A stretch of 64,000 nucleotides of DNA. It comes from Aurantiacibacter zhengii. GTDB taxonomy: Bacteria > Pseudomonadota > Alphaproteobacteria > Sphingomonadales > Sphingomonadaceae. Location of the stretch: positions 62,001-126,000 of the forward strand of contig NZ_QXFL01000004.1 of assembly GCF_003584125.1 (NCBI RefSeq). The letters are read 5' to 3'. The position numbers and the translations under genes were made by a program. The notes beneath the pieces were generated by a model. It searched no databases. It was given only the letters and a program-made list of their open reading frames with translations, and was not told the origin of the DNA. Of this stretch, positions 1 to 64,000 are shown piece after piece (position 1 is the first letter of the stretch; the number at the start of each line of letters is the position of its first letter).

Positions 1-1
1 A

Positions 2-247
2 TCGCGCCCGGCCCGCAGGTTCTCTCGCCCGGTCATGGTTTTCAATCTGCACGACCAGTTCGAGCGGCTGCGCGAACAGGGGCGGTACGAAAGGATGCGC
101 GAAGCCATCCTGGAGCGGGATCGCGAACTGGCAGGCGACATCAACCCGATGCTGTCGCGCCATGGAGACACAAGCGAAGCGCGCCAGTACAGCGGCCGCG
201 CTGTCGACAAGGACTGGAAGCCGCCGTTCGAGGATCGCCGGTCGTGA
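2..247 (+). CDS. C-terminal end of a YqcI/YcgG (GntA/DcsA-like) heme-dependent hydroxylase, cut by the window edge
   Basis: The frame is open from the first bases, so the gene begins before the window; an ATG at 35 could start a 70-residue protein, but the frame has no stop upstream. The visible residues carry the ending I associate with the YqcI/YcgG family: FNLHDQFERLR, then RDRELAGDINPML, then SEARQYSGR and a final WKPPF. Characterised members (GntA, DcsA) are heme enzymes that hydroxylate guanidino nitrogens of arginine-type substrates. The heme-binding part is outside the window, so the substrate cannot be judged. The stop overlaps the GTG start of the DUF1989 gene by four bases, which points to translational coupling. 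Family assignment is from remembered motif patterns. Confidence 0.6.
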   Translation, partial: SRPARRFSRPVMVFNLHDQFERLREQGRYERMREAILERDRELAGDINPMLSRHGDTSEARQYSGRAVDKDWKPPFEDRRS

Positions 248-834
248 CCAACGAGATGACACGAATAGAGCCACGCAGCGGCACCAGCTTCGTCCTTCGC
301 GAAGGACAGCGCCTCGAAGTGGTCGATATCGAAGGAGGGCAGGTCTCCGACCTGCTAGCGTTCGGCCTGGCCGACCGGCGCGAGGCGTTGTCGAACGGAC
401 GCACGTTCGATTACGAAGAGACGATCAGCCTGACCGCCGGTAACACCCTGTGGTCGAACCGTTCGAACCCCATGCTGGACATTGTTGCCGACGATGTCGG
501 TCTGCACGACTTCCTGCTGACACCGTGTAGCAAGGATACCTTCCGGCATTTCTATCCTGACAAGCCCGTTCACCGGGGCTGCTTCGGCAACCTCGCGGCG
601 GCACTGGAAGAATACGATATTGCGGAGGATGACCTGCCCTGCGCGTTTAACGTCTTCATGAACGTGCCGGTCGACGGCCAGACCGGTCGCCTCTCGGTCG
701 AGCCGCCGGTTTCGAAAGCGGGCGACACGCTGACTCTGAAAGCGCGCATGGACCTCGTGATCGGCCTGACGGCGTGTTCGGCATTTGCTTCCAACGGCGG
801 GACCTTCAAACCCATCGGTTACAGGATACTCTGA
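244..834 (+). CDS. DUF1989 / urea carboxylase-associated family protein
   Basis: A 196-residue protein starting at GTG 244 (GTGA overlap with the preceding stop); an ATG at 256 is an alternative start. It shows the features of the DUF1989 family: an early EGQRLEVVDIEGGQVSDLL segment, SNGRTFDYEET, a central LLTPCSKDTFRHFY with a conserved Cys, and a late GLTACSAFASN with a second Cys. Family members are small soluble proteins next to urea carboxylase and amine or guanidine metabolism genes; their chemistry is poorly defined. Pairing with a GntA/DcsA-like hydroxylase suggests a shared role in guanidino or urea-type nitrogen metabolism, which is inference. Confidence 0.75.
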   Translation: MTNEMTRIEPRSGTSFVLREGQRLEVVDIEGGQVSDLLAFGLADRREALSNGRTFDYEETISLTAGNTLWSNRSNPMLDIVADDVGLHDFLLTPCSKDTFRHFYPDKPVHRGCFGNLAAALEEYDIAEDDLPCAFNVFMNVPVDGQTGRLSVEPPVSKAGDTLTLKARMDLVIGLTACSAFASNGGTFKPIGYRIL

Positions 835-850
835 ACCGCGGGCAATTTCG

Positions 851-864
851 CTGGTCTAGACCAG
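851..864. promoter_or_regulatory. 14-bp perfect palindrome, possible operator
   Basis: The sequence CTGGTCTAGACCAG is a perfect inverted repeat with no spacer. It lies 16 bases after the DUF1989 stop and about 100 bases beyond the 3' end of the reverse-strand Gfo/Idh gene. No T-run follows, so it is not a typical terminator; a dimeric repressor site is possible but unproven. Confidence 0.35.
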
Positions 865-942
865 TTAGGAGAACTCGCGCTTTCCGCTCTGCTAACCTAA
901 TTCGCCTCTATTCAGATCGCGCGTAGCATGGTCGTTTTGCAA

Positions 943-966
943 ACTGGCTAACTAACTGGCTAACTA
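943..966. repeat. Two tandem copies of a 12-bp unit overlapping a stop codon
   Basis: The unit ACTGGCTAACTA occurs twice head to tail. The second copy contains the stop codon (CTA on the plus strand) of the reverse-strand Gfo/Idh gene. It probably arose by slippage or a small duplication; no function is evident. Confidence 0.8.
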
Positions 967-1986
967 AAGGGCGACGGTCTTGCCCTCGGCGGAACTGCGC
1001 AATCCGGCGTCGAGGACTTCCATCACGGCGAGAGCTTGCGAAGCCGGTACGGGATTGGCGTCCTTGCCGCACAAGGCGGCCTCCAGCGCTTTCCAGAAGG
1101 CAGCGTAGTCGCCGCGTTCGTTCGCTGGCTGGATAGATTCCCGCTCGTCACCAAAGGTCAGCAGTCCTTCCCGCGGATCGCGCCCAAAGTCTTCATCCCG
1201 CGGCAAGGCGCCAGCGATAAGGGCTGGCTCCTGCGTATCCATGCCGTGCTTTATCCAGCTGCCACCGGTGCCGTGAACGATGAAGCGGAGATCGTGGCTG
1301 GCCGCCATCTTAGTCGAATGCAGGATGGCGCGCATCGCGGGGTAGTGGAGGACCACGTGAAACCAGTCGGGCGCCTGCGCCCCGGCTCGCATTGTGGCGA
1401 TATCCGCCGTGACCGCTTGCGGCCTTCCGAACAGCGCGATCGCCTGGTCGATCAGGTGCGGCCCCAGGTCCTGCCACGATCCCCCGTCGCGCTGCTCTTT
1501 CCATACCTCCGCGACATCGGGGCGCCAGCGGTCGAAATGGCTTTCGAAATGCACCACATCGCCCAGTTCCCCTGCATCAAGCAGGCGGCGCAGCGTGAGG
1601 AAGTCGGCATCCCAGCGGCGGTTCTGGAATACCGTGAGCAGGCGGCCCTGTTCCTCTGCCACTTCGGATACCCGGCGCGCATCGGCGAGACTGGTGGCGA
1701 AGGGCTTGTCCACCAGCACATGCTTGCCCGCCTGAAGAGCAGCTATCGCGTGCTCTCCATGAAGGTGATCCGGGCTGGAGACGACCACGAGGGCGATCCC
1801 CTCGTCCCGCAGGAGATCGTCGACGGTGGGCATCACGGCGACTTCGGGATGATGCGCCTGCACCTTGGCAGGGTCGCTCGACACCACGGCCCGCAGCGCC
1901 AGGCCCGGAGTGTGCTGGATGAAAGGCGCATGGAAAACCCTTCCGCCGAGACCGAAGCCGATAAGGCCGACACCGATTTCGCTCAT
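964..1986 (-). CDS. Gfo/Idh/MocA family oxidoreductase
   Basis: A 340-residue NAD(P)-dependent sugar oxidoreductase. The N-terminal Rossmann motif is GLIGFGLGGRVFHAPF, followed by VVVSSPDHLHGEHA and the family's catalytic-lysine block HVLVDKPFATS (EKP-type, here DKP). A C-terminal alpha/beta domain contains GGSWQDLGPHLIDQAI with the usual D..H pair. Its ATG overlaps the stop of kdgK by four bases, so it is the last gene of the manD-kdgK arm. Members oxidise or reduce cyclic sugars, polyols or their derivatives; here it may feed a related sugar into the hexuronate route. Substrate is not readable from sequence. Confidence 0.85.
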   Translation of the reverse strand: MSEIGVGLIGFGLGGRVFHAPFIQHTPGLALRAVVSSDPAKVQAHHPEVAVMPTVDDLLRDEGIALVVVSSPDHLHGEHAIAALQAGKHVLVDKPFATSLADARRVSEVAEEQGRLLTVFQNRRWDADFLTLRRLLDAGELGDVVHFESHFDRWRPDVAEVWKEQRDGGSWQDLGPHLIDQAIALFGRPQAVTADIATMRAGAQAPDWFHVVLHYPAMRAILHSTKMAASHDLRFIVHGTGGSWIKHGMDTQEPALIAGALPRDEDFGRDPREGLLTFGDERESIQPANERGDYAAFWKALEAALCGKDANPVPASQALAVMEVLDAGLRSSAEGKTVAL

Positions 1987-2924
1987 TGCGCTTGCTCCCG
2001 ATCATGTCCCCGCATGTTGCGGTAAGGCGCCGCATCGTCCGCAGCCGGGATAGCCCCGGCCCGCATGATGTTCCACCCCGCCAGGCGGTGCGCGGCCAGC
2101 GCCGCATCCCCTGGTTCGCGCCCCCGCAGGCGGGCAGCGATGTAGCCTGCGTTGAAGGCATCGCCGGCACCGCTGGTGTCGACGGGAGACAGCGGCTCTG
2201 GCGGGGCGAGCGGGGTTCCGTCAGGCAACAGGCAACCGGCAGCGCCCGCTTTGACCAGCACTTCGCCGCAGCCCAGGCCCCGCCAGCACGCCGCGACGTC
2301 CGCTTCCGCGCCCGCCCAACCCTCGCCGCGAAGGGCGACTTCATCTTCGACGGTCGGCAGCCCAATATCGGCGCTGCCTATCGCGCGCTCGTGCCAATGC
2401 AGCGTGGCATCGGCGCTTTCCCACAAGGCCGGGCGAAAGTTGCCATCATAGGCGGTTCGTCTGGCTTTCTCCGCGAGGTCCAGCACCTGTTCCCGCCCTA
2501 TTTCGGGAAGGATAGCCAGCGAGATAAGCGAGTATACAAAGCAGTTTGCCTCACCGACCGCGTCTGTCCAGCCATCGCTCGCGTCGAGAGCAAACATGTC
2601 GCGCGCGGCGCTGCGCAACCGGTCGTAGGAAAAGCTGCGCTCTCCCGCGCTGTCCACCGCGATCCGGTATCGGCCCACCCCGCGATCCGGATGTCGCCCG
2701 ATCAGCGAAGTGTCGATACCCTCCGCCTGCCATGCGGCGACCAACTTATCGCTTTCCTCGTCGCATCCCAGCGCCGTGGCATAGGCGACATTGCAGCCCA
2801 GCCTAGCAAGATGGATCGCGGTGTTCAGCGTATCGCCGCCGTAGTGTGCGGTCAGCGTACCGTCCGGTGCCACCCGCTCCTCCACCATGCCTTCGCCAAG
2901 GCAGATTATCCGGGGGGCCGTCAC
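1983..2924 (-). CDS. kdgK: 2-dehydro-3-deoxygluconokinase (PfkB family)
   Basis: A 313-residue ribokinase-fold sugar kinase. It shows the PfkB N-terminal pattern GEGMVEER followed by [15 protein letters not shown], and the C-terminal signature [15 protein letters not shown], whose Asp is the catalytic base. It would phosphorylate 2-keto-3-deoxygluconate to KDPG with ATP. The GTG at 2924 gives a four-base overlap with the manD stop; a GTG at 2933 is also possible. Following a mannonate dehydratase gene, KDG is the expected substrate. The KDPG aldolase is not in the window. Confidence 0.85.
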
Positions 2925-4129
2925 CAGTTCCACATCGTTCCGTCGGACAGGCGCGCGACAGGAAGATAGGCAGGTTTGTAGGGATATTTGGCCGCCAGGT
3001 TCTCGTCGATATCGACGCCGTGGCCGGGCGTATCACCGCAGATCATGAAGCCGTCGTCGAACCGGTAATCATGCGGGAACACTGCATCGGTTTCCTCTGT
3101 GTGGCGCATGTATTCCTGTATGCCGAAATTGGGTACCCAGCTATCGAAATGCAGCGCGGTGCCCATGGTAACGGGCGATAGGTCGGTCGCGCCGTGACAG
3201 CCGGTACGCACCTGGTAGAGGCTGGCAAGGTCGGCAATGCGGCGCAGGTGGGTAACGCCCCCCGCCCCAACGATGGTGGCTCGGATATAGTCGATCAGCT
3301 GGTTCTGGATCAGGTCTTTCGCATCCCAGATGGTGTTGAAGATTTCCCCCACGGCGAGCGGCGTAACGGTGTGCTGGCGGATCAGCTTGAACGCTTCCTG
3401 GTTTTCCGCAGGCGTCACGTCTTCCAACCAGAACAGCTGGAAGGGCTCCAGCATCTTGCCCAGGTTCGCAGCTTCCTGCGGGGTATAGCGATGGTGCCCG
3501 TCGTGCAGCAGGTGATAATCGAAGCCGTAGGTTTCGCGCAGCTTCTCAAACAGCTTGGGCACGTAATTCAGCGCCTTTCGCGTATCCCACCCGGTCTCGC
3601 TGGGCAGCGCGGCATCGGCGGGTTCGTAGTACAACGTCCCGCGTCCAACGCCGTAGGCATCCTTGATGCCGGGAACGCCGGTCTGCGCGCGGATCGCCTT
3701 GTAACCCATGTCGATATACTGGCCCACCGCATCGACGGTTTCGTCGATATCGGTACCGTTGGCATGGCCGTAGACCATCACCCGATCGCGGCTCTTTCCG
3801 CCCAGCAGGTCGTACAGCGGCATGCCTGCCATCTTGGCCTTGATGTCCCACAGCGCCACATCGACCGCGGCAATGGCGCGCATGGTAACCGGGCCGCGAC
3901 GCCAGTAGGCACCGCGGTAAAGGTATTGCCAGATATCCTCGATGCGCCGCGGATCCTTGCCGATCAGCGTGGGGATGAGGTGATCTTCTAGGTAGGAAAC
4001 GACCGACAGTTCCCGCCCGTTCAGCGTAGCATCGCCAATCCCGTAGACGCCCTGATCGGTTTCGATCTTCAGCGTCACGAAATTGCGTCCAGGCGAGCAG
4101 ACTATACACTTCGCCCCGGTGATCTTCAT
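2921..4129 (-). CDS. manD: D-mannonate dehydratase, ManD (enolase superfamily)
   Basis: 402 residues, the length expected for ManD proteins of the enolase superfamily (RspA-related). It begins [18 protein letters not shown]; the N-terminal capping region has [19 protein letters not shown], and the barrel shows [36 protein letters not shown] and [12 protein letters not shown], which are the metal-ligand strands, plus [11 protein letters not shown] with a catalytic His. It dehydrates D-mannonate to 2-keto-3-deoxygluconate. The frame stays open upstream, but ATG 4129 matches the family start and leaves a 66-base divergent promoter gap to uxaC. Confidence 0.9.
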
Positions 4130-4195
4130 CGCAAATTCCCTTTTCCCTGCGCCTGCCTGTGGCATAGCGGCGCCAAATCTTTTCACGAGAGACGT
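4130..4195. promoter_or_regulatory. Divergent promoter region between manD and uxaC
   Basis: This 66-base gap separates the two arms of the hexuronate locus, transcribed outwards in both directions. It must hold both promoters or a shared control region unless they lie inside the genes. No clear palindrome or consensus box stands out, and no GntR- or LacI-type regulator gene is adjacent. Confidence 0.5.
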
Positions 4196-5608
4196 ATGCC
4201 TCAAACACTCACGCTTCATCCTGATCGCCTGCTGCCTGTCGATAGTAAAGTCCGCGATATCGCCCGTGCGCTGTACGCACAGGTGAAGGGCCTGCCGATC
4301 ATCAGTCCGCACGGCCATACGGACCCTTCGTGGTTTGCGCAGAATGAATGCTTCGGCAATGCGGCAGAGCTCTTGCTGAAGCCCGATCACTACGTATTGC
4401 GCATGCTCTACTCGCAAGGCATCCCCATGGAAGACCTTGGCATCGCGCCCAAAGGGAGTGTCTCATCGGCAGACCCGAGAGAGGCATGGCGGCTGTTCGG
4501 CCAGAACTATTTCCTGTTTCGCGGTACACCTTCGCAGATCTGGCTGGACTGGGTCTTCGCCGAGGCTTTCGGCATCGACGTGGCGCTGTCAGGCGAAACG
4601 GCGGACCACTACTTCGATACGATAAATGCCAAGCTCGCGAGCGACGAGTTCCGTCCGCGCGCATTGTTCGACCGCTTCGATATCGAGGTGATCGCAACGA
4701 CGGAGAACCCGCTCGACACACTGGAGCACCACAAGACCATCCGGGATAGCGGCTGGAACGGCCGGGTAATCACCGCCTACCGCCCAGATCCGGTAGTCGA
4801 TCCCGAGTTCGAGGGTTTTCTTGATAACCTCCAGCGCTTCTCCGACATCACAGGAGAGGATTGCCTGACGTGGCAGGGATATCTCGCCGCGCATCGCCAG
4901 CGGCGTGCATTCTTCGCGGAAATGGGCGCCACCTCAACCGACCACGGCCACCCGACGCCCGCCACCGCAGACCTTTCGCCGGCCGACGCGGAGGCGCTGT
5001 TCACCCGCGTCACGTCCGGCACCTGTTCGCTGCAGGATGCCGAGCTCTTCCGCGCTCAGATGCTGACCGAGATGGCAGGTATGAGCCTGGAGGACGGGCT
5101 GGTCATGCAGATCCACCCCGGCAGCTTCCGCAACCACAATCCGCAGCTGTTCGAACGCTTCGGTCGCGACATCGGCGCGGATATCCCGATGCGCACCGAA
5201 TATGTCGAGAATCTGCGCCCGCTGCTGGCGAAATACGGCAACGAGCGCGATCTCTCGATCATCCTCTTCACGCTGGACGAGACGGTTTATTCGCGCGAAC
5301 TTGCGCCGCTGGCGGGGCACTATCCGGTGCTCAAGCTGGGCCCGGCGTGGTGGTTCCACGACAGCCCCGAAGGGATGCGCCGCTTCCGCCGGATGACCAC
5401 GGAAACTGCGGGTTTCTACAATACTGTGGGCTTCAACGACGACACGCGCGCTTTCCTCTCCATCCCTGCACGTCACGAACTGGCTCGCCGTATCGACTGC
5501 GGTTACCTCGCCGAACTGGTGGCAGAGCATCGCCTTTCAGAAGAGGCGGCCGCGAATCTTGCCGCCGATCTCGCGTACAACCTGGCGAAGGAGGCTTACA
5601 AACTGTGA
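4196..5608 (+). CDS. uxaC: Glucuronate isomerase
   Basis: A 470-residue protein with the features of UxaC (uronate isomerase, amidohydrolase superfamily). The metal-binding [13 protein letters not shown] lies near the N-terminus, followed by [33 protein letters not shown] and later [12 protein letters not shown] and [13 protein letters not shown]. It interconverts D-glucuronate and D-fructuronate (or galacturonate and tagaturonate). It starts the forward arm and overlaps uxuB by four bases (GTGA). Substrate preference is taken from the neighbouring mannonate pathway enzymes. Confidence 0.92.
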
Positions 5609-6969
5609 GGCTTTCTCCCGACACCCTCGACCGGCTGCCAGATGCGGTTGCCCGGCCCGGCTACAACCGTGATAAGACCGCCATCGGTATTATCCATTTC
5701 GGTATCGGCGCGTTCCACCGCGCGCACCAGGCCTGGTATACCGATGCCTGCCTGAATGCCGGCGAAGGCGGTTGGGCGATTTGCGGCGTCTCCATGCGCT
5801 CCGCTACCGTGGCAGAGCAACTCAACCCGCAATCCGGGCTCTATACGCTGACACAGCGCAGCGGCGAGAGTGCCGAGACGCGCGTGATCGGCGCGGTGCG
5901 CGAGGTGCTGGTGGCGGGGCAGGACAACGACGCAATCGTCGCGCGTCTCGCCTCCCCCGACTGCCACATCGCCAGCTTTACCGTTACCGAAAAGGGCTAT
6001 TGCCGACAGGCCGACGGCTCGCTTGATTTCGAGCGTGCTGGCGAGGGGTTTTACCCGCTTCTGGCAGAAGCGCTGGCGCAGCGTGCAGAGGCTGGCTTGC
6101 CTGGCCTCACCTTGCTGTCCTGCGACAACCTTTCAGGCAATGGGCGCATTCTGGGTGAACTGCTGCGTGCATGGCTAGAGCGGAATGACGCTCAACTGGC
6201 GGAGTGGTTCGCGCGCGAATGCAGCACGCCAGACACAATGGTCGACAGGATCGTACCCGCCAGCGCGGCGACCGACCTGGACGACCTTGCAGACGCGCTC
6301 GGTATGCGCGACGAGGGGGCGGTCTTTACCGAACCCTTCAGCCAGTGGGTGATCGAAGACCGCTTTGCCGGGCCGCGTCCTTCGTGGGAAAACCACGGCG
6401 CGCAGATCGTGACTGACGTTACCCCTTACGAGACCGCAAAGCTGCGCATGCTGAACGGCGCGCATTCGCTGCTGGCCTATAGCGGACTGGATGCAGGCCA
6501 CACCTATGTGCACGAAGCGATTGCCGATGCGGAACTGCGGGAGCTGACGGACAGTCTGATGCGCGAGGAAGCCGCGCCGACGATTACGGCGGGCGCGGAT
6601 CAGGACCTGTCGGCCTATGCCGATGCGCTGGTCGCCCGTTTCGCCAATCCGGCGCTTAACCACCAGCTGATCCAGATCGCCATGGACGGCAGCCAGAAGA
6701 TACCCCAGCGGTGGCTGGAAACGCTCGCCGCGCATCAACGGGACGGGCAGCAATGCCCCGCGATCCTGACCGCCCTCGCCGCCTGGCTGCGCCATGTTCG
6801 CGGCGATCGCCGGGAGGTGGAGGATCCTATGGCGCAGGAATTGGCAGCCGCCTGGGAAAGTGCCGGTACGGAAGGCATCGTGGAGGCCATGTTCGGGCCT
6901 GGTGGCCTGCTTGCATCGCACTGGCAACCCACGCCGTCCGACCGCGCTTTCGTAACCGCCCTACTGTGA
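5605..6969 (+). CDS. uxuB: Fructuronate reductase / mannitol dehydrogenase family protein
   Basis: A 454-residue NAD-dependent polyol dehydrogenase of the mannitol dehydrogenase/UxuB family. The coding frame stays open far upstream, but GTG 5605, overlapping the uxaC stop, places the typical start IIHFGIGAFHRAHQAWY near residue 25. Other family features are TVTEKGY, LLSCDNLSGNG, MVDRIVPA and a KLRMLNGAHSLLAYSG block holding the catalytic lysine region. It should reduce fructuronate to D-mannonate, linking UxaC to ManD. Its stop is followed after one base by the RiPP cyclase ATG. Confidence 0.88.
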   Translation: MRLSPDTLDRLPDAVARPGYNRDKTAIGIIHFGIGAFHRAHQAWYTDACLNAGEGGWAICGVSMRSATVAEQLNPQSGLYTLTQRSGESAETRVIGAVREVLVAGQDNDAIVARLASPDCHIASFTVTEKGYCRQADGSLDFERAGEGFYPLLAEALAQRAEAGLPGLTLLSCDNLSGNGRILGELLRAWLERNDAQLAEWFARECSTPDTMVDRIVPASAATDLDDLADALGMRDEGAVFTEPFSQWVIEDRFAGPRPSWENHGAQIVTDVTPYETAKLRMLNGAHSLLAYSGLDAGHTYVHEAIADAELRELTDSLMREEAAPTITAGADQDLSAYADALVARFANPALNHQLIQIAMDGSQKIPQRWLETLAAHQRDGQQCPAILTALAAWLRHVRGDRREVEDPMAQELAAAWESAGTEGIVEAMFGPGGLLASHWQPTPSDRAFVTALL

Positions 6970-6970
6970 T

Positions 6971-8935
6971 ATGAGCTTCATCTTCGGCATCGTATCCCGC
7001 GCAGGCGCGCCCATTGCAGCCGAATGGCTTGGCGCTGCAAAACATGCGGTCGAGGCATGGCCGGCGGATCGGAGCCAGACGACAGACAAGTCTCGTCTCG
7101 CCGCATTTTGCAAGCAGATGGATACGACGCCGTGGGCATCCCGCTCGCAACCGATTGTCGCGGACGATGCGGCTACGGTGCTTTTCGATGGTCGGCTGGA
7201 TAACCGCGCTGAACTGGCGGACAAGCTCGGCCTCGGGTCGGCTGAAGCCATGTCGGATGCACAATTCATACTCGCAGGCTGGCACCGGTTCGGCCAGCAG
7301 CTTGCGGAGCATTTGATCGGCGATTTCGCGATTGCCGTTCAAGATCACGACAGCGGCGATCTTGTCCTCATTCGCGACCACTTGGGCGTTCGCCCGCTCT
7401 TCGTGATCCGCAACGAGGACTTCGTCGCCTTCTCCACCGCGCTGCCTCCGCTGCTCGCCTTGCCATTCTGCGACACGCGCTGGAACCTTGAATGGGTGGT
7501 AGACTATCTGGAGGAAGTGAAGCCGGATGCCGAATACACCGCCTATCGCGGGATAACCGCAGTGCCTCCGGCTCACGTCGTGCGCTTCCGGAGCTCTGCG
7601 GAAGAGCGGCACCGTTTTTGGTCACTGCCCGTCGACGCAGAGCTGCTCGACATCGATCTGGGTGAGGCAATTTCCAGGGCTGGTGAACTGTTTGAGAGGG
7701 CTGTTGCCGACCGCCTCGTGACGGGAAGAGGCAGGATTGGCTGCGAATTGAGCGGCGGACTCGATTCCAGCTCGATAGCAGCAGTTGCCGCCGACCAGCT
7801 ATCGAGGCGCGACGAGCGGCTGATCGGTGTTACCCAGTCGACGCAGGAGGACTTCCAGCGTCGTTATGCCTTGCTTTCCGAAGGGCATTTCGCGGATGCC
7901 GTCTATGCCCACTACCCGCAGATCGAACGAGTGAACGTCGACAACCGGACAGACAATGTGCTCGACATGCTGGCTGGCACTATCGCCCGCCACGGTGTGC
8001 CGCCACGCAACGACTTCAACGGATTGGCCAGCGAAGCGCCCGATCTGCTCGCCGAGCGCGGTGCAAGGGTGCTGCTATCAGGGTTTGGCGGAGACCAGAT
8101 GGTGACGGCAAACGCCGGAGCGCTCGCAGAAAGTCTCGTTGCCGAGGGCGACTGGCTTTCGACTTTTCGATTGCTTGCAAGCGGTGGAGGGCGAGTGCGA
8201 ACGCTAGCCACGATAATGCGGCAGGTGCCGATTGTGCGCGCGCTGGTTCCTGCGCAAAAGCACGCAATTCGCACGAGTCCTCGCCTTGCCAGCGAAAAGG
8301 CACGCGCGGCGGCGGGTTACCCAGGCCGCGCCGAGCTGCACAGCTGGCCTGCATGGTCAGGCACGTTTCGACAGCGGGATGCGCATAACCTCTCCAGGCC
8401 CGTGATGGCGTACCGCCTGCAAGATAGTCAGGTCGGAGCAGGAGCGCGCGGCGTCGAGTATCGCTACCCCATGCTCGACATACGCCTGATCGAATTCGTG
8501 CACCGCCTGCCTGCTACCTATCGCAACCGGGCCGGTGAACCGCGCAGACTTATACGACTGCTGATGCGCGGGAGGCTGCCTGAAAAGGTTCGCCAGCGCC
8601 GCGACAAGTTCGGCATGACCGTTCCGGGCGTCTTCGTGAACGTGTTGCAACACAGCCTTGCCCTTCGCGATCATATCGCCGCGATGGCGCGCGACCCGGT
8701 CCTGGCGGACTTTGCCAGTTATGACGAAGTTCTTGCAGCGCTGGACGCAACGCTTGCGCATGGCGAATTCCCCAAGATGGAAATGATCAAGGGCGGAAAT
8801 CCGCATTATCGGCGTGCCGATCACGGACAGGTCCTGCGCCTTGCCCTGCTCGGCCTGTGGTATCGACCAGGCGCGGGCGAACGACCCGATCTGGCCATCC
8901 CGGCGGCCACGGCGAACAGCCGGTCATTGCGTTGA
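6971..8935 (+). CDS. Asparagine-synthetase-like lasso-type macrolactam cyclase (C protein)
   Basis: 654 residues with an N-terminal Ntn-hydrolase-like glutaminase domain (about 1-200) and a C-terminal ATP-dependent amide-forming domain. The PP-loop SGGLDSS is at residues 261-267, with LLSGFGGDQMV and YRYPMLDIRLIEF further on. Residue 2 is Ser, not the Cys nucleophile of true glutamine-dependent asparagine synthetases, so it probably does not release ammonia from glutamine. That is the state of lasso cyclases, which adenylate an Asp/Glu side chain and close it onto the core's N-terminal amine. Downstream PqqD-like, B2-like and precursor genes support this. ATG 6971 is one base after uxuB, so the gene may be read from the uronate promoter. 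Confidence 0.85.
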   Translation: MSFIFGIVSRAGAPIAAEWLGAAKHAVEAWPADRSQTTDKSRLAAFCKQMDTTPWASRSQPIVADDAATVLFDGRLDNRAELADKLGLGSAEAMSDAQFILAGWHRFGQQLAEHLIGDFAIAVQDHDSGDLVLIRDHLGVRPLFVIRNEDFVAFSTALPPLLALPFCDTRWNLEWVVDYLEEVKPDAEYTAYRGITAVPPAHVVRFRSSAEERHRFWSLPVDAELLDIDLGEAISRAGELFERAVADRLVTGRGRIGCELSGGLDSSSIAAVAADQLSRRDERLIGVTQSTQEDFQRRYALLSEGHFADAVYAHYPQIERVNVDNRTDNVLDMLAGTIARHGVPPRNDFNGLASEAPDLLAERGARVLLSGFGGDQMVTANAGALAESLVAEGDWLSTFRLLASGGGRVRTLATIMRQVPIVRALVPAQKHAIRTSPRLASEKARAAAGYPGRAELHSWPAWSGTFRQRDAHNLSRPVMAYRLQDSQVGAGARGVEYRYPMLDIRLIEFVHRLPATYRNRAGEPRRLIRLLMRGRLPEKVRQRRDKFGMTVPGVFVNVLQHSLALRDHIAAMARDPVLADFASYDEVLAALDATLAHGEFPKMEMIKGGNPHYRRADHGQVLRLALLGLWYRPGAGERPDLAIPAATANSRSLR

Positions 8936-8997
8936 CACGCGCGACTTTAACTCGGATTACCCGCCGGAAATCACTCTGAGTTTGCCTGCAAATTGCA

Positions 8998-9909
8998 ATG
9001 ACATTCCATTACCGCGCCTATGGACTCGACATCGAAGCGGACCTGCCGCTGCGCGCTCTATGCGCCCACGAAGGCGGGCCCGACGTCCGGATCGTTAAAA
9101 GCGAGGTGCCCGACCGGCTAGACACTGTCGAGGCCAAGACGCCGCGATGGACGGCCAATGCGCGCGAATTGCTGATCGACGTACCGAACGTTGCCCGGTT
9201 TCATATCCACGATGGGCGCAAGATTACGTACCAACCCGTCAACGGGGCGAGTGCCGAGGATGTGGAAGCCTATCTCCTCGGAAGCTGCATGGGAGGTGTC
9301 CTGCATCAGCGTCACCTGCTGGTCCTGCACGCCGCCGCGATATCGGTGGGTGACCGGGCGTTCGCGATCTGCGGCAAGTCCGGGCTGGGCAAATCGACGA
9401 CTTCGGCCCATCTCGTAGAGCAGGGAGCGGAACTGCTTTCGGACGACCTTGCAGTGTTCGACCGGCAGGGCGAATGCGTCCAACCCGGTTATGCCCAGAC
9501 CAAGCTGACCCCCGGTGCCATAGAGGGGCTGGTGGAACCGGGTGGAGAAATGCGGAAACTCGCCGGCGAACGAGGCAAGTTTGCCATCGCGCGGCACCAG
9601 CAGTTTCGCGCCGACCCTGCCCCTATCGCGGGATTGTTCGTGATCGAACGGACCAGTTCGGCGCGGCCTTCGCTCGAGCAGCTGGAGCCGGGATTGGTGG
9701 CGCAGTACCTTCGCCGGCACACCTATCGCAAAGGCTACATCGTACCCGGCAACGAAGCCGAGCATGTCAGAAGGTGCATCGATCTCGCCTATAGGATCCC
9801 TGCGTGGCTCGCCCTTCGCCCGCAAACGGGGGACTCGACAAATTTCATCGTGTCCGCCATCAGCGAGGCCATCGAAGCGACTGATTTTCGCGTGGAGACA
9901 GGCAATTGA
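8998..9909 (+). CDS. HPr-kinase-like protein (HprK-related), probable RiPP-tailoring kinase
   Basis: 303 residues. The Walker A loop GKSGLGKST lies at about residues 126-134, followed by an HPr-kinase-like SDDLAVFDRQG block and a downstream QTKLTPGAIEG segment. No DNA-binding or CBS domain is seen, so it is not a PTS regulator. In several lasso clusters, HprK homologues phosphorylate the C-terminal Ser of the precursor. Here precursor 1 ends in Ser (GTPS) and precursor 2 in Ser (TGVS), which would suit such a kinase. The stop overlaps the PqqD-like TTG start. It follows the cyclase after 62 bases. The kinase role is inferred from family and context. Confidence 0.8.
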   Translation: MTFHYRAYGLDIEADLPLRALCAHEGGPDVRIVKSEVPDRLDTVEAKTPRWTANARELLIDVPNVARFHIHDGRKITYQPVNGASAEDVEAYLLGSCMGGVLHQRHLLVLHAAAISVGDRAFAICGKSGLGKSTTSAHLVEQGAELLSDDLAVFDRQGECVQPGYAQTKLTPGAIEGLVEPGGEMRKLAGERGKFAIARHQQFRADPAPIAGLFVIERTSSARPSLEQLEPGLVAQYLRRHTYRKGYIVPGNEAEHVRRCIDLAYRIPAWLALRPQTGDSTNFIVSAISEAIEATDFRVETGN

Positions 9910-10193
9910 GCGAAGTGATTTCCTCTCGGACCGTGCCCTTGCCGGCGAAGGACGTATTGTCGACAGAAGTCAGCGGAGCCGCCGTCCTCATGTCGATGGA
10001 TAGCGGGAAGTTCATCGAACTGAACGAGACAGGCCGTGATATCTGGAAACTGACAGACGGGTCGACCAGCGTGTCGCAGATCGTAGACACGCTGCAAGAA
10101 CAGTACGATGTCGCGCACGATCATTGCCTTGCCGAGGTGGTGGCCCTTTACCGCAAGTTGCACGAGGAAGGCCTGGTCGAGATTTCGAGTTAG
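9906..10193 (+). CDS. PqqD-like RiPP recognition element (B1 protein)
   Basis: 95 residues with the PqqD fold pattern: SGAAVLMSMDSGKFIELNET, then GRDIWKLTDGSTSVSQIVDTL and a C-terminal helix region with EVVALYRKLHEEGLVEI. Such proteins bind RiPP leader peptides and deliver them to the protease and cyclase. In split lasso systems this is protein B1, partner of the separate B2 peptidase (17494-17940). It begins with TTG at 9906, overlapping the kinase stop by four bases. Size and context fit well. Confidence 0.88.
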   Translation: MSEVISSRTVPLPAKDVLSTEVSGAAVLMSMDSGKFIELNETGRDIWKLTDGSTSVSQIVDTLQEQYDVAHDHCLAEVVALYRKLHEEGLVEISS

Positions 10194-10249
10194 GCGGATG
10201 TGGCAGTGGAGTACCGCAAAAGGTATTCTGCAGGGGGTTGGATTTCACC

Positions 10250-11161
10250 GTGCTAGAGACGGCTCGAGATAGTTTCGCCCAGCTTCTCAAGCTGGGTGAT
10301 GCCCGGCTGAACCAGGCGCTTCTTGCAGCCTTGGCGGAGCGGAATCGCGACACCAACACAACCCTGTTCGCGGCGAACCTGCTGCGCCGCTCCGGTGACC
10401 TGCCTGGGGCGCGAGCCGAGTTCGCCAAGCTCGGCACGGGAGGGGGGGACGCCTCGACCGGAGGCGGCCGCGACTGGCCGTGCATTCCGGCGAATAATTG
10501 GTCGAACGGCGGATTCGCAATAGCTCCGCTTGTCATCATCGACGATTTCCTTCCCGTCGAACGCATGCAGGCCCTGCATCGTCACGCCTGCGAGCGCGAA
10601 GGAGAGTTTCGCGCCGCCCTGGCCACCAACGAGGGCGCCGAACCGTCATACGATCCCGATCGTCGCCAAAGTTTGCTGGATTACAAGTTCACTCTCGAGC
10701 GTGAATTCTTCGGCACGTTCATTTCCCAGAACCTGCAAGTTCTACAGCACGGTCTCGGCCTGCCGGAATTCTCAGTGGACAGGTGCGAACTTAAGCTGAC
10801 GAACCATGTCGACGGGGGCTTCTTCCGGATCCATGCCGACAACCACGCCGCCTTCGCGGATGCGGGGCGAGCGATCACGTGGCTCTACTATTTCGCTGAC
10901 GAGGGAGCCAGCTTTAGCGGTGGCGAATTGCTTGTCCTCGATTCCTGCCCGGACAAATCGACGGTATCTCCCGCCTGGTTCAGCAAGGTCATTCCCTTGG
11001 CGAATCGCTTTGTCGCTTTTCCCAGCGCGTTTTACCATGCAGTCACGCCGCTCAGTCATGTCGGCGGCTTTGCGCGGGGACGCTTCGCCGTAAGCGGGCA
11101 TATTCGAAAGCGCGCCGATAACAGTGTCGCATGGTGGGAAATCGAAAATTTATCTGATTGA
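10250..11161 (+). CDS. 2-oxoglutarate/Fe(II)-dependent oxygenase (prolyl hydroxylase-like)
   Basis: About 303 residues if GTG 10250 is used; a TTG at 10238 is an alternative, and the frame stays open back into the PqqD gene. The C-terminal half has the facial triad and co-substrate residue: H195-A-D197 in FFRIHADN, His263 in FYHAV and Arg278 in GRFAVSGHI. FSGGELLVLDS sits between, as in prolyl 4-hydroxylase-like double-stranded beta-helix enzymes. It should hydroxylate a substrate using O2 and 2-oxoglutarate. Lying just before the two precursor genes, the peptide is the natural candidate substrate. The N-terminal about 80 residues may be a helical substrate-binding part. Confidence 0.8.
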   Translation: MLETARDSFAQLLKLGDARLNQALLAALAERNRDTNTTLFAANLLRRSGDLPGARAEFAKLGTGGGDASTGGGRDWPCIPANNWSNGGFAIAPLVIIDDFLPVERMQALHRHACEREGEFRAALATNEGAEPSYDPDRRQSLLDYKFTLEREFFGTFISQNLQVLQHGLGLPEFSVDRCELKLTNHVDGGFFRIHADNHAAFADAGRAITWLYYFADEGASFSGGELLVLDSCPDKSTVSPAWFSKVIPLANRFVAFPSAFYHAVTPLSHVGGFARGRFAVSGHIRKRADNSVAWWEIENLSD

Positions 11162-11216
11162 CTTCCCCGCCGAACACATCATTGGGTCAACCCATTGGAT
11201 TTCAGGAAAAGATACT

Positions 11217-11360
11217 ATGAGCGTTTCGAAATCATTGTCAGCTGAAGGTGAGAAGCTGCCGTGGCTTGCGCCGTCAATGAATGTCGTCGTCACCGTGGCA
11301 CAGGTTGCTTCAAGTGTCGGTCCTGACGTGGACGAGGATTGGTCCGGCACGCCGTCGTAG
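11217..11360 (+). CDS. RiPP precursor peptide 1 (lasso-type leader)
   Basis: 47 residues, ATG 11217, preceded by a good ribosome-binding stretch (AGGAAAAG). It aligns end to end with precursor 2: shared MSVSK start, EGEKL, Trp16-x-x-Pro19-Ser-Met, an identical SMNVVVTVA block, and an acidic ending DED followed by aromatic-hydroxyl-Gly (WSG). Trp16-x-x-Pro19-x-Met21 resembles the YxxP / WxxPxL leader motif bound by lasso B1 proteins. Counting from Pro19 as in paeninodin-type precursors puts the core at Ala31 (ASSVGPDVDEDWSGTPS), with Asp39 at ring position 9. The usual Thr at -2 is absent. The cleavage site is a proposal only. Confidence 0.75.
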   Translation: MSVSKSLSAEGEKLPWLAPSMNVVVTVAQVASSVGPDVDEDWSGTPS

Positions 11361-11491
11361 AAGCAGTCAGTCCAAAAGTGGCGAGCCACGGTTCCGCATG
11401 GCGCAAAACCGATGGTAAGCGCGATTGACTTTCGAAGCGAATACAGCAATGAACTGCCGCAACCGACGTTATTGCTTTTGGGGGAAGTTTG

Positions 11492-11632
11492 ATGAGTGTC
11501 TCGAAGTTTTCAGCCGCCGAGGGTGAAAAGCTTGCGTGGATTACCCCGTCCATGAATGTGGTCGTGACCGTGGCAGACGTGGCCGCAGTGCTGGGTTCAT
11601 CCACGGATGAGGATTTTACCGGCGTTTCGTGA
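11492..11632 (+). CDS. RiPP precursor peptide 2 (lasso-type leader)
   Basis: 46 residues, ATG 11492, with a strong Shine-Dalgarno run (GGGGGAAG) about six bases upstream. It keeps the register of precursor 1 from Glu10 on: Trp16, Pro19, Met21, the NVVVTVA block, Gly35, Asp39-Glu40-Asp41, then Phe42-Thr-Gly. The proposed core is AAVLGSSTDEDFTGVS with Asp39 again at position 9. Leader and acidic motif are conserved, while residues 31-38 and the tail differ, which is the pattern expected for paralogous precursors with varied cores. The 131 bases between the two precursors hold no third copy that I can see. Confidence 0.75.
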   Translation: MSVSKFSAAEGEKLAWITPSMNVVVTVADVAAVLGSSTDEDFTGVS

Positions 11633-11692
11633 TCGGCAAGGCCCGCTGCCGATGAGCAGTGACAAGGGGCCGCTACCAAAAATTTACCGACC

Positions 11693-12670
11693 ATGTCCCG
11701 GGCACTTTCCGACGTAGCGGAAACTCGGCTTCCGTACTATTTCCGCACCGCAGGTTCGCATCGGCTAGTGCAATTTGTCGACCCGGCGCGAATGGACTGG
11801 CGTCCGGGCTTTTTCCAGCTCGGCCTGCCCGTAGAGGCACCCGTGGCTGCCATCCAGCCGCTGGATGCATGGTGCGATCAGGTAGCACTCCCCACTGAGT
11901 TCGCCGATACTTCAGCGATCTTCCATGTATCGCGCTGCGGTTCCACACTTTTGACGCAGAATATGAAAGCGACCGGCGAAGTCGTCGTCCTGAGCGAACC
12001 GCCGTTCATGCGCATCATGCGGACCTTGCTGGACGATACGCTTGATGAAGACATGGCGATCGGCATCGTCGCCCGCACGATCGGGTCTTGGCAGGACTGG
12101 GCCCGGAGCATCAACCGCAAACTTGTCATCAAGTTCAATTCGCAGGCACACAGTTACAGCGAGAAGCTGATGCAGGCGCTGCCCGGCGCGCGCTTTCTTT
12201 TCCTCCACCGCGAACCTGCACCGGTTCTGGAGTCCATAGAGCGCCATCCGCCATCCTACCTACTCCGCGGGGGTGACGAAGACCGGTATGCGCCCGAGCC
12301 GGAACAGGAAGGAATGACGGCCCCGTCGCTGATGCACGCCGCTGTCAGTCGATATTGTACCGCGCTGCGGGCTTTTGCCGAGGTGACCGACGCGGACCTG
12401 TTGAAAATCGCTTATTGCGACCTCGCCCGACGCTGGCCGGAAATCTTGCGGCATTGCGGTTTGAGGGGCGAAGGTCAGCCGTGGAACGCGTTGATCGATG
12501 CAAAGGCGAGAAACCCCGAAGCGGCTGCCCCATACCGGCCGGTGGAGCCCGAAAAGGTATCGAGTTTCGCCGCCAGGCATCGGGAACTGCTTGAACTGGC
12601 GCAAATGACCTATACCAAGTTCCTGATGTCCGGCGAGGGGTCTGCCCGGCATGGGATGGGGAACGCCTGA
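11693..12670 (+). CDS. Sulfotransferase family protein
   Basis: 325 residues. The PAPS 5'-phosphosulfate loop is visible as FHVSRCGSTLL (about residues 77-87), followed by VVLSEPPFMRIMR and a 3'-phosphate region FLFLHREPAPVLES (LHRE-P as in LYRDP-type motifs). It would move sulfate from PAPS to a hydroxyl group. It follows precursor 2 by 60 bases and overlaps the next gene by one base (TGATG). Both precursor tails carry Ser/Thr, and the 2OG oxygenase could create another hydroxyl, so peptide sulfation is plausible; this is inference. No signal peptide is seen, so it is cytoplasmic. Confidence 0.8.
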   Translation: MSRALSDVAETRLPYYFRTAGSHRLVQFVDPARMDWRPGFFQLGLPVEAPVAAIQPLDAWCDQVALPTEFADTSAIFHVSRCGSTLLTQNMKATGEVVVLSEPPFMRIMRTLLDDTLDEDMAIGIVARTIGSWQDWARSINRKLVIKFNSQAHSYSEKLMQALPGARFLFLHREPAPVLESIERHPPSYLLRGGDEDRYAPEPEQEGMTAPSLMHAAVSRYCTALRAFAEVTDADLLKIAYCDLARRWPEILRHCGLRGEGQPWNALIDAKARNPEAAAPYRPVEPEKVSSFAARHRELLELAQMTYTKFLMSGEGSARHGMGNA

Positions 12671-15600
12671 TGAATGCGATCGGTGACACTATTGCGCAAA
12701 CAGGCGAGCTTGGCTTGCGGCGTGGACGGGACTTGCGATTACCCCTGGTCCTGCTGCTGACCGCGCTGCTCGCGGTATATTTCTGGACGCAGTCACGTTA
12801 CCCGGCGCTGGAAGAAAAGGCGCTGATGGGCGGCGATGCGCCGCTCTCGGGTCTCTCGTTCGATGTTGCCATCGAAGTCATCCCCGGCTCTGATTTCCTG
12901 TCTGCGCTTTGGGCAAACACCGTCAACTGGCTGGCCACCAATCGCAAGGGCATGACCTTTGGTGTGCTGTTCGGCGCAATGGCCCTCACGCTCCTGTCGC
13001 TGTTACAGAAACGCAGTTTCCGCAACGGATTCGCCAATTCGGCGCTGGGCGCGCTGATCGGTGCTCCGCTCGGCGTATGCGTCAATTGCGCCGTGCCCAT
13101 TGCGCTGGGCCTCCATGCCGGCAGGCTGCGGCTGGAGACGACGCTTTCGGCAATGATCGCATCGCCGACCCTCAACGTGATCGTAGTGACGATGAGCTTC
13201 GCCCTGCTACCGGTGCAAGTCGCCGCAGTGAAGCTGCTGGCTTCGCTGGTCATGGTTTTGGTCGGCGTTCCGCTGCTGTGCCGTTACGTCCTGAAGACAG
13301 AAACCGAAGCCACGCGTAACGCCAGCGCGGTGAGTGCTGTAAGCCAGAAACTTGGCGGTCTTTCGGGCTGGCTGATGCGCAAGCTGTCTCCCCGCGAGTT
13401 CGAGGCTGGCGAATACGGCCCCCTGGCCACCATCAAGTGGTTCGTGCGGACATACGCGCGCAATTTCTTCTTCATTTTCATCGTGACGGTTCCGATGATG
13501 TTCGCGGCCGCCCTGCTGGGCGCCTTGTTTGTCGAACTGTTCAGTCCCACCACACTCGTACGCGCGCTTCCAAACGGCGGACTGATTACTCTTGTTGCCG
13601 TCATGCTGGGCCTTGCCCTGTTCATGAGCTTTGCCCCCGCCCCGATTGCGCTGGACGTGATCCTCACGATCGTCCTGATCAGCCTCGGCATGCGCGATCA
13701 TTATGGCGCGGTGACGGTGGTCGCGCTGGGATCGTTCAGCGTCTACGCCTTTATCGTGATCTGGCGTGCGATTTCGCTCCGCACGGCGGTGTCGCTGTGG
13801 CTGATGGTGGTCTGCGCTTCGGTGTGCGCAGGGTTGCTGGCCTATAAGCTGGCCGCTCCTGCTGAGCGTTACAAGCTGGAAGGTTATCGCGCCATTCTGG
13901 CTACCGAGACCGGGGCGACCTGGCCGGCCGCGCCCGACACCGAAGTCGCGGTGCCCCTGGCGGACATCCGCCCGATGCTGGACGCGCAGGCCGTGTCCCC
14001 CGTCACGATCGCGTTCGAGCAATCCGGTGATGCGCCTGTCGCGGCCATGGCCTCGTTGCCTCTTGCGGCGCCCGCCCCTGCGGGTGGCGAGACCGTCTTC
14101 TCCCGCGTGATGGGGCGCGACATCGGCATCGGCATCACTGAACCGATCAACTCGCTGGCCCGCTCTTTCTTCCACCTGTTCGAGGGCGGTGTTGCCGCAG
14201 GCGACATTCACGGCGACGGCTGGACCGATGTGATCCTGCGCAAGAGCTTCCTCGACGGCGGGCTGGCGGTTTACGCCAACGTCGGTGGCCGGTTTGTGCG
14301 GCAAGCCGCAGATCTCGGACCGGTGGAGTCGGTCAACGTCCACGTGGTCGCGCTTGCCGATCTCGACGGCGATGGTGCTCTGGATCTCGTGGTGACCACC
14401 GAACGCAGCGGTAACTACCTCTTCTGGAACCGGGACGGCGGCTTCGATGCAAGGTCCATGCTCAAGTTGCCCGGTGATGACAGGGCCATCACGCAATCGC
14501 TGGCCTTTGCCGATTTCGACCGTGACGGGCGGCTCGATATTGCGCTGGGCAACGCCGCTATCGGGATCTCCGCTCCCGGCTTTGGTAACAATTACGCGGA
14601 GATGCAGCCCAACACGCTGCTGTTCAACCGCGGAATGGGAGCGTTCGAGGCAATTACCTCCGAAGCCTATCCAGGGCAGTCGCTGACCTTGCTGGCCAGC
14701 GACTTCGATCGCAACGGCACAATCGACCTTCTCTCGGGCGACGATGTCGCCAACACCGACGAGTTCGCGATGTTCCGCCCCGATGGAACCTTCGATATCG
14801 CGCGCGGCGAGAGCACGCCCTTTCCGTTTCGCCTGCTCACCAGCATGAGTTACGACGAGGGCGACTACAACAACGACCTGATACCGGATTACTACGGCGG
14901 CCAGATCGCGATGCCGCGCCGCACGCAGGGCACTGCGGACCGGATCGCCAATCTGGAGGTGCTGTGTGCCCAGTTGGGCGAAGACCAGGGCTGGGATGCG
15001 GCCGGGCGCACATCGTGTGTCGCCGAACTCAACGAGATCTCGCAGTTGAAGGGCGCCTACCAGTCTGGCTTGCAAAGCGGCTGCGAGCGCATGCGGGACC
15101 GCACCTACCGCCTGCAGTGCGCCGCCAGGGCACTTACACAGTATTACAACTCCAACCGGACCGACGCGCCGGACCGTCCCATGTACGATCGCTGCCGCCG
15201 CGAGCTGGCGCGCACGCCGCGCTTTGTCGACCTGTGCGACACACTGTTGCTGCAGCTGACGCCGAAGCCACGTTTCACCGAACTGGACGACCTGCTCGGA
15301 CCCACGCTGAGCGCCGCGAACATCCTGTTAACCGGCAGTGCTGACGGTGTGTTCTCCGAGGATTCCGACGCCCAGGGTGTGCGCCTTCCCGGCTGGACTT
15401 GGGATGCGCGCTTCACCGATCTCGACCAGGACGGCTGGCAGGACCTTTACGTGCTGACCGGTTACTGGGCGCGCGCGCCCGAAGGTGACATCAATCGCCT
15501 GTATCAGAACCGACGCGGCAGCTTCGTGGACGCCAGCGAAGCATTCGGCCTCGCCGATCCCCTGCCGTCGTTAAGCGCCTCGCGGCTGGATTTCGACCGC

Positions 15601-15996
15601 GACGGCGATATCGACCTGATCCGCTCTCTGTCCGGCCCCAATGTCATCGTCCATCGTAACGACCGTCCCGCCGGCCCCGGCCTGCGGGTACATTTGCGCC
15701 AGCCCGGCGGGAACGGCATGGCCGTGGGTGCCCGGGTGACCATCTGCACCGACGGGGAAACGCAGGTGCGCCCCGGTCGCTGCCAGACCCGGTCGGTCAG
15801 GGCCAGCGGGGGTTACCAGTCGTTCGACCCGATTGCCGCGCATTTCGGGCTCGGAGAAGCGCGCTCGGTCTCGCTTGTAGAGGTGGTATGGCCCGATGGC
15901 GGGCGCTCGCTGCTGCGCCCCGCCGATCTTTCCGGTGGCGAAGTCGTGATCACGCGCGGCAACAGCCCGGCGACCAGTAGGGGAGGAATGTCATGA
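12670..15996 (+). CDS. Fusion: DUF318-type permease plus FG-GAP/ASPIC-UnbV (CRTAC1-like) domain
   Basis: 1108 residues. The first about 400 form a permease of the DUF318/ArsP-like type: several transmembrane helices and repeated blocks such as APLGVCVNCAVPIALGL and SAMIASPTLNVIVV. After a linker come calcium-type FG-GAP/VCBS repeats (LADLDGDGALDL, FADFDRDGRLDIALG, ASDFDRNGTIDLL, FTDLDQDGWQDLYV, DFDRDGDIDLI), probably a beta-propeller facing the periplasm. The end is an ASPIC/UnbV domain (HFGLGEARSVSLVEVVWPDG). Its stop overlaps the haloperoxidase ATG by four bases. It might export the peptide or carry a halide or metal; neither can be decided from sequence. Membrane topology was judged by eye. 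Confidence 0.8.
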   Translation: MNAIGDTIAQTGELGLRRGRDLRLPLVLLLTALLAVYFWTQSRYPALEEKALMGGDAPLSGLSFDVAIEVIPGSDFLSALWANTVNWLATNRKGMTFGVLFGAMALTLLSLLQKRSFRNGFANSALGALIGAPLGVCVNCAVPIALGLHAGRLRLETTLSAMIASPTLNVIVVTMSFALLPVQVAAVKLLASLVMVLVGVPLLCRYVLKTETEATRNASAVSAVSQKLGGLSGWLMRKLSPREFEAGEYGPLATIKWFVRTYARNFFFIFIVTVPMMFAAALLGALFVELFSPTTLVRALPNGGLITLVAVMLGLALFMSFAPAPIALDVILTIVLISLGMRDHYGAVTVVALGSFSVYAFIVIWRAISLRTAVSLWLMVVCASVCAGLLAYKLAAPAERYKLEGYRAILATETGATWPAAPDTEVAVPLADIRPMLDAQAVSPVTIAFEQSGDAPVAAMASLPLAAPAPAGGETVFSRVMGRDIGIGITEPINSLARSFFHLFEGGVAAGDIHGDGWTDVILRKSFLDGGLAVYANVGGRFVRQAADLGPVESVNVHVVALADLDGDGALDLVVTTERSGNYLFWNRDGGFDARSMLKLPGDDRAITQSLAFADFDRDGRLDIALGNAAIGISAPGFGNNYAEMQPNTLLFNRGMGAFEAITSEAYPGQSLTLLASDFDRNGTIDLLSGDDVANTDEFAMFRPDGTFDIARGESTPFPFRLLTSMSYDEGDYNNDLIPDYYGGQIAMPRRTQGTADRIANLEVLCAQLGEDQGWDAAGRTSCVAELNEISQLKGAYQSGLQSGCERMRDRTYRLQCAARALTQYYNSNRTDAPDRPMYDRCRRELARTPRFVDLCDTLLLQLTPKPRFTELDDLLGPTLSAANILLTGSADGVFSEDSDAQGVRLPGWTWDARFTDLDQDGWQDLYVLTGYWARAPEGDINRLYQNRRGSFVDASEAFGLADPLPSLSASRLDFDRDGDIDLIRSLSGPNVIVHRNDRPAGPGLRVHLRQPGGNGMAVGARVTICTDGETQVRPGRCQTRSVRASGGYQSFDPIAAHFGLGEARSVSLVEVVWPDGGRSLLRPADLSGGEVVITRGNSPATSRGGMS

Positions 15997-17480
15997 ACCG
16001 TCGCAATCTGCTGAAATCCGGCTGCATGGTCGCATTGGCGGGCGGAGCCCTGCGCCCGGTGAGCGCACTTGCTGCCGAACAACACTTGCAGCATGCGGGC
16101 CTATCCATCGGCGGCGCGCAGCAATCACTGGCCTATCACTGGCTCGACACCCTGCTTGACGTCGCCGCCGAAGATGTCGTGCGCAACAGCGCCCGCCCCA
16201 CCGTGCTGGCGCGTGCGATGGCGATCGTCACCGCGGCGATGTACGAAGCATGGGTACCTTTCGATGATCGTGCGCGGGGGCCGCTTTTCGGCGATTCCCT
16301 CCGCCGCCCGGCAGCCGAACGCACGCTTCAGAACAAGCAGGCAGCGATAAGTTATGCGGCTGCCTGCGCACTTGGAGACCTCTACCCCGAATCGCGAGCG
16401 TCGATCAATACCGCGCTGCGGCGCTTCGGGTTCGACCCTGCGCGCGGAGTAGCGGCGCGCTCCAGCGCTATTGGCATCGGGGTGCTGGTCGGAGAGCGTC
16501 TGTGTGCGATGAAGCACTCGGACGGGGCGAACCAGCTGGGAGACGAGACTGGTTCCAGCGGTGTCCCCTATTCCGATTACACCCAGTACGCGCCGGTCAA
16601 TCCGCCAGACACGATTTACAACCCCGACCGCTGGCAGCCGATCACGTTCCGGCGCGACGACGGTTCGACTTTCGCCCCCGGCTTTCTCACGCCGCAATGG
16701 TACCGGGTCGAACCCTTCGCTCTTGCCAGCCCCGACCAGTTCCGCGCTCCGGAGCCGCCCCGTGTCGGGTCCGACCGCCTGCGCGCCGAAATCGACGAGG
16801 TGCTCGCCTACAACGCAGGGCTCACCGACGAACAGAAAGCTATCGTCGAATTCATGCGCGATGGGCCAGGCTCCACCGGGCAGTCGGGGCACTGGCTCCG
16901 CTTTGCGCAGGACATTTCACGGCGCGACGGCAACGATCTCGACACTGACGTGAAGCTTTTCTTCCAGGTGGGGCAATGCGCGCACGATGCCTTTATCGCG
17001 TCGTGGGATTCCAAGCGATACTGGGACACGTCCAGGCCATGGACGCTGGTGCGCCACTATTACGGTGACCGAACCATTCGTGGCTGGGGTGGACCGGGCC
17101 GGGGTACTGTGGAGATGCGCGGCAGCGAATGGTATCCCTATTCGCCCTATGTTTTCGTCAGCCCGCCCTTCCCCAGCTATGTCTCCGGCCACAGCACGGT
17201 CAGCGCAGCCTGCGCAGAAACCCTCCGCCTGTTTACAGGATCGGACCGGCTGGAGGTCGAGCTTGTCCGGCATCCCGGCGAGATTACCGAACCTGATGCT
17301 CTTGGCGCCGAGGTGACCCTCTGGCTTCCTTCATTGACCGAGTCTGCTGAAATGGCGGGTATCAGCCGTATCATGGGCGGTTATCACATCCAGGCCGACA
17401 ACATAGAAGGTTTGCGCATGGGGCGCAGCGTGGGGCAGCTGGTTCACGACCGTGCGCAGGATCTTTTCGGCCACGGCTGA
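15993..17480 (+). CDS. Vanadium-dependent haloperoxidase (PAP2 superfamily), exported
   Basis: 495 residues. The start MNRRNLLKSGCMVALAGGAL is a Tat-like or lipoprotein-like signal, so the enzyme is probably outside the cytoplasm. The whole vanadate site can be read: Lys341 and Arg348 in SKRYWDTSRPW, Ser398-Gly399-His400 in PSYVSGHST (His400 is the acid-base), and Arg459 and His465 in SRIMGGYH, where His465 would bind vanadium. Such enzymes use H2O2 to oxidise halide to a hypohalous species. Specificity (chloride, bromide, iodide) cannot be told from these motifs. Translational coupling to the permease fusion, itself coupled to the sulfotransferase, places it in the RiPP operon. It stops 13 bases from the convergent B2 gene. 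Confidence 0.88.
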   Translation: MNRRNLLKSGCMVALAGGALRPVSALAAEQHLQHAGLSIGGAQQSLAYHWLDTLLDVAAEDVVRNSARPTVLARAMAIVTAAMYEAWVPFDDRARGPLFGDSLRRPAAERTLQNKQAAISYAAACALGDLYPESRASINTALRRFGFDPARGVAARSSAIGIGVLVGERLCAMKHSDGANQLGDETGSSGVPYSDYTQYAPVNPPDTIYNPDRWQPITFRRDDGSTFAPGFLTPQWYRVEPFALASPDQFRAPEPPRVGSDRLRAEIDEVLAYNAGLTDEQKAIVEFMRDGPGSTGQSGHWLRFAQDISRRDGNDLDTDVKLFFQVGQCAHDAFIASWDSKRYWDTSRPWTLVRHYYGDRTIRGWGGPGRGTVEMRGSEWYPYSPYVFVSPPFPSYVSGHSTVSAACAETLRLFTGSDRLEVELVRHPGEITEPDALGAEVTLWLPSLTESAEMAGISRIMGGYHIQADNIEGLRMGRSVGQLVHDRAQDLFGHG

Positions 17481-17493
17481 GAAAAGACTTCGC

Positions 17494-17940
17494 TCATTCA
17501 GCACCGACGCGCGTGTCGTTCAGCGGTGTGTATGCCTCGCTCTCGTCATGGCCGATCACAGTCTTGCTGCCAGCGATCAGCCACGCGTGCAGCTTCAGCG
17601 CACCGCCCTCCTCCAGGTCCTTCATCGAGCCGATGACAATGCGTGTGGGGATCGCGCGGCGGGCCAGCATCCACCGCCCGGCCATGGCCTGCGGAAGACA
17701 GACCGCCGCGAAGGGCACCGCCTCCGCCGTACGGGTGACAAAGCGCCCGACCTGCATGGCGCGCATTTCCTTTTCCGCAGAGAGGTTCTGTTCCCCCTCG
17801 TTCGCCGACTTCCCGAGCGGACCAAGCGCGCTGCGCCACCAGCGGAACGGCAGAAACCGGATGAGAAAACGCGCGACTGCAAGGCAGAAAACCGTTTCTA
17901 TCCGGAGCACGATTTTGCGACGAAAGCTTAAAATTGCCAT
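17494..17940 (-). CDS. Lasso peptide biosynthesis B2 protein (transglutaminase-like leader peptidase)
   Basis: 148 residues, the usual B2 size. Cys81 sits in AVCLPQAMAGRWMLARR, His118 in LKLHAWL and a likely third residue is Asp132 in GHDESEAYTPL: the Cys-His-Asp order of McjB-type peptidases. The block RAIPTRIVIGSMKD between them is also family-like. It removes the leader from the lasso precursor bound by B1. It is on the opposite strand, convergent with the haloperoxidase, so it needs its own promoter upstream of 17940. Its presence is a main reason to call the locus lasso-type. Confidence 0.85.
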   Translation of the reverse strand: MAILSFRRKIVLRIETVFCLAVARFLIRFLPFRWWRSALGPLGKSANEGEQNLSAEKEMRAMQVGRFVTRTAEAVPFAAVCLPQAMAGRWMLARRAIPTRIVIGSMKDLEEGGALKLHAWLIAGSKTVIGHDESEAYTPLNDTRVGAE

Positions 17941-18098
17941 GGCGGGATGACCCTAAACGATAATCGCAGCAGCAACCATATGGCGCGGCGCGTAGCCATC
18001 GATTCAACACCGTAACTTTCGCCTTTACCCGGCAAGGCAGGCCGCAAGGCTTTTACAAAGACTGGCTGTCGAAAGCGATACGAGCTATTCCAGCGGCC

Positions 18099-18458
18099 AT
18101 GTTCTCTACTTCCGCCAACCAGCGACCGATAGAAAGCTCTGTCGATTGGATTGCCGACACGCTGTTCGGACAGGCGGCGGTGACGATCTGCATCATCGCG
18201 GTGGCATTTGTCGGCTTTTCCATGCTCACGGGGCGCCTGTCGATACGTACAGGCGCGCGCGTGATCCTCGGCTGCTTCGTTCTCCTTGCCGCCCCGGTCA
18301 TCGCAACTGGCGTAATGGGGACCTGGCAGGGCGCCGATCAGCCTGCCGCACCTCCGGTACAGGCATACGATGATCTCGGCGCGCGGGAACGCCTCGAGCC
18401 CTCGACCTATACGCCGTTTGTCCAGCCCTCACCCGAGGCAGAGGGGGAAGAGAACTAG
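18099..18458 (+). CDS. virB2: VirB2/TrbC-like type IV secretion pilin
   Basis: 119 residues with two hydrophobic helices separated by a short basic loop: AAVTICIIAVAFVGFSMLTG and GARVILGCFVLLAAPVIATG, the VirB2 pilin plan. A Pro/Glu-rich tail of about 45 residues follows, longer than in classic pilins. It opens the virB operon, transcribed away from the B2 gene. No strong Shine-Dalgarno is seen. Assignment relies on pattern and operon position. Confidence 0.75.
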   Translation: MFSTSANQRPIESSVDWIADTLFGQAAVTICIIAVAFVGFSMLTGRLSIRTGARVILGCFVLLAAPVIATGVMGTWQGADQPAAPPVQAYDDLGARERLEPSTYTPFVQPSPEAEGEEN

Positions 18459-18558
18459 GGTTCGGCGGATTGGATTTGCCGAGCACAGTCAATCGCGTAT
18501 GGATGGAGCGTTGAGTTCGCTCACGTTTCCGCGAACAAAGACGAGGATATTAAAGACA

Positions 18559-19098
18559 ATGAACCATCGTAAATGGGTGCTGGCCGCTCCATTCGCCCTG
18601 CTCCTCGGCCCAGTGCCGGCCCTTGGCCAGGCGCTGCCGATAGAGACGATCGACCAGGAAGAGCATGTCTCTTCGCTCGGGATCGATACTGTAACCCCTG
18701 CCCTCGCAGTGGTTGTGGCGAACCAGGTGGCACAAGCGAACGAGGATGGTTCTGAGTTCATCAGCGCTACCGCAGCCAATGGTCTCGGTTTCCGAATACA
18801 GTTCGAAGCCTGCGATGAAACGGCGCGCGAGGGGTGCAAGGCGATGCTTTTGCTGGCCGTCTGGGAAGCATTCCCTGCCGAATTTCAAGAGCGGCTGTCG
18901 GAATCGGTCTCTGCATTTACCCGCGAACAGCCGATGGTCAGCGCCGGAACGTTGGAGGATGGCAGCCCCTATGTCGCGCGGTATGTGATTGCAGACTTCG
19001 GCACGCCGCAGGGCAATCTGGTGTCGGAATTCGCCAACTTCGTGCAGACGGCTACCGACTTTCACAACGAAGTGGTCAGCACGACTGCCAGCGAATAG
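18559..19098 (+). CDS. Secreted YbjN-domain-like protein inserted in the virB operon
   Basis: 179 residues from ATG 18559. The signal peptide WVLAAPFALLLGPVPALGQA is clear, so the product is exported. The rest resembles the YbjN fold: two Cys in QFEACDETAREGCKAMLL, an AFPAEFQERLSESVSAFTR segment and a final EFANFVQTATDFH helix. The frame continues upstream but without sense for a longer start. It lies between virB2 and virB3, where a minor pilin or VirB5-like component might be expected. YbjN membership is moderate; a VirB5-like role is only suggested by place. Confidence 0.55.
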   Translation: MNHRKWVLAAPFALLLGPVPALGQALPIETIDQEEHVSSLGIDTVTPALAVVVANQVAQANEDGSEFISATAANGLGFRIQFEACDETAREGCKAMLLLAVWEAFPAEFQERLSESVSAFTREQPMVSAGTLEDGSPYVARYVIADFGTPQGNLVSEFANFVQTATDFHNEVVSTTASE

Positions 19099-19211
19099 TT
19101 AACGATACGAGCGTTATCGCTCGCGGCTGCAGGCCAGATTCACCTTGCTTTTGTCCTGCCGCTGCGCAGACTGGCGGTTCGGTGAGCAGAGGAAGTTGAG
19201 AAGAGGGGGGT

Positions 19212-19499
19212 ATGGGCGAGCAACTGCGCAGCGATACGCTGTTTGTAGCGTTGACACGCCCGGTGATGTTTGCCGGCGTTACCTTCAGCTTCGCCATCAT
19301 TAACCTGATCATCGCGGTTGAACTGTTCCTCATTTTCAAGAGCCTGTGGGTTCTTCTCGCTGCCGTCGTTATCCACCTCGCAGGTGTTCTGCTCAGCCTG
19401 CGTGAACCGCGGATCGTCGAACTCTGGCTAACCCGCGTGCGCAATTGCCCGCGTGTCAAGAACCACGCCTACTGGCGCTGCAATTCGTACCGTCCATGA
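19212..19499 (+). CDS. virB3: VirB3-like inner-membrane T4SS protein
   Basis: 95 residues with the VirB3 plan: short N-terminus with LFVALTRPVMFAGVTF, two close hydrophobic helices (FAIINLIIAVELFLIF and LWVLLAAVVIHLAGVLL), then a basic tail with REPRIVELWLTR. A run of G before the ATG gives a ribosome site. The stop overlaps the VirB4 ATG by four bases, the usual VirB3-VirB4 order. Confidence 0.88.
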   Translation: MGEQLRSDTLFVALTRPVMFAGVTFSFAIINLIIAVELFLIFKSLWVLLAAVVIHLAGVLLSLREPRIVELWLTRVRNCPRVKNHAYWRCNSYRP

Positions 19500-21853
19500 C
19501 CAGCAACGCCAAACTTGCCGAGCGCGAAGCCCCGGCCGGGCGTCACCTTCCCTATGCCCGCCATCTTGATGCAGCGACGATCGAGACGCGCGACGGGCGT
19601 CTTATGCAGACCATTCGCATCGCCGGTTTTCACTTCGAAACCGCCGATAGCGAAGAACTGAACTATCGGGCCGAACTGCGCGATGCCATGCTACGGGTGG
19701 TCGGCAATTCGCGCTTTGCCCTCTACCACCATGTCGTTCGGCGCCGCGCAGACGTGACCATGGAAGGAAACCATCCGGATCGCTTTTCGCAGACGCTCGA
19801 TACGCGCTGGCGGCAGCGTCTGGGGGCCAAGAACCTCTATGTGAACGACCTGTTTCTCACGATCGTCCGGCGACCGCTGCAGGGCCGGATCGGGCTGACG
19901 GATCGAATCGGCAACTGGTTCGGCCGCCGGTCGGGGCAGGACGCTTCTCGCCGTGCCGCCGAAAAGCACGCACTGGACAATGCGCGCGATGCGCTGGTCT
20001 CTTCGCTGCGGCAGTACGATCCGCGCCTGCTTACAACCTACGAGACTCCCGATGGCACGAGGTCCGAGCCGCTCGAGTTTCTGTCCTACCTTTATAATGC
20101 CGACATGCGCCCGGTTGGCCTGCCCCACGGCGATCTTGGCAATCATCTTGCAGCGCGCCGCATCAGTTTCGGGACCGACACGATCGAGCTTGGACCTGCC
20201 GGTCCGCTTGAGCGGCGCTTTACTGCCCTGGTATCGATCAAGGACTATCCAGGCCGAACCATGCCCGGCATGTTCGACGAATTGTACCGCCTCCCCTTCG
20301 AACTGGACGTGACGCAGAGCTTCGCCTTCGTCGAACGCGGCGAAGCTCTTGGCCGGATGAACCTTGCACTGCGCCGCATGCGTTCCGCGGAGGACGAGGC
20401 GCTATCGCTGCGCGACGAGCTGACCGTGGCGAAAGACGAGGTTGCGGCAGGTCGCGCAGGCTTCGGGGAGCACCACACGACGATCGCCGTCCACACCGGC
20501 GATCTCAAATCGCTCGACGGGCAGGTGGCAGAGGTCATCGCCCTGCTCGCCGATCTCGGGATTACCGGCGTGCGCGAGGACCTGGCGCTCGAACCGGCCT
20601 TCTGGGCGCGCTTCCCGGCAAACTTCAAGTATATCGCGCGGCGCGGACTTGTCTCGACAACCAACTTCGCCGGTCTTGCAAGCCTGCACAACTTCCCCAC
20701 CGGCAAGCCCAGCGGCAACCACTGGGGCGATGCGGTGACGCTGTTCGAAACCACCGCTGCAGGGCCGTACTACTTCAATTTCCACCAGCGCGACCTTGGC
20801 AACTTCACTGTCATCGGACCCTCTGGCAGCGGCAAGACGGTGGTGATGAACTTCCTTCTCGCGCAGTCCCGGCGGTTCGATCCGCGCATCATTTTCTTCG
20901 ACAAGGATCGCGGTGCGGAACTGTTCATTCGCGCTATCGGCGGGCAATATGATCGCCTCTCTTCGGACCGGCCATCCGGTCTCAATCCGCTTCAGCTCGA
21001 GAATACGCCCGCCAATCGCCAGTTCCTGATCGAATGGCTTGGCGTTCTCGCCGGCGGCGCTGACGAGGAAGAGCTCGAGGCGATCCGTGACGCGATAGAC
21101 ACCAACTTCGCGCAACCGCGCGAACAGCGTCGGCTGCGCCATATCGTCGAACTGTTCCGTGGCGGCGCGCGTCCGCATGCGCGCGACCTCTTTGCCCGGC
21201 TACGACCGTGGTGGGGCGATGGTGAACATGCCTGGCTGTTCGATAACGAGCAGGACAGGACCGATCTCGAAGCGAAGACTGTCGGCTTCGACATGACCTC
21301 GATCCTCGACGATCCGGCGGCGAGGACACCGGCGCTCATGTACTTCTTTCACCGCGTGGAAGAGCGCCTTGACGGGTCGCCCGCGATCATCGTTGTCGAT
21401 GAAGGGTGGAAGGCGCTCGACGACGAAGTGTTCGTGCGCCGCATCAAGGATTGGGAAAAGACCATCCGCAAGCGGAACGGCATCGTCGGCTTTGCCACGC
21501 AGAGCGCGCAGGATGCGCTCGAAAGCCGGATCGCCAGCGCCATCATCGAACAGGCCGCGACGCAGATCTTCATGATCAATCCCAAGGCACGCGCAGAAGA
21601 TTACATGAACGGGTTCGGCCTCACCCGCCACGAATTCGACCTTGTGCGCATGCTCCCCGACAATTCGCACTGCTTCCTGATAAAGCACGGCAACGACAGC
21701 GTCGTCGCGCGGCTGGATCTATCGGGAGAGCGCGACCTGCTTACTATCCTGTCAGGTCGCGAGAGCACTGTGCGATTGTTCGACGAACTGGTCGAGGAGA
21801 CGGGCAGCGATCCCGCCCGCTGGATGAAGAAACTGCTGGAACGGGCCGCGTAA
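19496..21853 (+). CDS. virB4: VirB4-family T4SS ATPase
   Basis: 785 residues. ATG 19496 overlaps the virB3 stop; longer upstream frames are shadows. The N-terminal CagE/TrbE-like part (about 1-400) is followed by Walker A GPSGSGKTVVMNFLL, a FDKDRGAELFIRA strand, and a Walker B-like IIVVDEGWKAL, then FATQSAQDALES typical of VirB4. It energises pilus and substrate-channel assembly at the inner membrane. It overlaps virB6 by one base (TAATG). Confidence 0.92.
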   Translation: MTSNAKLAEREAPAGRHLPYARHLDAATIETRDGRLMQTIRIAGFHFETADSEELNYRAELRDAMLRVVGNSRFALYHHVVRRRADVTMEGNHPDRFSQTLDTRWRQRLGAKNLYVNDLFLTIVRRPLQGRIGLTDRIGNWFGRRSGQDASRRAAEKHALDNARDALVSSLRQYDPRLLTTYETPDGTRSEPLEFLSYLYNADMRPVGLPHGDLGNHLAARRISFGTDTIELGPAGPLERRFTALVSIKDYPGRTMPGMFDELYRLPFELDVTQSFAFVERGEALGRMNLALRRMRSAEDEALSLRDELTVAKDEVAAGRAGFGEHHTTIAVHTGDLKSLDGQVAEVIALLADLGITGVREDLALEPAFWARFPANFKYIARRGLVSTTNFAGLASLHNFPTGKPSGNHWGDAVTLFETTAAGPYYFNFHQRDLGNFTVIGPSGSGKTVVMNFLLAQSRRFDPRIIFFDKDRGAELFIRAIGGQYDRLSSDRPSGLNPLQLENTPANRQFLIEWLGVLAGGADEEELEAIRDAIDTNFAQPREQRRLRHIVELFRGGARPHARDLFARLRPWWGDGEHAWLFDNEQDRTDLEAKTVGFDMTSILDDPAARTPALMYFFHRVEERLDGSPAIIVVDEGWKALDDEVFVRRIKDWEKTIRKRNGIVGFATQSAQDALESRIASAIIEQAATQIFMINPKARAEDYMNGFGLTRHEFDLVRMLPDNSHCFLIKHGNDSVVARLDLSGERDLLTILSGRESTVRLFDELVEETGSDPARWMKKLLERAA

Positions 21854-23073
21854 TGTCCTGCCCGCAGATCATCACCGGAACGCAGTTTGTGACCAGGCTG
21901 GTCACGCATATCGATTGCCAGGCGCGTTACCTGGGCAGCTATGGCTACGAAACGCTGGGCCAGCCCGGCTCCATCGCCGCAACGGCCATGGCCGGATTGC
22001 TGACCCTGTTCATCGCGATCTGGGGTATTCGCCTGCTGTTCGGGCCCACCCCCGACGGGCGGGACCTGATCAACGATGCACTCAAGATCGGGATTGTCCT
22101 CACCCTCGCCTTCTCTTGGCCGGCGTTCCGCACTGTCGTTCACGACGTGACCCTGGATGGACCTGCCGAGATCGCCTCTTCGCTCTCCAACCCCGGCTTT
22201 GCCGGCACGGGCGGCAACTTCATCCAGCGCTTGCAGGGCGTCGACAACGATATCCTCACGCTGATCGACACCGGCACCGGCCGTTGGAGCGATCAGTACC
22301 TGGCCGGACAGGCTGGCAATGCCACCTTTGCCGGAACGATCTTTCAGGACGACAGCGCCTTTGGCTGGTCGCGGCTGCTCTACCTTGCCGGGCTGATCGG
22401 CTCGCTCGGCCTGTTGCGGCTTCTGGCGGGGCTGTTGCTGGCGCTTGCGCCGCTGGCTGCGGGAATGCTGCTGTTCGAAGCGACGCGAGGACTGTTTGCC
22501 GGGTGGCTGCGAGGGCTGGTCCTGACATTGCTCGGCTCTGTCGGAGTGACAGTCGTCCTCGCGGTTGAACTGGCGGTGCTGGAGCCATTCCTGCGCGACG
22601 CACTGCTCGTGCGCGGTTCGGGCTATGCCGCACCTAGCGCCCCGATTGAGCTGTTTGCCATGACTGCCGGTTTCGCGCTGCTGCAACTGCTGATGATTTG
22701 GCTGCTCGCCAAGGTCGCCTTCATGCCCGGTTGGCCCACCGCCCTTCGTTTCCCGGAACTTGCACGCCGCGCCGGTTTCGCCCCGCTGCGTGATGGGGGG
22801 CAACCGCGCGAGCCGCTACCACTCAACAACCGTGCGCACAGGATCGCGCAGCAGATAGAGAACCGCGTGAACTTCGAACAGAACCGATACGCCCGCCTTT
22901 CCTCCCCTGCGGGAAGTTCCCCGGCTTCGGGCCAGGGCGGCTCGGGATCCGCGTTCACAAGTGGAGGAAGTGCGCGATCTGGTAATAACGTCCAGTTGCC
23001 CGAGCGACTTGGCAATTCCTATCGCCGCACTACCCATGCACGTTCGCTCTCGAGCCAGAGGAGGGACGGATGA
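21853..23073 (+). CDS. virB6: VirB6/TrbL-like polytopic T4SS protein
   Basis: 406 residues from ATG 21853. Several hydrophobic helices are visible (IAATAMAGLLTLFIAIWGIR, ALKIGIVLTLAFSWPAF, LLYLAGLIGSLGLLRLLAG, GLVLTLLGSVGVTVVLAV, FALLQLLMIWLLAKVAF), the arrangement of VirB6. The last about 100 residues are polar, rich in Ser, Gly and Arg. It overlaps virB8 by four bases. Confidence 0.85.
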   Translation: MSCPQIITGTQFVTRLVTHIDCQARYLGSYGYETLGQPGSIAATAMAGLLTLFIAIWGIRLLFGPTPDGRDLINDALKIGIVLTLAFSWPAFRTVVHDVTLDGPAEIASSLSNPGFAGTGGNFIQRLQGVDNDILTLIDTGTGRWSDQYLAGQAGNATFAGTIFQDDSAFGWSRLLYLAGLIGSLGLLRLLAGLLLALAPLAAGMLLFEATRGLFAGWLRGLVLTLLGSVGVTVVLAVELAVLEPFLRDALLVRGSGYAAPSAPIELFAMTAGFALLQLLMIWLLAKVAFMPGWPTALRFPELARRAGFAPLRDGGQPREPLPLNNRAHRIAQQIENRVNFEQNRYARLSSPAGSSPASGQGGSGSAFTSGGSARSGNNVQLPERLGNSYRRTTHARSLSSQRRDG

Positions 23074-23798
23074 GCCTTCACAGTCCAGTTGATGACGATA
23101 TCGCGATTGCCGAGAGTTGGTCGGACAGCGTTACCGATAGCTTGGAAAAATCGCGTCGCATCGCTTGGATCGTCGCGAGCGTGTCCGCTGCCATCGCGCT
23201 GCTGCTGGCGATTGCACTGGTTATCCTGCTGCCGCTGAAGACGGTGGAGCCCTACACGCTGCTGGTTGATCGACAGACCGGCCATGTTGAGGCTCTCGCG
23301 CCGCTGGACGAGCAGATCGTTACCGCCGATGCCGCGCTTACCCGCAGCTTCCTCGTGCAATATGTCATCGCCCGCGAAAGCTTCGACACGAACGACGTGC
23401 AGGAGGACTACCGCAAGGTGGCCTTGTGGAGCGATGGCGAAGCGCGCCAGCGCTATGTTGATTCCATGCGAGCGGGCGCTCCGGGAAATCCGCTGACGAT
23501 CTATGGTTCTGGCACCCGCATTGCGGTAGAGGTTCGCAGTGTCTCTGCCTTGTCGGCCGATCGTGCCCTCGTGCGGTTCTCGACAACGCGCATGGATGCG
23601 GGTGGACAGCCGCAGGTGGCACAACACTGGGCTGCGGTGATCGACTATACGTTCGTGGGTGCCGAGATGAGCGAGGCCGATCGGTTCCTCAACCCGCTCG
23701 GTTTCCAGGTCACGCGGTATCGCCGCAATGCGGAAACGCTGCCCGAAGTCGCCGATGGCGCACCCGTCCTGCTCGAACGACAGGATGAAACCGAATGA
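23070..23798 (+). CDS. virB8: VirB8-like T4SS protein
   Basis: 242 residues: a short cytoplasmic N-terminus, one transmembrane helix (IAWIVASVSAAIALLLAIAL) and a periplasmic NTF2-like domain with VEPYTLLVDRQTGHVEAL and later FLVQYVIARESFD and DYRKVALWS, matching the VirB8 pattern. It is an assembly factor linking inner-membrane and core complexes. It overlaps virB9 by four bases. Confidence 0.9.
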   Translation: MSLHSPVDDDIAIAESWSDSVTDSLEKSRRIAWIVASVSAAIALLLAIALVILLPLKTVEPYTLLVDRQTGHVEALAPLDEQIVTADAALTRSFLVQYVIARESFDTNDVQEDYRKVALWSDGEARQRYVDSMRAGAPGNPLTIYGSGTRIAVEVRSVSALSADRALVRFSTTRMDAGGQPQVAQHWAAVIDYTFVGAEMSEADRFLNPLGFQVTRYRRNAETLPEVADGAPVLLERQDETE

Positions 23799-24499
23799 GA
23801 TTACCCCTCGCCTCTCTGCTTCTCGCGTCAGCCTCCATCGCGCAGGCGCAGGGGCCGGTGGTGCCCAATCTCGAACTGGACAATCCGCGCGTGCAGACGA
23901 TTGCGTGGGAGCCTGGGATAGAGGTCCTGCTCACCATCATGCCTGGTTCCGGGACCACGATCATGCTGGAGCCGGGTGAGGCGATCGGGCGGGTAACCCT
24001 GACGAACGAGTTCGATTACAGCGTCCGCATCTCTCCCGAAGGCAACAGCCTGCTGGTACTTGCCGATCAAGCCGCCGAAGCTGCCGCAATGACGATAGAG
24101 ACCGACCGGCGCCGCTACCCCCTCTCCTTGCGCACCGGACAGGGGCTGACAGCAGCCTACCTGCTGCGCTTCACTTACGGGGCAACGGCCACGAGGGCTA
24201 CCGCTTCCGCCGCCCCGCCAGCCCCCACCGAAAGCTGGTCTTACCAAATGCGCGGGGACCGCGAGGTTCGTCCGCAGGCCATTCGCGACGATGCGCAGCG
24301 CACCTACATCACCTACTTTCCCGAGCAGGCTCTTCCGGCGGTTTTCGCCATCGGCCAGACGGGGGACGAGGAAATGGTCAACGGCTACATGCGCGACGGC
24401 ATCTACGTGATCGACCGGGTCTATGGCGAACTGGTTTTCCGGCTCGATGGGGAAAAAGCGACTGCGCGGCGTAATTCCGAACCGGATGCCGAACGATGA
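23795..24499 (+). CDS. virB9: VirB9/CagX-like outer-membrane core protein
   Basis: 234 residues with signal peptide PLASLLLASASIAQAQ. The N-terminal part has the VirB9-type segment DNPRVQTIAWEPG and LEPGEAIGRV; the C-terminal domain carries SYQMRGDREVRPQAIRDD, RTYITYF and a final VYGELVFRLDGEKATARRN. It forms the outer ring with VirB10. No separate VirB7 lipoprotein gene is visible. It overlaps virB10 by four bases. Confidence 0.88.
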   Translation: MRLPLASLLLASASIAQAQGPVVPNLELDNPRVQTIAWEPGIEVLLTIMPGSGTTIMLEPGEAIGRVTLTNEFDYSVRISPEGNSLLVLADQAAEAAAMTIETDRRRYPLSLRTGQGLTAAYLLRFTYGATATRATASAAPPAPTESWSYQMRGDREVRPQAIRDDAQRTYITYFPEQALPAVFAIGQTGDEEMVNGYMRDGIYVIDRVYGELVFRLDGEKATARRNSEPDAER

Positions 24500-25542
24500 G
24501 CAGTCCGTCCTCCACCTCCTACCTCCCCGATGACGATCTTCGTCCCGTCGTACGTACCGGGTCGCAGAGGGACTATGGCCTCTGGGCCTTCCTCGTCATC
24601 CTGTTAGTAGGCGGGTTCTGGCTGTTCAGCACCCTCCGCGAGGCTGGCGAGGCTGCGCAAATTCCCAGCGTGCTGTTGCCGCAGGACAGCACATCGCGGA
24701 TATCCTCCCCTCCGCCGCTGGTGCTGCCCCCGGCGGCGCGCGAGTTGCCCCGCGATATAGGAGAGGAAGCAGCGCCGCTCTCGCCGCCGGCAGCGGCCCC
24801 ACCGGTCAGCTTTCCCACACCGCCCCAGCGTCCTCCTGCGGTCGAACCACCGCAAGGCTACACGCCGCCCGGCCCTCCACCTGCCCCCGTCACGTCACCT
24901 GCACCATCTTCACCGGCGGTTGTCTACCAGCGCAGGGAAAACGTCGATAGCGGTCCCGGTCCGTTTGCCGATGATGGAGGGGCGGTGAAGCTGGCAAACC
25001 CGTCGATGACAGTGCCACAGGGCACGATTATTCCCGCCGTGCTGGAGACGGCCTTCGATTCGACGCGCGCGGGGCGCGTGCGGGCCCTCGTACAGCGCGA
25101 TATCCGCGGGTTCGACGGCACCCGCGTGCTTGTCCCGCGGGGCAGCAGGCTTTTCGGTGAGTACGAGGCGGGCGTGAATCCCGGCGAACGCCGCGCCGCT
25201 ATCACCTGGACCCGGCTGCTGACGCCCGACGGAATATCGATCTCGCTCGATTCCCCGGCGTCAGATCCCCTGGGACGGGGCGGCGTGGAAGGCGACGTCA
25301 ATTCCCGGTTCTTTTCCCGCTTCGGCGGTGCCCTGCTGCAGACCCTCCTCGGCATAGGTACCGGCATCGCCATTGGCGAGGCGACCGGCGGCGGCGGAAC
25401 CGTCGTGGCGCTGCCCGGCAGCACACAGAACATCTCAAGTCCCGGCCCGAACCAGGCACGACCGGTGCTGGAAATCGACCACGGCACCAGCGTCACCGTC
25501 TATGTTTCGCGTGATCTCGATTTCTCGAATGTCGAGCGCTGA
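24496..25542 (+). CDS. virB10: VirB10/TrbI-like core protein
   Basis: 348 residues: cytoplasmic N-terminus, transmembrane helix YGLWAFLVILLVGGFWLF, a long proline-rich periplasmic spacer (about residues 75-145), and a TrbI-like beta-barrel domain with VPQGTIIPAVLETAF, RGSRLFGEYEAGV and LTPDGISISLDSPA. Helical antenna residues lie at GGALLQTLLGIGTGIAIGEA. It spans both membranes and couples ATPase action to the outer ring. Confidence 0.92.
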   Translation: MSSPSSTSYLPDDDLRPVVRTGSQRDYGLWAFLVILLVGGFWLFSTLREAGEAAQIPSVLLPQDSTSRISSPPPLVLPPAARELPRDIGEEAAPLSPPAAAPPVSFPTPPQRPPAVEPPQGYTPPGPPPAPVTSPAPSSPAVVYQRRENVDSGPGPFADDGGAVKLANPSMTVPQGTIIPAVLETAFDSTRAGRVRALVQRDIRGFDGTRVLVPRGSRLFGEYEAGVNPGERRAAITWTRLLTPDGISISLDSPASDPLGRGGVEGDVNSRFFSRFGGALLQTLLGIGTGIAIGEATGGGGTVVALPGSTQNISSPGPNQARPVLEIDHGTSVTVYVSRDLDFSNVER

Positions 25543-25550
25543 GCCGCGAG

Positions 25551-26525
25551 ATGGAAGCGGGTTACTATCTCGACAACTTCCTTGCCCCCCTGGCCCCGTG
25601 GCTGGGCCGCGACGACATCACCGACATCTGGATCAACCGGCCAGGCGAAATCTGGTTCGAGACCATCGGCGGCGGTATCTCGCGCGAGGGGGTTGAAGCA
25701 CTCGACGAGGACATGCTCCGGCGGCTGGCAAGACAGGTTGCGGCCCATTCCTCGCAAGGGATCAGCCGCGCGCAGCCGCTGCTCGCGGCGACCCTTCCGG
25801 ACGGCAGCCGGGTGCAGATCGTCGCGCCTCCAGCAACGCGGGCCGGTCATGTGATTGCAATCCGCAAGCACGTCTCGCCTGAACTTTCGATCGACGACTG
25901 GAACGATGCAGGCGCGTTCGATCGCCTGTCGGGCGGGCATGCAAGCCTCGAGCGGGTAACGACCGACCGGACCGCAGGCCCCGACGAAGCGGCCGCATTG
26001 CTGAAGCAGGCCGTTCGCGAAAGGCGCAACATCCTCGTTTCCGGAGGCACCTCGAGCGGCAAGACGACCTTCCTCAACGCCCTGCTGGCAGAGATTCCCG
26101 CCAGGGAGCGCCTCGTCCTGATTGAGGATACAGAGGAGCTGAAGGTACGCCAAGAGAACGCCGTCGGCCTGATCGCCGCGCGCGGACAGATGAGCGAGGC
26201 AGATGTTTCCGCCGAAGACCTCCTGATTTCGGCCCTGCGCCTTCGTCCGGATCGCATCATCCTTGGCGAACTGAGAGGAGCAGAGGCCTTTACATTTCTG
26301 CGCGCGGTCAACACCGGGCACCCGGGCTCGATGACGACCATCCACGCCGATACCCCCGCTCGCGCAATCGAGCAGCTCACCCTCCTGGTGCTGCAGGCCG
26401 GTACGCAGCTGGGCCGCGACGATGTGCGTCACTATGTACGCGAAAGCGTGGATGTCTTCGTCCAGCTATCCCGCGATCACGGCAGGCGCTCGGTTTCGCA
26501 AGTGCTCGTCGCTTCTCGCGACTGA
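25551..26525 (+). CDS. virB11: VirB11-family T4SS ATPase
   Basis: 324 residues. Walker A SGGTSSGKTTFLNALL, an Asp box LVLIEDTEEL, Walker B LRPDRIILGELRGAEAF and a His box GHPGSMTTIHAD are all readable, the standard secretion ATPase set. It begins eight bases after virB10 and is the last virB gene; a strong terminator follows. No virD4 coupling ATPase or relaxase lies downstream. Confidence 0.93.
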   Translation: MEAGYYLDNFLAPLAPWLGRDDITDIWINRPGEIWFETIGGGISREGVEALDEDMLRRLARQVAAHSSQGISRAQPLLAATLPDGSRVQIVAPPATRAGHVIAIRKHVSPELSIDDWNDAGAFDRLSGGHASLERVTTDRTAGPDEAAALLKQAVRERRNILVSGGTSSGKTTFLNALLAEIPARERLVLIEDTEELKVRQENAVGLIAARGQMSEADVSAEDLLISALRLRPDRIILGELRGAEAFTFLRAVNTGHPGSMTTIHADTPARAIEQLTLLVLQAGTQLGRDDVRHYVRESVDVFVQLSRDHGRRSVSQVLVASRD

Positions 26526-26531
26526 CGCGGA

Positions 26532-26560
26532 GCACCTTTTCCGAAGGTGCGCGCTTTTTC
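26532..26560 (+). terminator. Intrinsic terminator after virB11
   Basis: A stem of GCACCTT and AAGGTGC with a five-base loop, extended by flanking G/C, is followed by a run of five T within nine bases. It starts six bases after the virB11 stop and should end the virB transcript before the collar genes. Confidence 0.85.
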
Positions 26561-26679
26561 AGTTAAAAAGTGAAAATTCAGACTTAATCCCGAGATTAAA
26601 TCGTGTATGGTCGCAATCGAGAACCGGTTTTATAGGCGCGGTATGGCGACCTGTTTACTGGTGCTTGACTGGGGGAAGC

Positions 26680-27288
26680 ATGAAAAAGTTTTTCGTTTCG
26701 TCGTCGGCGCTCGCTTTGGCCGCTGCGGGCATGACTGCCGCTCCGGCGCAGGCCGGGGACCTGCCCATGATCGGCGAGATTGTCCCCTATGCGTTCACCT
26801 TCTGCCCGCGAGACTGGGCTCACGCTGATGGACAGCTTTTGTCTATCGCGCAGAATACTGCGCTGTTTTCGCTTTATGGCACCACCTACGGCGGTGATGG
26901 CCGCACAACCTTCGCGCTTCCCGATCTTCGAGGCCGTGTCCCTATGGGCCAGGGTACTGGGCCAGGTCTCACCACCCGTCAGATGGGGCAGCGCTTCGGC
27001 AGCGAAACGAACACGCTTTCCATCAACCAGATGCCAGCGCACAATCATGACCCACGAATGAACGTTTCCACCAGCGATGCGATCAGCCGCAACCCGATCA
27101 ATTCGTATTTCGCCCAGTCAGCAGACAACAAGTTCGAGGCCGGAACGAATGTTACCGGAGACCAGATGGCACCCGGAGCGATCTCGTCCAGCACGGTGGG
27201 CGGTAGCCAGGCCGTCAACAACATCGCGCCAACCTTGGTCCTGCGCTACTGCGTTGCGCTGTATGGCATTTTTCCGTCGCGCAACTGA
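26680..27288 (+). CDS. Secreted tail-collar domain protein 1 (MdpB-like)
   Basis: 202 residues from ATG 26680, with GGGGGAAG just upstream. A signal peptide (FVSSSALALAAAGMTAAPAQA) precedes a phage tail-collar-type domain: GEIVPYAFTFCPRDWAHADG, GDGRTTFALPDLRGRVP, SINQMPAHNHD and the end RYCVALYGIFPSRN. Most such proteins (microcystin-dependent protein MdpB family) lack signal peptides and sit near phage-like genes; these are exported. It lies right after the T4SS terminator, with its paralogue 36 bases on. Role unknown; a surface or fibre-like structural protein is a guess. Confidence 0.8.
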   Translation: MKKFFVSSSALALAAAGMTAAPAQAGDLPMIGEIVPYAFTFCPRDWAHADGQLLSIAQNTALFSLYGTTYGGDGRTTFALPDLRGRVPMGQGTGPGLTTRQMGQRFGSETNTLSINQMPAHNHDPRMNVSTSDAISRNPINSYFAQSADNKFEAGTNVTGDQMAPGAISSSTVGGSQAVNNIAPTLVLRYCVALYGIFPSRN

Positions 27289-27324
27289 TTGCGGCAGACA
27301 CAAATTGATTTGAGGGAATAGCAT

Positions 27325-27936
27325 ATGTCCAGAATTGCCAAGATTGCCGCCGTTCTTTCGGCCAGCACATGTCTCGCGATGGGATCGGTTCCCGCAGTTG
27401 CGCAGGAGACCCCCTTCCTCGGCGAGATCAAGATGGTCGGATTTACCTTCTGCCCGCGCGGGTACAGCGATACAAACGGCCAGTTGCTTTCGATCGCTCA
27501 GAACTCCGCATTGTTCTCCTTGCTCGGAACGACCTATGGTGGCGATGGCCGTACGACCTTCGCGCTTCCAAACCTTCAGGGCCGCGTACCCATGCATCTG
27601 GGCACCGGACCGGGACTGACTACACGCGTCCAGGGTCAGGCCTTTGGTAGTGAAACGAATACGCTTACCGTCAACCAGATGCCAGCGCACAATCACAGCC
27701 CCAGAATGAACGTGTCGCGCGTCAATGCCATCAGTCGCAATCCGATCAACTCGTTCATCGCCCGCGCGGCAACAAATACCTACGAAGAGGGTTCAACCTT
27801 GACTGGGGAACAAATGGCCGCAGGCGCGATCTCCTCGCAGACCATGGGGGGCAGCCAGGCTGTCAACAATATCCAGCCTTCTCTGGTAATTCGTTACTGT
27901 ATCGCCCTGCAGGGCATCTTCCCGTCACGTAACTGA
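27325..27936 (+). CDS. Secreted tail-collar domain protein 2, paralogue of the preceding gene
   Basis: 203 residues, ATG 27325 after a TGAGGGA ribosome site. Signal peptide LSASTCLAMGSVPAVAQ, then the same collar plan: GEIKMVGFTFCPRGYSDTNG, GDGRTTFALPNLQGRVP, TVNQMPAHNHS, RYCIALQGIFPSRN. It is clearly a tandem duplicate of the preceding gene, most alike in the core and the last 20 residues and more divergent in the signal peptide and the 170s. The two are probably cotranscribed. Confidence 0.8.
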   Translation: MSRIAKIAAVLSASTCLAMGSVPAVAQETPFLGEIKMVGFTFCPRGYSDTNGQLLSIAQNSALFSLLGTTYGGDGRTTFALPNLQGRVPMHLGTGPGLTTRVQGQAFGSETNTLTVNQMPAHNHSPRMNVSRVNAISRNPINSFIARAATNTYEEGSTLTGEQMAAGAISSQTMGGSQAVNNIQPSLVIRYCIALQGIFPSRN

Positions 27937-28053
27937 TTGCATGTGTCGCTGCCGGGCCACGAACCGGCAGTCTAACAGTATGTGTGAGCAGCGGTTCCTG
28001 GTCTGGCTGCTTCAGCCGATGCCATGAACCGCGGCGAACTTGTTTACGAGCTT

Positions 28054-29121
28054 CTAGATACGGCGAAGGAACCACATCGCGGTCCGGTTTCCGATGGCAC
28101 CGATCCGCGATGGGGGTTTGTCACCGAAAAGCGGCGGATCTCGCATCAGTTCCAGCCGCCTGGCGAATAATTCCATTGCGGATAGTGGAGATTCGCGATT
28201 GAGCGCGGCGGCGAATGCCTGGAGATGCGCCTGGACGCGTTTCTCATCCATGTGCGGTTCTGCTTGTGCGAGCCACTCGTCAACAAACGCCTCCCCCCAG
28301 ATCGCGCCGCACGCGCGGAGACTGGCCGCAATGGCCGGAAGACACTGAAAACGGCGTGCCAGGTCCAGGACCTGGTCCATCACATCCCTCTCCACACGCT
28401 GAACAATCATGGCGAGATCAGCGAGCCATTTCAGCCTCTTCCAGTTGGATCCAGCCCCGTGAAGTATGAGGTACAAAACATAATGGGGATTGGAGAGGTC
28501 CAGAGGGGCTTCCAGCATGGTCGCGTCACTCCAGCCCGCGGGCGGATTTTCAAGGGACCGTGAATGCAGTTCGACAATCACGCCCGAGCGGGGATCGCGT
28601 ACCTCGACCTCCCGATGGAACCGCAAGATAGCTTGCGCAATACCGGCCTTCAGAGGCCCACCTCGTATGTTCGTGTATCCTGCCTCGGCAGTCGCCTTGA
28701 TCGCTTCCGCAACCTGATCGGGGCGCAGGAGGACATCGACATCGCGCGATTGCCGCAGTGTTTCCTCGCCGTAGAGAATGTGCCCCAATTGCCACCCCTT
28801 GATTTCGACGCTGGCGATGCCGCGGTCGTCGAGAAGGGCTTGCACACACGCCGCGGCCGCTCTTTGCCGCAAGACCTGCCGCGCCTTGCCCTGAACGATA
28901 CCCGTAAGGTCCGACAGGAGTTGCTCATTGCTACTTCCGCTCACCTGCAAGGCATGGTGGAGCAAGAACGTGACGCGGTGCCGCTCTACGACAAACTGCA
29001 GATCGCCAGGAGGCGGCGCTTCTGCGGCACCAAGACCCAGCGCTGGCCTGATTGCGTCCGCAAGCGATTGAACATTCTCGGAAGGGCGGAAGGGCATCGG
29101 CCGCAGCCTTAGGATCGACAC
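28054..29121 (-). CDS. Nucleotidyltransferase family protein (NTP_transf_5 type)
   Basis: 355 residues with GTG 29121 or, giving a shorter form, ATG 29097. The characteristic block is VEIKGWQLGHILYG, then ETLRQSRDVDVLLRPDQ with the D-x-D metal pair, then EAGYTNIRGGP and EVEVRDPRSGVIVELH. This family accompanies HprK- and PqqD-like genes in lasso clusters, where a homologue is reported to add a sugar or nucleotide-linked group to the phosphorylated C-terminus. Here it lies 10 kb from the RiPP operon, beyond the T4SS, on the other strand. A functional link is inference. Confidence 0.75.
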   Translation of the reverse strand: MSILRLRPMPFRPSENVQSLADAIRPALGLGAAEAPPPGDLQFVVERHRVTFLLHHALQVSGSSNEQLLSDLTGIVQGKARQVLRQRAAAACVQALLDDRGIASVEIKGWQLGHILYGEETLRQSRDVDVLLRPDQVAEAIKATAEAGYTNIRGGPLKAGIAQAILRFHREVEVRDPRSGVIVELHSRSLENPPAGWSDATMLEAPLDLSNPHYVLYLILHGAGSNWKRLKWLADLAMIVQRVERDVMDQVLDLARRFQCLPAIAASLRACGAIWGEAFVDEWLAQAEPHMDEKRVQAHLQAFAAALNRESPLSAMELFARRLELMRDPPLFGDKPPSRIGAIGNRTAMWFLRRI

Positions 29122-29300
29122 GGGTCAAGGCAAGCCTGAATTGCCCAGTTCCCCCTTCGTCTGAATTGCTGGAACAGTTGCCGCATGGGCGCACGGATTG
29201 TTTGTCGCAGGTTAGCCGAAATCTCGGGCCTCCGCCGTTTCGGCAACCTGTCGCGATTCACCATATTGGGAGCGGCCTCTTGTGCTGCTATGGGCCCGCC

Positions 29301-31172
29301 ATGCTTACGATCGACGGTATCACTGTCCGGCTTGGAGGCCGGCCCATTCTCGAACGCGCCAGTGCGTCGATCCCGCAGGGCGCGCGGGTCGGGCTGATTG
29401 GCCGCAACGGGGCTGGCAAGTCGACCCTGATGAAGACCCTCATCGGCGAGATCGAGCCGGACGACGGGCAGATCGGCAAATCGTCCAGGGCGCGCATCGG
29501 CTATATCGCGCAGGAGGCTCCCGATGGTGCGATCACGCCGGAGGAAGCCGTGCTCGCTGCGGATGTCGAACGGGCGGCCCTGCTCGAGGAAGCGGAAACC
29601 TGCACCGATATGGATCGGCTTGGCGAAGTGCACGAGCGGCTGCTGGCGATCGATGCCTACACGGCACCGGCGCGCGCGGCCAAGATCCTGAACGGTCTCG
29701 GCTTCGACGAGGAGATGCAGCGTCGGCCCCTCTCCAGCTTCTCCGGCGGCTGGAAAATGCGCGTGGCGCTGGGCGCGCTGCTGTTTTCCGAGCCGGATGT
29801 GCTCCTGCTCGACGAACCGTCGAACCACCTCGATCTCGAGGCGACCCTGTGGCTCGAAAACTTCCTCCGGTCCTATCCCGCGACGCTGCTGGTAATAAGC
29901 CACGAGCGCGACCTGCTGAACAATGTCGTCGATCACATCCTGCACCTGCAGGGCGGCAAGCTGACGCTCTACTCGGGCGGCTACGACGCTTTTGAAAAGC
30001 AACGTGCCGAACGCGCGGCGCAACTGGAATCGGCCAAGGCAGCGCAGGATGCGCAGCGGGCGCGCCTGCAGGATTACGTGGCGCGCAACAGTGCGCGCGC
30101 TTCCACCGCGAAGCAGGCGCAGGCCCGTGCGAAGATGCTGGCCAAAATGCAGCCGATCGTTGCGCTGATGGAAGACCCGTCGCTGTCCTTCGACTTTCCC
30201 TCGCCCGGAGAATTGCGCTCACCCATGATTACCCTGGATGGGGCTGCCGTGGCCTATGGCGAGGCACCGCCGATCCTGCAGCGGCTGAACATGCGGATCG
30301 ACGCGGACGACCGGATCGCGCTGCTGGGCCGCAACGGCAACGGCAAGACCACGCTGGCCCGCCTGCTGTCCTCGCAGCTAAAGCCCATCGAAGGGGAACT
30401 GGCTGCGCCCGGCAAGCTGAAGGTCGGGTACTTTACGCAGTATCAGGTCGAGGAACTGGAGAGTAACACGACGCCGCTTGAGCTGATGACGCGGGCGATG
30501 GAGGGCATGGCGCCCGGCGCGGTGAGAGCGCAACTGGGCCGGTTCGGTTTCTCCGGCCCGCGCGCCACGCAGAAGGTGGAGAAACTCTCCGGCGGGGAGC
30601 GGGCCAGGCTCGCGCTCGCCCTCATCACCCGCGATGCGCCGCACCTGTTGATCTTGGACGAACCGACCAACCACCTCGACGTCGATGCGCGCGAAGCGCT
30701 GGTGCAGGCGCTGAACGATTTCGCTGGCGCCGTTATCCTCATCAGCCACGATCGCCACATGGTAGAGCTGACGGCGGACCGGCTGGTGCTGGTCGATAGC
30801 GGCACTGCGAGAGAATACGCCGGCAGCATGGACGATTACATCGACTTCGTGCTGGGCCGCAACCAACCGAAGAAGCAAGCTAGCTCCAGCACGCCCAAGA
30901 CTAGGCCTGCCGACCGCGCGAAAGCAAAGGAGAAGGCACGCTACCTCAAGTCCAAGCTGGCCTCGGCCGAAAAAGCCATGGCAAAACTTGAAGCCAGCTT
31001 GACCGAAATCGACAGCGCAATCGGCGAGCCTGCGTCTGCCCCCGCTCATCTGGCCGACATCGCCATGAGCGATCTGCTGGTCCGGCGTTCGCAGGTCAGT
31101 GATGGCTTGGCACAGGCCGAGGCGGATTGGCTGGCCTTGGGCGAAGATCTGGAAAAACTCGAGAAGGCGTAA
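29301..31172 (+). CDS. ABC-F family ATPase (Uup/YheS-like)
   Basis: 623 residues from ATG 29301; longer frames upstream are unlikely. Two ABC domains without membrane helices: first Walker A GRNGAGKST, signature FSGGWKMRVALG, Walker B LLLLDEPSNHLDL; second Walker A GRNGNGKTTL, signature LSGGERARLAL, Walker B LLILDEPTNHLDVD. A charged inter-domain linker (residues about 230-290) and a C-terminal Lys/Glu-rich coiled-coil tail follow. ABC-F proteins act on ribosomes, in translation factor or antibiotic-protection roles. This one looks like the housekeeping YheS type. Confidence 0.93.
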   Translation: MLTIDGITVRLGGRPILERASASIPQGARVGLIGRNGAGKSTLMKTLIGEIEPDDGQIGKSSRARIGYIAQEAPDGAITPEEAVLAADVERAALLEEAETCTDMDRLGEVHERLLAIDAYTAPARAAKILNGLGFDEEMQRRPLSSFSGGWKMRVALGALLFSEPDVLLLDEPSNHLDLEATLWLENFLRSYPATLLVISHERDLLNNVVDHILHLQGGKLTLYSGGYDAFEKQRAERAAQLESAKAAQDAQRARLQDYVARNSARASTAKQAQARAKMLAKMQPIVALMEDPSLSFDFPSPGELRSPMITLDGAAVAYGEAPPILQRLNMRIDADDRIALLGRNGNGKTTLARLLSSQLKPIEGELAAPGKLKVGYFTQYQVEELESNTTPLELMTRAMEGMAPGAVRAQLGRFGFSGPRATQKVEKLSGGERARLALALITRDAPHLLILDEPTNHLDVDAREALVQALNDFAGAVILISHDRHMVELTADRLVLVDSGTAREYAGSMDDYIDFVLGRNQPKKQASSSTPKTRPADRAKAKEKARYLKSKLASAEKAMAKLEASLTEIDSAIGEPASAPAHLADIAMSDLLVRRSQVSDGLAQAEADWLALGEDLEKLEKA

Positions 31173-31344
31173 ATCGCGCTGTCCACTGCCTGACGCGGCA
31201 CCGTCGCGCGCTGACGGCAAGGGCAAGTGTTGCGCAAAAGTCGCAAAAAATCTGCCGCGTGGCGCGCGTGAAAGGTATCCCTTGTAACTTCGGGGGTGCG
31301 CTTTACCCAAATGCACTTGGAATCAATCGTATTTGGGGTCTCTA

Positions 31345-34300
31345 ATGCGTCACAGCAGTATGAATTTGAAACGTCGTTCAGTTTTGAGCGCCGGTGCCGG
31401 TCTTGCAGCCATCGCGCTTTCCACGGGCGCTTACGCGCAAGACACGCAGAGTGAAGAAGATCAGACGGTAGCTGTTCCGACCGAGGACGCTGCTCCGGCC
31501 GAGACGATCGTTGTCACCGGCTCGCGCATTACCTCGGTAACGCCGTTCAACAGCCCCGACCCCATCTCTATCGTCAGCCCCGAGATCGCTCGCCGCGAAG
31601 GCAAGCTCGACCTTGCTAGCGCGCTGCAGAGCTCGCCCGTCGCTGCCGGTTCGACGCAGATCACCGCAGCCCTGTCGTCCAACTTCGTGACCAACGGTGG
31701 CCCGGGCGCGCAGACAATCGACCTTCGTGGTCTTGGCCCGAACCGTACGCTGGTGTTGCTCAACGGTCGCCGTGCCGGCCCCGCCGGTACGCGCGGCGGC
31801 GTGTCGTCCTTCGACCTCAACGTCCTCCCGCTCTCGATCGTCAACGACATCCAGATCCTGAAGACTGGCGCATCGTCGATCTACGGTTCCGACGCTATCG
31901 CAGGTGTTGTGAACATTTTCACCGGCAACCGCGAAGAAGGCCTCTCGCTGGACTTCAACGTCTCGCTGCCCTTCGACGCTGGCGGCGAAGAGTATCGTGG
32001 CAGTATCGCCTATACGAAGAACTTCGACCGCGGTCATATCACCGTGGCCGGCGACTATTCCCACACCAACGAATTGGCTCGCAACGATCGCGATTACCTG
32101 GCTTGCCCGGAATCGTACATCTTCGACGAAAGCGGCAACCGCGCCGACCTGGTCGATCCGCGGACGGGCCAATTCATGTGCGACGATCTGCGCTGGGGCC
32201 ACATCTGGACCTACAACCTGATCGACAACCTTCAGCTTGACGGTCCGGGCGGCCCCAACACGGGCATCCAGACCTCGCCCAACGGCAGCACCGTGCTGCT
32301 GCAATACCAGTACGGCAGCGGCGTGGCTGCGGGCAACCTCGGCATTCCCGCCTATGGTGCTCCGGCATACGAGGGTGACTTCAGCGCCCCCGCTGGCTTC
32401 TTCCCGACCGGTTACAACGCCGAGAGCATGGCCGTACAGAACGCCTACCATCCGTTCGCCGGTGAACAGACGCTGATCCCGGAAACCGATCTTTATACCG
32501 CCTATGCGGAAGGTGCTTACGAGTTCTCCGACGCAGTCGAACTGTTCGGCGAATTCCTGTTCAACCGCCGCGAAACCTACCAGAACGGCTGGCGCCAGTT
32601 CTGGAACTTCGGCTACACCGGCGAACTCTACGGTACGGGACCGGGCACCACGTTCAACTACTGGGGCGACGGGTTCGAAGGGGTGAACTTCATCAGCCCG
32701 ACCGCGATTACCAACCAGTCCGACAGCAGCCAGACGGTCGATTACTACCGCGGCGTGGCCGGCCTTCGTGGCCTGCTGTCCGCCACGGGGAACTGGCAGT
32801 ACGACGCCTACGTCCAGTACAGCCGGAGCGACGGTCGCTATCGTTCGCAGCAGATTCTGCAGGACGCCTATGACACGGGCTACTTCCAGACCAGTTCCTG
32901 CGTCGGCACCGTCACGCCCATTTCGGGCCGCAACTGCATCGACATCCCTTGGGCGGATCCCGAATTCCTGCGCGGCAACCTGACGTCGGAGCAGATCGGC
33001 TTCCTGTTCGACTGGGAAGAAGGCCGTACGGTCTACACCCAGCTGACCGGCGAAGTCGTCGTCTCTGGCGAGCTCTTCGAACTCCCCGGCGGGCCGGTTG
33101 GCCTTGCTGCCGGTCTCACGGCGCGTCGCGACAAGATCAACGACACGCCGGGTGATATCACTCTGGCCGGCAACGCCTGGGGCTCGAGTTCGGGCGGCGT
33201 CACCGCGGGCAAGAGCGTGACGACCGAAGCCTTCGGCGAACTCAGCGTTCCGATCCTCGCCGATCGTCCGTTCTTCGAAAACCTCACCTTGTCGCTCGCT
33301 GGCCGCCTCACGAACGTTACGGCAACGCGCCGTTCCGATGGCGTGGAAGACGAAGACAATGGCAACTTCACCTACAAGATCGGCCTCAACTGGGCTCTGA
33401 CCGACTGGCTTCGCTTCCGCGGCAGCTACGGCACTTCGTTCCGCGCACCTGCGCTGTTCGAACAGTTCCTTGCCGACGAGACGAGCTTCGTTAACCAGCG
33501 CAACGATCCCTGCATCAACTACGGTGCCGGTGTGGAAAACGGCACGACGTCCGAACGCGTCGCTGCAAACTGCGCTGCGGACGGCATTCCGGCTGACTAC
33601 CAGGGCGGCGGCATCACTGCGACGTCCTTCGCTTCGGGTGGTCTTGGCATTCTCGAGGCCGAAACCTCGAAGGCCACGACGGTCGGCATGGTCCTGACGC
33701 CCAACTTCTCCTTCCTGCCGGATACCGACTTCAGCTTCGCCGTCGACTATTTCGAAATCGAGGTGAATGGTGAAATCTCGCAGCTTGGCGCTTCGACCAT
33801 CCTCTTCGGATGTTACGATTCGGAGGATTTCGCCAACGAACCGCTGTGTGACCAGTTCACCCGCGGCCAGAACGAGACGGCGATCTATCAGATCGATGAA
33901 ATCTACGACCAGTTCATCAACATCGCGAGCCAGCAGAACTCGGGGATCGATTTCTCCGCGAACGTGGTTCACGATCTTGGTGGGGCAGGTCTGGTCACGC
34001 TGCGCGCTGAAGCAACCCGCCAGCTCGACAGGGACTTCCAGCTCCTTCCCACCTCGCCGGTGGAATCGAGCAACGGGGAATCCGGCTCTCCCAAGTGGGT
34101 CGCCGACTTCCGTGCCAGCTACTCGCACCCCTCGGGTCTGTCAGTCTTCTACGGCATCAACCTGATCGGAGCGACATCGGACCAGGAAGATTTCGAAGAT
34201 CGTTACGGCGGTCCGTGCCTGAATTCGTTCAACAGCCAGGGCACGTCCGATCCGAGCGACGATCTGCCGATCTACGGGACCTATTGCCCCGATCTGACCG

Positions 34301-34518
34301 CCAGCACGACGTTCTACCACAACTTCTCGGTGAGCAAGGAACTGCTCAATGGCCGCGCCGAACTCACGGCCGGTGTGAGCAACATCTTCAATACCCGTCC
34401 GCCGCGTGTTTCGGTGCGCAATGGCGGCCAGATCTCGATGCTTGGTCCGGTTGTGGCGGCGTCGCAGTATCCCTTCGTGGGACGCCGCGCCTTCGTCAAC
34501 GTATCGCTCGATTTCTAA
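31345..34518 (+). CDS. TonB-dependent outer-membrane receptor
   Basis: 1057 residues from ATG 31345. A signal sequence (SVLSAGAGLAAIALSTGAYA) precedes a TonB box-like ETIVVTGSRI, a plug domain with QTIDLRGLGPNRTLVLLNG and ASSIYGSDAIAGVVN, and a long 22-strand-type barrel ending in aromatic Phe (VNVSLDF). No N-terminal STN or carboxypeptidase-like extension is seen. A strong terminator follows, then two sulfotransferase genes. The ligand is unknown; such receptors in this group often take oligosaccharides, peptides or siderophores. Antisense frames of great length cover it, an effect of GC-rich codon use. Confidence 0.93.
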   Translation: MRHSSMNLKRRSVLSAGAGLAAIALSTGAYAQDTQSEEDQTVAVPTEDAAPAETIVVTGSRITSVTPFNSPDPISIVSPEIARREGKLDLASALQSSPVAAGSTQITAALSSNFVTNGGPGAQTIDLRGLGPNRTLVLLNGRRAGPAGTRGGVSSFDLNVLPLSIVNDIQILKTGASSIYGSDAIAGVVNIFTGNREEGLSLDFNVSLPFDAGGEEYRGSIAYTKNFDRGHITVAGDYSHTNELARNDRDYLACPESYIFDESGNRADLVDPRTGQFMCDDLRWGHIWTYNLIDNLQLDGPGGPNTGIQTSPNGSTVLLQYQYGSGVAAGNLGIPAYGAPAYEGDFSAPAGFFPTGYNAESMAVQNAYHPFAGEQTLIPETDLYTAYAEGAYEFSDAVELFGEFLFNRRETYQNGWRQFWNFGYTGELYGTGPGTTFNYWGDGFEGVNFISPTAITNQSDSSQTVDYYRGVAGLRGLLSATGNWQYDAYVQYSRSDGRYRSQQILQDAYDTGYFQTSSCVGTVTPISGRNCIDIPWADPEFLRGNLTSEQIGFLFDWEEGRTVYTQLTGEVVVSGELFELPGGPVGLAAGLTARRDKINDTPGDITLAGNAWGSSSGGVTAGKSVTTEAFGELSVPILADRPFFENLTLSLAGRLTNVTATRRSDGVEDEDNGNFTYKIGLNWALTDWLRFRGSYGTSFRAPALFEQFLADETSFVNQRNDPCINYGAGVENGTTSERVAANCAADGIPADYQGGGITATSFASGGLGILEAETSKATTVGMVLTPNFSFLPDTDFSFAVDYFEIEVNGEISQLGASTILFGCYDSEDFANEPLCDQFTRGQNETAIYQIDEIYDQFINIASQQNSGIDFSANVVHDLGGAGLVTLRAEATRQLDRDFQLLPTSPVESSNGESGSPKWVADFRASYSHPSGLSVFYGINLIGATSDQEDFEDRYGGPCLNSFNSQGTSDPSDDLPIYGTYCPDLTASTTFYHNFSVSKELLNGRAELTAGVSNIFNTRPPRVSVRNGGQISMLGPVVAASQYPFVGRRAFVNVSLDF

Positions 34519-34555
34519 GGTCGACAGATACGGGCGGGGAACCGTTCGAAACGAG

Positions 34556-34588
34556 AGGGCGGCATGGCAACATGCCGCCCTTTCTGTT
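34556..34588 (+). terminator. Intrinsic terminator after the TonB-dependent receptor
   Basis: A perfect 11-bp stem (AGGGCGGCATG pairing with CATGCCGCCCT) closes a GCAA tetraloop and runs into TTTCTGTT. It lies 38 bases after the receptor stop and 23 bases before the next ATG, so read-through into the sulfotransferases should be limited. Confidence 0.92.
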
Positions 34589-34610
34589 AGGCCGCCGGGA
34601 AGGAGCGGAC

Positions 34611-35396
34611 ATGCCGGAAATCTTAGTTCAACGTGACAATCTCGACGAGGTCGCAGAGCGGTTCGACCGCAAACCCCTCGAGCAGGGGGTTTTTCTCAAC
34701 TCCATTCCCAAGAGCGGAAGCCATCTGCTGCGCAACATCCTGCGCATGTTCGTGCCCACCGACCAGACCTACACGGCGGACTTCATCCAGTGGGGCAACC
34801 TGCAGGCCCATCGCAGCGCGTTCGATCCGGCCTCACCGAAACTGAGCTGGGGCCATCTCTTCTTCGCCGATGCCTCGGTGATCGAAACCGCCCACGTCCG
34901 AAGAATTTTGCTTTACCGTGATCCGTACGACTGGGTCATCGCGCGGGCCCGCTTCATCCTCTCGGAACAGTTCCGGGGCAATGTCGATCATCTGCGTACC
35001 GGTGTCCTTTCAAGCGACGAATTGCTGACGATGATGATCTTCGGCCTTCCGCAAAAGCTCCCTTCGCTCAACGATATATACGAACTCAACGCTGCCGCCT
35101 GGCTCGGCGCGCGATGCCATGTCGTAAAGTATGAAGAGCTCGTCTCGTACGTGCAGGATACCGAAAGCAGCGGCGCGGCAGAGTTCTTCAGCGGACTGCT
35201 GGGTGCCTGCGGTATCGCCACTCCGAACGATTGGGCCGAACGCGTGAAAGCGGGCTCCGCGCGCGGCGAGAGCGCCACTGCGCGCGAGAACCTGACAGGC
35301 GTAACCATCGACCTGCCGGAGACCCTGCCCGAGAAGCACCGGGCACTGGTGGACTACCAGGCACCCTGCCTGCGCAAGCTGCTGGGTTACAATTGA
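34611..35396 (+). CDS. Sulfotransferase family protein
   Basis: 261 residues from ATG 34611, preceded by AAGGAG with five-base spacing. The PAPS-binding loop is FLNSIPKSGSHLLRNILR (residues about 28-45), and ILLYRDPYDWVIARAR gives the 3'-phosphate motif. It would transfer sulfate from PAPS to an unknown acceptor. The stop overlaps the ATG of the TPR-sulfotransferase by one base, so the two are coupled. No signal peptide. Confidence 0.8.
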   Translation: MPEILVQRDNLDEVAERFDRKPLEQGVFLNSIPKSGSHLLRNILRMFVPTDQTYTADFIQWGNLQAHRSAFDPASPKLSWGHLFFADASVIETAHVRRILLYRDPYDWVIARARFILSEQFRGNVDHLRTGVLSSDELLTMMIFGLPQKLPSLNDIYELNAAAWLGARCHVVKYEELVSYVQDTESSGAAEFFSGLLGACGIATPNDWAERVKAGSARGESATARENLTGVTIDLPETLPEKHRALVDYQAPCLRKLLGYN

Positions 35397-36982
35397 TGCA
35401 TGCCCAAGCGATCCCTTCCGTTGATCCCCGGCTGTCTCCCATTAAGGAATTGCTGGAGGACGGCAAAAACGAACTGGCTTCGCAGCATCTCATAGGATTT
35501 CTGCGCAGCAATCCCGGGCATCCGCAGGGCCTCGCCATGCTCGGCGAAGCTGCGGCGAAGCTGGGCGCTCTGGGCCAAGCGGAGCATTTCCTGCGCAAGG
35601 CGATCAATGCCGGTGCGCGAGATCACGAGACACGCCGCCAGCTCGCCTCGGTCTTCAATCAACAGGCGAAGCCCGAAGCAGCGCGAGAGATGTTCGAGGT
35701 ATTGAACCGCGAAAGGCCCGACCCGAACACGAAGCTCATCCTCGCGTCGATCCACGAGAAGACGGGTCGCGGCGAACAGGCCAGGGAAATGTATCGTGCG
35801 ATTTCGGAGGCCCATCCGGAGCACCTGTTGGGATGGGTGGCTTTCGGTCACAGCCTGCGTGCCAATGGACAAGTCGAAGATGCCATCGCGGCCTATAGGC
35901 GGGCAATCCAGATCGACGACGGCTTCGGCGATGCCTGGTGGGGCCTGGCAAGTATCAAGTCACCTATCCTGACCGACGATGACATCGAGACCATGCGGGC
36001 AGCCTTGGCAATCGCTGTTGACGAGCGGAATACGGCCCCGCTGCATTTTGCGCTGGGCCGCGCCTTTCACGACCGCAAGAATTACGACGAAGCTTTCGCG
36101 CACTATCGAGCAGGCAACCAGATCCGCGCGGAGGCGATCAACTACGATCCCGAAGAGCTGACGCAGGAAGTCGACGAGATCATTGCAAGCGTCGATGCCG
36201 ATTATATCGCCCGGCTGCCGCAGAAGCCGGTTGGCGATATCGTGCCGGTGTTCATCGTATCGATGCCGCGCTCTGGCTCCACCTTGCTGGAGCAGATGCT
36301 GGGATCGCATACGCAGATCGAACCGGCAGGCGAATTGCCTTACATACCCGCCATGCTGCGCAGCTTCATGGAGATGGCCACCCGCCGCGGCAAGGTCAGC
36401 GTGACCCAGGCCATCCACGCAATGAACGCCGACGTCGCGGACGCGCTGGGAAGGGATTACATGGCCCGCGCAGCGGTGCACCTTGCGGAAGAGAAACCGT
36501 TCTTCATCGACAAGCTGCCGCCGAACTGGAGCAACGTCCTTTTCATCCGCAAGATCCTGCCGCAGGCGCGGTTCATCAGTATCCGCCGCGATGCGATGGA
36601 CTGCTGTTTCTCGAACTTTACCCAGTCGTTTACCAGTGCGCACGCGTCCTCCTTTGCGCTTGAGCATGTCGGGCGCAGCTATGTCGAGAACGTGCGGCTG
36701 ATGGATCATTTTGCCCGAAGCTGCCCCGGGCTCGTTCACCAGGTCGATTACGAGGCGCTGGTCGAAGACCCGCAAGGTCAACTAGCGCCAGCGCTCGAAT
36801 ATCTGGGCCTCGAATGGGAGGACGAAGTGCTCGAGTTTCACCGGCTGCAAAGGGCCGTGCGCACCCCCAGCAGCGAACAGGTTCGCCGCCCCCTCAACCG
36901 TGACGGGATGGAAGTCTGGCGCCCCTATTCCCATCACCTTGAACCATTGCGGAATGTTCTGGGTAGCCTGGCCAAAACCTGA
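35396..36982 (+). CDS. TPR-repeat sulfotransferase
   Basis: 528 residues. The first about 270 are TPR-type helix pairs (HLIGFLRSNPGHPQGLAMLG, AEHFLRKAINAGA, AIAAYRRAIQIDDGFGDAW). The sulfotransferase domain follows with VFIVSMPRSGSTLLEQML, FIDKLPPNWSNVLFIRK and ARFISIRRDAMDCC. Such TPR-sulfotransferases are common in Sphingomonadales beside TonB-dependent receptors. The TPR part probably selects a protein or peptide acceptor; the acceptor is not known. Confidence 0.88.
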   Translation: MHAQAIPSVDPRLSPIKELLEDGKNELASQHLIGFLRSNPGHPQGLAMLGEAAAKLGALGQAEHFLRKAINAGARDHETRRQLASVFNQQAKPEAAREMFEVLNRERPDPNTKLILASIHEKTGRGEQAREMYRAISEAHPEHLLGWVAFGHSLRANGQVEDAIAAYRRAIQIDDGFGDAWWGLASIKSPILTDDDIETMRAALAIAVDERNTAPLHFALGRAFHDRKNYDEAFAHYRAGNQIRAEAINYDPEELTQEVDEIIASVDADYIARLPQKPVGDIVPVFIVSMPRSGSTLLEQMLGSHTQIEPAGELPYIPAMLRSFMEMATRRGKVSVTQAIHAMNADVADALGRDYMARAAVHLAEEKPFFIDKLPPNWSNVLFIRKILPQARFISIRRDAMDCCFSNFTQSFTSAHASSFALEHVGRSYVENVRLMDHFARSCPGLVHQVDYEALVEDPQGQLAPALEYLGLEWEDEVLEFHRLQRAVRTPSSEQVRRPLNRDGMEVWRPYSHHLEPLRNVLGSLAKT

Positions 36983-37069
36983 CCAAAGATGAGCTCGCGT
37001 GCCTCACCCAAGGCGGGGACGCATCTTTGTAGCCGAAAGGGACTAATACCAGACAGAGATCGACTTCGA

Positions 37070-37897
37070 TCAATTGTTCAAGCGGTTTTCGCCCAAACTC
37101 CAGATCAATGCTTCTTCCTTTGTCGCCCTGAAGATTGTGCTGTGCTGTTCTTCGGGCCTGTCTGTATAAGTCCAGCGCAGGTTATCAGGGGCCCGATCGT
37201 CCAAGATGCTGGCCAGCTCACGCGTATGGGTGAAAATATCCTCGGCATCGGAACCTGCGAACCAGAGGGATTTCTCGCCAGATATCGTCTGCATGGCTTC
37301 TGACGCCCGCCTGACGAGAGCATGGTCATCCCACCACAGCGCCGGGTCCATCGCTATGTAATGATCGAACAGATCAGGCTCGCGGAAAAACGTATCCATG
37401 ACGAAAAGTCCCGCGCTGGATTCGCCGATAATGGTGCGTTCTGCAGTCGTCCGGTAACGGGATTCGATCTCGGGCATCAATTCATCGCGAATAAAAGCGC
37501 GGAACTTGCTCGCCCCGTCGGTCTGCGGAGCATAGTCGCGATCGAAGTCGGTGGTAGAATCCGGCGTCAGATCCCGGCCGCGCTCGGTGTTCTCGATGCC
37601 CACTAGGATAACCGGTGGGATATCGCCCCTCTCAATCAGTGCGGCGATGGTGTTCGCGATGTGGGGGAAATCTTCCTCGATGCCTCCATCCGGCATGTAG
37701 ACGACCGGAAGCGCCGCTTGACCGTCATCATAGGTCGGCGGGGTGTAGACATTGGTAACCCGTTCTTCGCCTAGAACAGTCGACTGTATGGAAAACTCGC
37801 TGTGGACCGGGATCGGATCGGAATTCGCAGGACCGGCAGTGCACGAAGCAAGGAACACCGCCAAGAGGATCGAGAATACCAAACGGTTAAGTGCCAT
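37070..37897 (-). CDS. Esterase-family alpha/beta hydrolase lipoprotein
   Basis: 275 residues. ATG 37897 gives a clean lipoprotein signal ending in the lipobox LASC; the frame is open upstream without a sensible start. The domain is of the esterase D/Fes/BesA type: LPVVYMPDGGIEED, PPVILVGIENTERGRDLTP, the nucleophile elbow IGESSAGLF and a final H in QHSTIF. Homologues cut ester bonds in siderophores, formylglutathione or acetylated sugars. A periplasmic outer- or inner-membrane anchored esterase is expected; substrate unknown. It is convergent with the TPR-sulfotransferase. Confidence 0.8.
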   Translation of the reverse strand: MALNRLVFSILLAVFLASCTAGPANSDPIPVHSEFSIQSTVLGEERVTNVYTPPTYDDGQAALPVVYMPDGGIEEDFPHIANTIAALIERGDIPPVILVGIENTERGRDLTPDSTTDFDRDYAPQTDGASKFRAFIRDELMPEIESRYRTTAERTIIGESSAGLFVMDTFFREPDLFDHYIAMDPALWWDDHALVRRASEAMQTISGEKSLWFAGSDAEDIFTHTRELASILDDRAPDNLRWTYTDRPEEQHSTIFRATKEEALIWSLGENRLNN

Positions 37898-38186
37898 CGT
37901 GCAGGTCTCCCATAAATCGCATGCCTCACATTTCTGGCTACCGTCGCGAAAGTCGATAGGCAAAGTCAAAGAAATCAAGAATCTTTCGCACCGATCGTGG
38001 TTCGCAAACGGCTCTGCCGCTTCTGGCTCGCAGAGCGCCAAGACGCCGGTTCTCCCCGGATATCATCGGGTTTGAGATGGCCTTCAGGATTCCTCTCTCG
38101 CCCGAACTGGTCGAACAGGCCAATGGCGCTACGCTGGTGCTGGAAAAGTTGAGCAAATCGCTGAACGCTCATAATGGCGCAGCAGT
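37898..38186. other. Intergenic region without a supported gene
   Basis: This 289-base stretch separates the 5' end of the esterase gene from the 3' end of the pirin gene. Small open frames of 45-72 residues exist on both strands, but none has a recognisable domain, a good ribosome site or any family-like motif. It should hold the promoter of the esterase. Confidence 0.5.
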
Positions 38187-39026
38187 TCAGAGACCGCCAA
38201 GCCGCCCGGCTTGATAGTCGCGAATTGCCTTCACTATCTCGGCTTCGCTGTTCATCACGAACGGCCCATGGGCCACCACCGGCTCACCTATCGGGTCGGC
38301 GTGGCCGAACAGGATCAGGCAGCCATCATCACTCTCAACCTCCACATCCGCACCTTCGCCCAACGTCGCGAGGTTGTGCTCAGGCACGTGTGACTTGCCG
38401 ATCTGTGCCGATCCCCGAACAGTATAGAACAGCACGTTCCGCCCCTCGGGCGCGGGCAGAGTGGCGCTGGTTCCGGCTTCCATGGTAATCGTCGCCAGCA
38501 TTACGCCCGTTAGGGATGTAAGAGGCGCATTTGGCGCGCCCGATACCGCACGCATCATGACGCCCTCAGCCAAATGTGTTTCACCGATGTCCGATGCGGG
38601 TACCGGCACATAGGCCGGGTCGGTCATCTTCAGCCGTGCGGGCAGATTGACCCACAATTGCAGAAGCTCAAGCGGCCCTCCCGAGCGCTTGAAATCGTCC
38701 GGCGAAAGCTCTGCATGCACCAGTCCGCTGCCGGCGGTCATCCACTGTACCCCTCCGGCCTCTACCACGCTTGCACCCGAACCGCTGTCGTGATGCGCAA
38801 GGCTCCCTTCGATGATGAAGGTAACCGTTTCGAATCCGCGATGCGGATGCGGGCCGAAGGGCAGACCGCGGTTGCCCGGAGGATAGGTCTGCGGCCCGTG
38901 GTGATTGAGAAACAGGAACGGGTCGACCTGTGGCAAACCCGGCCCCGGCAATGGGCGCCGCGTCACCAGATCCTGGATGTCGTCCCGCACGGCCGGGTGG
39001 AGCGAAGCCACTTGCCGGGTGCTCAT
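38187..39026 (-). CDS. Pirin family protein
   Basis: 279 residues with the bicupin pirin plan: the N-terminal iron-site segment FGPHPHRGFETVTFIIEG with its histidines, VQWMTAGSGLVHAELSP with His and Glu, and a C-terminal cupin with EGRNVLFYTVRGSA. Bacterial pirins are non-heme iron or nickel proteins, some with quercetinase activity. Its ATG overlaps the GST stop by four bases (ATGA), making it the last gene of an ALDH-GST-pirin operon, which suggests a detoxification or redox role. Confidence 0.9.
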   Translation of the reverse strand: MSTRQVASLHPAVRDDIQDLVTRRPLPGPGLPQVDPFLFLNHHGPQTYPPGNRGLPFGPHPHRGFETVTFIIEGSLAHHDSGSGASVVEAGGVQWMTAGSGLVHAELSPDDFKRSGGPLELLQLWVNLPARLKMTDPAYVPVPASDIGETHLAEGVMMRAVSGAPNAPLTSLTGVMLATITMEAGTSATLPAPEGRNVLFYTVRGSAQIGKSHVPEHNLATLGEGADVEVESDDGCLILFGHADPIGEPVVAHGPFVMNSEAEIVKAIRDYQAGRLGGL

Positions 39027-39988
39027 GGTACCGTCCCCGGTACCAGCGGATCCGGCCCTGCAGGCACTATGCCGTGCGGGTTAATCCGCTCGTGGCTTTC
39101 GTAATAATGATGCCGAATGTGGCGGAAATTCACCGTTTCTGCCATTCCATCGAGCCTCATCATCCGCCGCGTCAGCGCCGACAGGTTGGTGTAGTCTGCG
39201 ATCCGGCGAATATTGCACTTGAAGTGCGTGTGATAAACGGGGTCGAACCGGATCAGCGTGGTCCATAGCCGAATATCGGCCTCGGTCAGCCTGTTGCCCA
39301 CCAGCCAGTCTTTGCCTTCCAGCCGTTTCTCCAGCTCGTCGAGCATGGCGAACAATGGCTTAACCGCCTTGTCGTAGGCAGCCTGCGTGGTTGCAAAACC
39401 CGCCTTGTATACCCCGTTATTGACCGCATCGTAGACCCGGTCGTTCAGAGCATCGATTTCGTCGCGCAGGCCTTCGGGATAGAGATCGAGATCGTTCGCG
39501 CCACCCCCGTCGAATGCGCTGCCAAGCATGCGCAGAATGTCGGCGCTCTCGTTGTTGACGATCGTCTCGCGCTCGATGTCCCACAGAACAGGCACGGTGA
39601 CATGGCCCGAATAATCCGGCTTGGCGTGCGTGTAGAGCTGGTGAAGATGAACGGCGCCGATCGCGGGGTCGCCGGTCACGCACTCCCCTTCGCGGAAGGA
39701 CCAGCCGCCGTCCTTCATCAGCCAGTGAACCACGCTTAGTTCGATCGCATCGTTCAGGCCTTTCAAATGGCGCGCGGCGTTGGCGCGGTGTGCCCACGGG
39801 CAGGCGAGGCTGATATAGAGGCGGTACCGGCCGGGCTCGGCAACGAAGCCGCCCTCCCCGGTAGGACCGGGCGAACCGTCCGGCGTGATCCAGTTGCGAA
39901 ATGCGCTTTCGTCACGTTCGAACTCGCCGGAATTCTCGTCGTTATGGGCCCACTCGTCGTGCCACGTGCCGTTCTTCAGATAACCCAT
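39023..39988 (-). CDS. Glutathionyl-hydroquinone reductase (xi-class GST, YqjG/ECM4-like)
   Basis: 321 residues from ATG 39988. The catalytic CPWAHR motif (in LYISLACPWAHRANA) is the mark of this GST class, with the N-terminal preamble GEFERDESAFRNWI and the C-terminal helical part KDWLVGNRLTEADIRLWTTL. It removes glutathione from glutathionyl-hydroquinones. It lies between an aldehyde dehydrogenase gene (five bases apart) and a pirin gene. Confidence 0.9.
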   Translation of the reverse strand: MGYLKNGTWHDEWAHNDENSGEFERDESAFRNWITPDGSPGPTGEGGFVAEPGRYRLYISLACPWAHRANAARHLKGLNDAIELSVVHWLMKDGGWSFREGECVTGDPAIGAVHLHQLYTHAKPDYSGHVTVPVLWDIERETIVNNESADILRMLGSAFDGGGANDLDLYPEGLRDEIDALNDRVYDAVNNGVYKAGFATTQAAYDKAVKPLFAMLDELEKRLEGKDWLVGNRLTEADIRLWTTLIRFDPVYHTHFKCNIRRIADYTNLSALTRRMMRLDGMAETVNFRHIRHHYYESHERINPHGIVPAGPDPLVPGTVP

Positions 39989-39993
39989 GAGGA

Positions 39994-41472
39994 TCAGAGG
40001 TCCTTCGCCGAGAACGGGTAGCTGCGCTTGTCGTGCTGCACCGATATCCAGCGGGTGGTTGTGAAGGCCTCCACCGCCCAGCGCCCGTTGAAGCGACCGA
40101 TCCCTGAATTCTTGACGCCGCCAAAGGGCGAGAAGGGGCTGTCGTTCACCGGCTGGTCGTTGATGTGGCACACGCCAGACTGGATCCGCTTCGCCACCTT
40201 CAACGCGCGGCCTTCGTCCTCGCTGAACACTGCCGCCGACAACCCGTATTCGGTCGCATTTGCCAGGCGCACGGCGTCATCATCGTCCTTCGCGCGTACG
40301 ATCGGCGCCACCGGGCCGAAAATCTCGGTGTTGAGCAGGCAACTGTCATCGTCGAGGTCGGTGAATACGTGCGGTGGCACCACGAGCCCGTCGGGCTCTC
40401 CGCCGAGCGCACAGGTTGCGCCCTGCTCTTTCGCCTTGGCGATCAGCCCGGTCACGCTGTCGAACTGGTCGCGGTTTACGATCGGACCGATGAAGCATTC
40501 CGGGTCGTCCCGCTGGCCCACCACGAACTTGCCGACGCGCTCCACGAAAGCCTCGACGAACCGGTCGTATATCCCTTCTGCCACGATGATGCGGTTGGCG
40601 ATCATGCATATCTGGCCCTGGTGCATGAACTTGCCCCAGGCGCTGGCTTCGACGGCATAGTCGAGATCGGCGTCGTCGAGCACCACGATCGGGCTGTTGC
40701 CGCCCAGCTCAAGCTCGACGGGCTTGATCAGGTTGGCATCGAGCGCGGTCTTGCCCACCCCGCGACCCACTTTCGTCGACCCGGTAAAGGACACGACCGA
40801 AGGGATGTCGTGTTCGATCAGCGGCGTGCCGATATCGCTGCCCGAACCCGGCAGGACGCTAACGAGTCCCTTGGGGATGCCCGCTTCCTCCGCGATGGCG
40901 GCGAAAATGGTGCCGCCGGTGACGATGGAATCGCTGGCCGGCTTTATCACCACTGCATTGCCTAGGCTGAGCGCGGGGAACAGCGTGCGTGCAGTAAGCT
41001 GGAGCGGGAAGTTCCACGGGCTTATCAGTGCAACGACCCCGGCAGGCTGGCGGTAGACACGCGATTCCTTGCCGGGAATGTCCTCCGGCATGATCGCGCC
41101 TTCAACCATGAAGGGCCAGACCGCACCTTTGCGCGCGAAGTCGGTGGCGAGTTGAAGCTCTAGCGCGGCCTTGACCTTCGTGCCGCCCACTTCCCTTACG
41201 ATCCACTCTGCGATTTCCTCGCGGCGTGCATCGAGCACGTCGGCGATCTCGCCCATTTTGGCTGCACGCGCGGCTGGAGGGAGTGAACCCCATTCTTTCT
41301 GCGCTTCTGCAGCGGCGCGGCATGCCTCGTCGACATCGCTTTTCTGGGCGGCGTTCATCTCGAAGATGACGCTCTCGTCCCACGGGCTGATGTTTGTTAG
41401 GGCTTCGCCCTTTCCTTCACGCCATTCACCCGCGACGAAGAGGCGGTCGAGCTTTTCATATGGTCTGGACAT
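39994..41472 (-). CDS. NAD(P)-dependent aldehyde dehydrogenase
   Basis: 492 residues from ATG 41472. The ALDH signature is complete: IKPASDSIVTG cofactor region, SFTGSTKVGRG, general base ELGGNSPIVVLDD and catalytic Cys in MHQGQICMIANRI, then TEIFGPVAPI and FGGVKNSGIGRF. It resembles benzaldehyde/vanillin- or succinate-semialdehyde-type enzymes but the exact aldehyde is not readable. First gene of the reverse operon with GST and pirin. The 242 bases to the S46 gene upstream include a hairpin. Confidence 0.92.
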   Translation of the reverse strand: MSRPYEKLDRLFVAGEWREGKGEALTNISPWDESVIFEMNAAQKSDVDEACRAAAEAQKEWGSLPPAARAAKMGEIADVLDARREEIAEWIVREVGGTKVKAALELQLATDFARKGAVWPFMVEGAIMPEDIPGKESRVYRQPAGVVALISPWNFPLQLTARTLFPALSLGNAVVIKPASDSIVTGGTIFAAIAEEAGIPKGLVSVLPGSGSDIGTPLIEHDIPSVVSFTGSTKVGRGVGKTALDANLIKPVELELGGNSPIVVLDDADLDYAVEASAWGKFMHQGQICMIANRIIVAEGIYDRFVEAFVERVGKFVVGQRDDPECFIGPIVNRDQFDSVTGLIAKAKEQGATCALGGEPDGLVVPPHVFTDLDDDSCLLNTEIFGPVAPIVRAKDDDDAVRLANATEYGLSAAVFSEDEGRALKVAKRIQSGVCHINDQPVNDSPFSPFGGVKNSGIGRFNGRWAVEAFTTTRWISVQHDKRSYPFSAKDL

Positions 41473-41658
41473 GCCAATCAAACGGGCCTTGTCCGCAATC
41501 GTTTCGCGCTGCGCTGACAGAAAATTGCAATCACACTTATCGAAACTGAGGTTGGGAACCGTTAGGAACCGCAGATCTCATTCTTTGACTAAGCTTTGAA
41601 CGCAGCCAAATAGCGGCCCCGATTGTCCCGATCGCCTACTATCAGACATGAGGTTCGA

Positions 41659-41683
41659 CCACTCGGCCAATGCGGCCGAGTGG
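41659..41683. terminator. Strong hairpin between the S46 peptidase 3' end and the ALDH 5' end
   Basis: A perfect 10-bp stem (CCACTCGGCC with GGCCGAGTGG) closes a five-base loop. It lies 32 bases past the reverse-strand S46 stop, a position expected for a terminator, but no T-run follows on either strand, so efficiency is uncertain. Confidence 0.55.
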
Positions 41684-41714
41684 TTCGAGTTACGAGCATC
41701 GGGAATGCACGATG

Positions 41715-43883
<2,169 letters not shown>

Positions 43884-44184
43884 CTTGGATTCTCCTCGCA
43901 GTGGAACGCGCGCCTGGCGAGCCCCAGTGTCATGCCTATTCGGCGCTCTCGCTAGAACGATAACGTTGCAGCTGCAACCGGACCTTTTCGATAAATCACT
44001 GGATTCATGCAGCGGTTGCGGACCTGGTATTGTATCCGACCGTTCAGCGCCGTTTTCTGCGCCTCGCCGGAAGTGTCAGCTCGGAGAAGATGGACAACAC
44101 CCGCCGGTGCCGGGCGAAACCGGACGTTGCCCGTAGACGCAGGCTTAATAATTTGAGGTTACACGGGCCCTGAAGGAGAAGCTC
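43884..44184. other. Divergent intergenic region with a 14-bp palindrome
   Basis: These 301 bases separate the S46 peptidase and the small secreted-protein gene, read outwards, so both promoters lie here. The perfect palindrome GTTGCAGCTGCAAC at 43965-43978 lies about 80 bases upstream of the S46 start and may be a repressor or activator site. No gene is visible. Confidence 0.55.
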
Positions 44185-44589
44185 GTGTACCGCTTAGTCG
44201 TATGTTCTCTTGCCGCTTGCGCACTGTCGACCAGTGTGAACGCCGAGCCAGTCGCCAGTAGCTTCAGGGTAGCCGCTGTTGTTCCTGAGGTCTGCCACGT
44301 TTCTGCGTCGGACCTGTATATTTCGGGCAGCGCCGGCATTTTTCGTGGCGAAGTCCTGGAAATGTGCAACGGGTCTGGCGGATATGCGATCGTAGCCTCT
44401 CACCGGGCGCTGGACGAACAAGAGCAGGTCAACTTCGAATTCGCGGGCGTGCACAGGTCTCTGGAAGCAAATGGCTCGAGCGAGATCGCCAAGCGCACAG
44501 GAGCACGGTACGGCGTGCGAGAAGTGAATGTGACCTACAATTCGCTGCGCACCCCCCTCGCGATCACGCTGACAGTCACGCCATTCTGA
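44185..44589 (+). CDS. Small secreted protein, spore-coat-U/pilin-like
   Basis: 134 residues, GTG 44185 after AAGGAGAAG. A signal peptide (VVCSLAACALSTSVNA) precedes a beta-rich domain with two Cys (PEVCHVSA and EMCNGSGG) and an end VTYNSLRTPLAITLTVTPF. The ending TLTVTPF and the Cys spacing recall the spore coat U-like subunits of chaperone-usher pili. It is convergent with the pilus operon, eight bases from the tip-like gene, so it may be a minor pilus protein controlled apart. Assignment is tentative. Confidence 0.55.
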   Translation: MYRLVVCSLAACALSTSVNAEPVASSFRVAAVVPEVCHVSASDLYISGSAGIFRGEVLEMCNGSGGYAIVASHRALDEQEQVNFEFAGVHRSLEANGSSEIAKRTGARYGVREVNVTYNSLRTPLAITLTVTPF

Positions 44590-44597
44590 CAGCTGGG

Positions 44598-45491
44598 TTA
44601 CATCGCCGTGACGGTGATGAAAACGCGGTCGGAATAGTCGCCCGCATGGTATTCCGGATTGGGCTGGATAATCACGGTCACCGGATGCACATCGCCCAAG
44701 GAGCTTGTGTGGCGGTTCACTTCGATCCCGTCGGAGGTTCCATCCAGTTCGAGCCTCTGACCGCGTAACGAAAGTTCGTAAGGAATCAGATCTGGTCCAT
44801 TGACCCGGCGAAGCGCCCCGCCATTGTCCGATACGAGTTCCATACGATATCCTGACGTGCTGAGAATTCGCAGGGCAAATGGCGGTGATTGCGTCACGGA
44901 ATGGGGAGAAATGGCCCCCATCTCGATAAGTGCTGGGCCATCGATACCGCTTACCCCTGCAAACCGGATCAGGGCCATTTTCGGTATCTCGAGCATCAAT
45001 CTCGCATCACGGATGATCGGGGGATGTCCGGGGCGGTCGTCGAACAGTTGGAACACCAGGTCCTCTGTGAAAATCCCTGCCTCCGAGCCCCAGCCCACGT
45101 CCATCCTGATCTCATAAGCGATAACAACCTGTTCGCCGGGAGGCGCCACGAACTCGGTGCCAAAGCTTCCGGTGTCCGGGGCTCCCGACAAGGATGACAG
45201 AGGAACGTTTCCGTCCGGTCCGGTCAGCGAATAAGTAGGGAATTGCTGGGACCCATCTGCAATTCTGCGACCGACACCCAAACGCAGCAGGCATGGTTCG
45301 TCGCCAGCATTCCTGATCCGCACCTGAAAGGTTTCGTTCAATTGGTCGCTACTGAACGAAGGTGGCGGGATGAGCCTGATGGTATTGTCACCATCGACAA
45401 ACGACGGGTCGCATTCTGCCTTGGCTGTCGTAGCAAACGTGGTAGCAAACAGAACCGCTACTGACATTGCTATGATGCGGGAAAGGATCAT
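44598..45491 (-). CDS. Chaperone-usher pilus tip/adhesin-like subunit
   Basis: 297 residues with signal peptide SVAVLFATTFATTAKA. The N-terminal domain has two Cys (ECDPSFVDG, EPCLLRLG) and beta-strand character; the C-terminal domain ends VTVIIQPNPEYHAGDYSDRVFITVTAM, with the YxDxVxITVT ending typical of spore-coat-U-type pilins. A long first domain plus a pilin-like last domain is the plan of a two-domain tip adhesin. It is the last gene of the pilus operon, four bases after the usher. Confidence 0.7.
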   Translation of the reverse strand: MILSRIIAMSVAVLFATTFATTAKAECDPSFVDGDNTIRLIPPPSFSSDQLNETFQVRIRNAGDEPCLLRLGVGRRIADGSQQFPTYSLTGPDGNVPLSSLSGAPDTGSFGTEFVAPPGEQVVIAYEIRMDVGWGSEAGIFTEDLVFQLFDDRPGHPPIIRDARLMLEIPKMALIRFAGVSGIDGPALIEMGAISPHSVTQSPPFALRILSTSGYRMELVSDNGGALRRVNGPDLIPYELSLRGQRLELDGTSDGIEVNRHTSSLGDVHPVTVIIQPNPEYHAGDYSDRVFITVTAM

Positions 45492-45495
45492 CCTC

Positions 45496-47967
45496 TCACT
45501 CCTCTTCTCCGCCTTCCGGAGTTATGTAAATCTCATTCAGTTGAAGAATGGGATCCGAATTGTCTGGCACTTCGACCGTAAAGCTTGCTTCAGCCCCGAA
45601 CAAATCGATTTGGTAAGTGTAGCCCGGCCGCAAACCGACGATGGCGAAACGACCTGTGGAATTCGTAAAGAACGGTTGATCGACAAACTCCGCGTCGTCG
45701 ATCGACATTACCGTTCCCGACAGCAGCTCTGCCCTGCCATCGGGGTAACTCAAGAACCCGATTGCGGTAACGCTCGCTCCTGAGCCGATGACTATGCTGT
45801 ACCCACTGCGATAGGGAGGCAGGACAGTTTCGACACCAGTTCCGATATCGACACCAGCAGGCGCATCCGCCAAGTCGTAGATGATGGACTGACGATTGTA
45901 CGAGCTGAGATTGCCATTCAGGGCGGCGCCAAGAGGTCCGCTCAGGGCTTCCGAGCGACCGGCCCCAAGCGTGCGGCCCAGCGTCGCTCGCGGTCCCTCC
46001 AGATCGGAATTCGCACGCGCGAGCACGAAGCTGTCGCTGATCGGACGCCCGATGCCCACGACACCGTCCGCAAATGCGAGTGCCGTGCCGATCTGAAGTC
46101 GCGCACTACGCGCGTCAGTGATGTTGCCTATGCCATTTCCGCTGGAAGCGACGAACCCGCGGGCGAAGAACCGGTTGGCGACATAAGAGGCGCTTGCCTC
46201 AACGCCCTGGATGCCTTGCGAGCTTCGCATGATCACGTCGTATCCCCAGGATCCGACAGTGTTCTCGAAGCCCTTCGAGATCGAGGCGCGGGCATCGTCT
46301 CTGCGGCTGCTATAGTTCGCGTCAGCTCTGACCGATCGGCCAAGCGGGATCGAGATAGTGGCGCGAACGCCGAAATTGCGCCGGAAGAAGTCATCGCCGT
46401 ATTCGACGCCGACGCTGAAGCGGAACCGGCGGGTCGAGCGCACGAAGTCGGCAAAGATTGATCGGTTCGCCCGCGTCCCGCCACGTTCGAACCAGTTCGC
46501 GCCCACCACAATGGAAGATCGTTCATCGATCCGCTGGGAAAAATTTCCATTCAGAAAGAACGAGTCCGCCCGGTTGAAAAATATCCCGTCGTTGACTGTC
46601 ACAAAATTGGCGTTGCGGTACTCTCCGTTGAGCGAAATCTGGCCCGACCCCAGGGAATTTTCGAATTGGTGAGAATAGCGGATTTCAGCGGCATACCCTG
46701 TTCCCTGGCCAAGACTTGCAGCCAGGCCGAGTTCGAACCGGCCGGGAATCGAGCGCGGGGAAACAATCATCTCGGTGCCGATGACCTGGACATCTTGCGA
46801 TGCCTGGACTGCGCCACCCACGGTGAACCGATTGCTGATCCCGCGGCGGTAATATGCCGAGAGCGCCGGATCGCTTGAATAGGTCGGGTTGATGCCAAAC
46901 CCGACGGGGATGAACCCTATCGCAGCCCCGTACTCGGTTTCCCCGGGAGCAAGGGCATTGGGATCGAGAAACGTATCGAATGACGTGATCTGACGGCGGC
47001 CCGCCGCATCCGTCACGAACAACTGGGCATTGCGCCCACCGTATTGCGCACGCAACTGAGCCAGGTCGTACGGGCCTGCGGTCAACTGCAACAAGTCGAC
47101 CTGCCGACCGTCGATCAGGACTTCGAGAGTTGCATCACGCTCTAGCAGGATTTGCTGGCCACCCAGCTCGGTGATTGGCCCGGAATCGTTGAAGACGCGG
47201 CGTCCCTTCTGCACGCCGATACCGCCCAAGAAGATCCCGCCCAATTGGCTGAGGCCCGCAACCTGCACGTCTCCGGCCGACCAGCGACGGCTTTCTTCCG
47301 GTTCGTCGTAAATCGCGCGTACCGACCGCCTGTAGAAGCCGCTACCACCGGCGATGTTCTCATCATAGCCACCCTCGAATTCGAGGACGATGTCGCGGGC
47401 GCGCAGTGCCCCATCGAATAGTATGCCCGGAGCGAGCGGCGATCCGAAATTGTCGACCCCGAAATCGCCGAACACGTTGAGATAGGCGCTTGTCCCGCTG
47501 GGCTCGAGGGTAATCGGCACTTCGTCGGCAACCCGATCAAAGCCGAGCGATTGAAGAACGGCTAGCGAACCATCGATCCGCTCGACAGAGATTTCCAGCT
47601 GGGAAGAATTGTAGCGAAGGTCGATACCTGCGGCTGCGACATCTTGCGGGGTCAGTTTCGGCCTATCGATCAGGTTCTCTTCGAAAAGAGCATATCCGTC
47701 CGGCGAGAGCAGCGGTTCGAGTTTCTCGATGAGGGACGCCCGATTATAAAGTATCCGGCCATCCAGATAGAGATCGACGAGAACATCGCCGTAGACCCGC
47801 CCGCCGCGCACAAGGGGCAGAAGGAGTTGGGTAGGGGCGGGTTGCTCGGCGCGATCTTCAATGGCAGGCCCGCCTTGTTCCGGCGGGACGGATTGCGCAG
47901 ATACGACGCTCGGCGCAACCGCATTCGACAGCAAGAGCATCGCTCCCGAAATGCAATGCCCGTACAT
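45496..47967 (-). CDS. Fimbrial outer-membrane usher protein
   Basis: 823 residues from ATG 47967. It has a signal peptide, an N-terminal chaperone-binding domain (LLLPLVRGGRVYGDVLVDLY), a long beta-barrel and plug region with GQQILLERDATLEVLIDGRQ, and a C-terminal part with ITSFDTFLDPNALAPGETEY and SGTVMSIDDAEFVDQPFFTNS. Shape and length match FimD/PapC-type ushers of the spore-coat-U (sigma) group. It threads pilin subunits through the outer membrane. Confidence 0.88.
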   Translation of the reverse strand: MYGHCISGAMLLLSNAVAPSVVSAQSVPPEQGGPAIEDRAEQPAPTQLLLPLVRGGRVYGDVLVDLYLDGRILYNRASLIEKLEPLLSPDGYALFEENLIDRPKLTPQDVAAAGIDLRYNSSQLEISVERIDGSLAVLQSLGFDRVADEVPITLEPSGTSAYLNVFGDFGVDNFGSPLAPGILFDGALRARDIVLEFEGGYDENIAGGSGFYRRSVRAIYDEPEESRRWSAGDVQVAGLSQLGGIFLGGIGVQKGRRVFNDSGPITELGGQQILLERDATLEVLIDGRQVDLLQLTAGPYDLAQLRAQYGGRNAQLFVTDAAGRRQITSFDTFLDPNALAPGETEYGAAIGFIPVGFGINPTYSSDPALSAYYRRGISNRFTVGGAVQASQDVQVIGTEMIVSPRSIPGRFELGLAASLGQGTGYAAEIRYSHQFENSLGSGQISLNGEYRNANFVTVNDGIFFNRADSFFLNGNFSQRIDERSSIVVGANWFERGGTRANRSIFADFVRSTRRFRFSVGVEYGDDFFRRNFGVRATISIPLGRSVRADANYSSRRDDARASISKGFENTVGSWGYDVIMRSSQGIQGVEASASYVANRFFARGFVASSGNGIGNITDARSARLQIGTALAFADGVVGIGRPISDSFVLARANSDLEGPRATLGRTLGAGRSEALSGPLGAALNGNLSSYNRQSIIYDLADAPAGVDIGTGVETVLPPYRSGYSIVIGSGASVTAIGFLSYPDGRAELLSGTVMSIDDAEFVDQPFFTNSTGRFAIVGLRPGYTYQIDLFGAEASFTVEVPDNSDPILQLNEIYITPEGGEEE

Positions 47968-47989
47968 GTCCCCTGCCCCCAACGCCGGC

Positions 47990-48793
47990 TTACTGGAATT
48001 CGATTTCGACGCTGTCCGGATCCAGTGACTGCTCGAGCGGTATGAAGAATATCCGCGCCTTGCTCGGAGCCACGATTCCCAGGCCCGTGTTCAGGCGCAC
48101 TTCGCTGTCACTGAACCGCTGCTCGAAAGGCGATCCCTCGAGCGTGGTGCCTTTAATTGCCCAGTTTGTCTGTCCCGCTCCGAAATAACGGTCGCCGGAA
48201 TTGCTTATGCGCACCTCTATACCGGAGACGGTCTTGGTCTCGACGCCTTCCTCCGCAACCTCCGCCTCTTCCTCGCTCAGGGGAACGACGCGCTCTGCGG
48301 TCCTGATCCATTCCACCTTTGGCTCCGCCTGAGTGCCCCGCGGAACCACGTTGATCAGAACATTGAACCGCATCAGCATCTGAATGCGCGATTCATCCTC
48401 GCTCAGCGCCACAGGGACCTGGCTGACCGAAGCGTAGAATATTTCCGACTGGTTCGTGGAGCCATCGGGGATGTACTGGATGCGGAAAACCTGCTGGCCT
48501 TGCGGCTGGAGCACCGTTTGGGGTGGGAAGACGACGAAGCGATCATCGGCGGGCTCAAGCGTGACCGTCCCGTCTTCGGAAATGATTCCACGGTGCATCG
48601 TGATTTCGAAAGGGATTGCGCGATCTTCTGAATTCGAAACTTCCAGGCGCAGGGTAGACCCGGTGCCGGAAGGCTCGATCTCGGCCACCATGGGGGTTAC
48701 CCGCGCCGCCTTCAGCGGCTGCGCGGTCATGAAGATCGACAGAACGAAGGCTGCTGCAACAGACGCTACACTCAAAGTACGGCGAAATGACAT
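47990..48793 (-). CDS. PapD-like periplasmic pilus chaperone
   Basis: 267 residues with a signal peptide (AAAFVLSIFMTAQPLKAA). Two immunoglobulin-like domains: the first shows RVTPMVAEIEPSG, SNSEDRAIPFEITMHR and FPPQTVLQPQGQQVFRIQYI, where the Arg and the alternating strand are the subunit-binding edge; the second begins near PKVEWIRTAE. It caps pilin subunits by donor-strand complementation. It follows the pilin after a terminator-containing gap of 132 bases. Confidence 0.88.
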   Translation of the reverse strand: MSFRRTLSVASVAAAFVLSIFMTAQPLKAARVTPMVAEIEPSGTGSTLRLEVSNSEDRAIPFEITMHRGIISEDGTVTLEPADDRFVVFPPQTVLQPQGQQVFRIQYIPDGSTNQSEIFYASVSQVPVALSEDESRIQMLMRFNVLINVVPRGTQAEPKVEWIRTAERVVPLSEEEAEVAEEGVETKTVSGIEVRISNSGDRYFGAGQTNWAIKGTTLEGSPFEQRFSDSEVRLNTGLGIVAPSKARIFFIPLEQSLDPDSVEIEFQ

Positions 48794-48873
48794 CTAAACC
48801 CCTCTAAGAATTGGCGCGGCTGCGGCTGCGCAAAATTCTTCTTCACCTTGGTGCCCAACTCCGAAGACAACGT

Positions 48874-48909
48874 AAAAATGCCGACACGCCGCGAAGCGCG
48901 CCGGCATTT
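48874..48909 (-). terminator. Terminator/attenuator between pilin and chaperone genes
   Basis: On the reverse strand, an AAATGCCG/CGGCATTT stem encloses a second GC-rich hairpin and is followed by a run of U (five A on the plus strand). It lies 17 bases past the pilin stop. Partial termination would give more pilin than chaperone and usher, a common arrangement in pilus operons. Confidence 0.8.
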
Positions 48910-48925
48910 GAACTGTCAGCGCATA

Positions 48926-49495
48926 TCAGGGTGCGATCGCGACCGTCACTTCTGCGGTTGCGCTGTAGGTGCCTGCGACCGCGCGGAAACCGCGATTGTC
49001 GTCATAGTCGACCCAACCGGCAAAGCTGATCTGACGATGCAGGGCGTGACGCGGATCATCGTTCCGGGTGTTGCCGGTGCTGGTAGCGTAGTACAGGCGG
49101 TTGTTCCCGGTCCCCACGCCATAGTTGTTGGCCGCGACGCGGAAATCGATCTCGTCGCTAAAGCCTTCGGCTTCTTCTTCGGGGGTGACACCGCGCGGAT
49201 TGACCAGCGGACCATTGGTCGTGATCGTCATCTGGTTGTTGTCGTTGCAGCTCAGGAACACCTCGTTGCTGTTCGTCTGGGTCGAACCATTTCCGAAGAG
49301 CAGGGCATTCGAGCCAGCAGTGGTGACGATCTTCAGCGCCGGCGTGATGGTGATATCCTGCACGTCTTCCATGAGGCAGGTCGGCGTCACGGTAGCGTTG
49401 ACAACGAACGAATCGCTGGTCGTGTTGGCCTGCGCGAAAGCTGGAGCGGCTGAAATAGCGGCAACGCCTGCGACAAGAATTGCAAGTTTCTTCAT
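48926..49495 (-). CDS. Major pilin-like secreted protein of the chaperone-usher operon
   Basis: 189 residues from ATG 49495. Signal peptide KLAILVAGVAAISAAPAFAQ, then a beta-rich domain starting SFVVNATVTPTCLMEDVQDI, where ATVTPTC is the usual N-terminal donor strand with its Cys; the partner Cys is in VFLSCNDNN. It ends YSATAEVTVAIAP, a pilin-type closing strand. It is the first gene of the operon and so likely the major subunit. The 5' region upstream to 50200 holds its promoter. Confidence 0.8.
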   Translation of the reverse strand: MKKLAILVAGVAAISAAPAFAQANTTSDSFVVNATVTPTCLMEDVQDITITPALKIVTTAGSNALLFGNGSTQTNSNEVFLSCNDNNQMTITTNGPLVNPRGVTPEEEAEGFSDEIDFRVAANNYGVGTGNNRLYYATSTGNTRNDDPRHALHRQISFAGWVDYDDNRGFRAVAGTYSATAEVTVAIAP

Positions 49496-50200
49496 GAGTT
49501 TATCCTCTTCCTTGGACAATAGATCTCCATCCGAAGAATCGAGGATCTTCGGTTGGTCGTTTAGCGAGGCGCGTTTCGCCTTCTTTGGTGTGGGAGTCCT
49601 CTCCCCCCTTTTGTAACCGGCAATCTATACTCGCCTTGAAAACGAATCGATTTGCCGGTGCGACTGACTATTGGTTAACGATGCATTTACATTTTTGCAA
49701 CGAACTGCCCCGATTCCGCCGCCCTTGTGTCAGACTGGCACGTTCGTCTTGGTGAGGGTTTGGCCTCGCCTGAGGTCGTCAAGCCTGGCTTTCCCATATC
49801 CATTCCATGGAAGCAGTATCAACGGCTTTCTGAGCTTCATCTCGCGTCAATCTGGAGGATCGTGTGCCGCTCGCCCAGCGGAAACAGCCCAATGCGAATG
49901 GCAGGGGACTGCGATTAACCTTCTGTTCTGTCGCGAAAATATCTTGGTCGGCGCCTTAACAGTGCCTGTTAAGGCGAACGGATACCTCGTTCTCGCGATG
50001 CTCCGATAACAGCCAAATGCCCTCCCAAATCCGTCGAATGAACTCCAAGAACTTGCAGGGATCGGCCCTCTGAAAACGCAGCCCGAGCGAACCGAACACG
50101 CCTGTCATATGATTGCATACAGGCCCATCATGCGATGCATTTTTCGCAACTTTGGCAAGTCAGCGCCGACGATTCGTCGCCTCGCCGATGCGCCTCTGGT
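49496..50200. other. Long intergenic region with a perfect inverted repeat
   Basis: About 705 bases between the pilin 5' end and the CoA-lyase 3' end. Short open frames are present on the plus strand (up to 112 residues), but none shows a domain, signal peptide or convincing ribosome site. The only clear structure is the inverted repeat at 49952-49976. The pilin promoter must lie near 49500-49680, which is more AT-rich than the rest. Confidence 0.5.
49952..49976. repeat. Perfect 10-bp inverted repeat with 5-base spacer
   Basis: CGCCTTAACA and TGTTAAGGCG are exact reverse complements separated by GTGCC. No T-run follows on either strand, so it is not an obvious terminator. It could be an operator or a remnant of a recombination site. 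Confidence 0.6.
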
Positions 50201-51043
50201 TCAGGCAGTTTCGCCCGCGCTCCGAAGCAGGCGCCTGGCCTGCGTCAGATGCGGCCGGTCTATCATCTTGCCGTCGAGTTGCAGAGCGCCTGCATCCGGC
50301 TGCGCGTCGAACGCGGCGACGATGGCCCTGGCGTGAGCGATTTCTTCCGCTGTCGGCTCGAACGCTGCATTGATTACGGGCACCTGTGCCGGGTGGATCG
50401 CCATCATGCCGGTAAACCCATCGCGCCGTCCCCGCGCCGCATAGGCGGCAAGGCCTTCGGTGTTCCTGATGTCCGGATAGACCGTTTCGATTGCAGGCAC
50501 GCCGGCCGCGTGCGCTGCCAGCAGGGTAAGGTTGCGCGCCATCTCGTATGGCGAGGTATAGCTGCCGTCATCCTCGCGGGAAGTCGCGGCCCCGATTGCG
50601 GCGGGCAGGTCCTCCGCCCCCCAGGTCAGACCCATCAGCGGGGTCGTAACGTCCCGGTAGGTGCCAAGTTCGAAGATCGCGGCCGGGGTCTCGGTGGCAA
50701 TGGGGAAGACCGGTATTGCCGCACCGTCCATCATTTCTACCAGCAGCCCGACGCTTTTCGCACCTTCGGCCTTGGGTAGCATGGCGCCTGCCGGCGGGTT
50801 CGCCAGGACAGCGGCGAGATCGCTTTCCGTTTCGCCGCTGTCGAGCGGATTGACGCGCACGATGACGGGGATATCGCCGGGCGATTGCAGGAACTCGGCC
50901 ACGGCCTCCCTGCCCTTCGCCTTGTTCGCCCGAGCGACCGAATCCTCCAGGTCGATGATGATCGCATCGGCCCCGCTCGCGGCAGCCTTGGCAAAGCGTT
51001 CCGGCCGGTCGGCAGGGACGAACAGAAGGCTGCGCAGCCTCAC
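50201..51043 (-). CDS. CoA-ester lyase (HpcH/HpaI, citrate lyase beta-like)
   Basis: 280 residues from GTG 51043, which overlaps the MaoC stop by four bases. The family motifs are RSLLFVPADRPERFAKAA, DAIIIDLEDSV with the Mg-binding Asp/Glu, VIVRVNPLDS, FPIATETPAAIF and WGAEDLPAAIGA. It is of the malyl-CoA/citramalyl-CoA lyase (CitE-like) group. Pairing with a MaoC hydratase suggests reversible C-C cleavage of a hydroxyacyl-CoA such as beta-methylmalyl-CoA; the exact substrate is not readable. Confidence 0.85.
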   Translation of the reverse strand: MRLRSLLFVPADRPERFAKAAASGADAIIIDLEDSVARANKAKGREAVAEFLQSPGDIPVIVRVNPLDSGETESDLAAVLANPPAGAMLPKAEGAKSVGLLVEMMDGAAIPVFPIATETPAAIFELGTYRDVTTPLMGLTWGAEDLPAAIGAATSREDDGSYTSPYEMARNLTLLAAHAAGVPAIETVYPDIRNTEGLAAYAARGRRDGFTGMMAIHPAQVPVINAAFEPTAEEIAHARAIVAAFDAQPDAGALQLDGKMIDRPHLTQARRLLRSAGETA

Positions 51044-51492
51044 GCCTTGCTGCCCTTGATCAGCGCCATGCGCAGGCACTCGCACACCACCTCGTCACGC
51101 TGGTTCAGCAGGCGGTGCTTGAAGGTGACGATACCCGAGCCAGGGCGGGACTTGCTCTCGCGCTTATCCATCACTTCGGTTTCGGCGCGCAGCGTGTCAC
51201 CAAGGAATGTCGGTTTGGGATGCAGCAGCTTGTCATAGCCAAGGTTGGCCACCAGCGTGCCCAGCGTGGTGTCGCCAACGCTCAGCCCCACCATCAGCGC
51301 AAAAGTGAAAGTGCCGTTGACCAGGATCTGGCCGAACTCGCTTTCGCTGGCAGCCTGCGCATCGAGATGAAGCGGCTGCGGGTTGTGCGTCATCGTGGAG
51401 AACAGCAGGTTGTCTGTCTCCGTCACCGTACGACGGATTTCATGGGTAATCGTCTCACCCACCTGCCACTCGTCGAAAAACTTGCCTGCCAT
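51040..51492 (-). CDS. MaoC-family (R)-specific enoyl-CoA hydratase-like protein
   Basis: 150 residues from ATG 51492; the open frame extends upstream without a family-like start. The hot-dog fold hydratase motif is visible: VTETDNLLFSTMTHNPQPLHLD with the catalytic Asp/His area, FGQILVNGTFTFALMVGLSV, and a final GIVTFKHRLLNQRDEVVCEC. It hydrates enoyl-CoA esters. Coupled to the CoA-ester lyase. Directly upstream sits a decayed crotonase, so an acyl-CoA route was probably larger once. Confidence 0.85.
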   Translation of the reverse strand: MAGKFFDEWQVGETITHEIRRTVTETDNLLFSTMTHNPQPLHLDAQAASESEFGQILVNGTFTFALMVGLSVGDTTLGTLVANLGYDKLLHPKPTFLGDTLRAETEVMDKRESKSRPGSGIVTFKHRLLNQRDEVVCECLRMALIKGSKA

Positions 51493-51517
51493 CCACTCTC
51501 TTCCTTTTCGCTGGCCT

Positions 51518-51725
51518 CTAGCGGCCCTGCCATTTCGGATCGCGTTTCTCAACGAAAGTCATACTCGCAATAGCCTTTGCCGCTTCGATCGCCGCGTCCA
51601 GCTGCCTTTCTGCCGGGACTACGCGCGACACCAGTCTTCCCCCGCTCGATCCATAATGCGGCCCGTCAACTCCATGTCCATCGCCTTGGTCTCGTCAACA
51701 AGCGGGTAAGACGACTTTGGCAATC
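51518..51725 (-). pseudogene. Remnant of an enoyl-CoA hydratase (crotonase) gene
   Basis: In reverse, the frames show crotonase C-terminal pieces in order: SRLTRL and, one frame away, VDETKAMDMELTGRIMDRAG, then after another shift LVSRVVPAERQLDAAIEAA, and the end FVEKRDPKWQGR followed by a stop. Crotonases end this way (TGRRIDA.., GLVSRVVP.., EGMRAFVEKRxPxWxGR), but about 40 residues between IASM and FVEKR are missing. At least two frameshifts and one deletion make it non-functional. The N-terminal two thirds are absent. It ends 26 bases before the MaoC ATG. Confidence 0.8.
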
Positions 51726-51940
51726 ATCCGAGAACCAGATTGGCGGCGAAAGAAAGAAATGCACGACGATAGAGCAGACCGACTGCTAACGACCCGATTT
51801 CGCGCAGGGGGGATTGGGGTGTCGTGGATCATCCCATAAAAACGAGGCTCCGTCGTAACTCTCTACCAGCTCATCGCTTTAAGTGAAAATTAACCATGTC
51901 GGCGGTATCCAATCCGATGGATTTTTCTATCTGGGCTGCC

Positions 51941-52309
51941 ATGAACACGATACTAGTTGCCGACGACGAACCCCTGATGAGGGAGCTACTCGAATTCCGC
52001 CTGGCCCAGCGCGATTATCACCCGGTTACTGCTGCTGACGGTCGCGAAGCGCTTGCCCGGCTTGAGGATTCGTCACCCGATGCGGTGGTCCTCGATGCCA
52101 TGATGCCCGTGCACGACGGGTTCGAGGTGCTTAGGCGCATGCGCGCTTCATCGCAGCATGCTCATACGCCGGTAATCATGCTGACCGCCCGGCGGGGCGA
52201 GAAGGACATTGTCGAAGCGCTGGAGATCGGTGCCAACGACTATCTCGTGAAGCCTTTCATGCCCGAAGAATTGCTCGCCCGTCTCGCGCGCCTGCTAAAG
52301 GATAAGTGA
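51941..52309 (+). CDS. Stand-alone response regulator receiver protein
   Basis: 122 residues from ATG 51941 (an ATG at 51896 would add 15 residues). The receiver pattern is complete: acidic DDEPLMRELL, phosphoacceptor Asp in AVVLDAMMPVHDG, Thr in VIMLTAR and Lys in YLVKPFMPEELLAR. No output domain. It is coupled to the YaiO-like gene by a four-base overlap (GTGA). It may receive phosphate from the Hpt/hybrid kinase nearby, an inference from position. Confidence 0.9.
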   Translation: MNTILVADDEPLMRELLEFRLAQRDYHPVTAADGREALARLEDSSPDAVVLDAMMPVHDGFEVLRRMRASSQHAHTPVIMLTARRGEKDIVEALEIGANDYLVKPFMPEELLARLARLLKDK

Positions 52310-53316
52310 CTTTGCGCATACTCGTGGCAGGAATGCTTTTCGTTGCCCTCACGAACGCCTCGGCATTCGCACAGGACAGCCTCTACGACCGCGCTGTTAC
52401 TGCGCGACTGGCGGACGATCCGGCGCTCGCGGCATCGCTTCTCGAGGACTGGCTTGCGGAGCACCCTGACGATGTCGATGCGCTCGTCCAATACGGCTAC
52501 GCCCTGCTGGCGCTAGGCAGGCTCGAAGAAGCGGAATTCGCTTTCCAGAAAGTTCTCCGAAAGGCTCCGGAATACGCCGACGCTGCGCAAGGCCTGGCGC
52601 TCGTCGCGGAGCGCCGAGAGACCGAGCAAGCGGTGCGGAGCGGCTTTATTCTCGTCGAAGGAGCCTTGAGCAATACCGGCGGTGGGCAGGATGATTGGCA
52701 GGAACTTGGCGTACTCGCCTCCCTTCCGGTCGGCACCCGCACCACCCTCGACCTTGGCGGAACCTGGCATCGGCGCTTTGGTGCTGAAGACGTGGAGCTT
52801 GGCGGACGTGCCACCTACAGGGCGACGGAAAACCTGTGGCTGAGGGCCGGAGCTTCGGTTACGCCGAATGCGGATTTCCGCCCGGCCACTGGCATATCGA
52901 CAGGCTTTGATTTCAGGATTGCTCCGAGCACCGTCGCCAGTCTTGATAGCAGTTGGCAAAGCTATCCCGTGCAAGACGTATGGACCGTGAGGCCCGGCAT
53001 CACACAGTATTTCGGTGGCGGTCGCTTCGCTGCGTCTCTGCATAGCCACATCGTCGCGGCGGCGGGTGAGGATGTGCAGATCGGTGGCGCTTTGCGCGCA
53101 GACTATTTGCCAACCGCCAGTACCCGCCTGTTTATCGGTACAGCGACCGGACCGGACACCGATCTCGGGGTAGTCCGTGATACCACCAGCATCTTCGCAG
53201 GTGGAGAATTGCCGCTCACGCAGGATCTCTCTCTCACTGGCAGTGTCGCGCAAGAGTGGCGAGAGAATGGATTTGACCGCACCGAGGGGCGCATCGGGGT
53301 CAAGCTTTCGCTGTGA
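52306..53316 (+). CDS. YaiO-like outer-membrane beta-barrel protein with TPR N-terminus
   Basis: 336 residues, GTG 52306. A signal peptide (LVAGMLFVALTNASAFAQ) is followed by TPR-like helices (AASLLEDWLAEHPDDVDALVQ, GRLEEAEFAFQKVLRKAP) and a barrel region with repeated aromatic strands, for example TTLDLGGTWHRRFG and the ending EGRIGVKLSL. The YaiO family is an outer-membrane protein associated with polysaccharide loci. In this operon it could pass polymer or its precursor to the surface. Confidence 0.75.
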   Translation: MTLRILVAGMLFVALTNASAFAQDSLYDRAVTARLADDPALAASLLEDWLAEHPDDVDALVQYGYALLALGRLEEAEFAFQKVLRKAPEYADAAQGLALVAERRETEQAVRSGFILVEGALSNTGGGQDDWQELGVLASLPVGTRTTLDLGGTWHRRFGAEDVELGGRATYRATENLWLRAGASVTPNADFRPATGISTGFDFRIAPSTVASLDSSWQSYPVQDVWTVRPGITQYFGGGRFAASLHSHIVAAAGEDVQIGGALRADYLPTASTRLFIGTATGPDTDLGVVRDTTSIFAGGELPLTQDLSLTGSVAQEWRENGFDRTEGRIGVKLSL

Positions 53317-54338
53317 CGACACTGCGTGCTCTTTGGGAGGTTTCTCTCGCGCTGTGCCTGCTGGCCATGCTCGCGCTGCTGCTCCTGCTGCTGGCGCGGG
53401 TGCTATCTGCGCGGTTATTCGACCGCACCAGCGCGGCGCGACAGCGACTTTTACCGCTTCTGCTGGATGGCGATCCCACCGAACTGGAGCCGCTGAGGAA
53501 GGGCGAAATCCAGGCGGCTGCCGACCTGACGGTTGAGATCGCGGAGATGACGAGGGGCAGCGAACGCGAGGCCTTGCTCGCGCGCGCAACAGCGCTTGGC
53601 GTTACCGATCTGTTGATCGCCCGGCTGCGTTCGCGAAAAGCGCAGTCACGTCTCGACGCAGTTGAGGCACTGTCGCTGTTCGAGGGTTCGCATGACTATG
53701 TGATCGGCGCACTGGACGACCGCAATCCGGACGTCAGGCTGGGTGCAGCCCTCGCTTTGGCCCAGCACGCAAATGCACCTGCACCGATCGATATCGTGAA
53801 CAAGCTGAATGTAGGTGCGGAGGAAAATTCGCTGCTCCTGGTTTCGCTGATGGTCGATCTTGCCGAAACCAATTCGGAAGCTGTCGCTGGCTTGTTGTTC
53901 GAACAAGACCTGTCACACCGCGTCAAGGTTGCGGCGATGGATGCCCTTTCGCAGCGCGGCGGCGAATATGCGCCCTTGCTTGCCTACATGGCACGCGATT
54001 CTGGCAATGAACCAGAACTGCAACCCCGGATATTCAGGGCTCTGGGCCGCACCGGTCACCCTGCGGGGGCGGACGCCATCATGGAGGGGATGGCCAGCGA
54101 TAACTGGACAGTGCGCGCCGCCGCAGCCGAAGCGGTTGGCAAAACACGTCTTGTTGCGGCCGCGGATCGGCTGTCCACACTGCTCAATGATCCCCACTAT
54201 TGGGTGCGCTACCGTGCAAGTGAGGCCTTGCTGCGCATAGGAACGCGCGGCGTTTCCGTCCTTCGAGAAGCCAGCCGGAGCGAGGACCCGGTCGTCCGTT
54301 CGGCTGCTTTGAAGATGCTCGCAGAGGGCCGCGCATGA
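53313..54338 (+). CDS. HEAT-repeat membrane-anchored protein
   Basis: 341 residues from GTG 53313 (GTGA overlap). An N-terminal transmembrane helix (LALCLLAMLALLLLLLARVL) is followed by HEAT/armadillo-type repeats: SRLDAVEALSLF, DRNPDVRLGAALALAQ, HRVKVAAMDALSQRG, NWTVRAAAAEAVGKTR, HYWVRYRASEALLRIG and DPVVRSAALKML. Such repeats are protein-binding scaffolds. It overlaps the glycosyltransferase gene by four bases, suggesting a scaffold for the synthase; function is not known. Confidence 0.8.
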   Translation: MTTLRALWEVSLALCLLAMLALLLLLLARVLSARLFDRTSAARQRLLPLLLDGDPTELEPLRKGEIQAAADLTVEIAEMTRGSEREALLARATALGVTDLLIARLRSRKAQSRLDAVEALSLFEGSHDYVIGALDDRNPDVRLGAALALAQHANAPAPIDIVNKLNVGAEENSLLLVSLMVDLAETNSEAVAGLLFEQDLSHRVKVAAMDALSQRGGEYAPLLAYMARDSGNEPELQPRIFRALGRTGHPAGADAIMEGMASDNWTVRAAAAEAVGKTRLVAAADRLSTLLNDPHYWVRYRASEALLRIGTRGVSVLREASRSEDPVVRSAALKMLAEGRA

Positions 54339-55771
54339 CTCTCGAATTCGCCATTCCCGACCCTGCAGAGTGGATGGTTGCCTCGGCCGAGGCGATTGCT
54401 CTGGTGGTGATCGTTGCGGGACTGCTGCAGATCGTCTTCTATTTTGTGCTGCTGCTTTATGCAGGCGCTGCGCTCGGAACGCGGCCGCCGGTGCCGCGCA
54501 GTGCAACTCTATGGCGGCGTTACTCCGATCAGGCTCCGGCGATTTCCGTGCTGGCCCCTGCCTTCAACGAAGAACTCACTATCGTGGAAAGCACGCGCAG
54601 CCTGCTGGCGCTGCAATATCCCGATTTCGAGGTGATCGTGATCAACGATGGGTCGAAGGACGGCACGCTTGCGCGTCTCGTCTCTGAATTCGGGTTGGAA
54701 CAGGTGGACCGCTTCGTCGATCGCAGCGTAGAGCATGCCCCGATCCGCGGTTTCTACGCGTCGCCGCGTCTTCCCCGCCTGCTGGTTGTGGACAAGGAAA
54801 ACGGCGGCAAAGCCGATGCCCTGAATGCAGGGATAAATTGCAGCCGCACCGCGCTCTTCTGCGCCATCGACGCAGACTCCATACTGGAATCCGACGCCTT
54901 GCTACGGGTCGTCCGGCCTTTCATCGACGAGCCTGACCTCACCATAGCCGCAGGGGGCACGATCCGTATTGCCAACGGTTGCAAGGTCGATTCCGGGCGT
55001 ATCAGCGATATCAAGCTTCCCCGCAACTTTCTCGCCCTTGTGCAGATCGTCGAATACCTGCGCGCGTTCCTGATGGCGCGGGTCGGCCTAGGCAAGATGC
55101 AGGCGCTCACGGTCATTTCCGGCGCTTTTGGCCTGTTCCGCCGACGGCAGGTTGTCGAGGTAGGAGGCTACAGCCACGGCACGGTGGGCGAGGACATGGA
55201 ACTGGTCCTCAAGCTTCATCGCCTGATGCGGGAAGCCAAACAGGATTACCGCATCGATTTCATTGCCGAGCCGGTTTGCTGGACCGAATGTCCCGACACG
55301 CTGTCGGTGCTGGGCCGTCAACGCGCCCGGTGGCAGCGTGGTGCGCTGGAATGCTTCGTCAAGCACAAGGACATGCTGTTCAATCCGCGTTATGGCCGGA
55401 TCGGAATCGTCGGCTTCGGTCATATCCTTCTGGTCGATGTTCTCGGGCCATTGCTGGAAGTGCTGGGCTATATTCTCGTGCCACTGCTCTGGGCCCTGGG
55501 ACCGCTTGCGCTGCCCTGGTTGCTTGCCTTTCTGGCCGTCACGTTCATGTTCGGCGTATCTCTCTCGATCGCAACACTCGTGCTGGAAGAGATACAGCTG
55601 CGCCGCTTTCCCAAGGTACGCGAACTGGCCGTGCTGGCGGTAATCGCAGTGCTGGAGAACTTCGGCTACCGCCAGCTCTCGAACCTCTGGCGTCTCCAGG
55701 GCTGGTGGCAATTCATTCGCAAGCAGCAAAGCTGGGGAACGATGACCCGCAAGGGCTTCGCGACAAATTAG
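54335..55771 (+). CDS. Membrane glycosyltransferase family 2 (PgaC/HAS-like polysaccharide synthase)
   Basis: 478 residues. An N-terminal helix (ALVVIVAGLLQIVFYFVLLL), then the GT-A core: ISVLAPAFNEELTIVES, VIVINDGSKDGT, DKENGGKADALN, CAIDADSILE and the processive-synthase motif RQRARWQRG. C-terminal helices (LLVDVLGPLLEVLGYILVPL and further) form the pore side. Of the PgaC/cellulose/hyaluronan synthase type, it should polymerise a sugar nucleotide into an exopolysaccharide. Its stop overlaps the stop of the convergent Hpt gene by a few bases. Confidence 0.88.
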   Translation: MTLEFAIPDPAEWMVASAEAIALVVIVAGLLQIVFYFVLLLYAGAALGTRPPVPRSATLWRRYSDQAPAISVLAPAFNEELTIVESTRSLLALQYPDFEVIVINDGSKDGTLARLVSEFGLEQVDRFVDRSVEHAPIRGFYASPRLPRLLVVDKENGGKADALNAGINCSRTALFCAIDADSILESDALLRVVRPFIDEPDLTIAAGGTIRIANGCKVDSGRISDIKLPRNFLALVQIVEYLRAFLMARVGLGKMQALTVISGAFGLFRRRQVVEVGGYSHGTVGEDMELVLKLHRLMREAKQDYRIDFIAEPVCWTECPDTLSVLGRQRARWQRGALECFVKHKDMLFNPRYGRIGIVGFGHILLVDVLGPLLEVLGYILVPLLWALGPLALPWLLAFLAVTFMFGVSLSIATLVLEEIQLRRFPKVRELAVLAVIAVLENFGYRQLSNLWRLQGWWQFIRKQQSWGTMTRKGFATN

Positions 55772-56043
55772 GTTTCGAGATCGCGGAGCAAGGCAGACAG
55801 CAGCTCCGCCGCGCCGAGGTAGTCTTCACCGGCCTCGGCAAGGTCTTCGAGATGCGCTGCCGCTTCGCCAATCTGTGGCTGCCCGAACATTCCCGCAATA
55901 CCTGCCAGCCTGTGCGCCTGGCTGGCCATTGCTTCCCGGTCCTCGGCGGCAATTGCGGCTCGCAACGCAGCCTCGTGTTCGCCGGCACGAGCCGCAAAGC
56001 GCGCAGCCATTTGCGCCATCTTCATTTCCAATTCCGCGCTCAT
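55768..56043 (-). CDS. Hpt domain phosphotransfer protein
   Basis: 91 residues. The phosphoacceptor His is in QAHRLAGIAGMFG, the normal Hpt box, inside a four-helix pattern rich in Ala and Glu. It relays phosphate between receivers. Its ATG overlaps the stop of the receiver gene by four bases, and its stop overlaps the glycosyltransferase stop. Confidence 0.85.
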   Translation of the reverse strand: MSAELEMKMAQMAARFAARAGEHEAALRAAIAAEDREAMASQAHRLAGIAGMFGQPQIGEAAAHLEDLAEAGEDYLGAAELLSALLRDLET

Positions 56044-56402
56044 CCGATAAGCTCGCGGACCTTGGACGAGAGCGTCATCGGGTCGAATGGCTTGGCGATG
56101 ACGCCTATGGCATCCATGGTGGAAAAGTTCTGCAATTCGCTACGCTGGGCCCGCGCGGTTACAAAGATTACCGGCAGGTTGGCAAAGCGAGCGTCCTGCC
56201 TGAGATGCGTCAGCAAGGTCGGCCCGTCCATCTCCGGCATCATCACGTCAAGCAGCGCCACATCGGGCATCCAGTCCTCGATCAAGGCCAGCGCTGCCGA
56301 ACCCGACGCCGCGGTTCGCACATGGAATTGCGGATCGAGCTCCAGCGCCATCTCGGCGATTTCGCGGATGTCGGGTTCATCGTCGACGTAAAGGATGTTC
56401 AT
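56040..56402 (-). CDS. Response regulator receiver protein
   Basis: 120 residues, receiver domain only: DDEPDIREIAEMAL, phosphoacceptor Asp in VALLDVMMPEMDGPTLLTHL, Thr in VIFVTARAQ and Lys in VIAKPFDPMTL. It overlaps the hybrid kinase stop by four bases and lies between it and Hpt, so a kinase-Hpt-receiver relay is plausible. Confidence 0.9.
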   Translation of the reverse strand: MNILYVDDEPDIREIAEMALELDPQFHVRTAASGSAALALIEDWMPDVALLDVMMPEMDGPTLLTHLRQDARFANLPVIFVTARAQRSELQNFSTMDAIGVIAKPFDPMTLSSKVRELIG

Positions 56403-58555
56403 CGCTGGGTCTCCTGCCGGCGCCTCATGACGAGATCGAGCGTTGCATTGACGAGGTCGTCAACCGACGCCCTACTCTTGATCAATGCCCGGTCAGCAAC
56501 GCCGGTTTGCGCGCTATCATCGAACGCCGTGAAGAACAGCAAGGGCAATTCGGGTAACCTATCACGCAGTTCTCTGGCGAAATCGGCGCCGCTCTCTTCG
56601 CCCAGAGAGACATCGATAATCGCCGCCGCCAGATCGCTGGTGGCAATGGCAGCGCGGGCGTCGGCAACATTATCAACGGAGATGACCCGTGCCTTGCCAG
56701 CAAATGTGCTGGCCACGACGGTCAGCGTATCGTCGTCATCATCCAGATGCAGCACAATTGGCAGGTTTTCATCGGTCTCTGGCGCGGCGCCCACGTGCTG
56801 CTCTTGGGCGAGAGGGATATCGACATAGAAGACACTGCCACCGCTATCGCGGTCAGCGAAGCCTACCTCCCCTCCATGATGCCGCGCGATCTCGCGCGTA
56901 ATCGAAAGGCCAAGGCCAGTGCCTCCCTTCACTCGCGAATTGGAGGCGTCTGCCATGGCGAACTTGCCGAAGATGCGGTCTCGGAAATCCACCGGAACAC
57001 CGGCTCCCTTGTCTCGGACTTCGATGCGCGCGTAGCGACTGTGCATATTGCCGACAATTTCCACCTTTTCGCCAGGGGGCGAATGTTTGATGGCATTGGA
57101 AACAAGGTTTGTGACCAGCTGCTCGAGACGGTCAGGATCGCCCATGATGCATTGCGGCCAGGGCGGCACGATTAGCTCTAGGTCCACATCGTGCTTCTGT
57201 GCGAAGGCAGCCATTGCGTCCCGGGTGCGGCGCAGCAGCGGGGCCACCTGCATCCGCCGGATATCGAACTCCATCTTGCCGGATTCGATTTTCTCGATGT
57301 CGAGAATGTCGTTGATAAGGCGGATCAGACGTTCACAATTGGCATGGGCGATGCCGATCAATCTGCGCGTCTTTTCTTCCAGCGGGCCCGCAGCGCCGCC
57401 CATCACCAGACCGAGCGATCCGGCGATGGAGGTCAGCGGCGTGCGCAGTTCATGGCTCACGGTGGAGACGAACTCGTCCTTCATTCGCTCGGCTCTCTTG
57501 CGATGAGAAATATCGCGGATTGAGGCAACGTATTGCGGTTCCCCCTCTTCCTCCAGACCGCGGGCCACGCGGCTGATGGCGACTTCGGTCTCGAATGTCG
57601 CTCCATCCGCATGACGCCCAATGAATTCCTGTTTGCGTCCGGCACCGTTCTCCCCGGCAGTGCCAACCGTGGAAAGCCACGCTTGCGATTCAGATGGGGA
57701 GTAGTCGACGTCCATGAGAACAAGGTTGTTGCGACCGAGCAGGTCCTTCTCGGCATAGCCGAACATGCGGCTGATGCTCGGGTTCATCCGCAGGATGTTT
57801 CCCTGGGCATTGAGCCACAACATGCCATCCACCCCGCCATCGAACATTGCCTTCTGCCGCTTCGCCAATCGCTCCACCTGCGTCATGGCCTTTCGGCGTT
57901 CGCGAGAAGACGAGAAGATTAGCAGCGAGGCAATCGCCAGAAGGACGGCAATGCCGACGAGCAGCAGGGTGACAGTTCTTTCGACGTCGCGGCGCAGGAT
58001 AGAGCCCGCCTCGGTCGATTCCGCGAGAGCACTCGCCTCCTCGGCATCAATTCTGGCGACGAGCGAACGGATCTCGTCCATCGTCAGACGCCCTCGTCCG
58101 CTTGCAATCAACTGACGCGCTTCTTCGACATTGCCGCTGCGCACGTCCTCTACGTTCCGGGCAGCTATCTCCAGCTTGGTGTCCGACAGCGCCAGCAATT
58201 CATCCAGCTGGGCAAGTCGGGCAGCGTCGGCATCTGCCCGCAGCCTTGCAAAGAGGGAGTCTCGCCGGGGAATTGCGGCACTGTAAGGTTCGAGGAAATT
58301 CGGGTCACCCGACAGTACGTAGCCGCGGACCGCTGTTTCCACATCGAGGTGCAAGGTCAGGAATTGCGAAAGCAGCGAACGCGTTTCGACGGTCCGTTCG
58401 GACGTAACACGGTAATCACGCACTTCCTCGAACTCGCCCAGCAGGAGGAAGTGCACCCCCAAAAGCGAGAGAGGCACGAGAAAGAACGCCAAGGTGAGAA
58501 GGAATCGGCGTAGACCGGAAGAGACAGGACGGAACGGGGACATACGACGACACAT
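56399..58555 (-). CDS. Hybrid sensor histidine kinase (CHASE3-like, PAS, HisKA, HATPase, REC)
   Basis: About 718 residues from ATG 58555; ATG 58543 is close. Order: transmembrane helix (RFLLTLAFFLVPLSLLGVHF), a periplasmic helical CHASE3-like sensor (about 40-190), second helix (TVTLLLVGIAVLLAIASLLI), PAS (MLWLNAQGNILRMNPSISRM), HisKA with FVSTVSHELRTPLTSIAGS, ATPase boxes LVTNLVSNAIKHSP and GGTGLGLSI, and a C-terminal receiver with VLHLDDDDDTLT and AIIDVSLGEESG. It should sense a periplasmic or membrane signal and pass phosphate to the nearby Hpt and receivers. Confidence 0.92.
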   Translation of the reverse strand: MCRRMSPFRPVSSGLRRFLLTLAFFLVPLSLLGVHFLLLGEFEEVRDYRVTSERTVETRSLLSQFLTLHLDVETAVRGYVLSGDPNFLEPYSAAIPRRDSLFARLRADADAARLAQLDELLALSDTKLEIAARNVEDVRSGNVEEARQLIASGRGRLTMDEIRSLVARIDAEEASALAESTEAGSILRRDVERTVTLLLVGIAVLLAIASLLIFSSSRERRKAMTQVERLAKRQKAMFDGGVDGMLWLNAQGNILRMNPSISRMFGYAEKDLLGRNNLVLMDVDYSPSESQAWLSTVGTAGENGAGRKQEFIGRHADGATFETEVAISRVARGLEEEGEPQYVASIRDISHRKRAERMKDEFVSTVSHELRTPLTSIAGSLGLVMGGAAGPLEEKTRRLIGIAHANCERLIRLINDILDIEKIESGKMEFDIRRMQVAPLLRRTRDAMAAFAQKHDVDLELIVPPWPQCIMGDPDRLEQLVTNLVSNAIKHSPPGEKVEIVGNMHSRYARIEVRDKGAGVPVDFRDRIFGKFAMADASNSRVKGGTGLGLSITREIARHHGGEVGFADRDSGGSVFYVDIPLAQEQHVGAAPETDENLPIVLHLDDDDDTLTVVASTFAGKARVISVDNVADARAAIATSDLAAAIIDVSLGEESGADFARELRDRLPELPLLFFTAFDDSAQTGVADRALIKSRASVDDLVNATLDLVMRRRQETQR

Positions 58556-58678
58556 GTAGCCTAAGATCCAAGAATTACGGCAAAATAGTTGAATATCGCT
58601 GAACCCCTTCATCAGTGGCTGGCAAAGGTTCTGCCGTGAGACCGAGACGGCGCATCTCGCCTGAATTCGGTATTCTGG

Positions 58679-59086
58679 CAGGCGGCGCAGTGGTCTTTGC
58701 TGCCCGGCGACCTCGATGACGATGGCATCTCGGGCACGCTAGAACGCCCTGCCTTGCAGCAACTGCTCGCAAATATCAGCGCGGGAAAAATCGGCATCGT
58801 GGTCGTTTACGAGGTCGACCCATTCACCCGCTCGCCACTCGACTTCACCAAGCCGGTCGAGATCATGAACAAGGTCAAGGTCAGCTTAGTCTCGGTCACC
58901 AAGTCGTTCGACGCGACCAATTCCACGGGACGGCTCACACTCGACACGCTGCTCAGCTTGGTCCAGTTCGAGCGTGACGGAATGCTTATTAGTGCGGAGG
59001 GCGCAGTCGTGCCGCAACTTGTCTCAGACTTACGTCCGCTTTGCGCTCCAAATTCGGCCAAGGAGAGCGAGGCTGCGATTTTGTGA
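58679..59086 (+). pseudogene. Fragment of a large serine recombinase (resolvase)
   Basis: The readable part matches the resolvase domain middle of IS607/DNA-invertase-like recombinases: DDDGISGTLERPALQQLLA, KIGIVVVYEVDPFTRSPLDF, KVSLVSVTKSFDATNSTGRL and LLSLVQFERD. In intact genes the pattern is VYKVDRLTRS and FNTTTSMGRLTL; here DRLTR has become DPFTR. The catalytic N-terminal Ser region and the C-terminal DNA-binding half are missing, and the frame ends in unrelated residues after FERD. So it is a decayed remnant next to an integrase remnant. Confidence 0.75.
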
Positions 59087-59520
59087 AGATCAAAATTGGC
59101 GACGTGGTTGCAGGCCCTGACATTCGCAATCGTGCGACCGTTATTCAGCAGAAAACCAACAGACCGGTGCAATTCGAGCTTCCCGCCGACGTGCGAGCGA
59201 CGCTACTGGCTTGGCCGGAACGAGGGGGCGGTTCAAGGGGCGACTATCTCTCCCCCAAAAGGATCGATCATACAGGACACATGAGCACGCGGCAGTATGC
59301 CCGCCTCGTCGATGAATGGGTGAGTGCGATTGGGCTTCGGAACTCCGAATACGGCACGCACTCGCTTAGACGAACGAAAGCCGCGATGATCTATCGGGCC
59401 GCTGGCAACATTCGTGCGATCCAGATTTTGCTTGGTCACACCAAAATCGAGGCTACGGTCCGTTATCTCGGTGTCGATGTCGAAGACGCTTTGCTTTTGG
59501 CAGAGCGCACCGAAATCTGA
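59041..59520 (+). pseudogene. C-terminal fragment of a tyrosine recombinase/integrase
   Basis: About 150 residues with the catalytic-domain end: RGCDFVKIKIGDV, VIQQKTNRPVQFELP, then HSLRRTKAAMIYRAAGNI with His-x-x-Arg and LLGHTKIEATVRYLGVDVED with the His and Tyr of the family (RYLGV). The N-terminal arm-binding and core-binding parts are absent and the first Arg region is cut. A TTG start is available but unconvincing. It abuts the serine recombinase fragment, suggesting past insertion of mobile elements at this site. Confidence 0.75.
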
Positions 59521-59650
59521 CTTATCGAGCGGTCGGTCGCGATCTTCGGTCGACCGCTTTGGAACATCTACCTCGCGAAATCGGACGGCCAACATGGGGT
59601 GGGAAGCGAACAGGCATTCCGGCTACACCCTGACCAGCTCTCAGCGCAAT

Positions 59651-60664
59651 CTAGATACCAAGTGCGGCGCGGATCGCTTCCCAACTCACGAGTTTGAAGT
59701 TTTGTGCATCGGGCGGGTTCATGCCGTCCTGCGCCACGAAAAGGCCTTGCGGATAGTCCGGGCCGAAGCTGCGGGTGTCCAGCTCTATACCATCGGTTTC
59801 CTCGGCACCGCCCAATGTGCCCTCGGCAATAGAGAAACGCCCCATCGGCGTCATGCCCGGCAGGGCGAAAACGGCATAGGCGTTGTCACCCTGGCTAGAG
59901 GCGATCAGGTATCCGCCATCCTCGCCTTCCGGGGCAATGGCCAGACCTTCCACGTCGGCGACGAGGTACTGGTTGTCGATGGGGAATACGAGTTCGCCAG
60001 TCGTCGCGCCATCGGCGAAGCGCCAGATGCCGGACACTTCCTCGCCCACGTATAGCGTGCCGTCACGCTCATCATAGATGCAGCCTTCTGGCTGGCTGGG
60101 CACAGACATTTCGCGAACCAGTGTCGCCTGCGGCACTTCGCCGGGCGTTACCCGCGTAATCTCGTATTCTCGCAGGGCGCCTTCCTTGGTCACCATCAGC
60201 GCGGCGAGAGAGCCGTGCTGGCTCATGCAAAAACCGTATCCCTCGCCCGGCCCGCTGGCGAAGCGGCCCAGCGGGGTCAGTTCGCCGCTGCCCGTGTCCA
60301 GCACGAACGTGGCGATGTGCGAGTTGGCGATATCGATCCGGTCGCTGGCGGCCACGAGAACCGTGCCATCTTCCAGCGTGACGAGGTCCACATTGTTGAC
60401 CGCACCTGCATCCAGGAAGCTGCGGATCTGCCCGTCCAAGCCATAGACATAAAGCCCGGCTTTCTTGTCGGTCGCCACGATCAGGCTTTGCGCCGGGTCG
60501 GCAGCGTTGTGCCAGATCGCGGGATCGTCTGCCGCGTCGTCATTTGCCGTACCAACCGGAACGGTCTGTCCTGCGGCGAAAACCGGAACCGGGGGCAGGC
60601 CGGTGGGCTTCGTTGCGCAGCCTGCAAGCAGTGTCGCGGCGATCGTGATTGTTGCAATACGCAT
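59651..60664 (-). CDS. Beta-propeller phytase lipoprotein
   Basis: 337 residues. A lipoprotein signal ends in LLAGC. The phytase propeller pattern is visible: DPAIWHNAADPAQSLIVATD, KAGLYVYGLDGQ, NNVDLVTLEDG, EGYGFCMSQHG and YLVADVEGLAIAPEG, with Ca-binding Asp/Glu residues. It cleaves phosphate from inositol phosphates outside the cytoplasm. The ATG overlaps the receptor stop by one base, so phytase and TonB receptor are coupled. Confidence 0.92.
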   Translation of the reverse strand: MRIATITIAATLLAGCATKPTGLPPVPVFAAGQTVPVGTANDDAADDPAIWHNAADPAQSLIVATDKKAGLYVYGLDGQIRSFLDAGAVNNVDLVTLEDGTVLVAASDRIDIANSHIATFVLDTGSGELTPLGRFASGPGEGYGFCMSQHGSLAALMVTKEGALREYEITRVTPGEVPQATLVREMSVPSQPEGCIYDERDGTLYVGEEVSGIWRFADGATTGELVFPIDNQYLVADVEGLAIAPEGEDGGYLIASSQGDNAYAVFALPGMTPMGRFSIAEGTLGGAEETDGIELDTRSFGPDYPQGLFVAQDGMNPPDAQNFKLVSWEAIRAALGI

Positions 60665-63588
60665 CAGAAAGTTACCCTCACGCCGCCTTTGAAAGTACGG
60701 CCATAGATTTCATACTGGTAGTTGTTCTGCCGCCCGCCCACGGTGTTGTAGGCGAAGTATTCGGCGTCGGTCAGGTTGATGGCTTCCACGAACACCTGCA
60801 CGCCTTCGAGCACGGTGAAACGGGCGCTGGCGTCCAGCTGGAAGTGGCTGTCCACGAAACGGTATTCCTCCGGATCGCCGCCCAATTCATCGAGGTAATC
60901 GTCGCGGTATGTGCCAGCCAGGCGCAGCGATACCGCGCCCTTCTCGTAACCAAGCACGCCGTTCAATGTATGCTTGCTGGAGGCAGGCAACGGGATGGTG
61001 TTTATACCGTCGCCAAAGCCCTGTCCGAACAGGTCCAGCGACCCGTCGGAGATCGTGGCGGTGGCATCGGTGTAGGTGTAGTTCGCCTGGGTCAGTATCC
61101 CGTCGAAAGGTGCGGGCAGCATGTCCCACTGCATGGCAAAGCCCAGTTCGATGCCCCACACCTTGGCACTGTCGCCGTTCACGGGGATGGCCGCCTCGTT
61201 GAAGGCGATGCCGTTGAAAACCAGCAGTTCGTCGGCGCCGATCTCGTCATCCCCGTTGAGGTCTTCCGCTTCGTAATCGACAGTGACGATGTAGTTGGCG
61301 ATGTCCTTGTAGAAGAACCCGGCACTCACCGCGCCGTTGCCGCCGAAGTAGTATTCGACACCGGCATCGAAGTTCCATGCCTCGTAGGGATCGAGGTTCG
61401 AATTGCCGAATTCGCCCTCCACCTCGTCATCGTCGTTACGTTCCGTGATGAAGCGCGGGGCGAGTTGTGAAAATCCGGGCCGCACGAGGCTGCGATAGCC
61501 CGCCGCGCGGAAGACCAGGTCGTCCACCGGCTCGAAACGGATATTCAGGCTCGGCAGCCAGAAGCCGTAATTGGCAGGCGTCGTCTGCGGGGTGACGATC
61601 ACGGTGTCGTCGGTCGCGATGGAGCCATCGGGCAGGCTACCGTCCTCTTCCACCAGCAGGGTGAAATTGCCCACGATGTCGGTCTGCGTATATTCGTGGC
61701 GGACGCCGCCGATCACCGTCAGGCTGTCGCTTTCCCAGCGGCCCAGCAGGTATCCGGCGTAGATATCTTCCTCGATGCTGTAGTCTTCGGCCGCGCTATC
61801 GAACAGGCTGTCCGCTTCCTGCAATTCGAAGTCGCCGCGGTTGGCGAAGAAGAAGTCGCTCGCACCGGTATAGCTGGCGACCGGGGAGATATCGGCGATG
61901 CGATAGGTCTGTTCGCCGATCACGTCGGCCAGAGTCAGATCGTCAATCTCGTAAAAGCGTATTTCGCCGTTGAAGCTCTTCTCGCGCCAGCGGCCCTTGA
62001 GACCGGCCTGCACGGTGAAAACGCCGGCATCACCTGCGAATTCGCGACCGACGTCGATGCGGGCGGAGTATTCCGTGTCCTCGGAATCGGAGAGGTTGGT
62101 CAGTTCGATTTCGTCGAGTTCGTATTCGTTCGCATCGAAGAAATTCGCGGTACCGGTTGAATACAGTGGCACACGCGGGTTGGAGTAGTCGACGGTAACG
62201 GACAGCGGGTTGCGCTCGCCGGGATCGTCCGGGTGCTCTCCGAAGAAGTCCTGCGCGAAAACGGCGGGGTCGACGCTGTCGTTCTCCTTCTCGCTCGATT
62301 GCGCCCAGCTGCCCATGTACTCGATGGTCCAGGGGCCGGTCTGCGTCTCGCCACCGAAGCTGAGTGAATAGATTTCCTGCCGTTCGAAACGGTCCTTGAT
62401 GTCGCGCTCCACCGTTGCCTCGAACGGGTCTTCGTCCGCGTCGGCCTGGTCGGGGGTCGAGAAGGTAACGGTGTTGCCGCTGCCCGATACGGCGGCATCG
62501 CCAAAATCGAACACTGTGCGGCGGCGGTATTCCTGGTCGTCGAACCGGCTGTAGAGGCCGCGTGCGTAGAGCGTCGTCGTGTCGGACGGGCGCAGATCAA
62601 AGCCGAGCGAGGCAGAGATGCGCTCGCGCTCCACGTCGTAATCGCGGTACTGGATTTCCTCGGAATAGATCAGGCCGTCGTCCTCTTCCCAATCGTCGGC
62701 CTCGATATTGTCGGTCTCGAAGAAGCGGTTGTAGTACGACAGGCCGCCGGAGACGCCGAAGTTGTCCGTCAGGCGGTAAGCGAAGTTGACGCTGCCCTTG
62801 GGGTTCAGCTCTTCAGAGTACTCATTGTAACTGCCTTCGCCCGATATGGTGACGAAGTTGCCACGACGGTCGAAAGCGGAAACGGTGTTAATTTCGATGC
62901 TGGCGCCGATAGTGTCGGCGTCCATGTCCGGTGTCAGCGATTTCCTGACCTCGATGCTCTCGATAATGTCGCTGCCGATCACATCCAGCGCCACGGCGCG
63001 GATATCGCCTTCCGGGGATGGCAGGCGCACACCGTTTACGGAGGTGGCATTGAGGTTCGGATCAAGACCGCGAACGGCCACGAAGCGGCCTTCGCCCTGG
63101 TCGTTCAGCACGTTGATACCGGGCAGGCGGCGCAGGCTTTCCGCAACGTTCTGATCAGGAAATTGGCCGATGGCATCGCGCGTCAGCACGTCAACCACGG
63201 TGTCGCTGGCATATTCACGGCTAAGCGCGTTGGCCTGGTTGGCGCGCTGACCATAAACGAGGATATTTGCGTCCTGACTACCAAGTAGGAAGTTGGTCGT
63301 GACGACGCCCTCTTCAGGAACCTCGACCACCTGCGTTTCGGTCGGCACGCCTACGTAACGCGCCTCAATTGTCCAGGTGCCGGCCGGCAGGTCCGTGAAC
63401 CGGAATGACCCGTCGCGCTGGGTTGTTACCTGCCGGTTGAGTTCCGGGATGCGTACGACGGCAGATTGCAAGGCCACGGTGTCGCTGGCGTCGATCACGA
63501 CACCTGTCACGTCGCCAGCCAGGGCGGGCATGGCGCAAAGCGCAATAGTGGCGATACTGGCAGAGCCAAGCAAACGAGCGTTGGTCAT
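60664..63588 (-). CDS. TonB-dependent receptor with carboxypeptidase-like N-terminal domain (phytase-linked)
   Basis: 974 residues from ATG 63588 with a GGAGGG ribosome site. Signal peptide SASIATIALCAMPALA, then a carboxypeptidase-regulatory-like domain (GDVTGVVIDASDTVALQSAV, FTDLPAGTWTIEARYVGV), plug with IGQFPDQNVAESLRRLPGIN and RFVAVRGLDPNLNATSVNG, and a barrel ending in YGRTFKGGVRVTF. In Sphingomonadales this receptor type is found with phytase; uptake of inositol phosphate or a related breakdown product is inferred. Confidence 0.93.
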   Translation of the reverse strand: MTNARLLGSASIATIALCAMPALAGDVTGVVIDASDTVALQSAVVRIPELNRQVTTQRDGSFRFTDLPAGTWTIEARYVGVPTETQVVEVPEEGVVTTNFLLGSQDANILVYGQRANQANALSREYASDTVVDVLTRDAIGQFPDQNVAESLRRLPGINVLNDQGEGRFVAVRGLDPNLNATSVNGVRLPSPEGDIRAVALDVIGSDIIESIEVRKSLTPDMDADTIGASIEINTVSAFDRRGNFVTISGEGSYNEYSEELNPKGSVNFAYRLTDNFGVSGGLSYYNRFFETDNIEADDWEEDDGLIYSEEIQYRDYDVERERISASLGFDLRPSDTTTLYARGLYSRFDDQEYRRRTVFDFGDAAVSGSGNTVTFSTPDQADADEDPFEATVERDIKDRFERQEIYSLSFGGETQTGPWTIEYMGSWAQSSEKENDSVDPAVFAQDFFGEHPDDPGERNPLSVTVDYSNPRVPLYSTGTANFFDANEYELDEIELTNLSDSEDTEYSARIDVGREFAGDAGVFTVQAGLKGRWREKSFNGEIRFYEIDDLTLADVIGEQTYRIADISPVASYTGASDFFFANRGDFELQEADSLFDSAAEDYSIEEDIYAGYLLGRWESDSLTVIGGVRHEYTQTDIVGNFTLLVEEDGSLPDGSIATDDTVIVTPQTTPANYGFWLPSLNIRFEPVDDLVFRAAGYRSLVRPGFSQLAPRFITERNDDDEVEGEFGNSNLDPYEAWNFDAGVEYYFGGNGAVSAGFFYKDIANYIVTVDYEAEDLNGDDEIGADELLVFNGIAFNEAAIPVNGDSAKVWGIELGFAMQWDMLPAPFDGILTQANYTYTDATATISDGSLDLFGQGFGDGINTIPLPASSKHTLNGVLGYEKGAVSLRLAGTYRDDYLDELGGDPEEYRFVDSHFQLDASARFTVLEGVQVFVEAINLTDAEYFAYNTVGGRQNNYQYEIYGRTFKGGVRVTF

Positions 63589-63708
63589 TGTTTCCCTCCG
63601 AACTGGTGTCGAAGGCGCTGGTATTGGACCTTGATGACCGCTTCGCGTCTACGGCGTGACGCTCGTGTGAACTGTATGACTCAATGATTTCAGCTGTGGG
63701 ACCAGGAT

Positions 63709-63722
63709 GTGACCGCGGTCAC
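63709..63722. promoter_or_regulatory. 14-bp perfect palindrome upstream of the receptor, possible operator
   Basis: GTGACCGCGGTCAC is an exact inverted repeat about 120 bases upstream of the receptor ATG. The position fits a repressor or activator site, for example phosphate control, but it does not match a PHO box that I recognise. Confidence 0.4.
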
Positions 63723-63725
63723 AAA

Positions 63726-63747
63726 ATCGCACTTTCGGAAGTGCGAT
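63726..63747. repeat. Stable hairpin with TCGG loop
   Basis: A perfect 9-bp stem (ATCGCACTT with AAGTGCGAT) around a four-base loop, just beside the palindrome. There is no T-run, so it may be a terminator of a gene outside the window without a tail, or a regulatory hairpin. Confidence 0.45.
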
Positions 63748-64000
63748 GAGCATTTCCGCAAACAGGCCTTAGCTGAAAGGCGGCTTCCGACTGGTAGTGC
63801 AACGAAGCAGACGGTCAGCTCATGGGCGGATCACCCCCGCCATCGAACGGCTGTCTATGGGGTGGAAAGCGGACAGGATGCCAGTCTGGGGTCCTTAAGA
63901 CTTCCCGGTCGAGACCGAGTCTTTGCCACTGAGGTATGCCAGTGCCAATCGAAGCACCGCCCAAGCGGGAGCGAGAAATGCCGTCGCGATCAAGCACAAC

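Follow-up and report, generated by a model that had tools for sequence, protein, structure and literature searches.

A putative lasso peptide cluster of the kinase/sulfotransferase class in Aurantiacibacter zhengii and its linkage to a permease-propeller fusion protein

The region from nt 6971 to 17940 of the Aurantiacibacter zhengii window (the whole stretch of 64,000 nt analysed) is almost certainly, judged from its sequence, a lasso peptide biosynthetic cluster of the kinase/sulfotransferase class. A complete A-B1-B2-C set was observed together with genes for a kinase, a 2OG oxygenase, and a sulfotransferase-like protein (Table 1). Its odd part was PERM, a permease fused to a propeller domain, which represented the strongest and newest gene linkage of the cluster and is very probably a functional part of it. 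The scheme as a whole, a cluster of this class with a dedicated membrane partner, is considered likely.

Table 1. Predicted features of the A. zhengii lasso peptide cluster (positions in the window)
Feature	Prediction	Position (nt)	Strand	Basis
C	Lasso macrolactam cyclase (asparagine synthetase B-like)	6971..8935	+	Pfam, NCBIfam, alignment with 24 homologues
K	HprK-like lasso peptide kinase	8998..9909	+	Pfam, NCBIfam, motif, PDB HPr kinase profile match
B1	PqqD-like leader-recognition protein	9906..10193	+	Pfam, NCBIfam
OX	2OG-Fe(II) oxygenase	10250..11161	+	Pfam 2OG-FeII_Oxy_3 3.4e-11, alignment
A1	Precursor, leader ...WLAPSMNVVVTVAQVA, predicted core SSVGPDVDEDWSGTPS	11217..11360	+	Alignment of precursors
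A2	Precursor, leader ...WITPSMNVVVTVADVA, predicted core AVLGSSTDEDFTGVS	11492..11632	+	Alignment of precursors
ST	Sulfotransferase-like protein	11693..12670	+	HVSRCGSTLL and FLHREPAPVLES stretches, Pfam, profiles
PERM	ArsP_1/UPF0718-type permease + CRTAC1-like FG-GAP/ASPIC-UnbV propeller	12670..15996	+	Pfam, fold comparison, linkage
VHPO	Vanadium-dependent haloperoxidase-like protein, Tat-like signal (MNRRNLLKSG)	15993..17480	+	Pfam, sequence
B2	Lasso leader peptidase, Cys81 + His118	17494..17940	-	Pfam, NCBIfam

An earlier note on this DNA had proposed a lasso locus with genes A, B1, B2, and C, and this was borne out, since gene families, catalytic residues, and precursors all fit. The cyclase matched Asn_synthase (1.6e-28) and GATase_7 in Pfam, and its best NCBIfam match was the lasso cyclase (240.9 bits, below the cut-off of 525). 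Ser2 and the PP-loop SGGLDSS of the cyclase, noted previously along with Cys81 and His118 of B2, were read directly in the sequence, and the B2 pair was invariant in an alignment of 9 B2 proteins. B2 scored 69.8 bits with NCBIfam lasso_biosyn_B2 (cut-off 33) and 7.4e-21 with Pfam Transglut_core3; B1 was over the cut-off for Pfam PqqD (4.3e-20) and below that for the NCBIfam lasso PqqD (63.2; cut-off 80). By ORF coordinates, the forward-strand genes were tightly packed, with overlaps of 4 bp between the kinase and B1 genes, 1 bp between those of the sulfotransferase and the permease, and 4 bp between those of the permease and the haloperoxidase, to which the B2 gene was convergent.

The two precursors, described previously as sisters and confirmed here, were 63% identical. 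In an alignment of twelve precursors, the window pair and 10 related ones, the predicted cores were those given in Table 1, with the ring closing on Asp8. A core starting at GPD/GSS with a ring to Asp7 was discarded on alignment with the precursors of loci L064, L145, L216, and L214; the core begins earlier than GPD, because the aligned relatives place its start after D/Q-V-x. A leader motif (Y/W)xxPx(L/M/V) with T, I, or V at -2 was found in the window and the 10 related precursors, with further ones elsewhere, and precursors with W/Y-x-x-P and V/I/T(-2) occurred at loci possessing both lasso genes and PERM. Ile/Val(-2) leaders in kinase-bearing clusters have been described from Sphingomonadales (PMC10368454). 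The loci L079, L127, L142, L218, L223, and L232 yielded no precursor. Asp8 lay at ring distance in both window cores, in which threading is predicted only. Both cores were acidic (D-x-D-E-D), that of A1 containing Trp and that of A2 neither Trp nor Tyr, and Ser was the C-terminal core residue in both as well as in relatives picked by hand; a second set of relatives' precursors, pre-filtered for Ser/Thr ends, provided no test of this residue. By eye count, the core contained Tyr at 11/11 loci where an Asp/Asn-hydroxylase gene accompanied an identified precursor and at 0/13 without the gene, a pattern suggesting that tailoring genes track the core sequence, which mere descent may also explain.

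The kinase, 2OG oxygenase, sulfotransferase-like, permease fusion, and haloperoxidase genes listed in the earlier note were all present by Pfam, the kinase (Hpr_kinase_C, 8.7e-07) and sulfotransferase matches falling below the cut-off. The kinase possessed the H-G-x-x-G-x-GKS-DD motif (His111, Gly126, Gly129, Gly131-Lys-Ser133, Asp149-Asp150), which was invariant in 14 sequences and had a spacing matching that of BsfK. For the oxygenase, a start at 10124 was rejected, as alignment with relatives put it near 10250 (GTG); the residues His196-x-Asp198...His264 and Arg279 (numbered from 10247), an HxD...H and a distal Arg that we take to be the 2OG-Fe(II) oxygenase signature, were invariant in 9 sequences. 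ST gave the weakest family call in the cluster (Sulfotransfer_3, 3.6e-04), and this family matched 4 of 8 ST family members (best 9.2e-05). Its RCGSTLL and R-x-P-x-x-V-x-ES stretches, presumably the 5' and 3' phosphosulfate-binding motifs of a PAPS sulfotransferase, were invariant in 8 sequences; when the ST profile was compared with two other sulfotransferase families, one aligned only on the second motif and the other hardly at all. ST is thus called sulfotransferase-like with moderate confidence. The conserved motifs and gene linkage support the earlier suggestion that the peptide is probably phosphorylated, hydroxylated, and sulfated. No sulfated lasso peptide was named in those parts of the lasso-peptide literature that were searched.

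The pairing of kinase and sulfotransferase, previously thought unusual, turned out to be common. Among 36 stretches surrounding kinases that lie apart from PERM, kinase and cyclase occurred together in 24, and a sulfotransferase was present in 19 of these (all except L288, L295, L298, L308, and L316), or in 15/19 after removal of genomes carrying PERM elsewhere; the sulfotransferase profiles were trained on PERM loci and are biased toward them. Six of the 36 stretches came from PERM-bearing genomes (L286 from G469, L312-L314 from G257, L315 and L316 from G216), and L311 was an 8-kb contig. PERM was absent from the fetched stretch of all 24 kinase-cyclase loci; with so many kinase-lasso clusters devoid of it, PERM appears dispensable for peptide production. 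No cyclase was seen in the other 12 stretches, indicating that the kinase profile also picks up kinases outside lasso clusters, and its matches in 192/397 genomes of the host's family are therefore no census of such clusters.

The earlier note had placed the permease fusion among the tailoring genes; the fusion stood by Pfam, its role being rather that of the strongest linkage and a candidate membrane partner. Full-length PERM was found in 5 of 196 genomes of the host's order, adjoining a lasso cyclase in four, and in the fifth (G182) the cyclase was on another contig. In the host's family, 24 PERM loci (one, L232 of G484, a short frame of 338 aa) were found in 22 of 397 genomes, with a cyclase within the fetched stretch at 20, among which gene order and strand varied. 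The four loci without one belonged to G182, G449 (PERM on a 3.5-kb contig), and G216 and G257, which hold kinase and cyclase elsewhere; upstream of PERM in G257 there are three Y-x-K-P-x-L precursors in tandem, whose ends lie 71 to 989 bp from it. The linkage also occurred in Bacteroidota (L142; L124 and L127 with cyclase only), Verrucomicrobiia (L096), and one Rhodobacteraceae contig (L072/L120), and thus extends over three phyla. Linked homologous loci were accordingly found when the check proposed earlier, namely whether permease, sulfotransferase, and haloperoxidase are ever linked to lasso genes, was run, and its outcome did not refute the earlier proposal. Linkage was not universal, since a lasso-type cyclase was observed at 19 of 80 PERM-fusion loci in named genomes (two pairs, L068/L073 and L072/L120, share one contig each) and the other 61 showed none in the stretch examined.

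In a FastTree tree of PERM, which gave long-branch warnings and comprised 85 rows (77 contributed by 76 of the 80 loci, 7 by the family census, and one by the window; L098, L104, L106, and L118 were left out for want of a PERM frame of at least 850 aa), 9 label changes were counted versus a shuffled mean of about 22, none of 500 shuffles being as low. One clade of 24 rows contained 20 lasso-linked members; also inside it was L077 (Roseovarius), with no lasso gene nearby and no PF13471 match in its genome. Outside this clade PERM occurs without lasso genes, and among 63 clustered loci, mostly unlinked (L124, L127, and L142 being linked), the shared families, each named from one member, included Sel1-repeat (30 loci), prepilin peptidase (13), and secretin (6). 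In a comparison of 36 loci, 28 unlinked ones hand-picked from the 61 and 8 chosen for being linked, a lasso peptidase over the cut-off was found in 2/27 genomes with non-linked PERM versus 8/8 with linked PERM. PERM was more conserved than every biosynthetic gene in 7/7 oxygenase- and sulfotransferase-containing genomes compared, e.g. 78, 68, 71, and 71% identity versus 39, 37, 36, and 51% for the cyclase in L216, L214, L064, and L065.

PERM, of 1108 aa, possessed an N-terminal permease (residues ~20-412) and a propeller (~473-1098), with Pfam matches to ArsP_1 (41.9 bits, cut-off 32.3), FG-GAP_3, and UnbV_ASPIC. The propeller shared a CRTAC1-like fold over most of the domain; it differs from CRTAC1 (PDB 9etn) and the integrin alpha propellers in being fused behind a bacterial permease. 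Among the folds on the comparison list, those nearest to the membrane part were small-solute carriers, including ArsB. In the proposed mechanism, B1 would bind the W-x-x-P leader, and K, OX, and ST would modify the linear core, K phosphorylating the C-terminal Ser by analogy with characterised relatives; B2 would then cleave after V-A (positions -2/-1) and C would join residue 1 to Asp8 around the threaded tail. After leaving the cytoplasm, the product, which is anionic, would dock on the periplasmic CRTAC1-like propeller, and the elevator-like membrane part would either respond to the peptide as its ligand or transport a small solute such as an anion, a metal, or a metalloid. That the peptide serves as ligand or cargo of PERM is a tentative proposal, and slightly more so is its extension to lasso peptides of this class in general, as ligands or cargo of an inner-membrane receptor-transporter made up of an elevator-like carrier and an integrin/CRTAC1-like periplasmic propeller. 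The usual cargo of elevator carriers is small solutes rather than 16-residue peptides.

PERM might instead export the mature peptide, replacing the ABC transporter. The cluster indeed contains no ABC exporter, as stated previously, the best-scoring of 23 genome-wide matches to the exporter of the sister cluster in G453 being 30% identical over 490/583 residues, and a precursor directly adjoins PERM on the same strand in L068, L069, L073, L219, L222, L224, and L225. However, ABC exporter-like genes lie alongside PERM in L069, L072, L074, L078, L079, L124, and L214, those of L072 and L078 being backed by Pfam, so PERM is not simply their substitute; together with the small-solute carrier folds, this weakens the replacement role, which we regard as unlikely. 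Less likely again is a peptide that binds a metal or anion and carries it to PERM as the solute to be moved. Consistent with such a carrier are the ArsP_1 match, a Cu/Zn efflux match that is weak and falls far short of the cut-off, Cys137 and Cys140, invariant in the PERM membrane part, the resemblance to ArsB, and the acidic cores, which would bear phosphate and sulfate.

Halogenation of the peptide by VHPO, suggested in the earlier note, seems equally doubtful. VHPO matched DUF6851, VCPO_2nd, and PAP2, all over the Pfam cut-offs, and showed PSYVSGH and K..RP stretches, presumably part of the vanadate-binding site. It was found in 6/397 genomes of the host's family, of which 5 also hold PERM (hypergeometric 1.9e-6, genomes treated as independent), and its presence together with PERM or a cyclase is probable on four further contigs, matched by equal length, source, and contig count among the best 120 entries of each protein table. 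The 4-bp overlap with PERM, the position of VHPO within the one-strand G453 cluster (L214: C-A-K-B1-OX-ST-PERM-B2-VHPO-ABC-NTP5), and the Trp of core A1 would also suit halogenation. Against this, VHPO adjoins lasso genes in only 2/6 genomes and therefore does not always travel with them, no lasso gene of the set being found within the 15-20 kb fetched around it in the other 4; the core of the one precursor found in G453, like that of A2, lacks Trp and Tyr; and the Tat-like signal suggests that the enzyme would act outside the cytoplasm. VHPO is more probably than not an occasional extracytoplasmic accessory of the cluster.

An unthreaded macrolactam or other cyclic RiPP is a still more improbable product: the cyclase score below the lasso cut-off, cores beginning with Ser or Ala, and a first Glu at position 10 instead of 7-9 in L067, L078, L229, L230, and L231 (T(-2) register) would allow it, but sister cores at L064, L145, and L216 open with Gly and most have Asp or Glu at 7-9. 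It is very improbable that PERM and VHPO have no relation to the lasso genes and simply hitchhike beside them, for although VHPO is mostly unlinked and PERM occurs also away from lasso genes, partly beside type II secretion genes, linkage at 20/24 family loci in varied order on either strand, and in three phyla, argues against it.

Phosphorylated lasso peptides have been described in Proteobacteria and Firmicutes, including SyanK of Sphingobium yanoikuyae, paeninodin, and ThcoK (PMC8498205). As that account presents them, they have in common with the window the cyclase, HprK-like kinase, Ser-ending precursor, and split B1/B2; the window, from which SyanK is set apart by description, adds the 2OG oxygenase, sulfotransferase-like protein, PERM, and VHPO and has no adjoining exporter. 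OX can be likened, by description, to CanE of the canucin A system of Streptomyces, an iron/2-oxoglutarate hydroxylase whose substrate is a lasso precursor (PMC8498205). The bsf cluster of Bradymonas sediminis shares the Ile/Val(-2) leader, B1, B2, C, and kinase motif spacing; unlike the window, it is described as having an ABC exporter and a nucleotidyltransferase, and its peptide ends in Asp and is phosphorylated at Ser3, not at a C-terminal Ser (PMC10368454). It is flanked by an FG-GAP repeat protein presumed by the authors not to be involved (PMC10368454), which is perhaps an earlier sighting of a PERM-type partner.

In these clusters, a single peptide scaffold is served by a kinase, hydroxylases of two kinds, and sulfotransferase-like proteins of three. 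If the proposed role is true, PERM, which accompanies lasso genes in three phyla, would represent a lasso partner distinct from the ABC exporters, isopeptidases, and TonB receptors known so far. To our knowledge, the role of Gram-negative lasso peptides and their membrane crossing without an ABC exporter or TonB receptor are largely open questions, and both could be approached through a membrane partner that is conserved and can be tested.

The cluster in the window forms a single unit of ten genes. Its kinase possesses the catalytic His, P-loop and Asp-Asp residues at the same spacing as in BsfK, in which these residues were tested (PMC10368454); the oxygenase has HxD...H and Arg, and the B2 leader peptidase has Cys81 and His118. 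The earlier note's description of a lasso-type locus with tailoring genes is sound, and the family to which the cluster belongs is already known.

Features of the cluster and its surroundings in the window
Feature	Coordinates	Strand	Remarks
Lasso-type unit	6971-17940		10 genes
Cyclase, kinase, B1 (PqqD-like), 2OG oxygenase, two precursors, sulfotransferase-like protein, permease-propeller protein (PERM), haloperoxidase		+	tight packing
B2		-	at end of unit
CagE/TrbE/VirB, TrbL, TrbI, T2SSE-family ATPase	19445-26525		conjugation-type type IV secretion genes
NTP_transf_5 protein	28054-29121		100 bits
TonB-dependent receptor, TPR-sulfotransferase	31333-36982		some 13-19 kb right of cluster

Since the type IV secretion genes start 1.5 kb right of B2, the lasso cluster borders a possible mobile element. 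An NTP_transf_5 gene adjoins B2 and the ABC exporter in sister lasso clusters; its link to the window cluster is unsure because it lies 10 kb away. In another locus of the same genome, L149 (G000:C4:26000-40648), a second B2-like gene was located near 10525, and the part of it that matched contains an internal TAG.

Alignment of 12 precursors, the window's two and others from related loci including L216 (GKIGVDLDEDFTGLPIPS), L145 (GMVGPDDDEDFDGSLS), L064 (GSIAMSTDEDFTGVPS) and L214 (SQIGPTVDEDFDGFPS), was anchored by an invariant Trp and Pro and by a V, I or T at position -2 relative to the core. By this register, the predicted window cores are SSVGPDVDEDWSGTPS and AVLGSSTDEDFTGVS, with Val(-2) and a ring to Asp8; Val/Ile(-2) leaders have been described before for kinase-bearing Sphingomonadales clusters (PMC10368454). 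A second precursor group comprised the loci with an Asp/Asn-hydroxylase gene, the cores coming after T(-2), with Glu at position 9 (position 10 in L067, L078, L229, L230 and L231) and an end consisting of Tyr, one to three residues and then Ser. Precursors picked by eye from one search had Ser at the end, another search being pre-filtered for Ser or Thr ends. No precursor was found in the search of related loci at L079, L127, L142, L218, L223 and L232.

A sulfotransferase joined the kinase at all 28 PERM-set loci showing kinase and cyclase (L069 and L147 being one genome, and L145 having PERM on another contig) and at 19 of 24 comparison loci. By eye, Tyr was present in the core at 11/11 loci with the Asp/Asn-hydroxylase gene and a found precursor but at 0/13 with kinase and cyclase and without that gene, a count omitting L124, L134 and L225 (Tyr present; kinase or cyclase outside the fetched DNA); L073, without kinase, had no Tyr in the core. 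Such a pattern is consistent with enzymes that modify the core, although shared descent may also account for it.

PERM, an ArsP_1-type permease fused to a CRTAC1-like FG-GAP/ASPIC-UnbV propeller, goes with lasso clusters. Genome contigs were scanned using 45 aligned PERM proteins as the query; among the best 80 of 259 loci, the fetched stretch included a lasso-type cyclase at 19 and a member of the HprK-like kinase family at 16. Some match to the PERM query occurred in 33 of 196 genomes of the order, mostly to the repeats; it was full length in five, and the cyclase adjoined it in four, the fifth (G182) having its cyclase on another contig. The 397 family genomes yielded 24 PERM loci in 22 genomes, with a cyclase within the fetched stretch at 20; the remaining four were contig-limited (G182, G449) or had kinase and cyclase elsewhere (G216, G257), and G257 carried three tandem Y-x-K-P-x-L precursors upstream of PERM. 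Strand and gene order vary between loci, so the linkage does not come from a single block passed on by descent. In the PERM tree, the linkage label required 9 changes versus a shuffled mean of about 22 (0/500 shuffles as low), and one starred clade of 24 rows took in 20 of the 25 linked rows. The lasso peptidase family PF13471 exceeded the cut-off in 2/27 genomes with unlinked PERM versus 8/8 with linked PERM, the latter selected for linkage and including G506, which has both PERM kinds. Evidence against the linkage comes from L077, which lies within the lasso clade but had no lasso genes nearby and no PF13471 match in its genome.

Other arrangements were observed. A lasso-type cyclase adjoined three PERM-like frames on a Chitinophagales contig (L127), two PERM genes from different tree parts flanked a lasso cluster on a Rhodobacteraceae contig (L072/L120), and a 6-kb Flavobacteriales contig (L134), in which no biosynthetic gene was found, had a W-x-x-P precursor-like frame at 5989-6156, 254 bp from PERM. 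Unlinked PERM genes (L093, L100 and related loci) have neighbours in common; in a clustering of 63 loci, these included a Sel1-repeat family (30), two families without Pfam match (one of about 390 aa at 29 loci, one of about 150 aa at 26), prepilin peptidase (13) and secretin (6).

Close relatives of the vanadium-dependent haloperoxidase-like protein (VHPO; E up to 1e-50) were found in 6 of the 397 family genomes, five of them with PERM (hypergeometric 1.9e-6, genomes treated as independent), and four more contigs, matched by their length, probably carry VHPO together with PERM or a cyclase. The earlier note had included the haloperoxidase in the lasso locus; among the six genomes, this linkage held in the window and in G453, whose sister cluster has, all on one strand, cyclase, precursor, kinase, B1, oxygenase, sulfotransferase, PERM, B2, VHPO, ABC and NTP_transf_5, but not in the other four, where 15-20 kb around VHPO contained no lasso gene of the set. 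Frequent company with PERM, yet lasso adjacency in only two genomes, makes VHPO a real but occasional companion.

Open-licence literature joining "vanadium-dependent haloperoxidase" with "RiPP" exists, including PMC12615548, which also matched lasso peptide with "haloperoxidase" and discusses flavin halogenases for lasso peptides; a review mentions that Firmicutes clusters contain a gene for a putative sulfotransferase (PMC8498205). The same literature yielded nothing for "lasso peptide" with "UnbV" and, with "FG-GAP", PMC10368454 only, which describes an FG-GAP repeat protein that flanks the bsf cluster and is presumed there to have no part in it. The permease-propeller partner is new as far as the open-licence literature was searched, and PERM as a lasso partner deserves a test.
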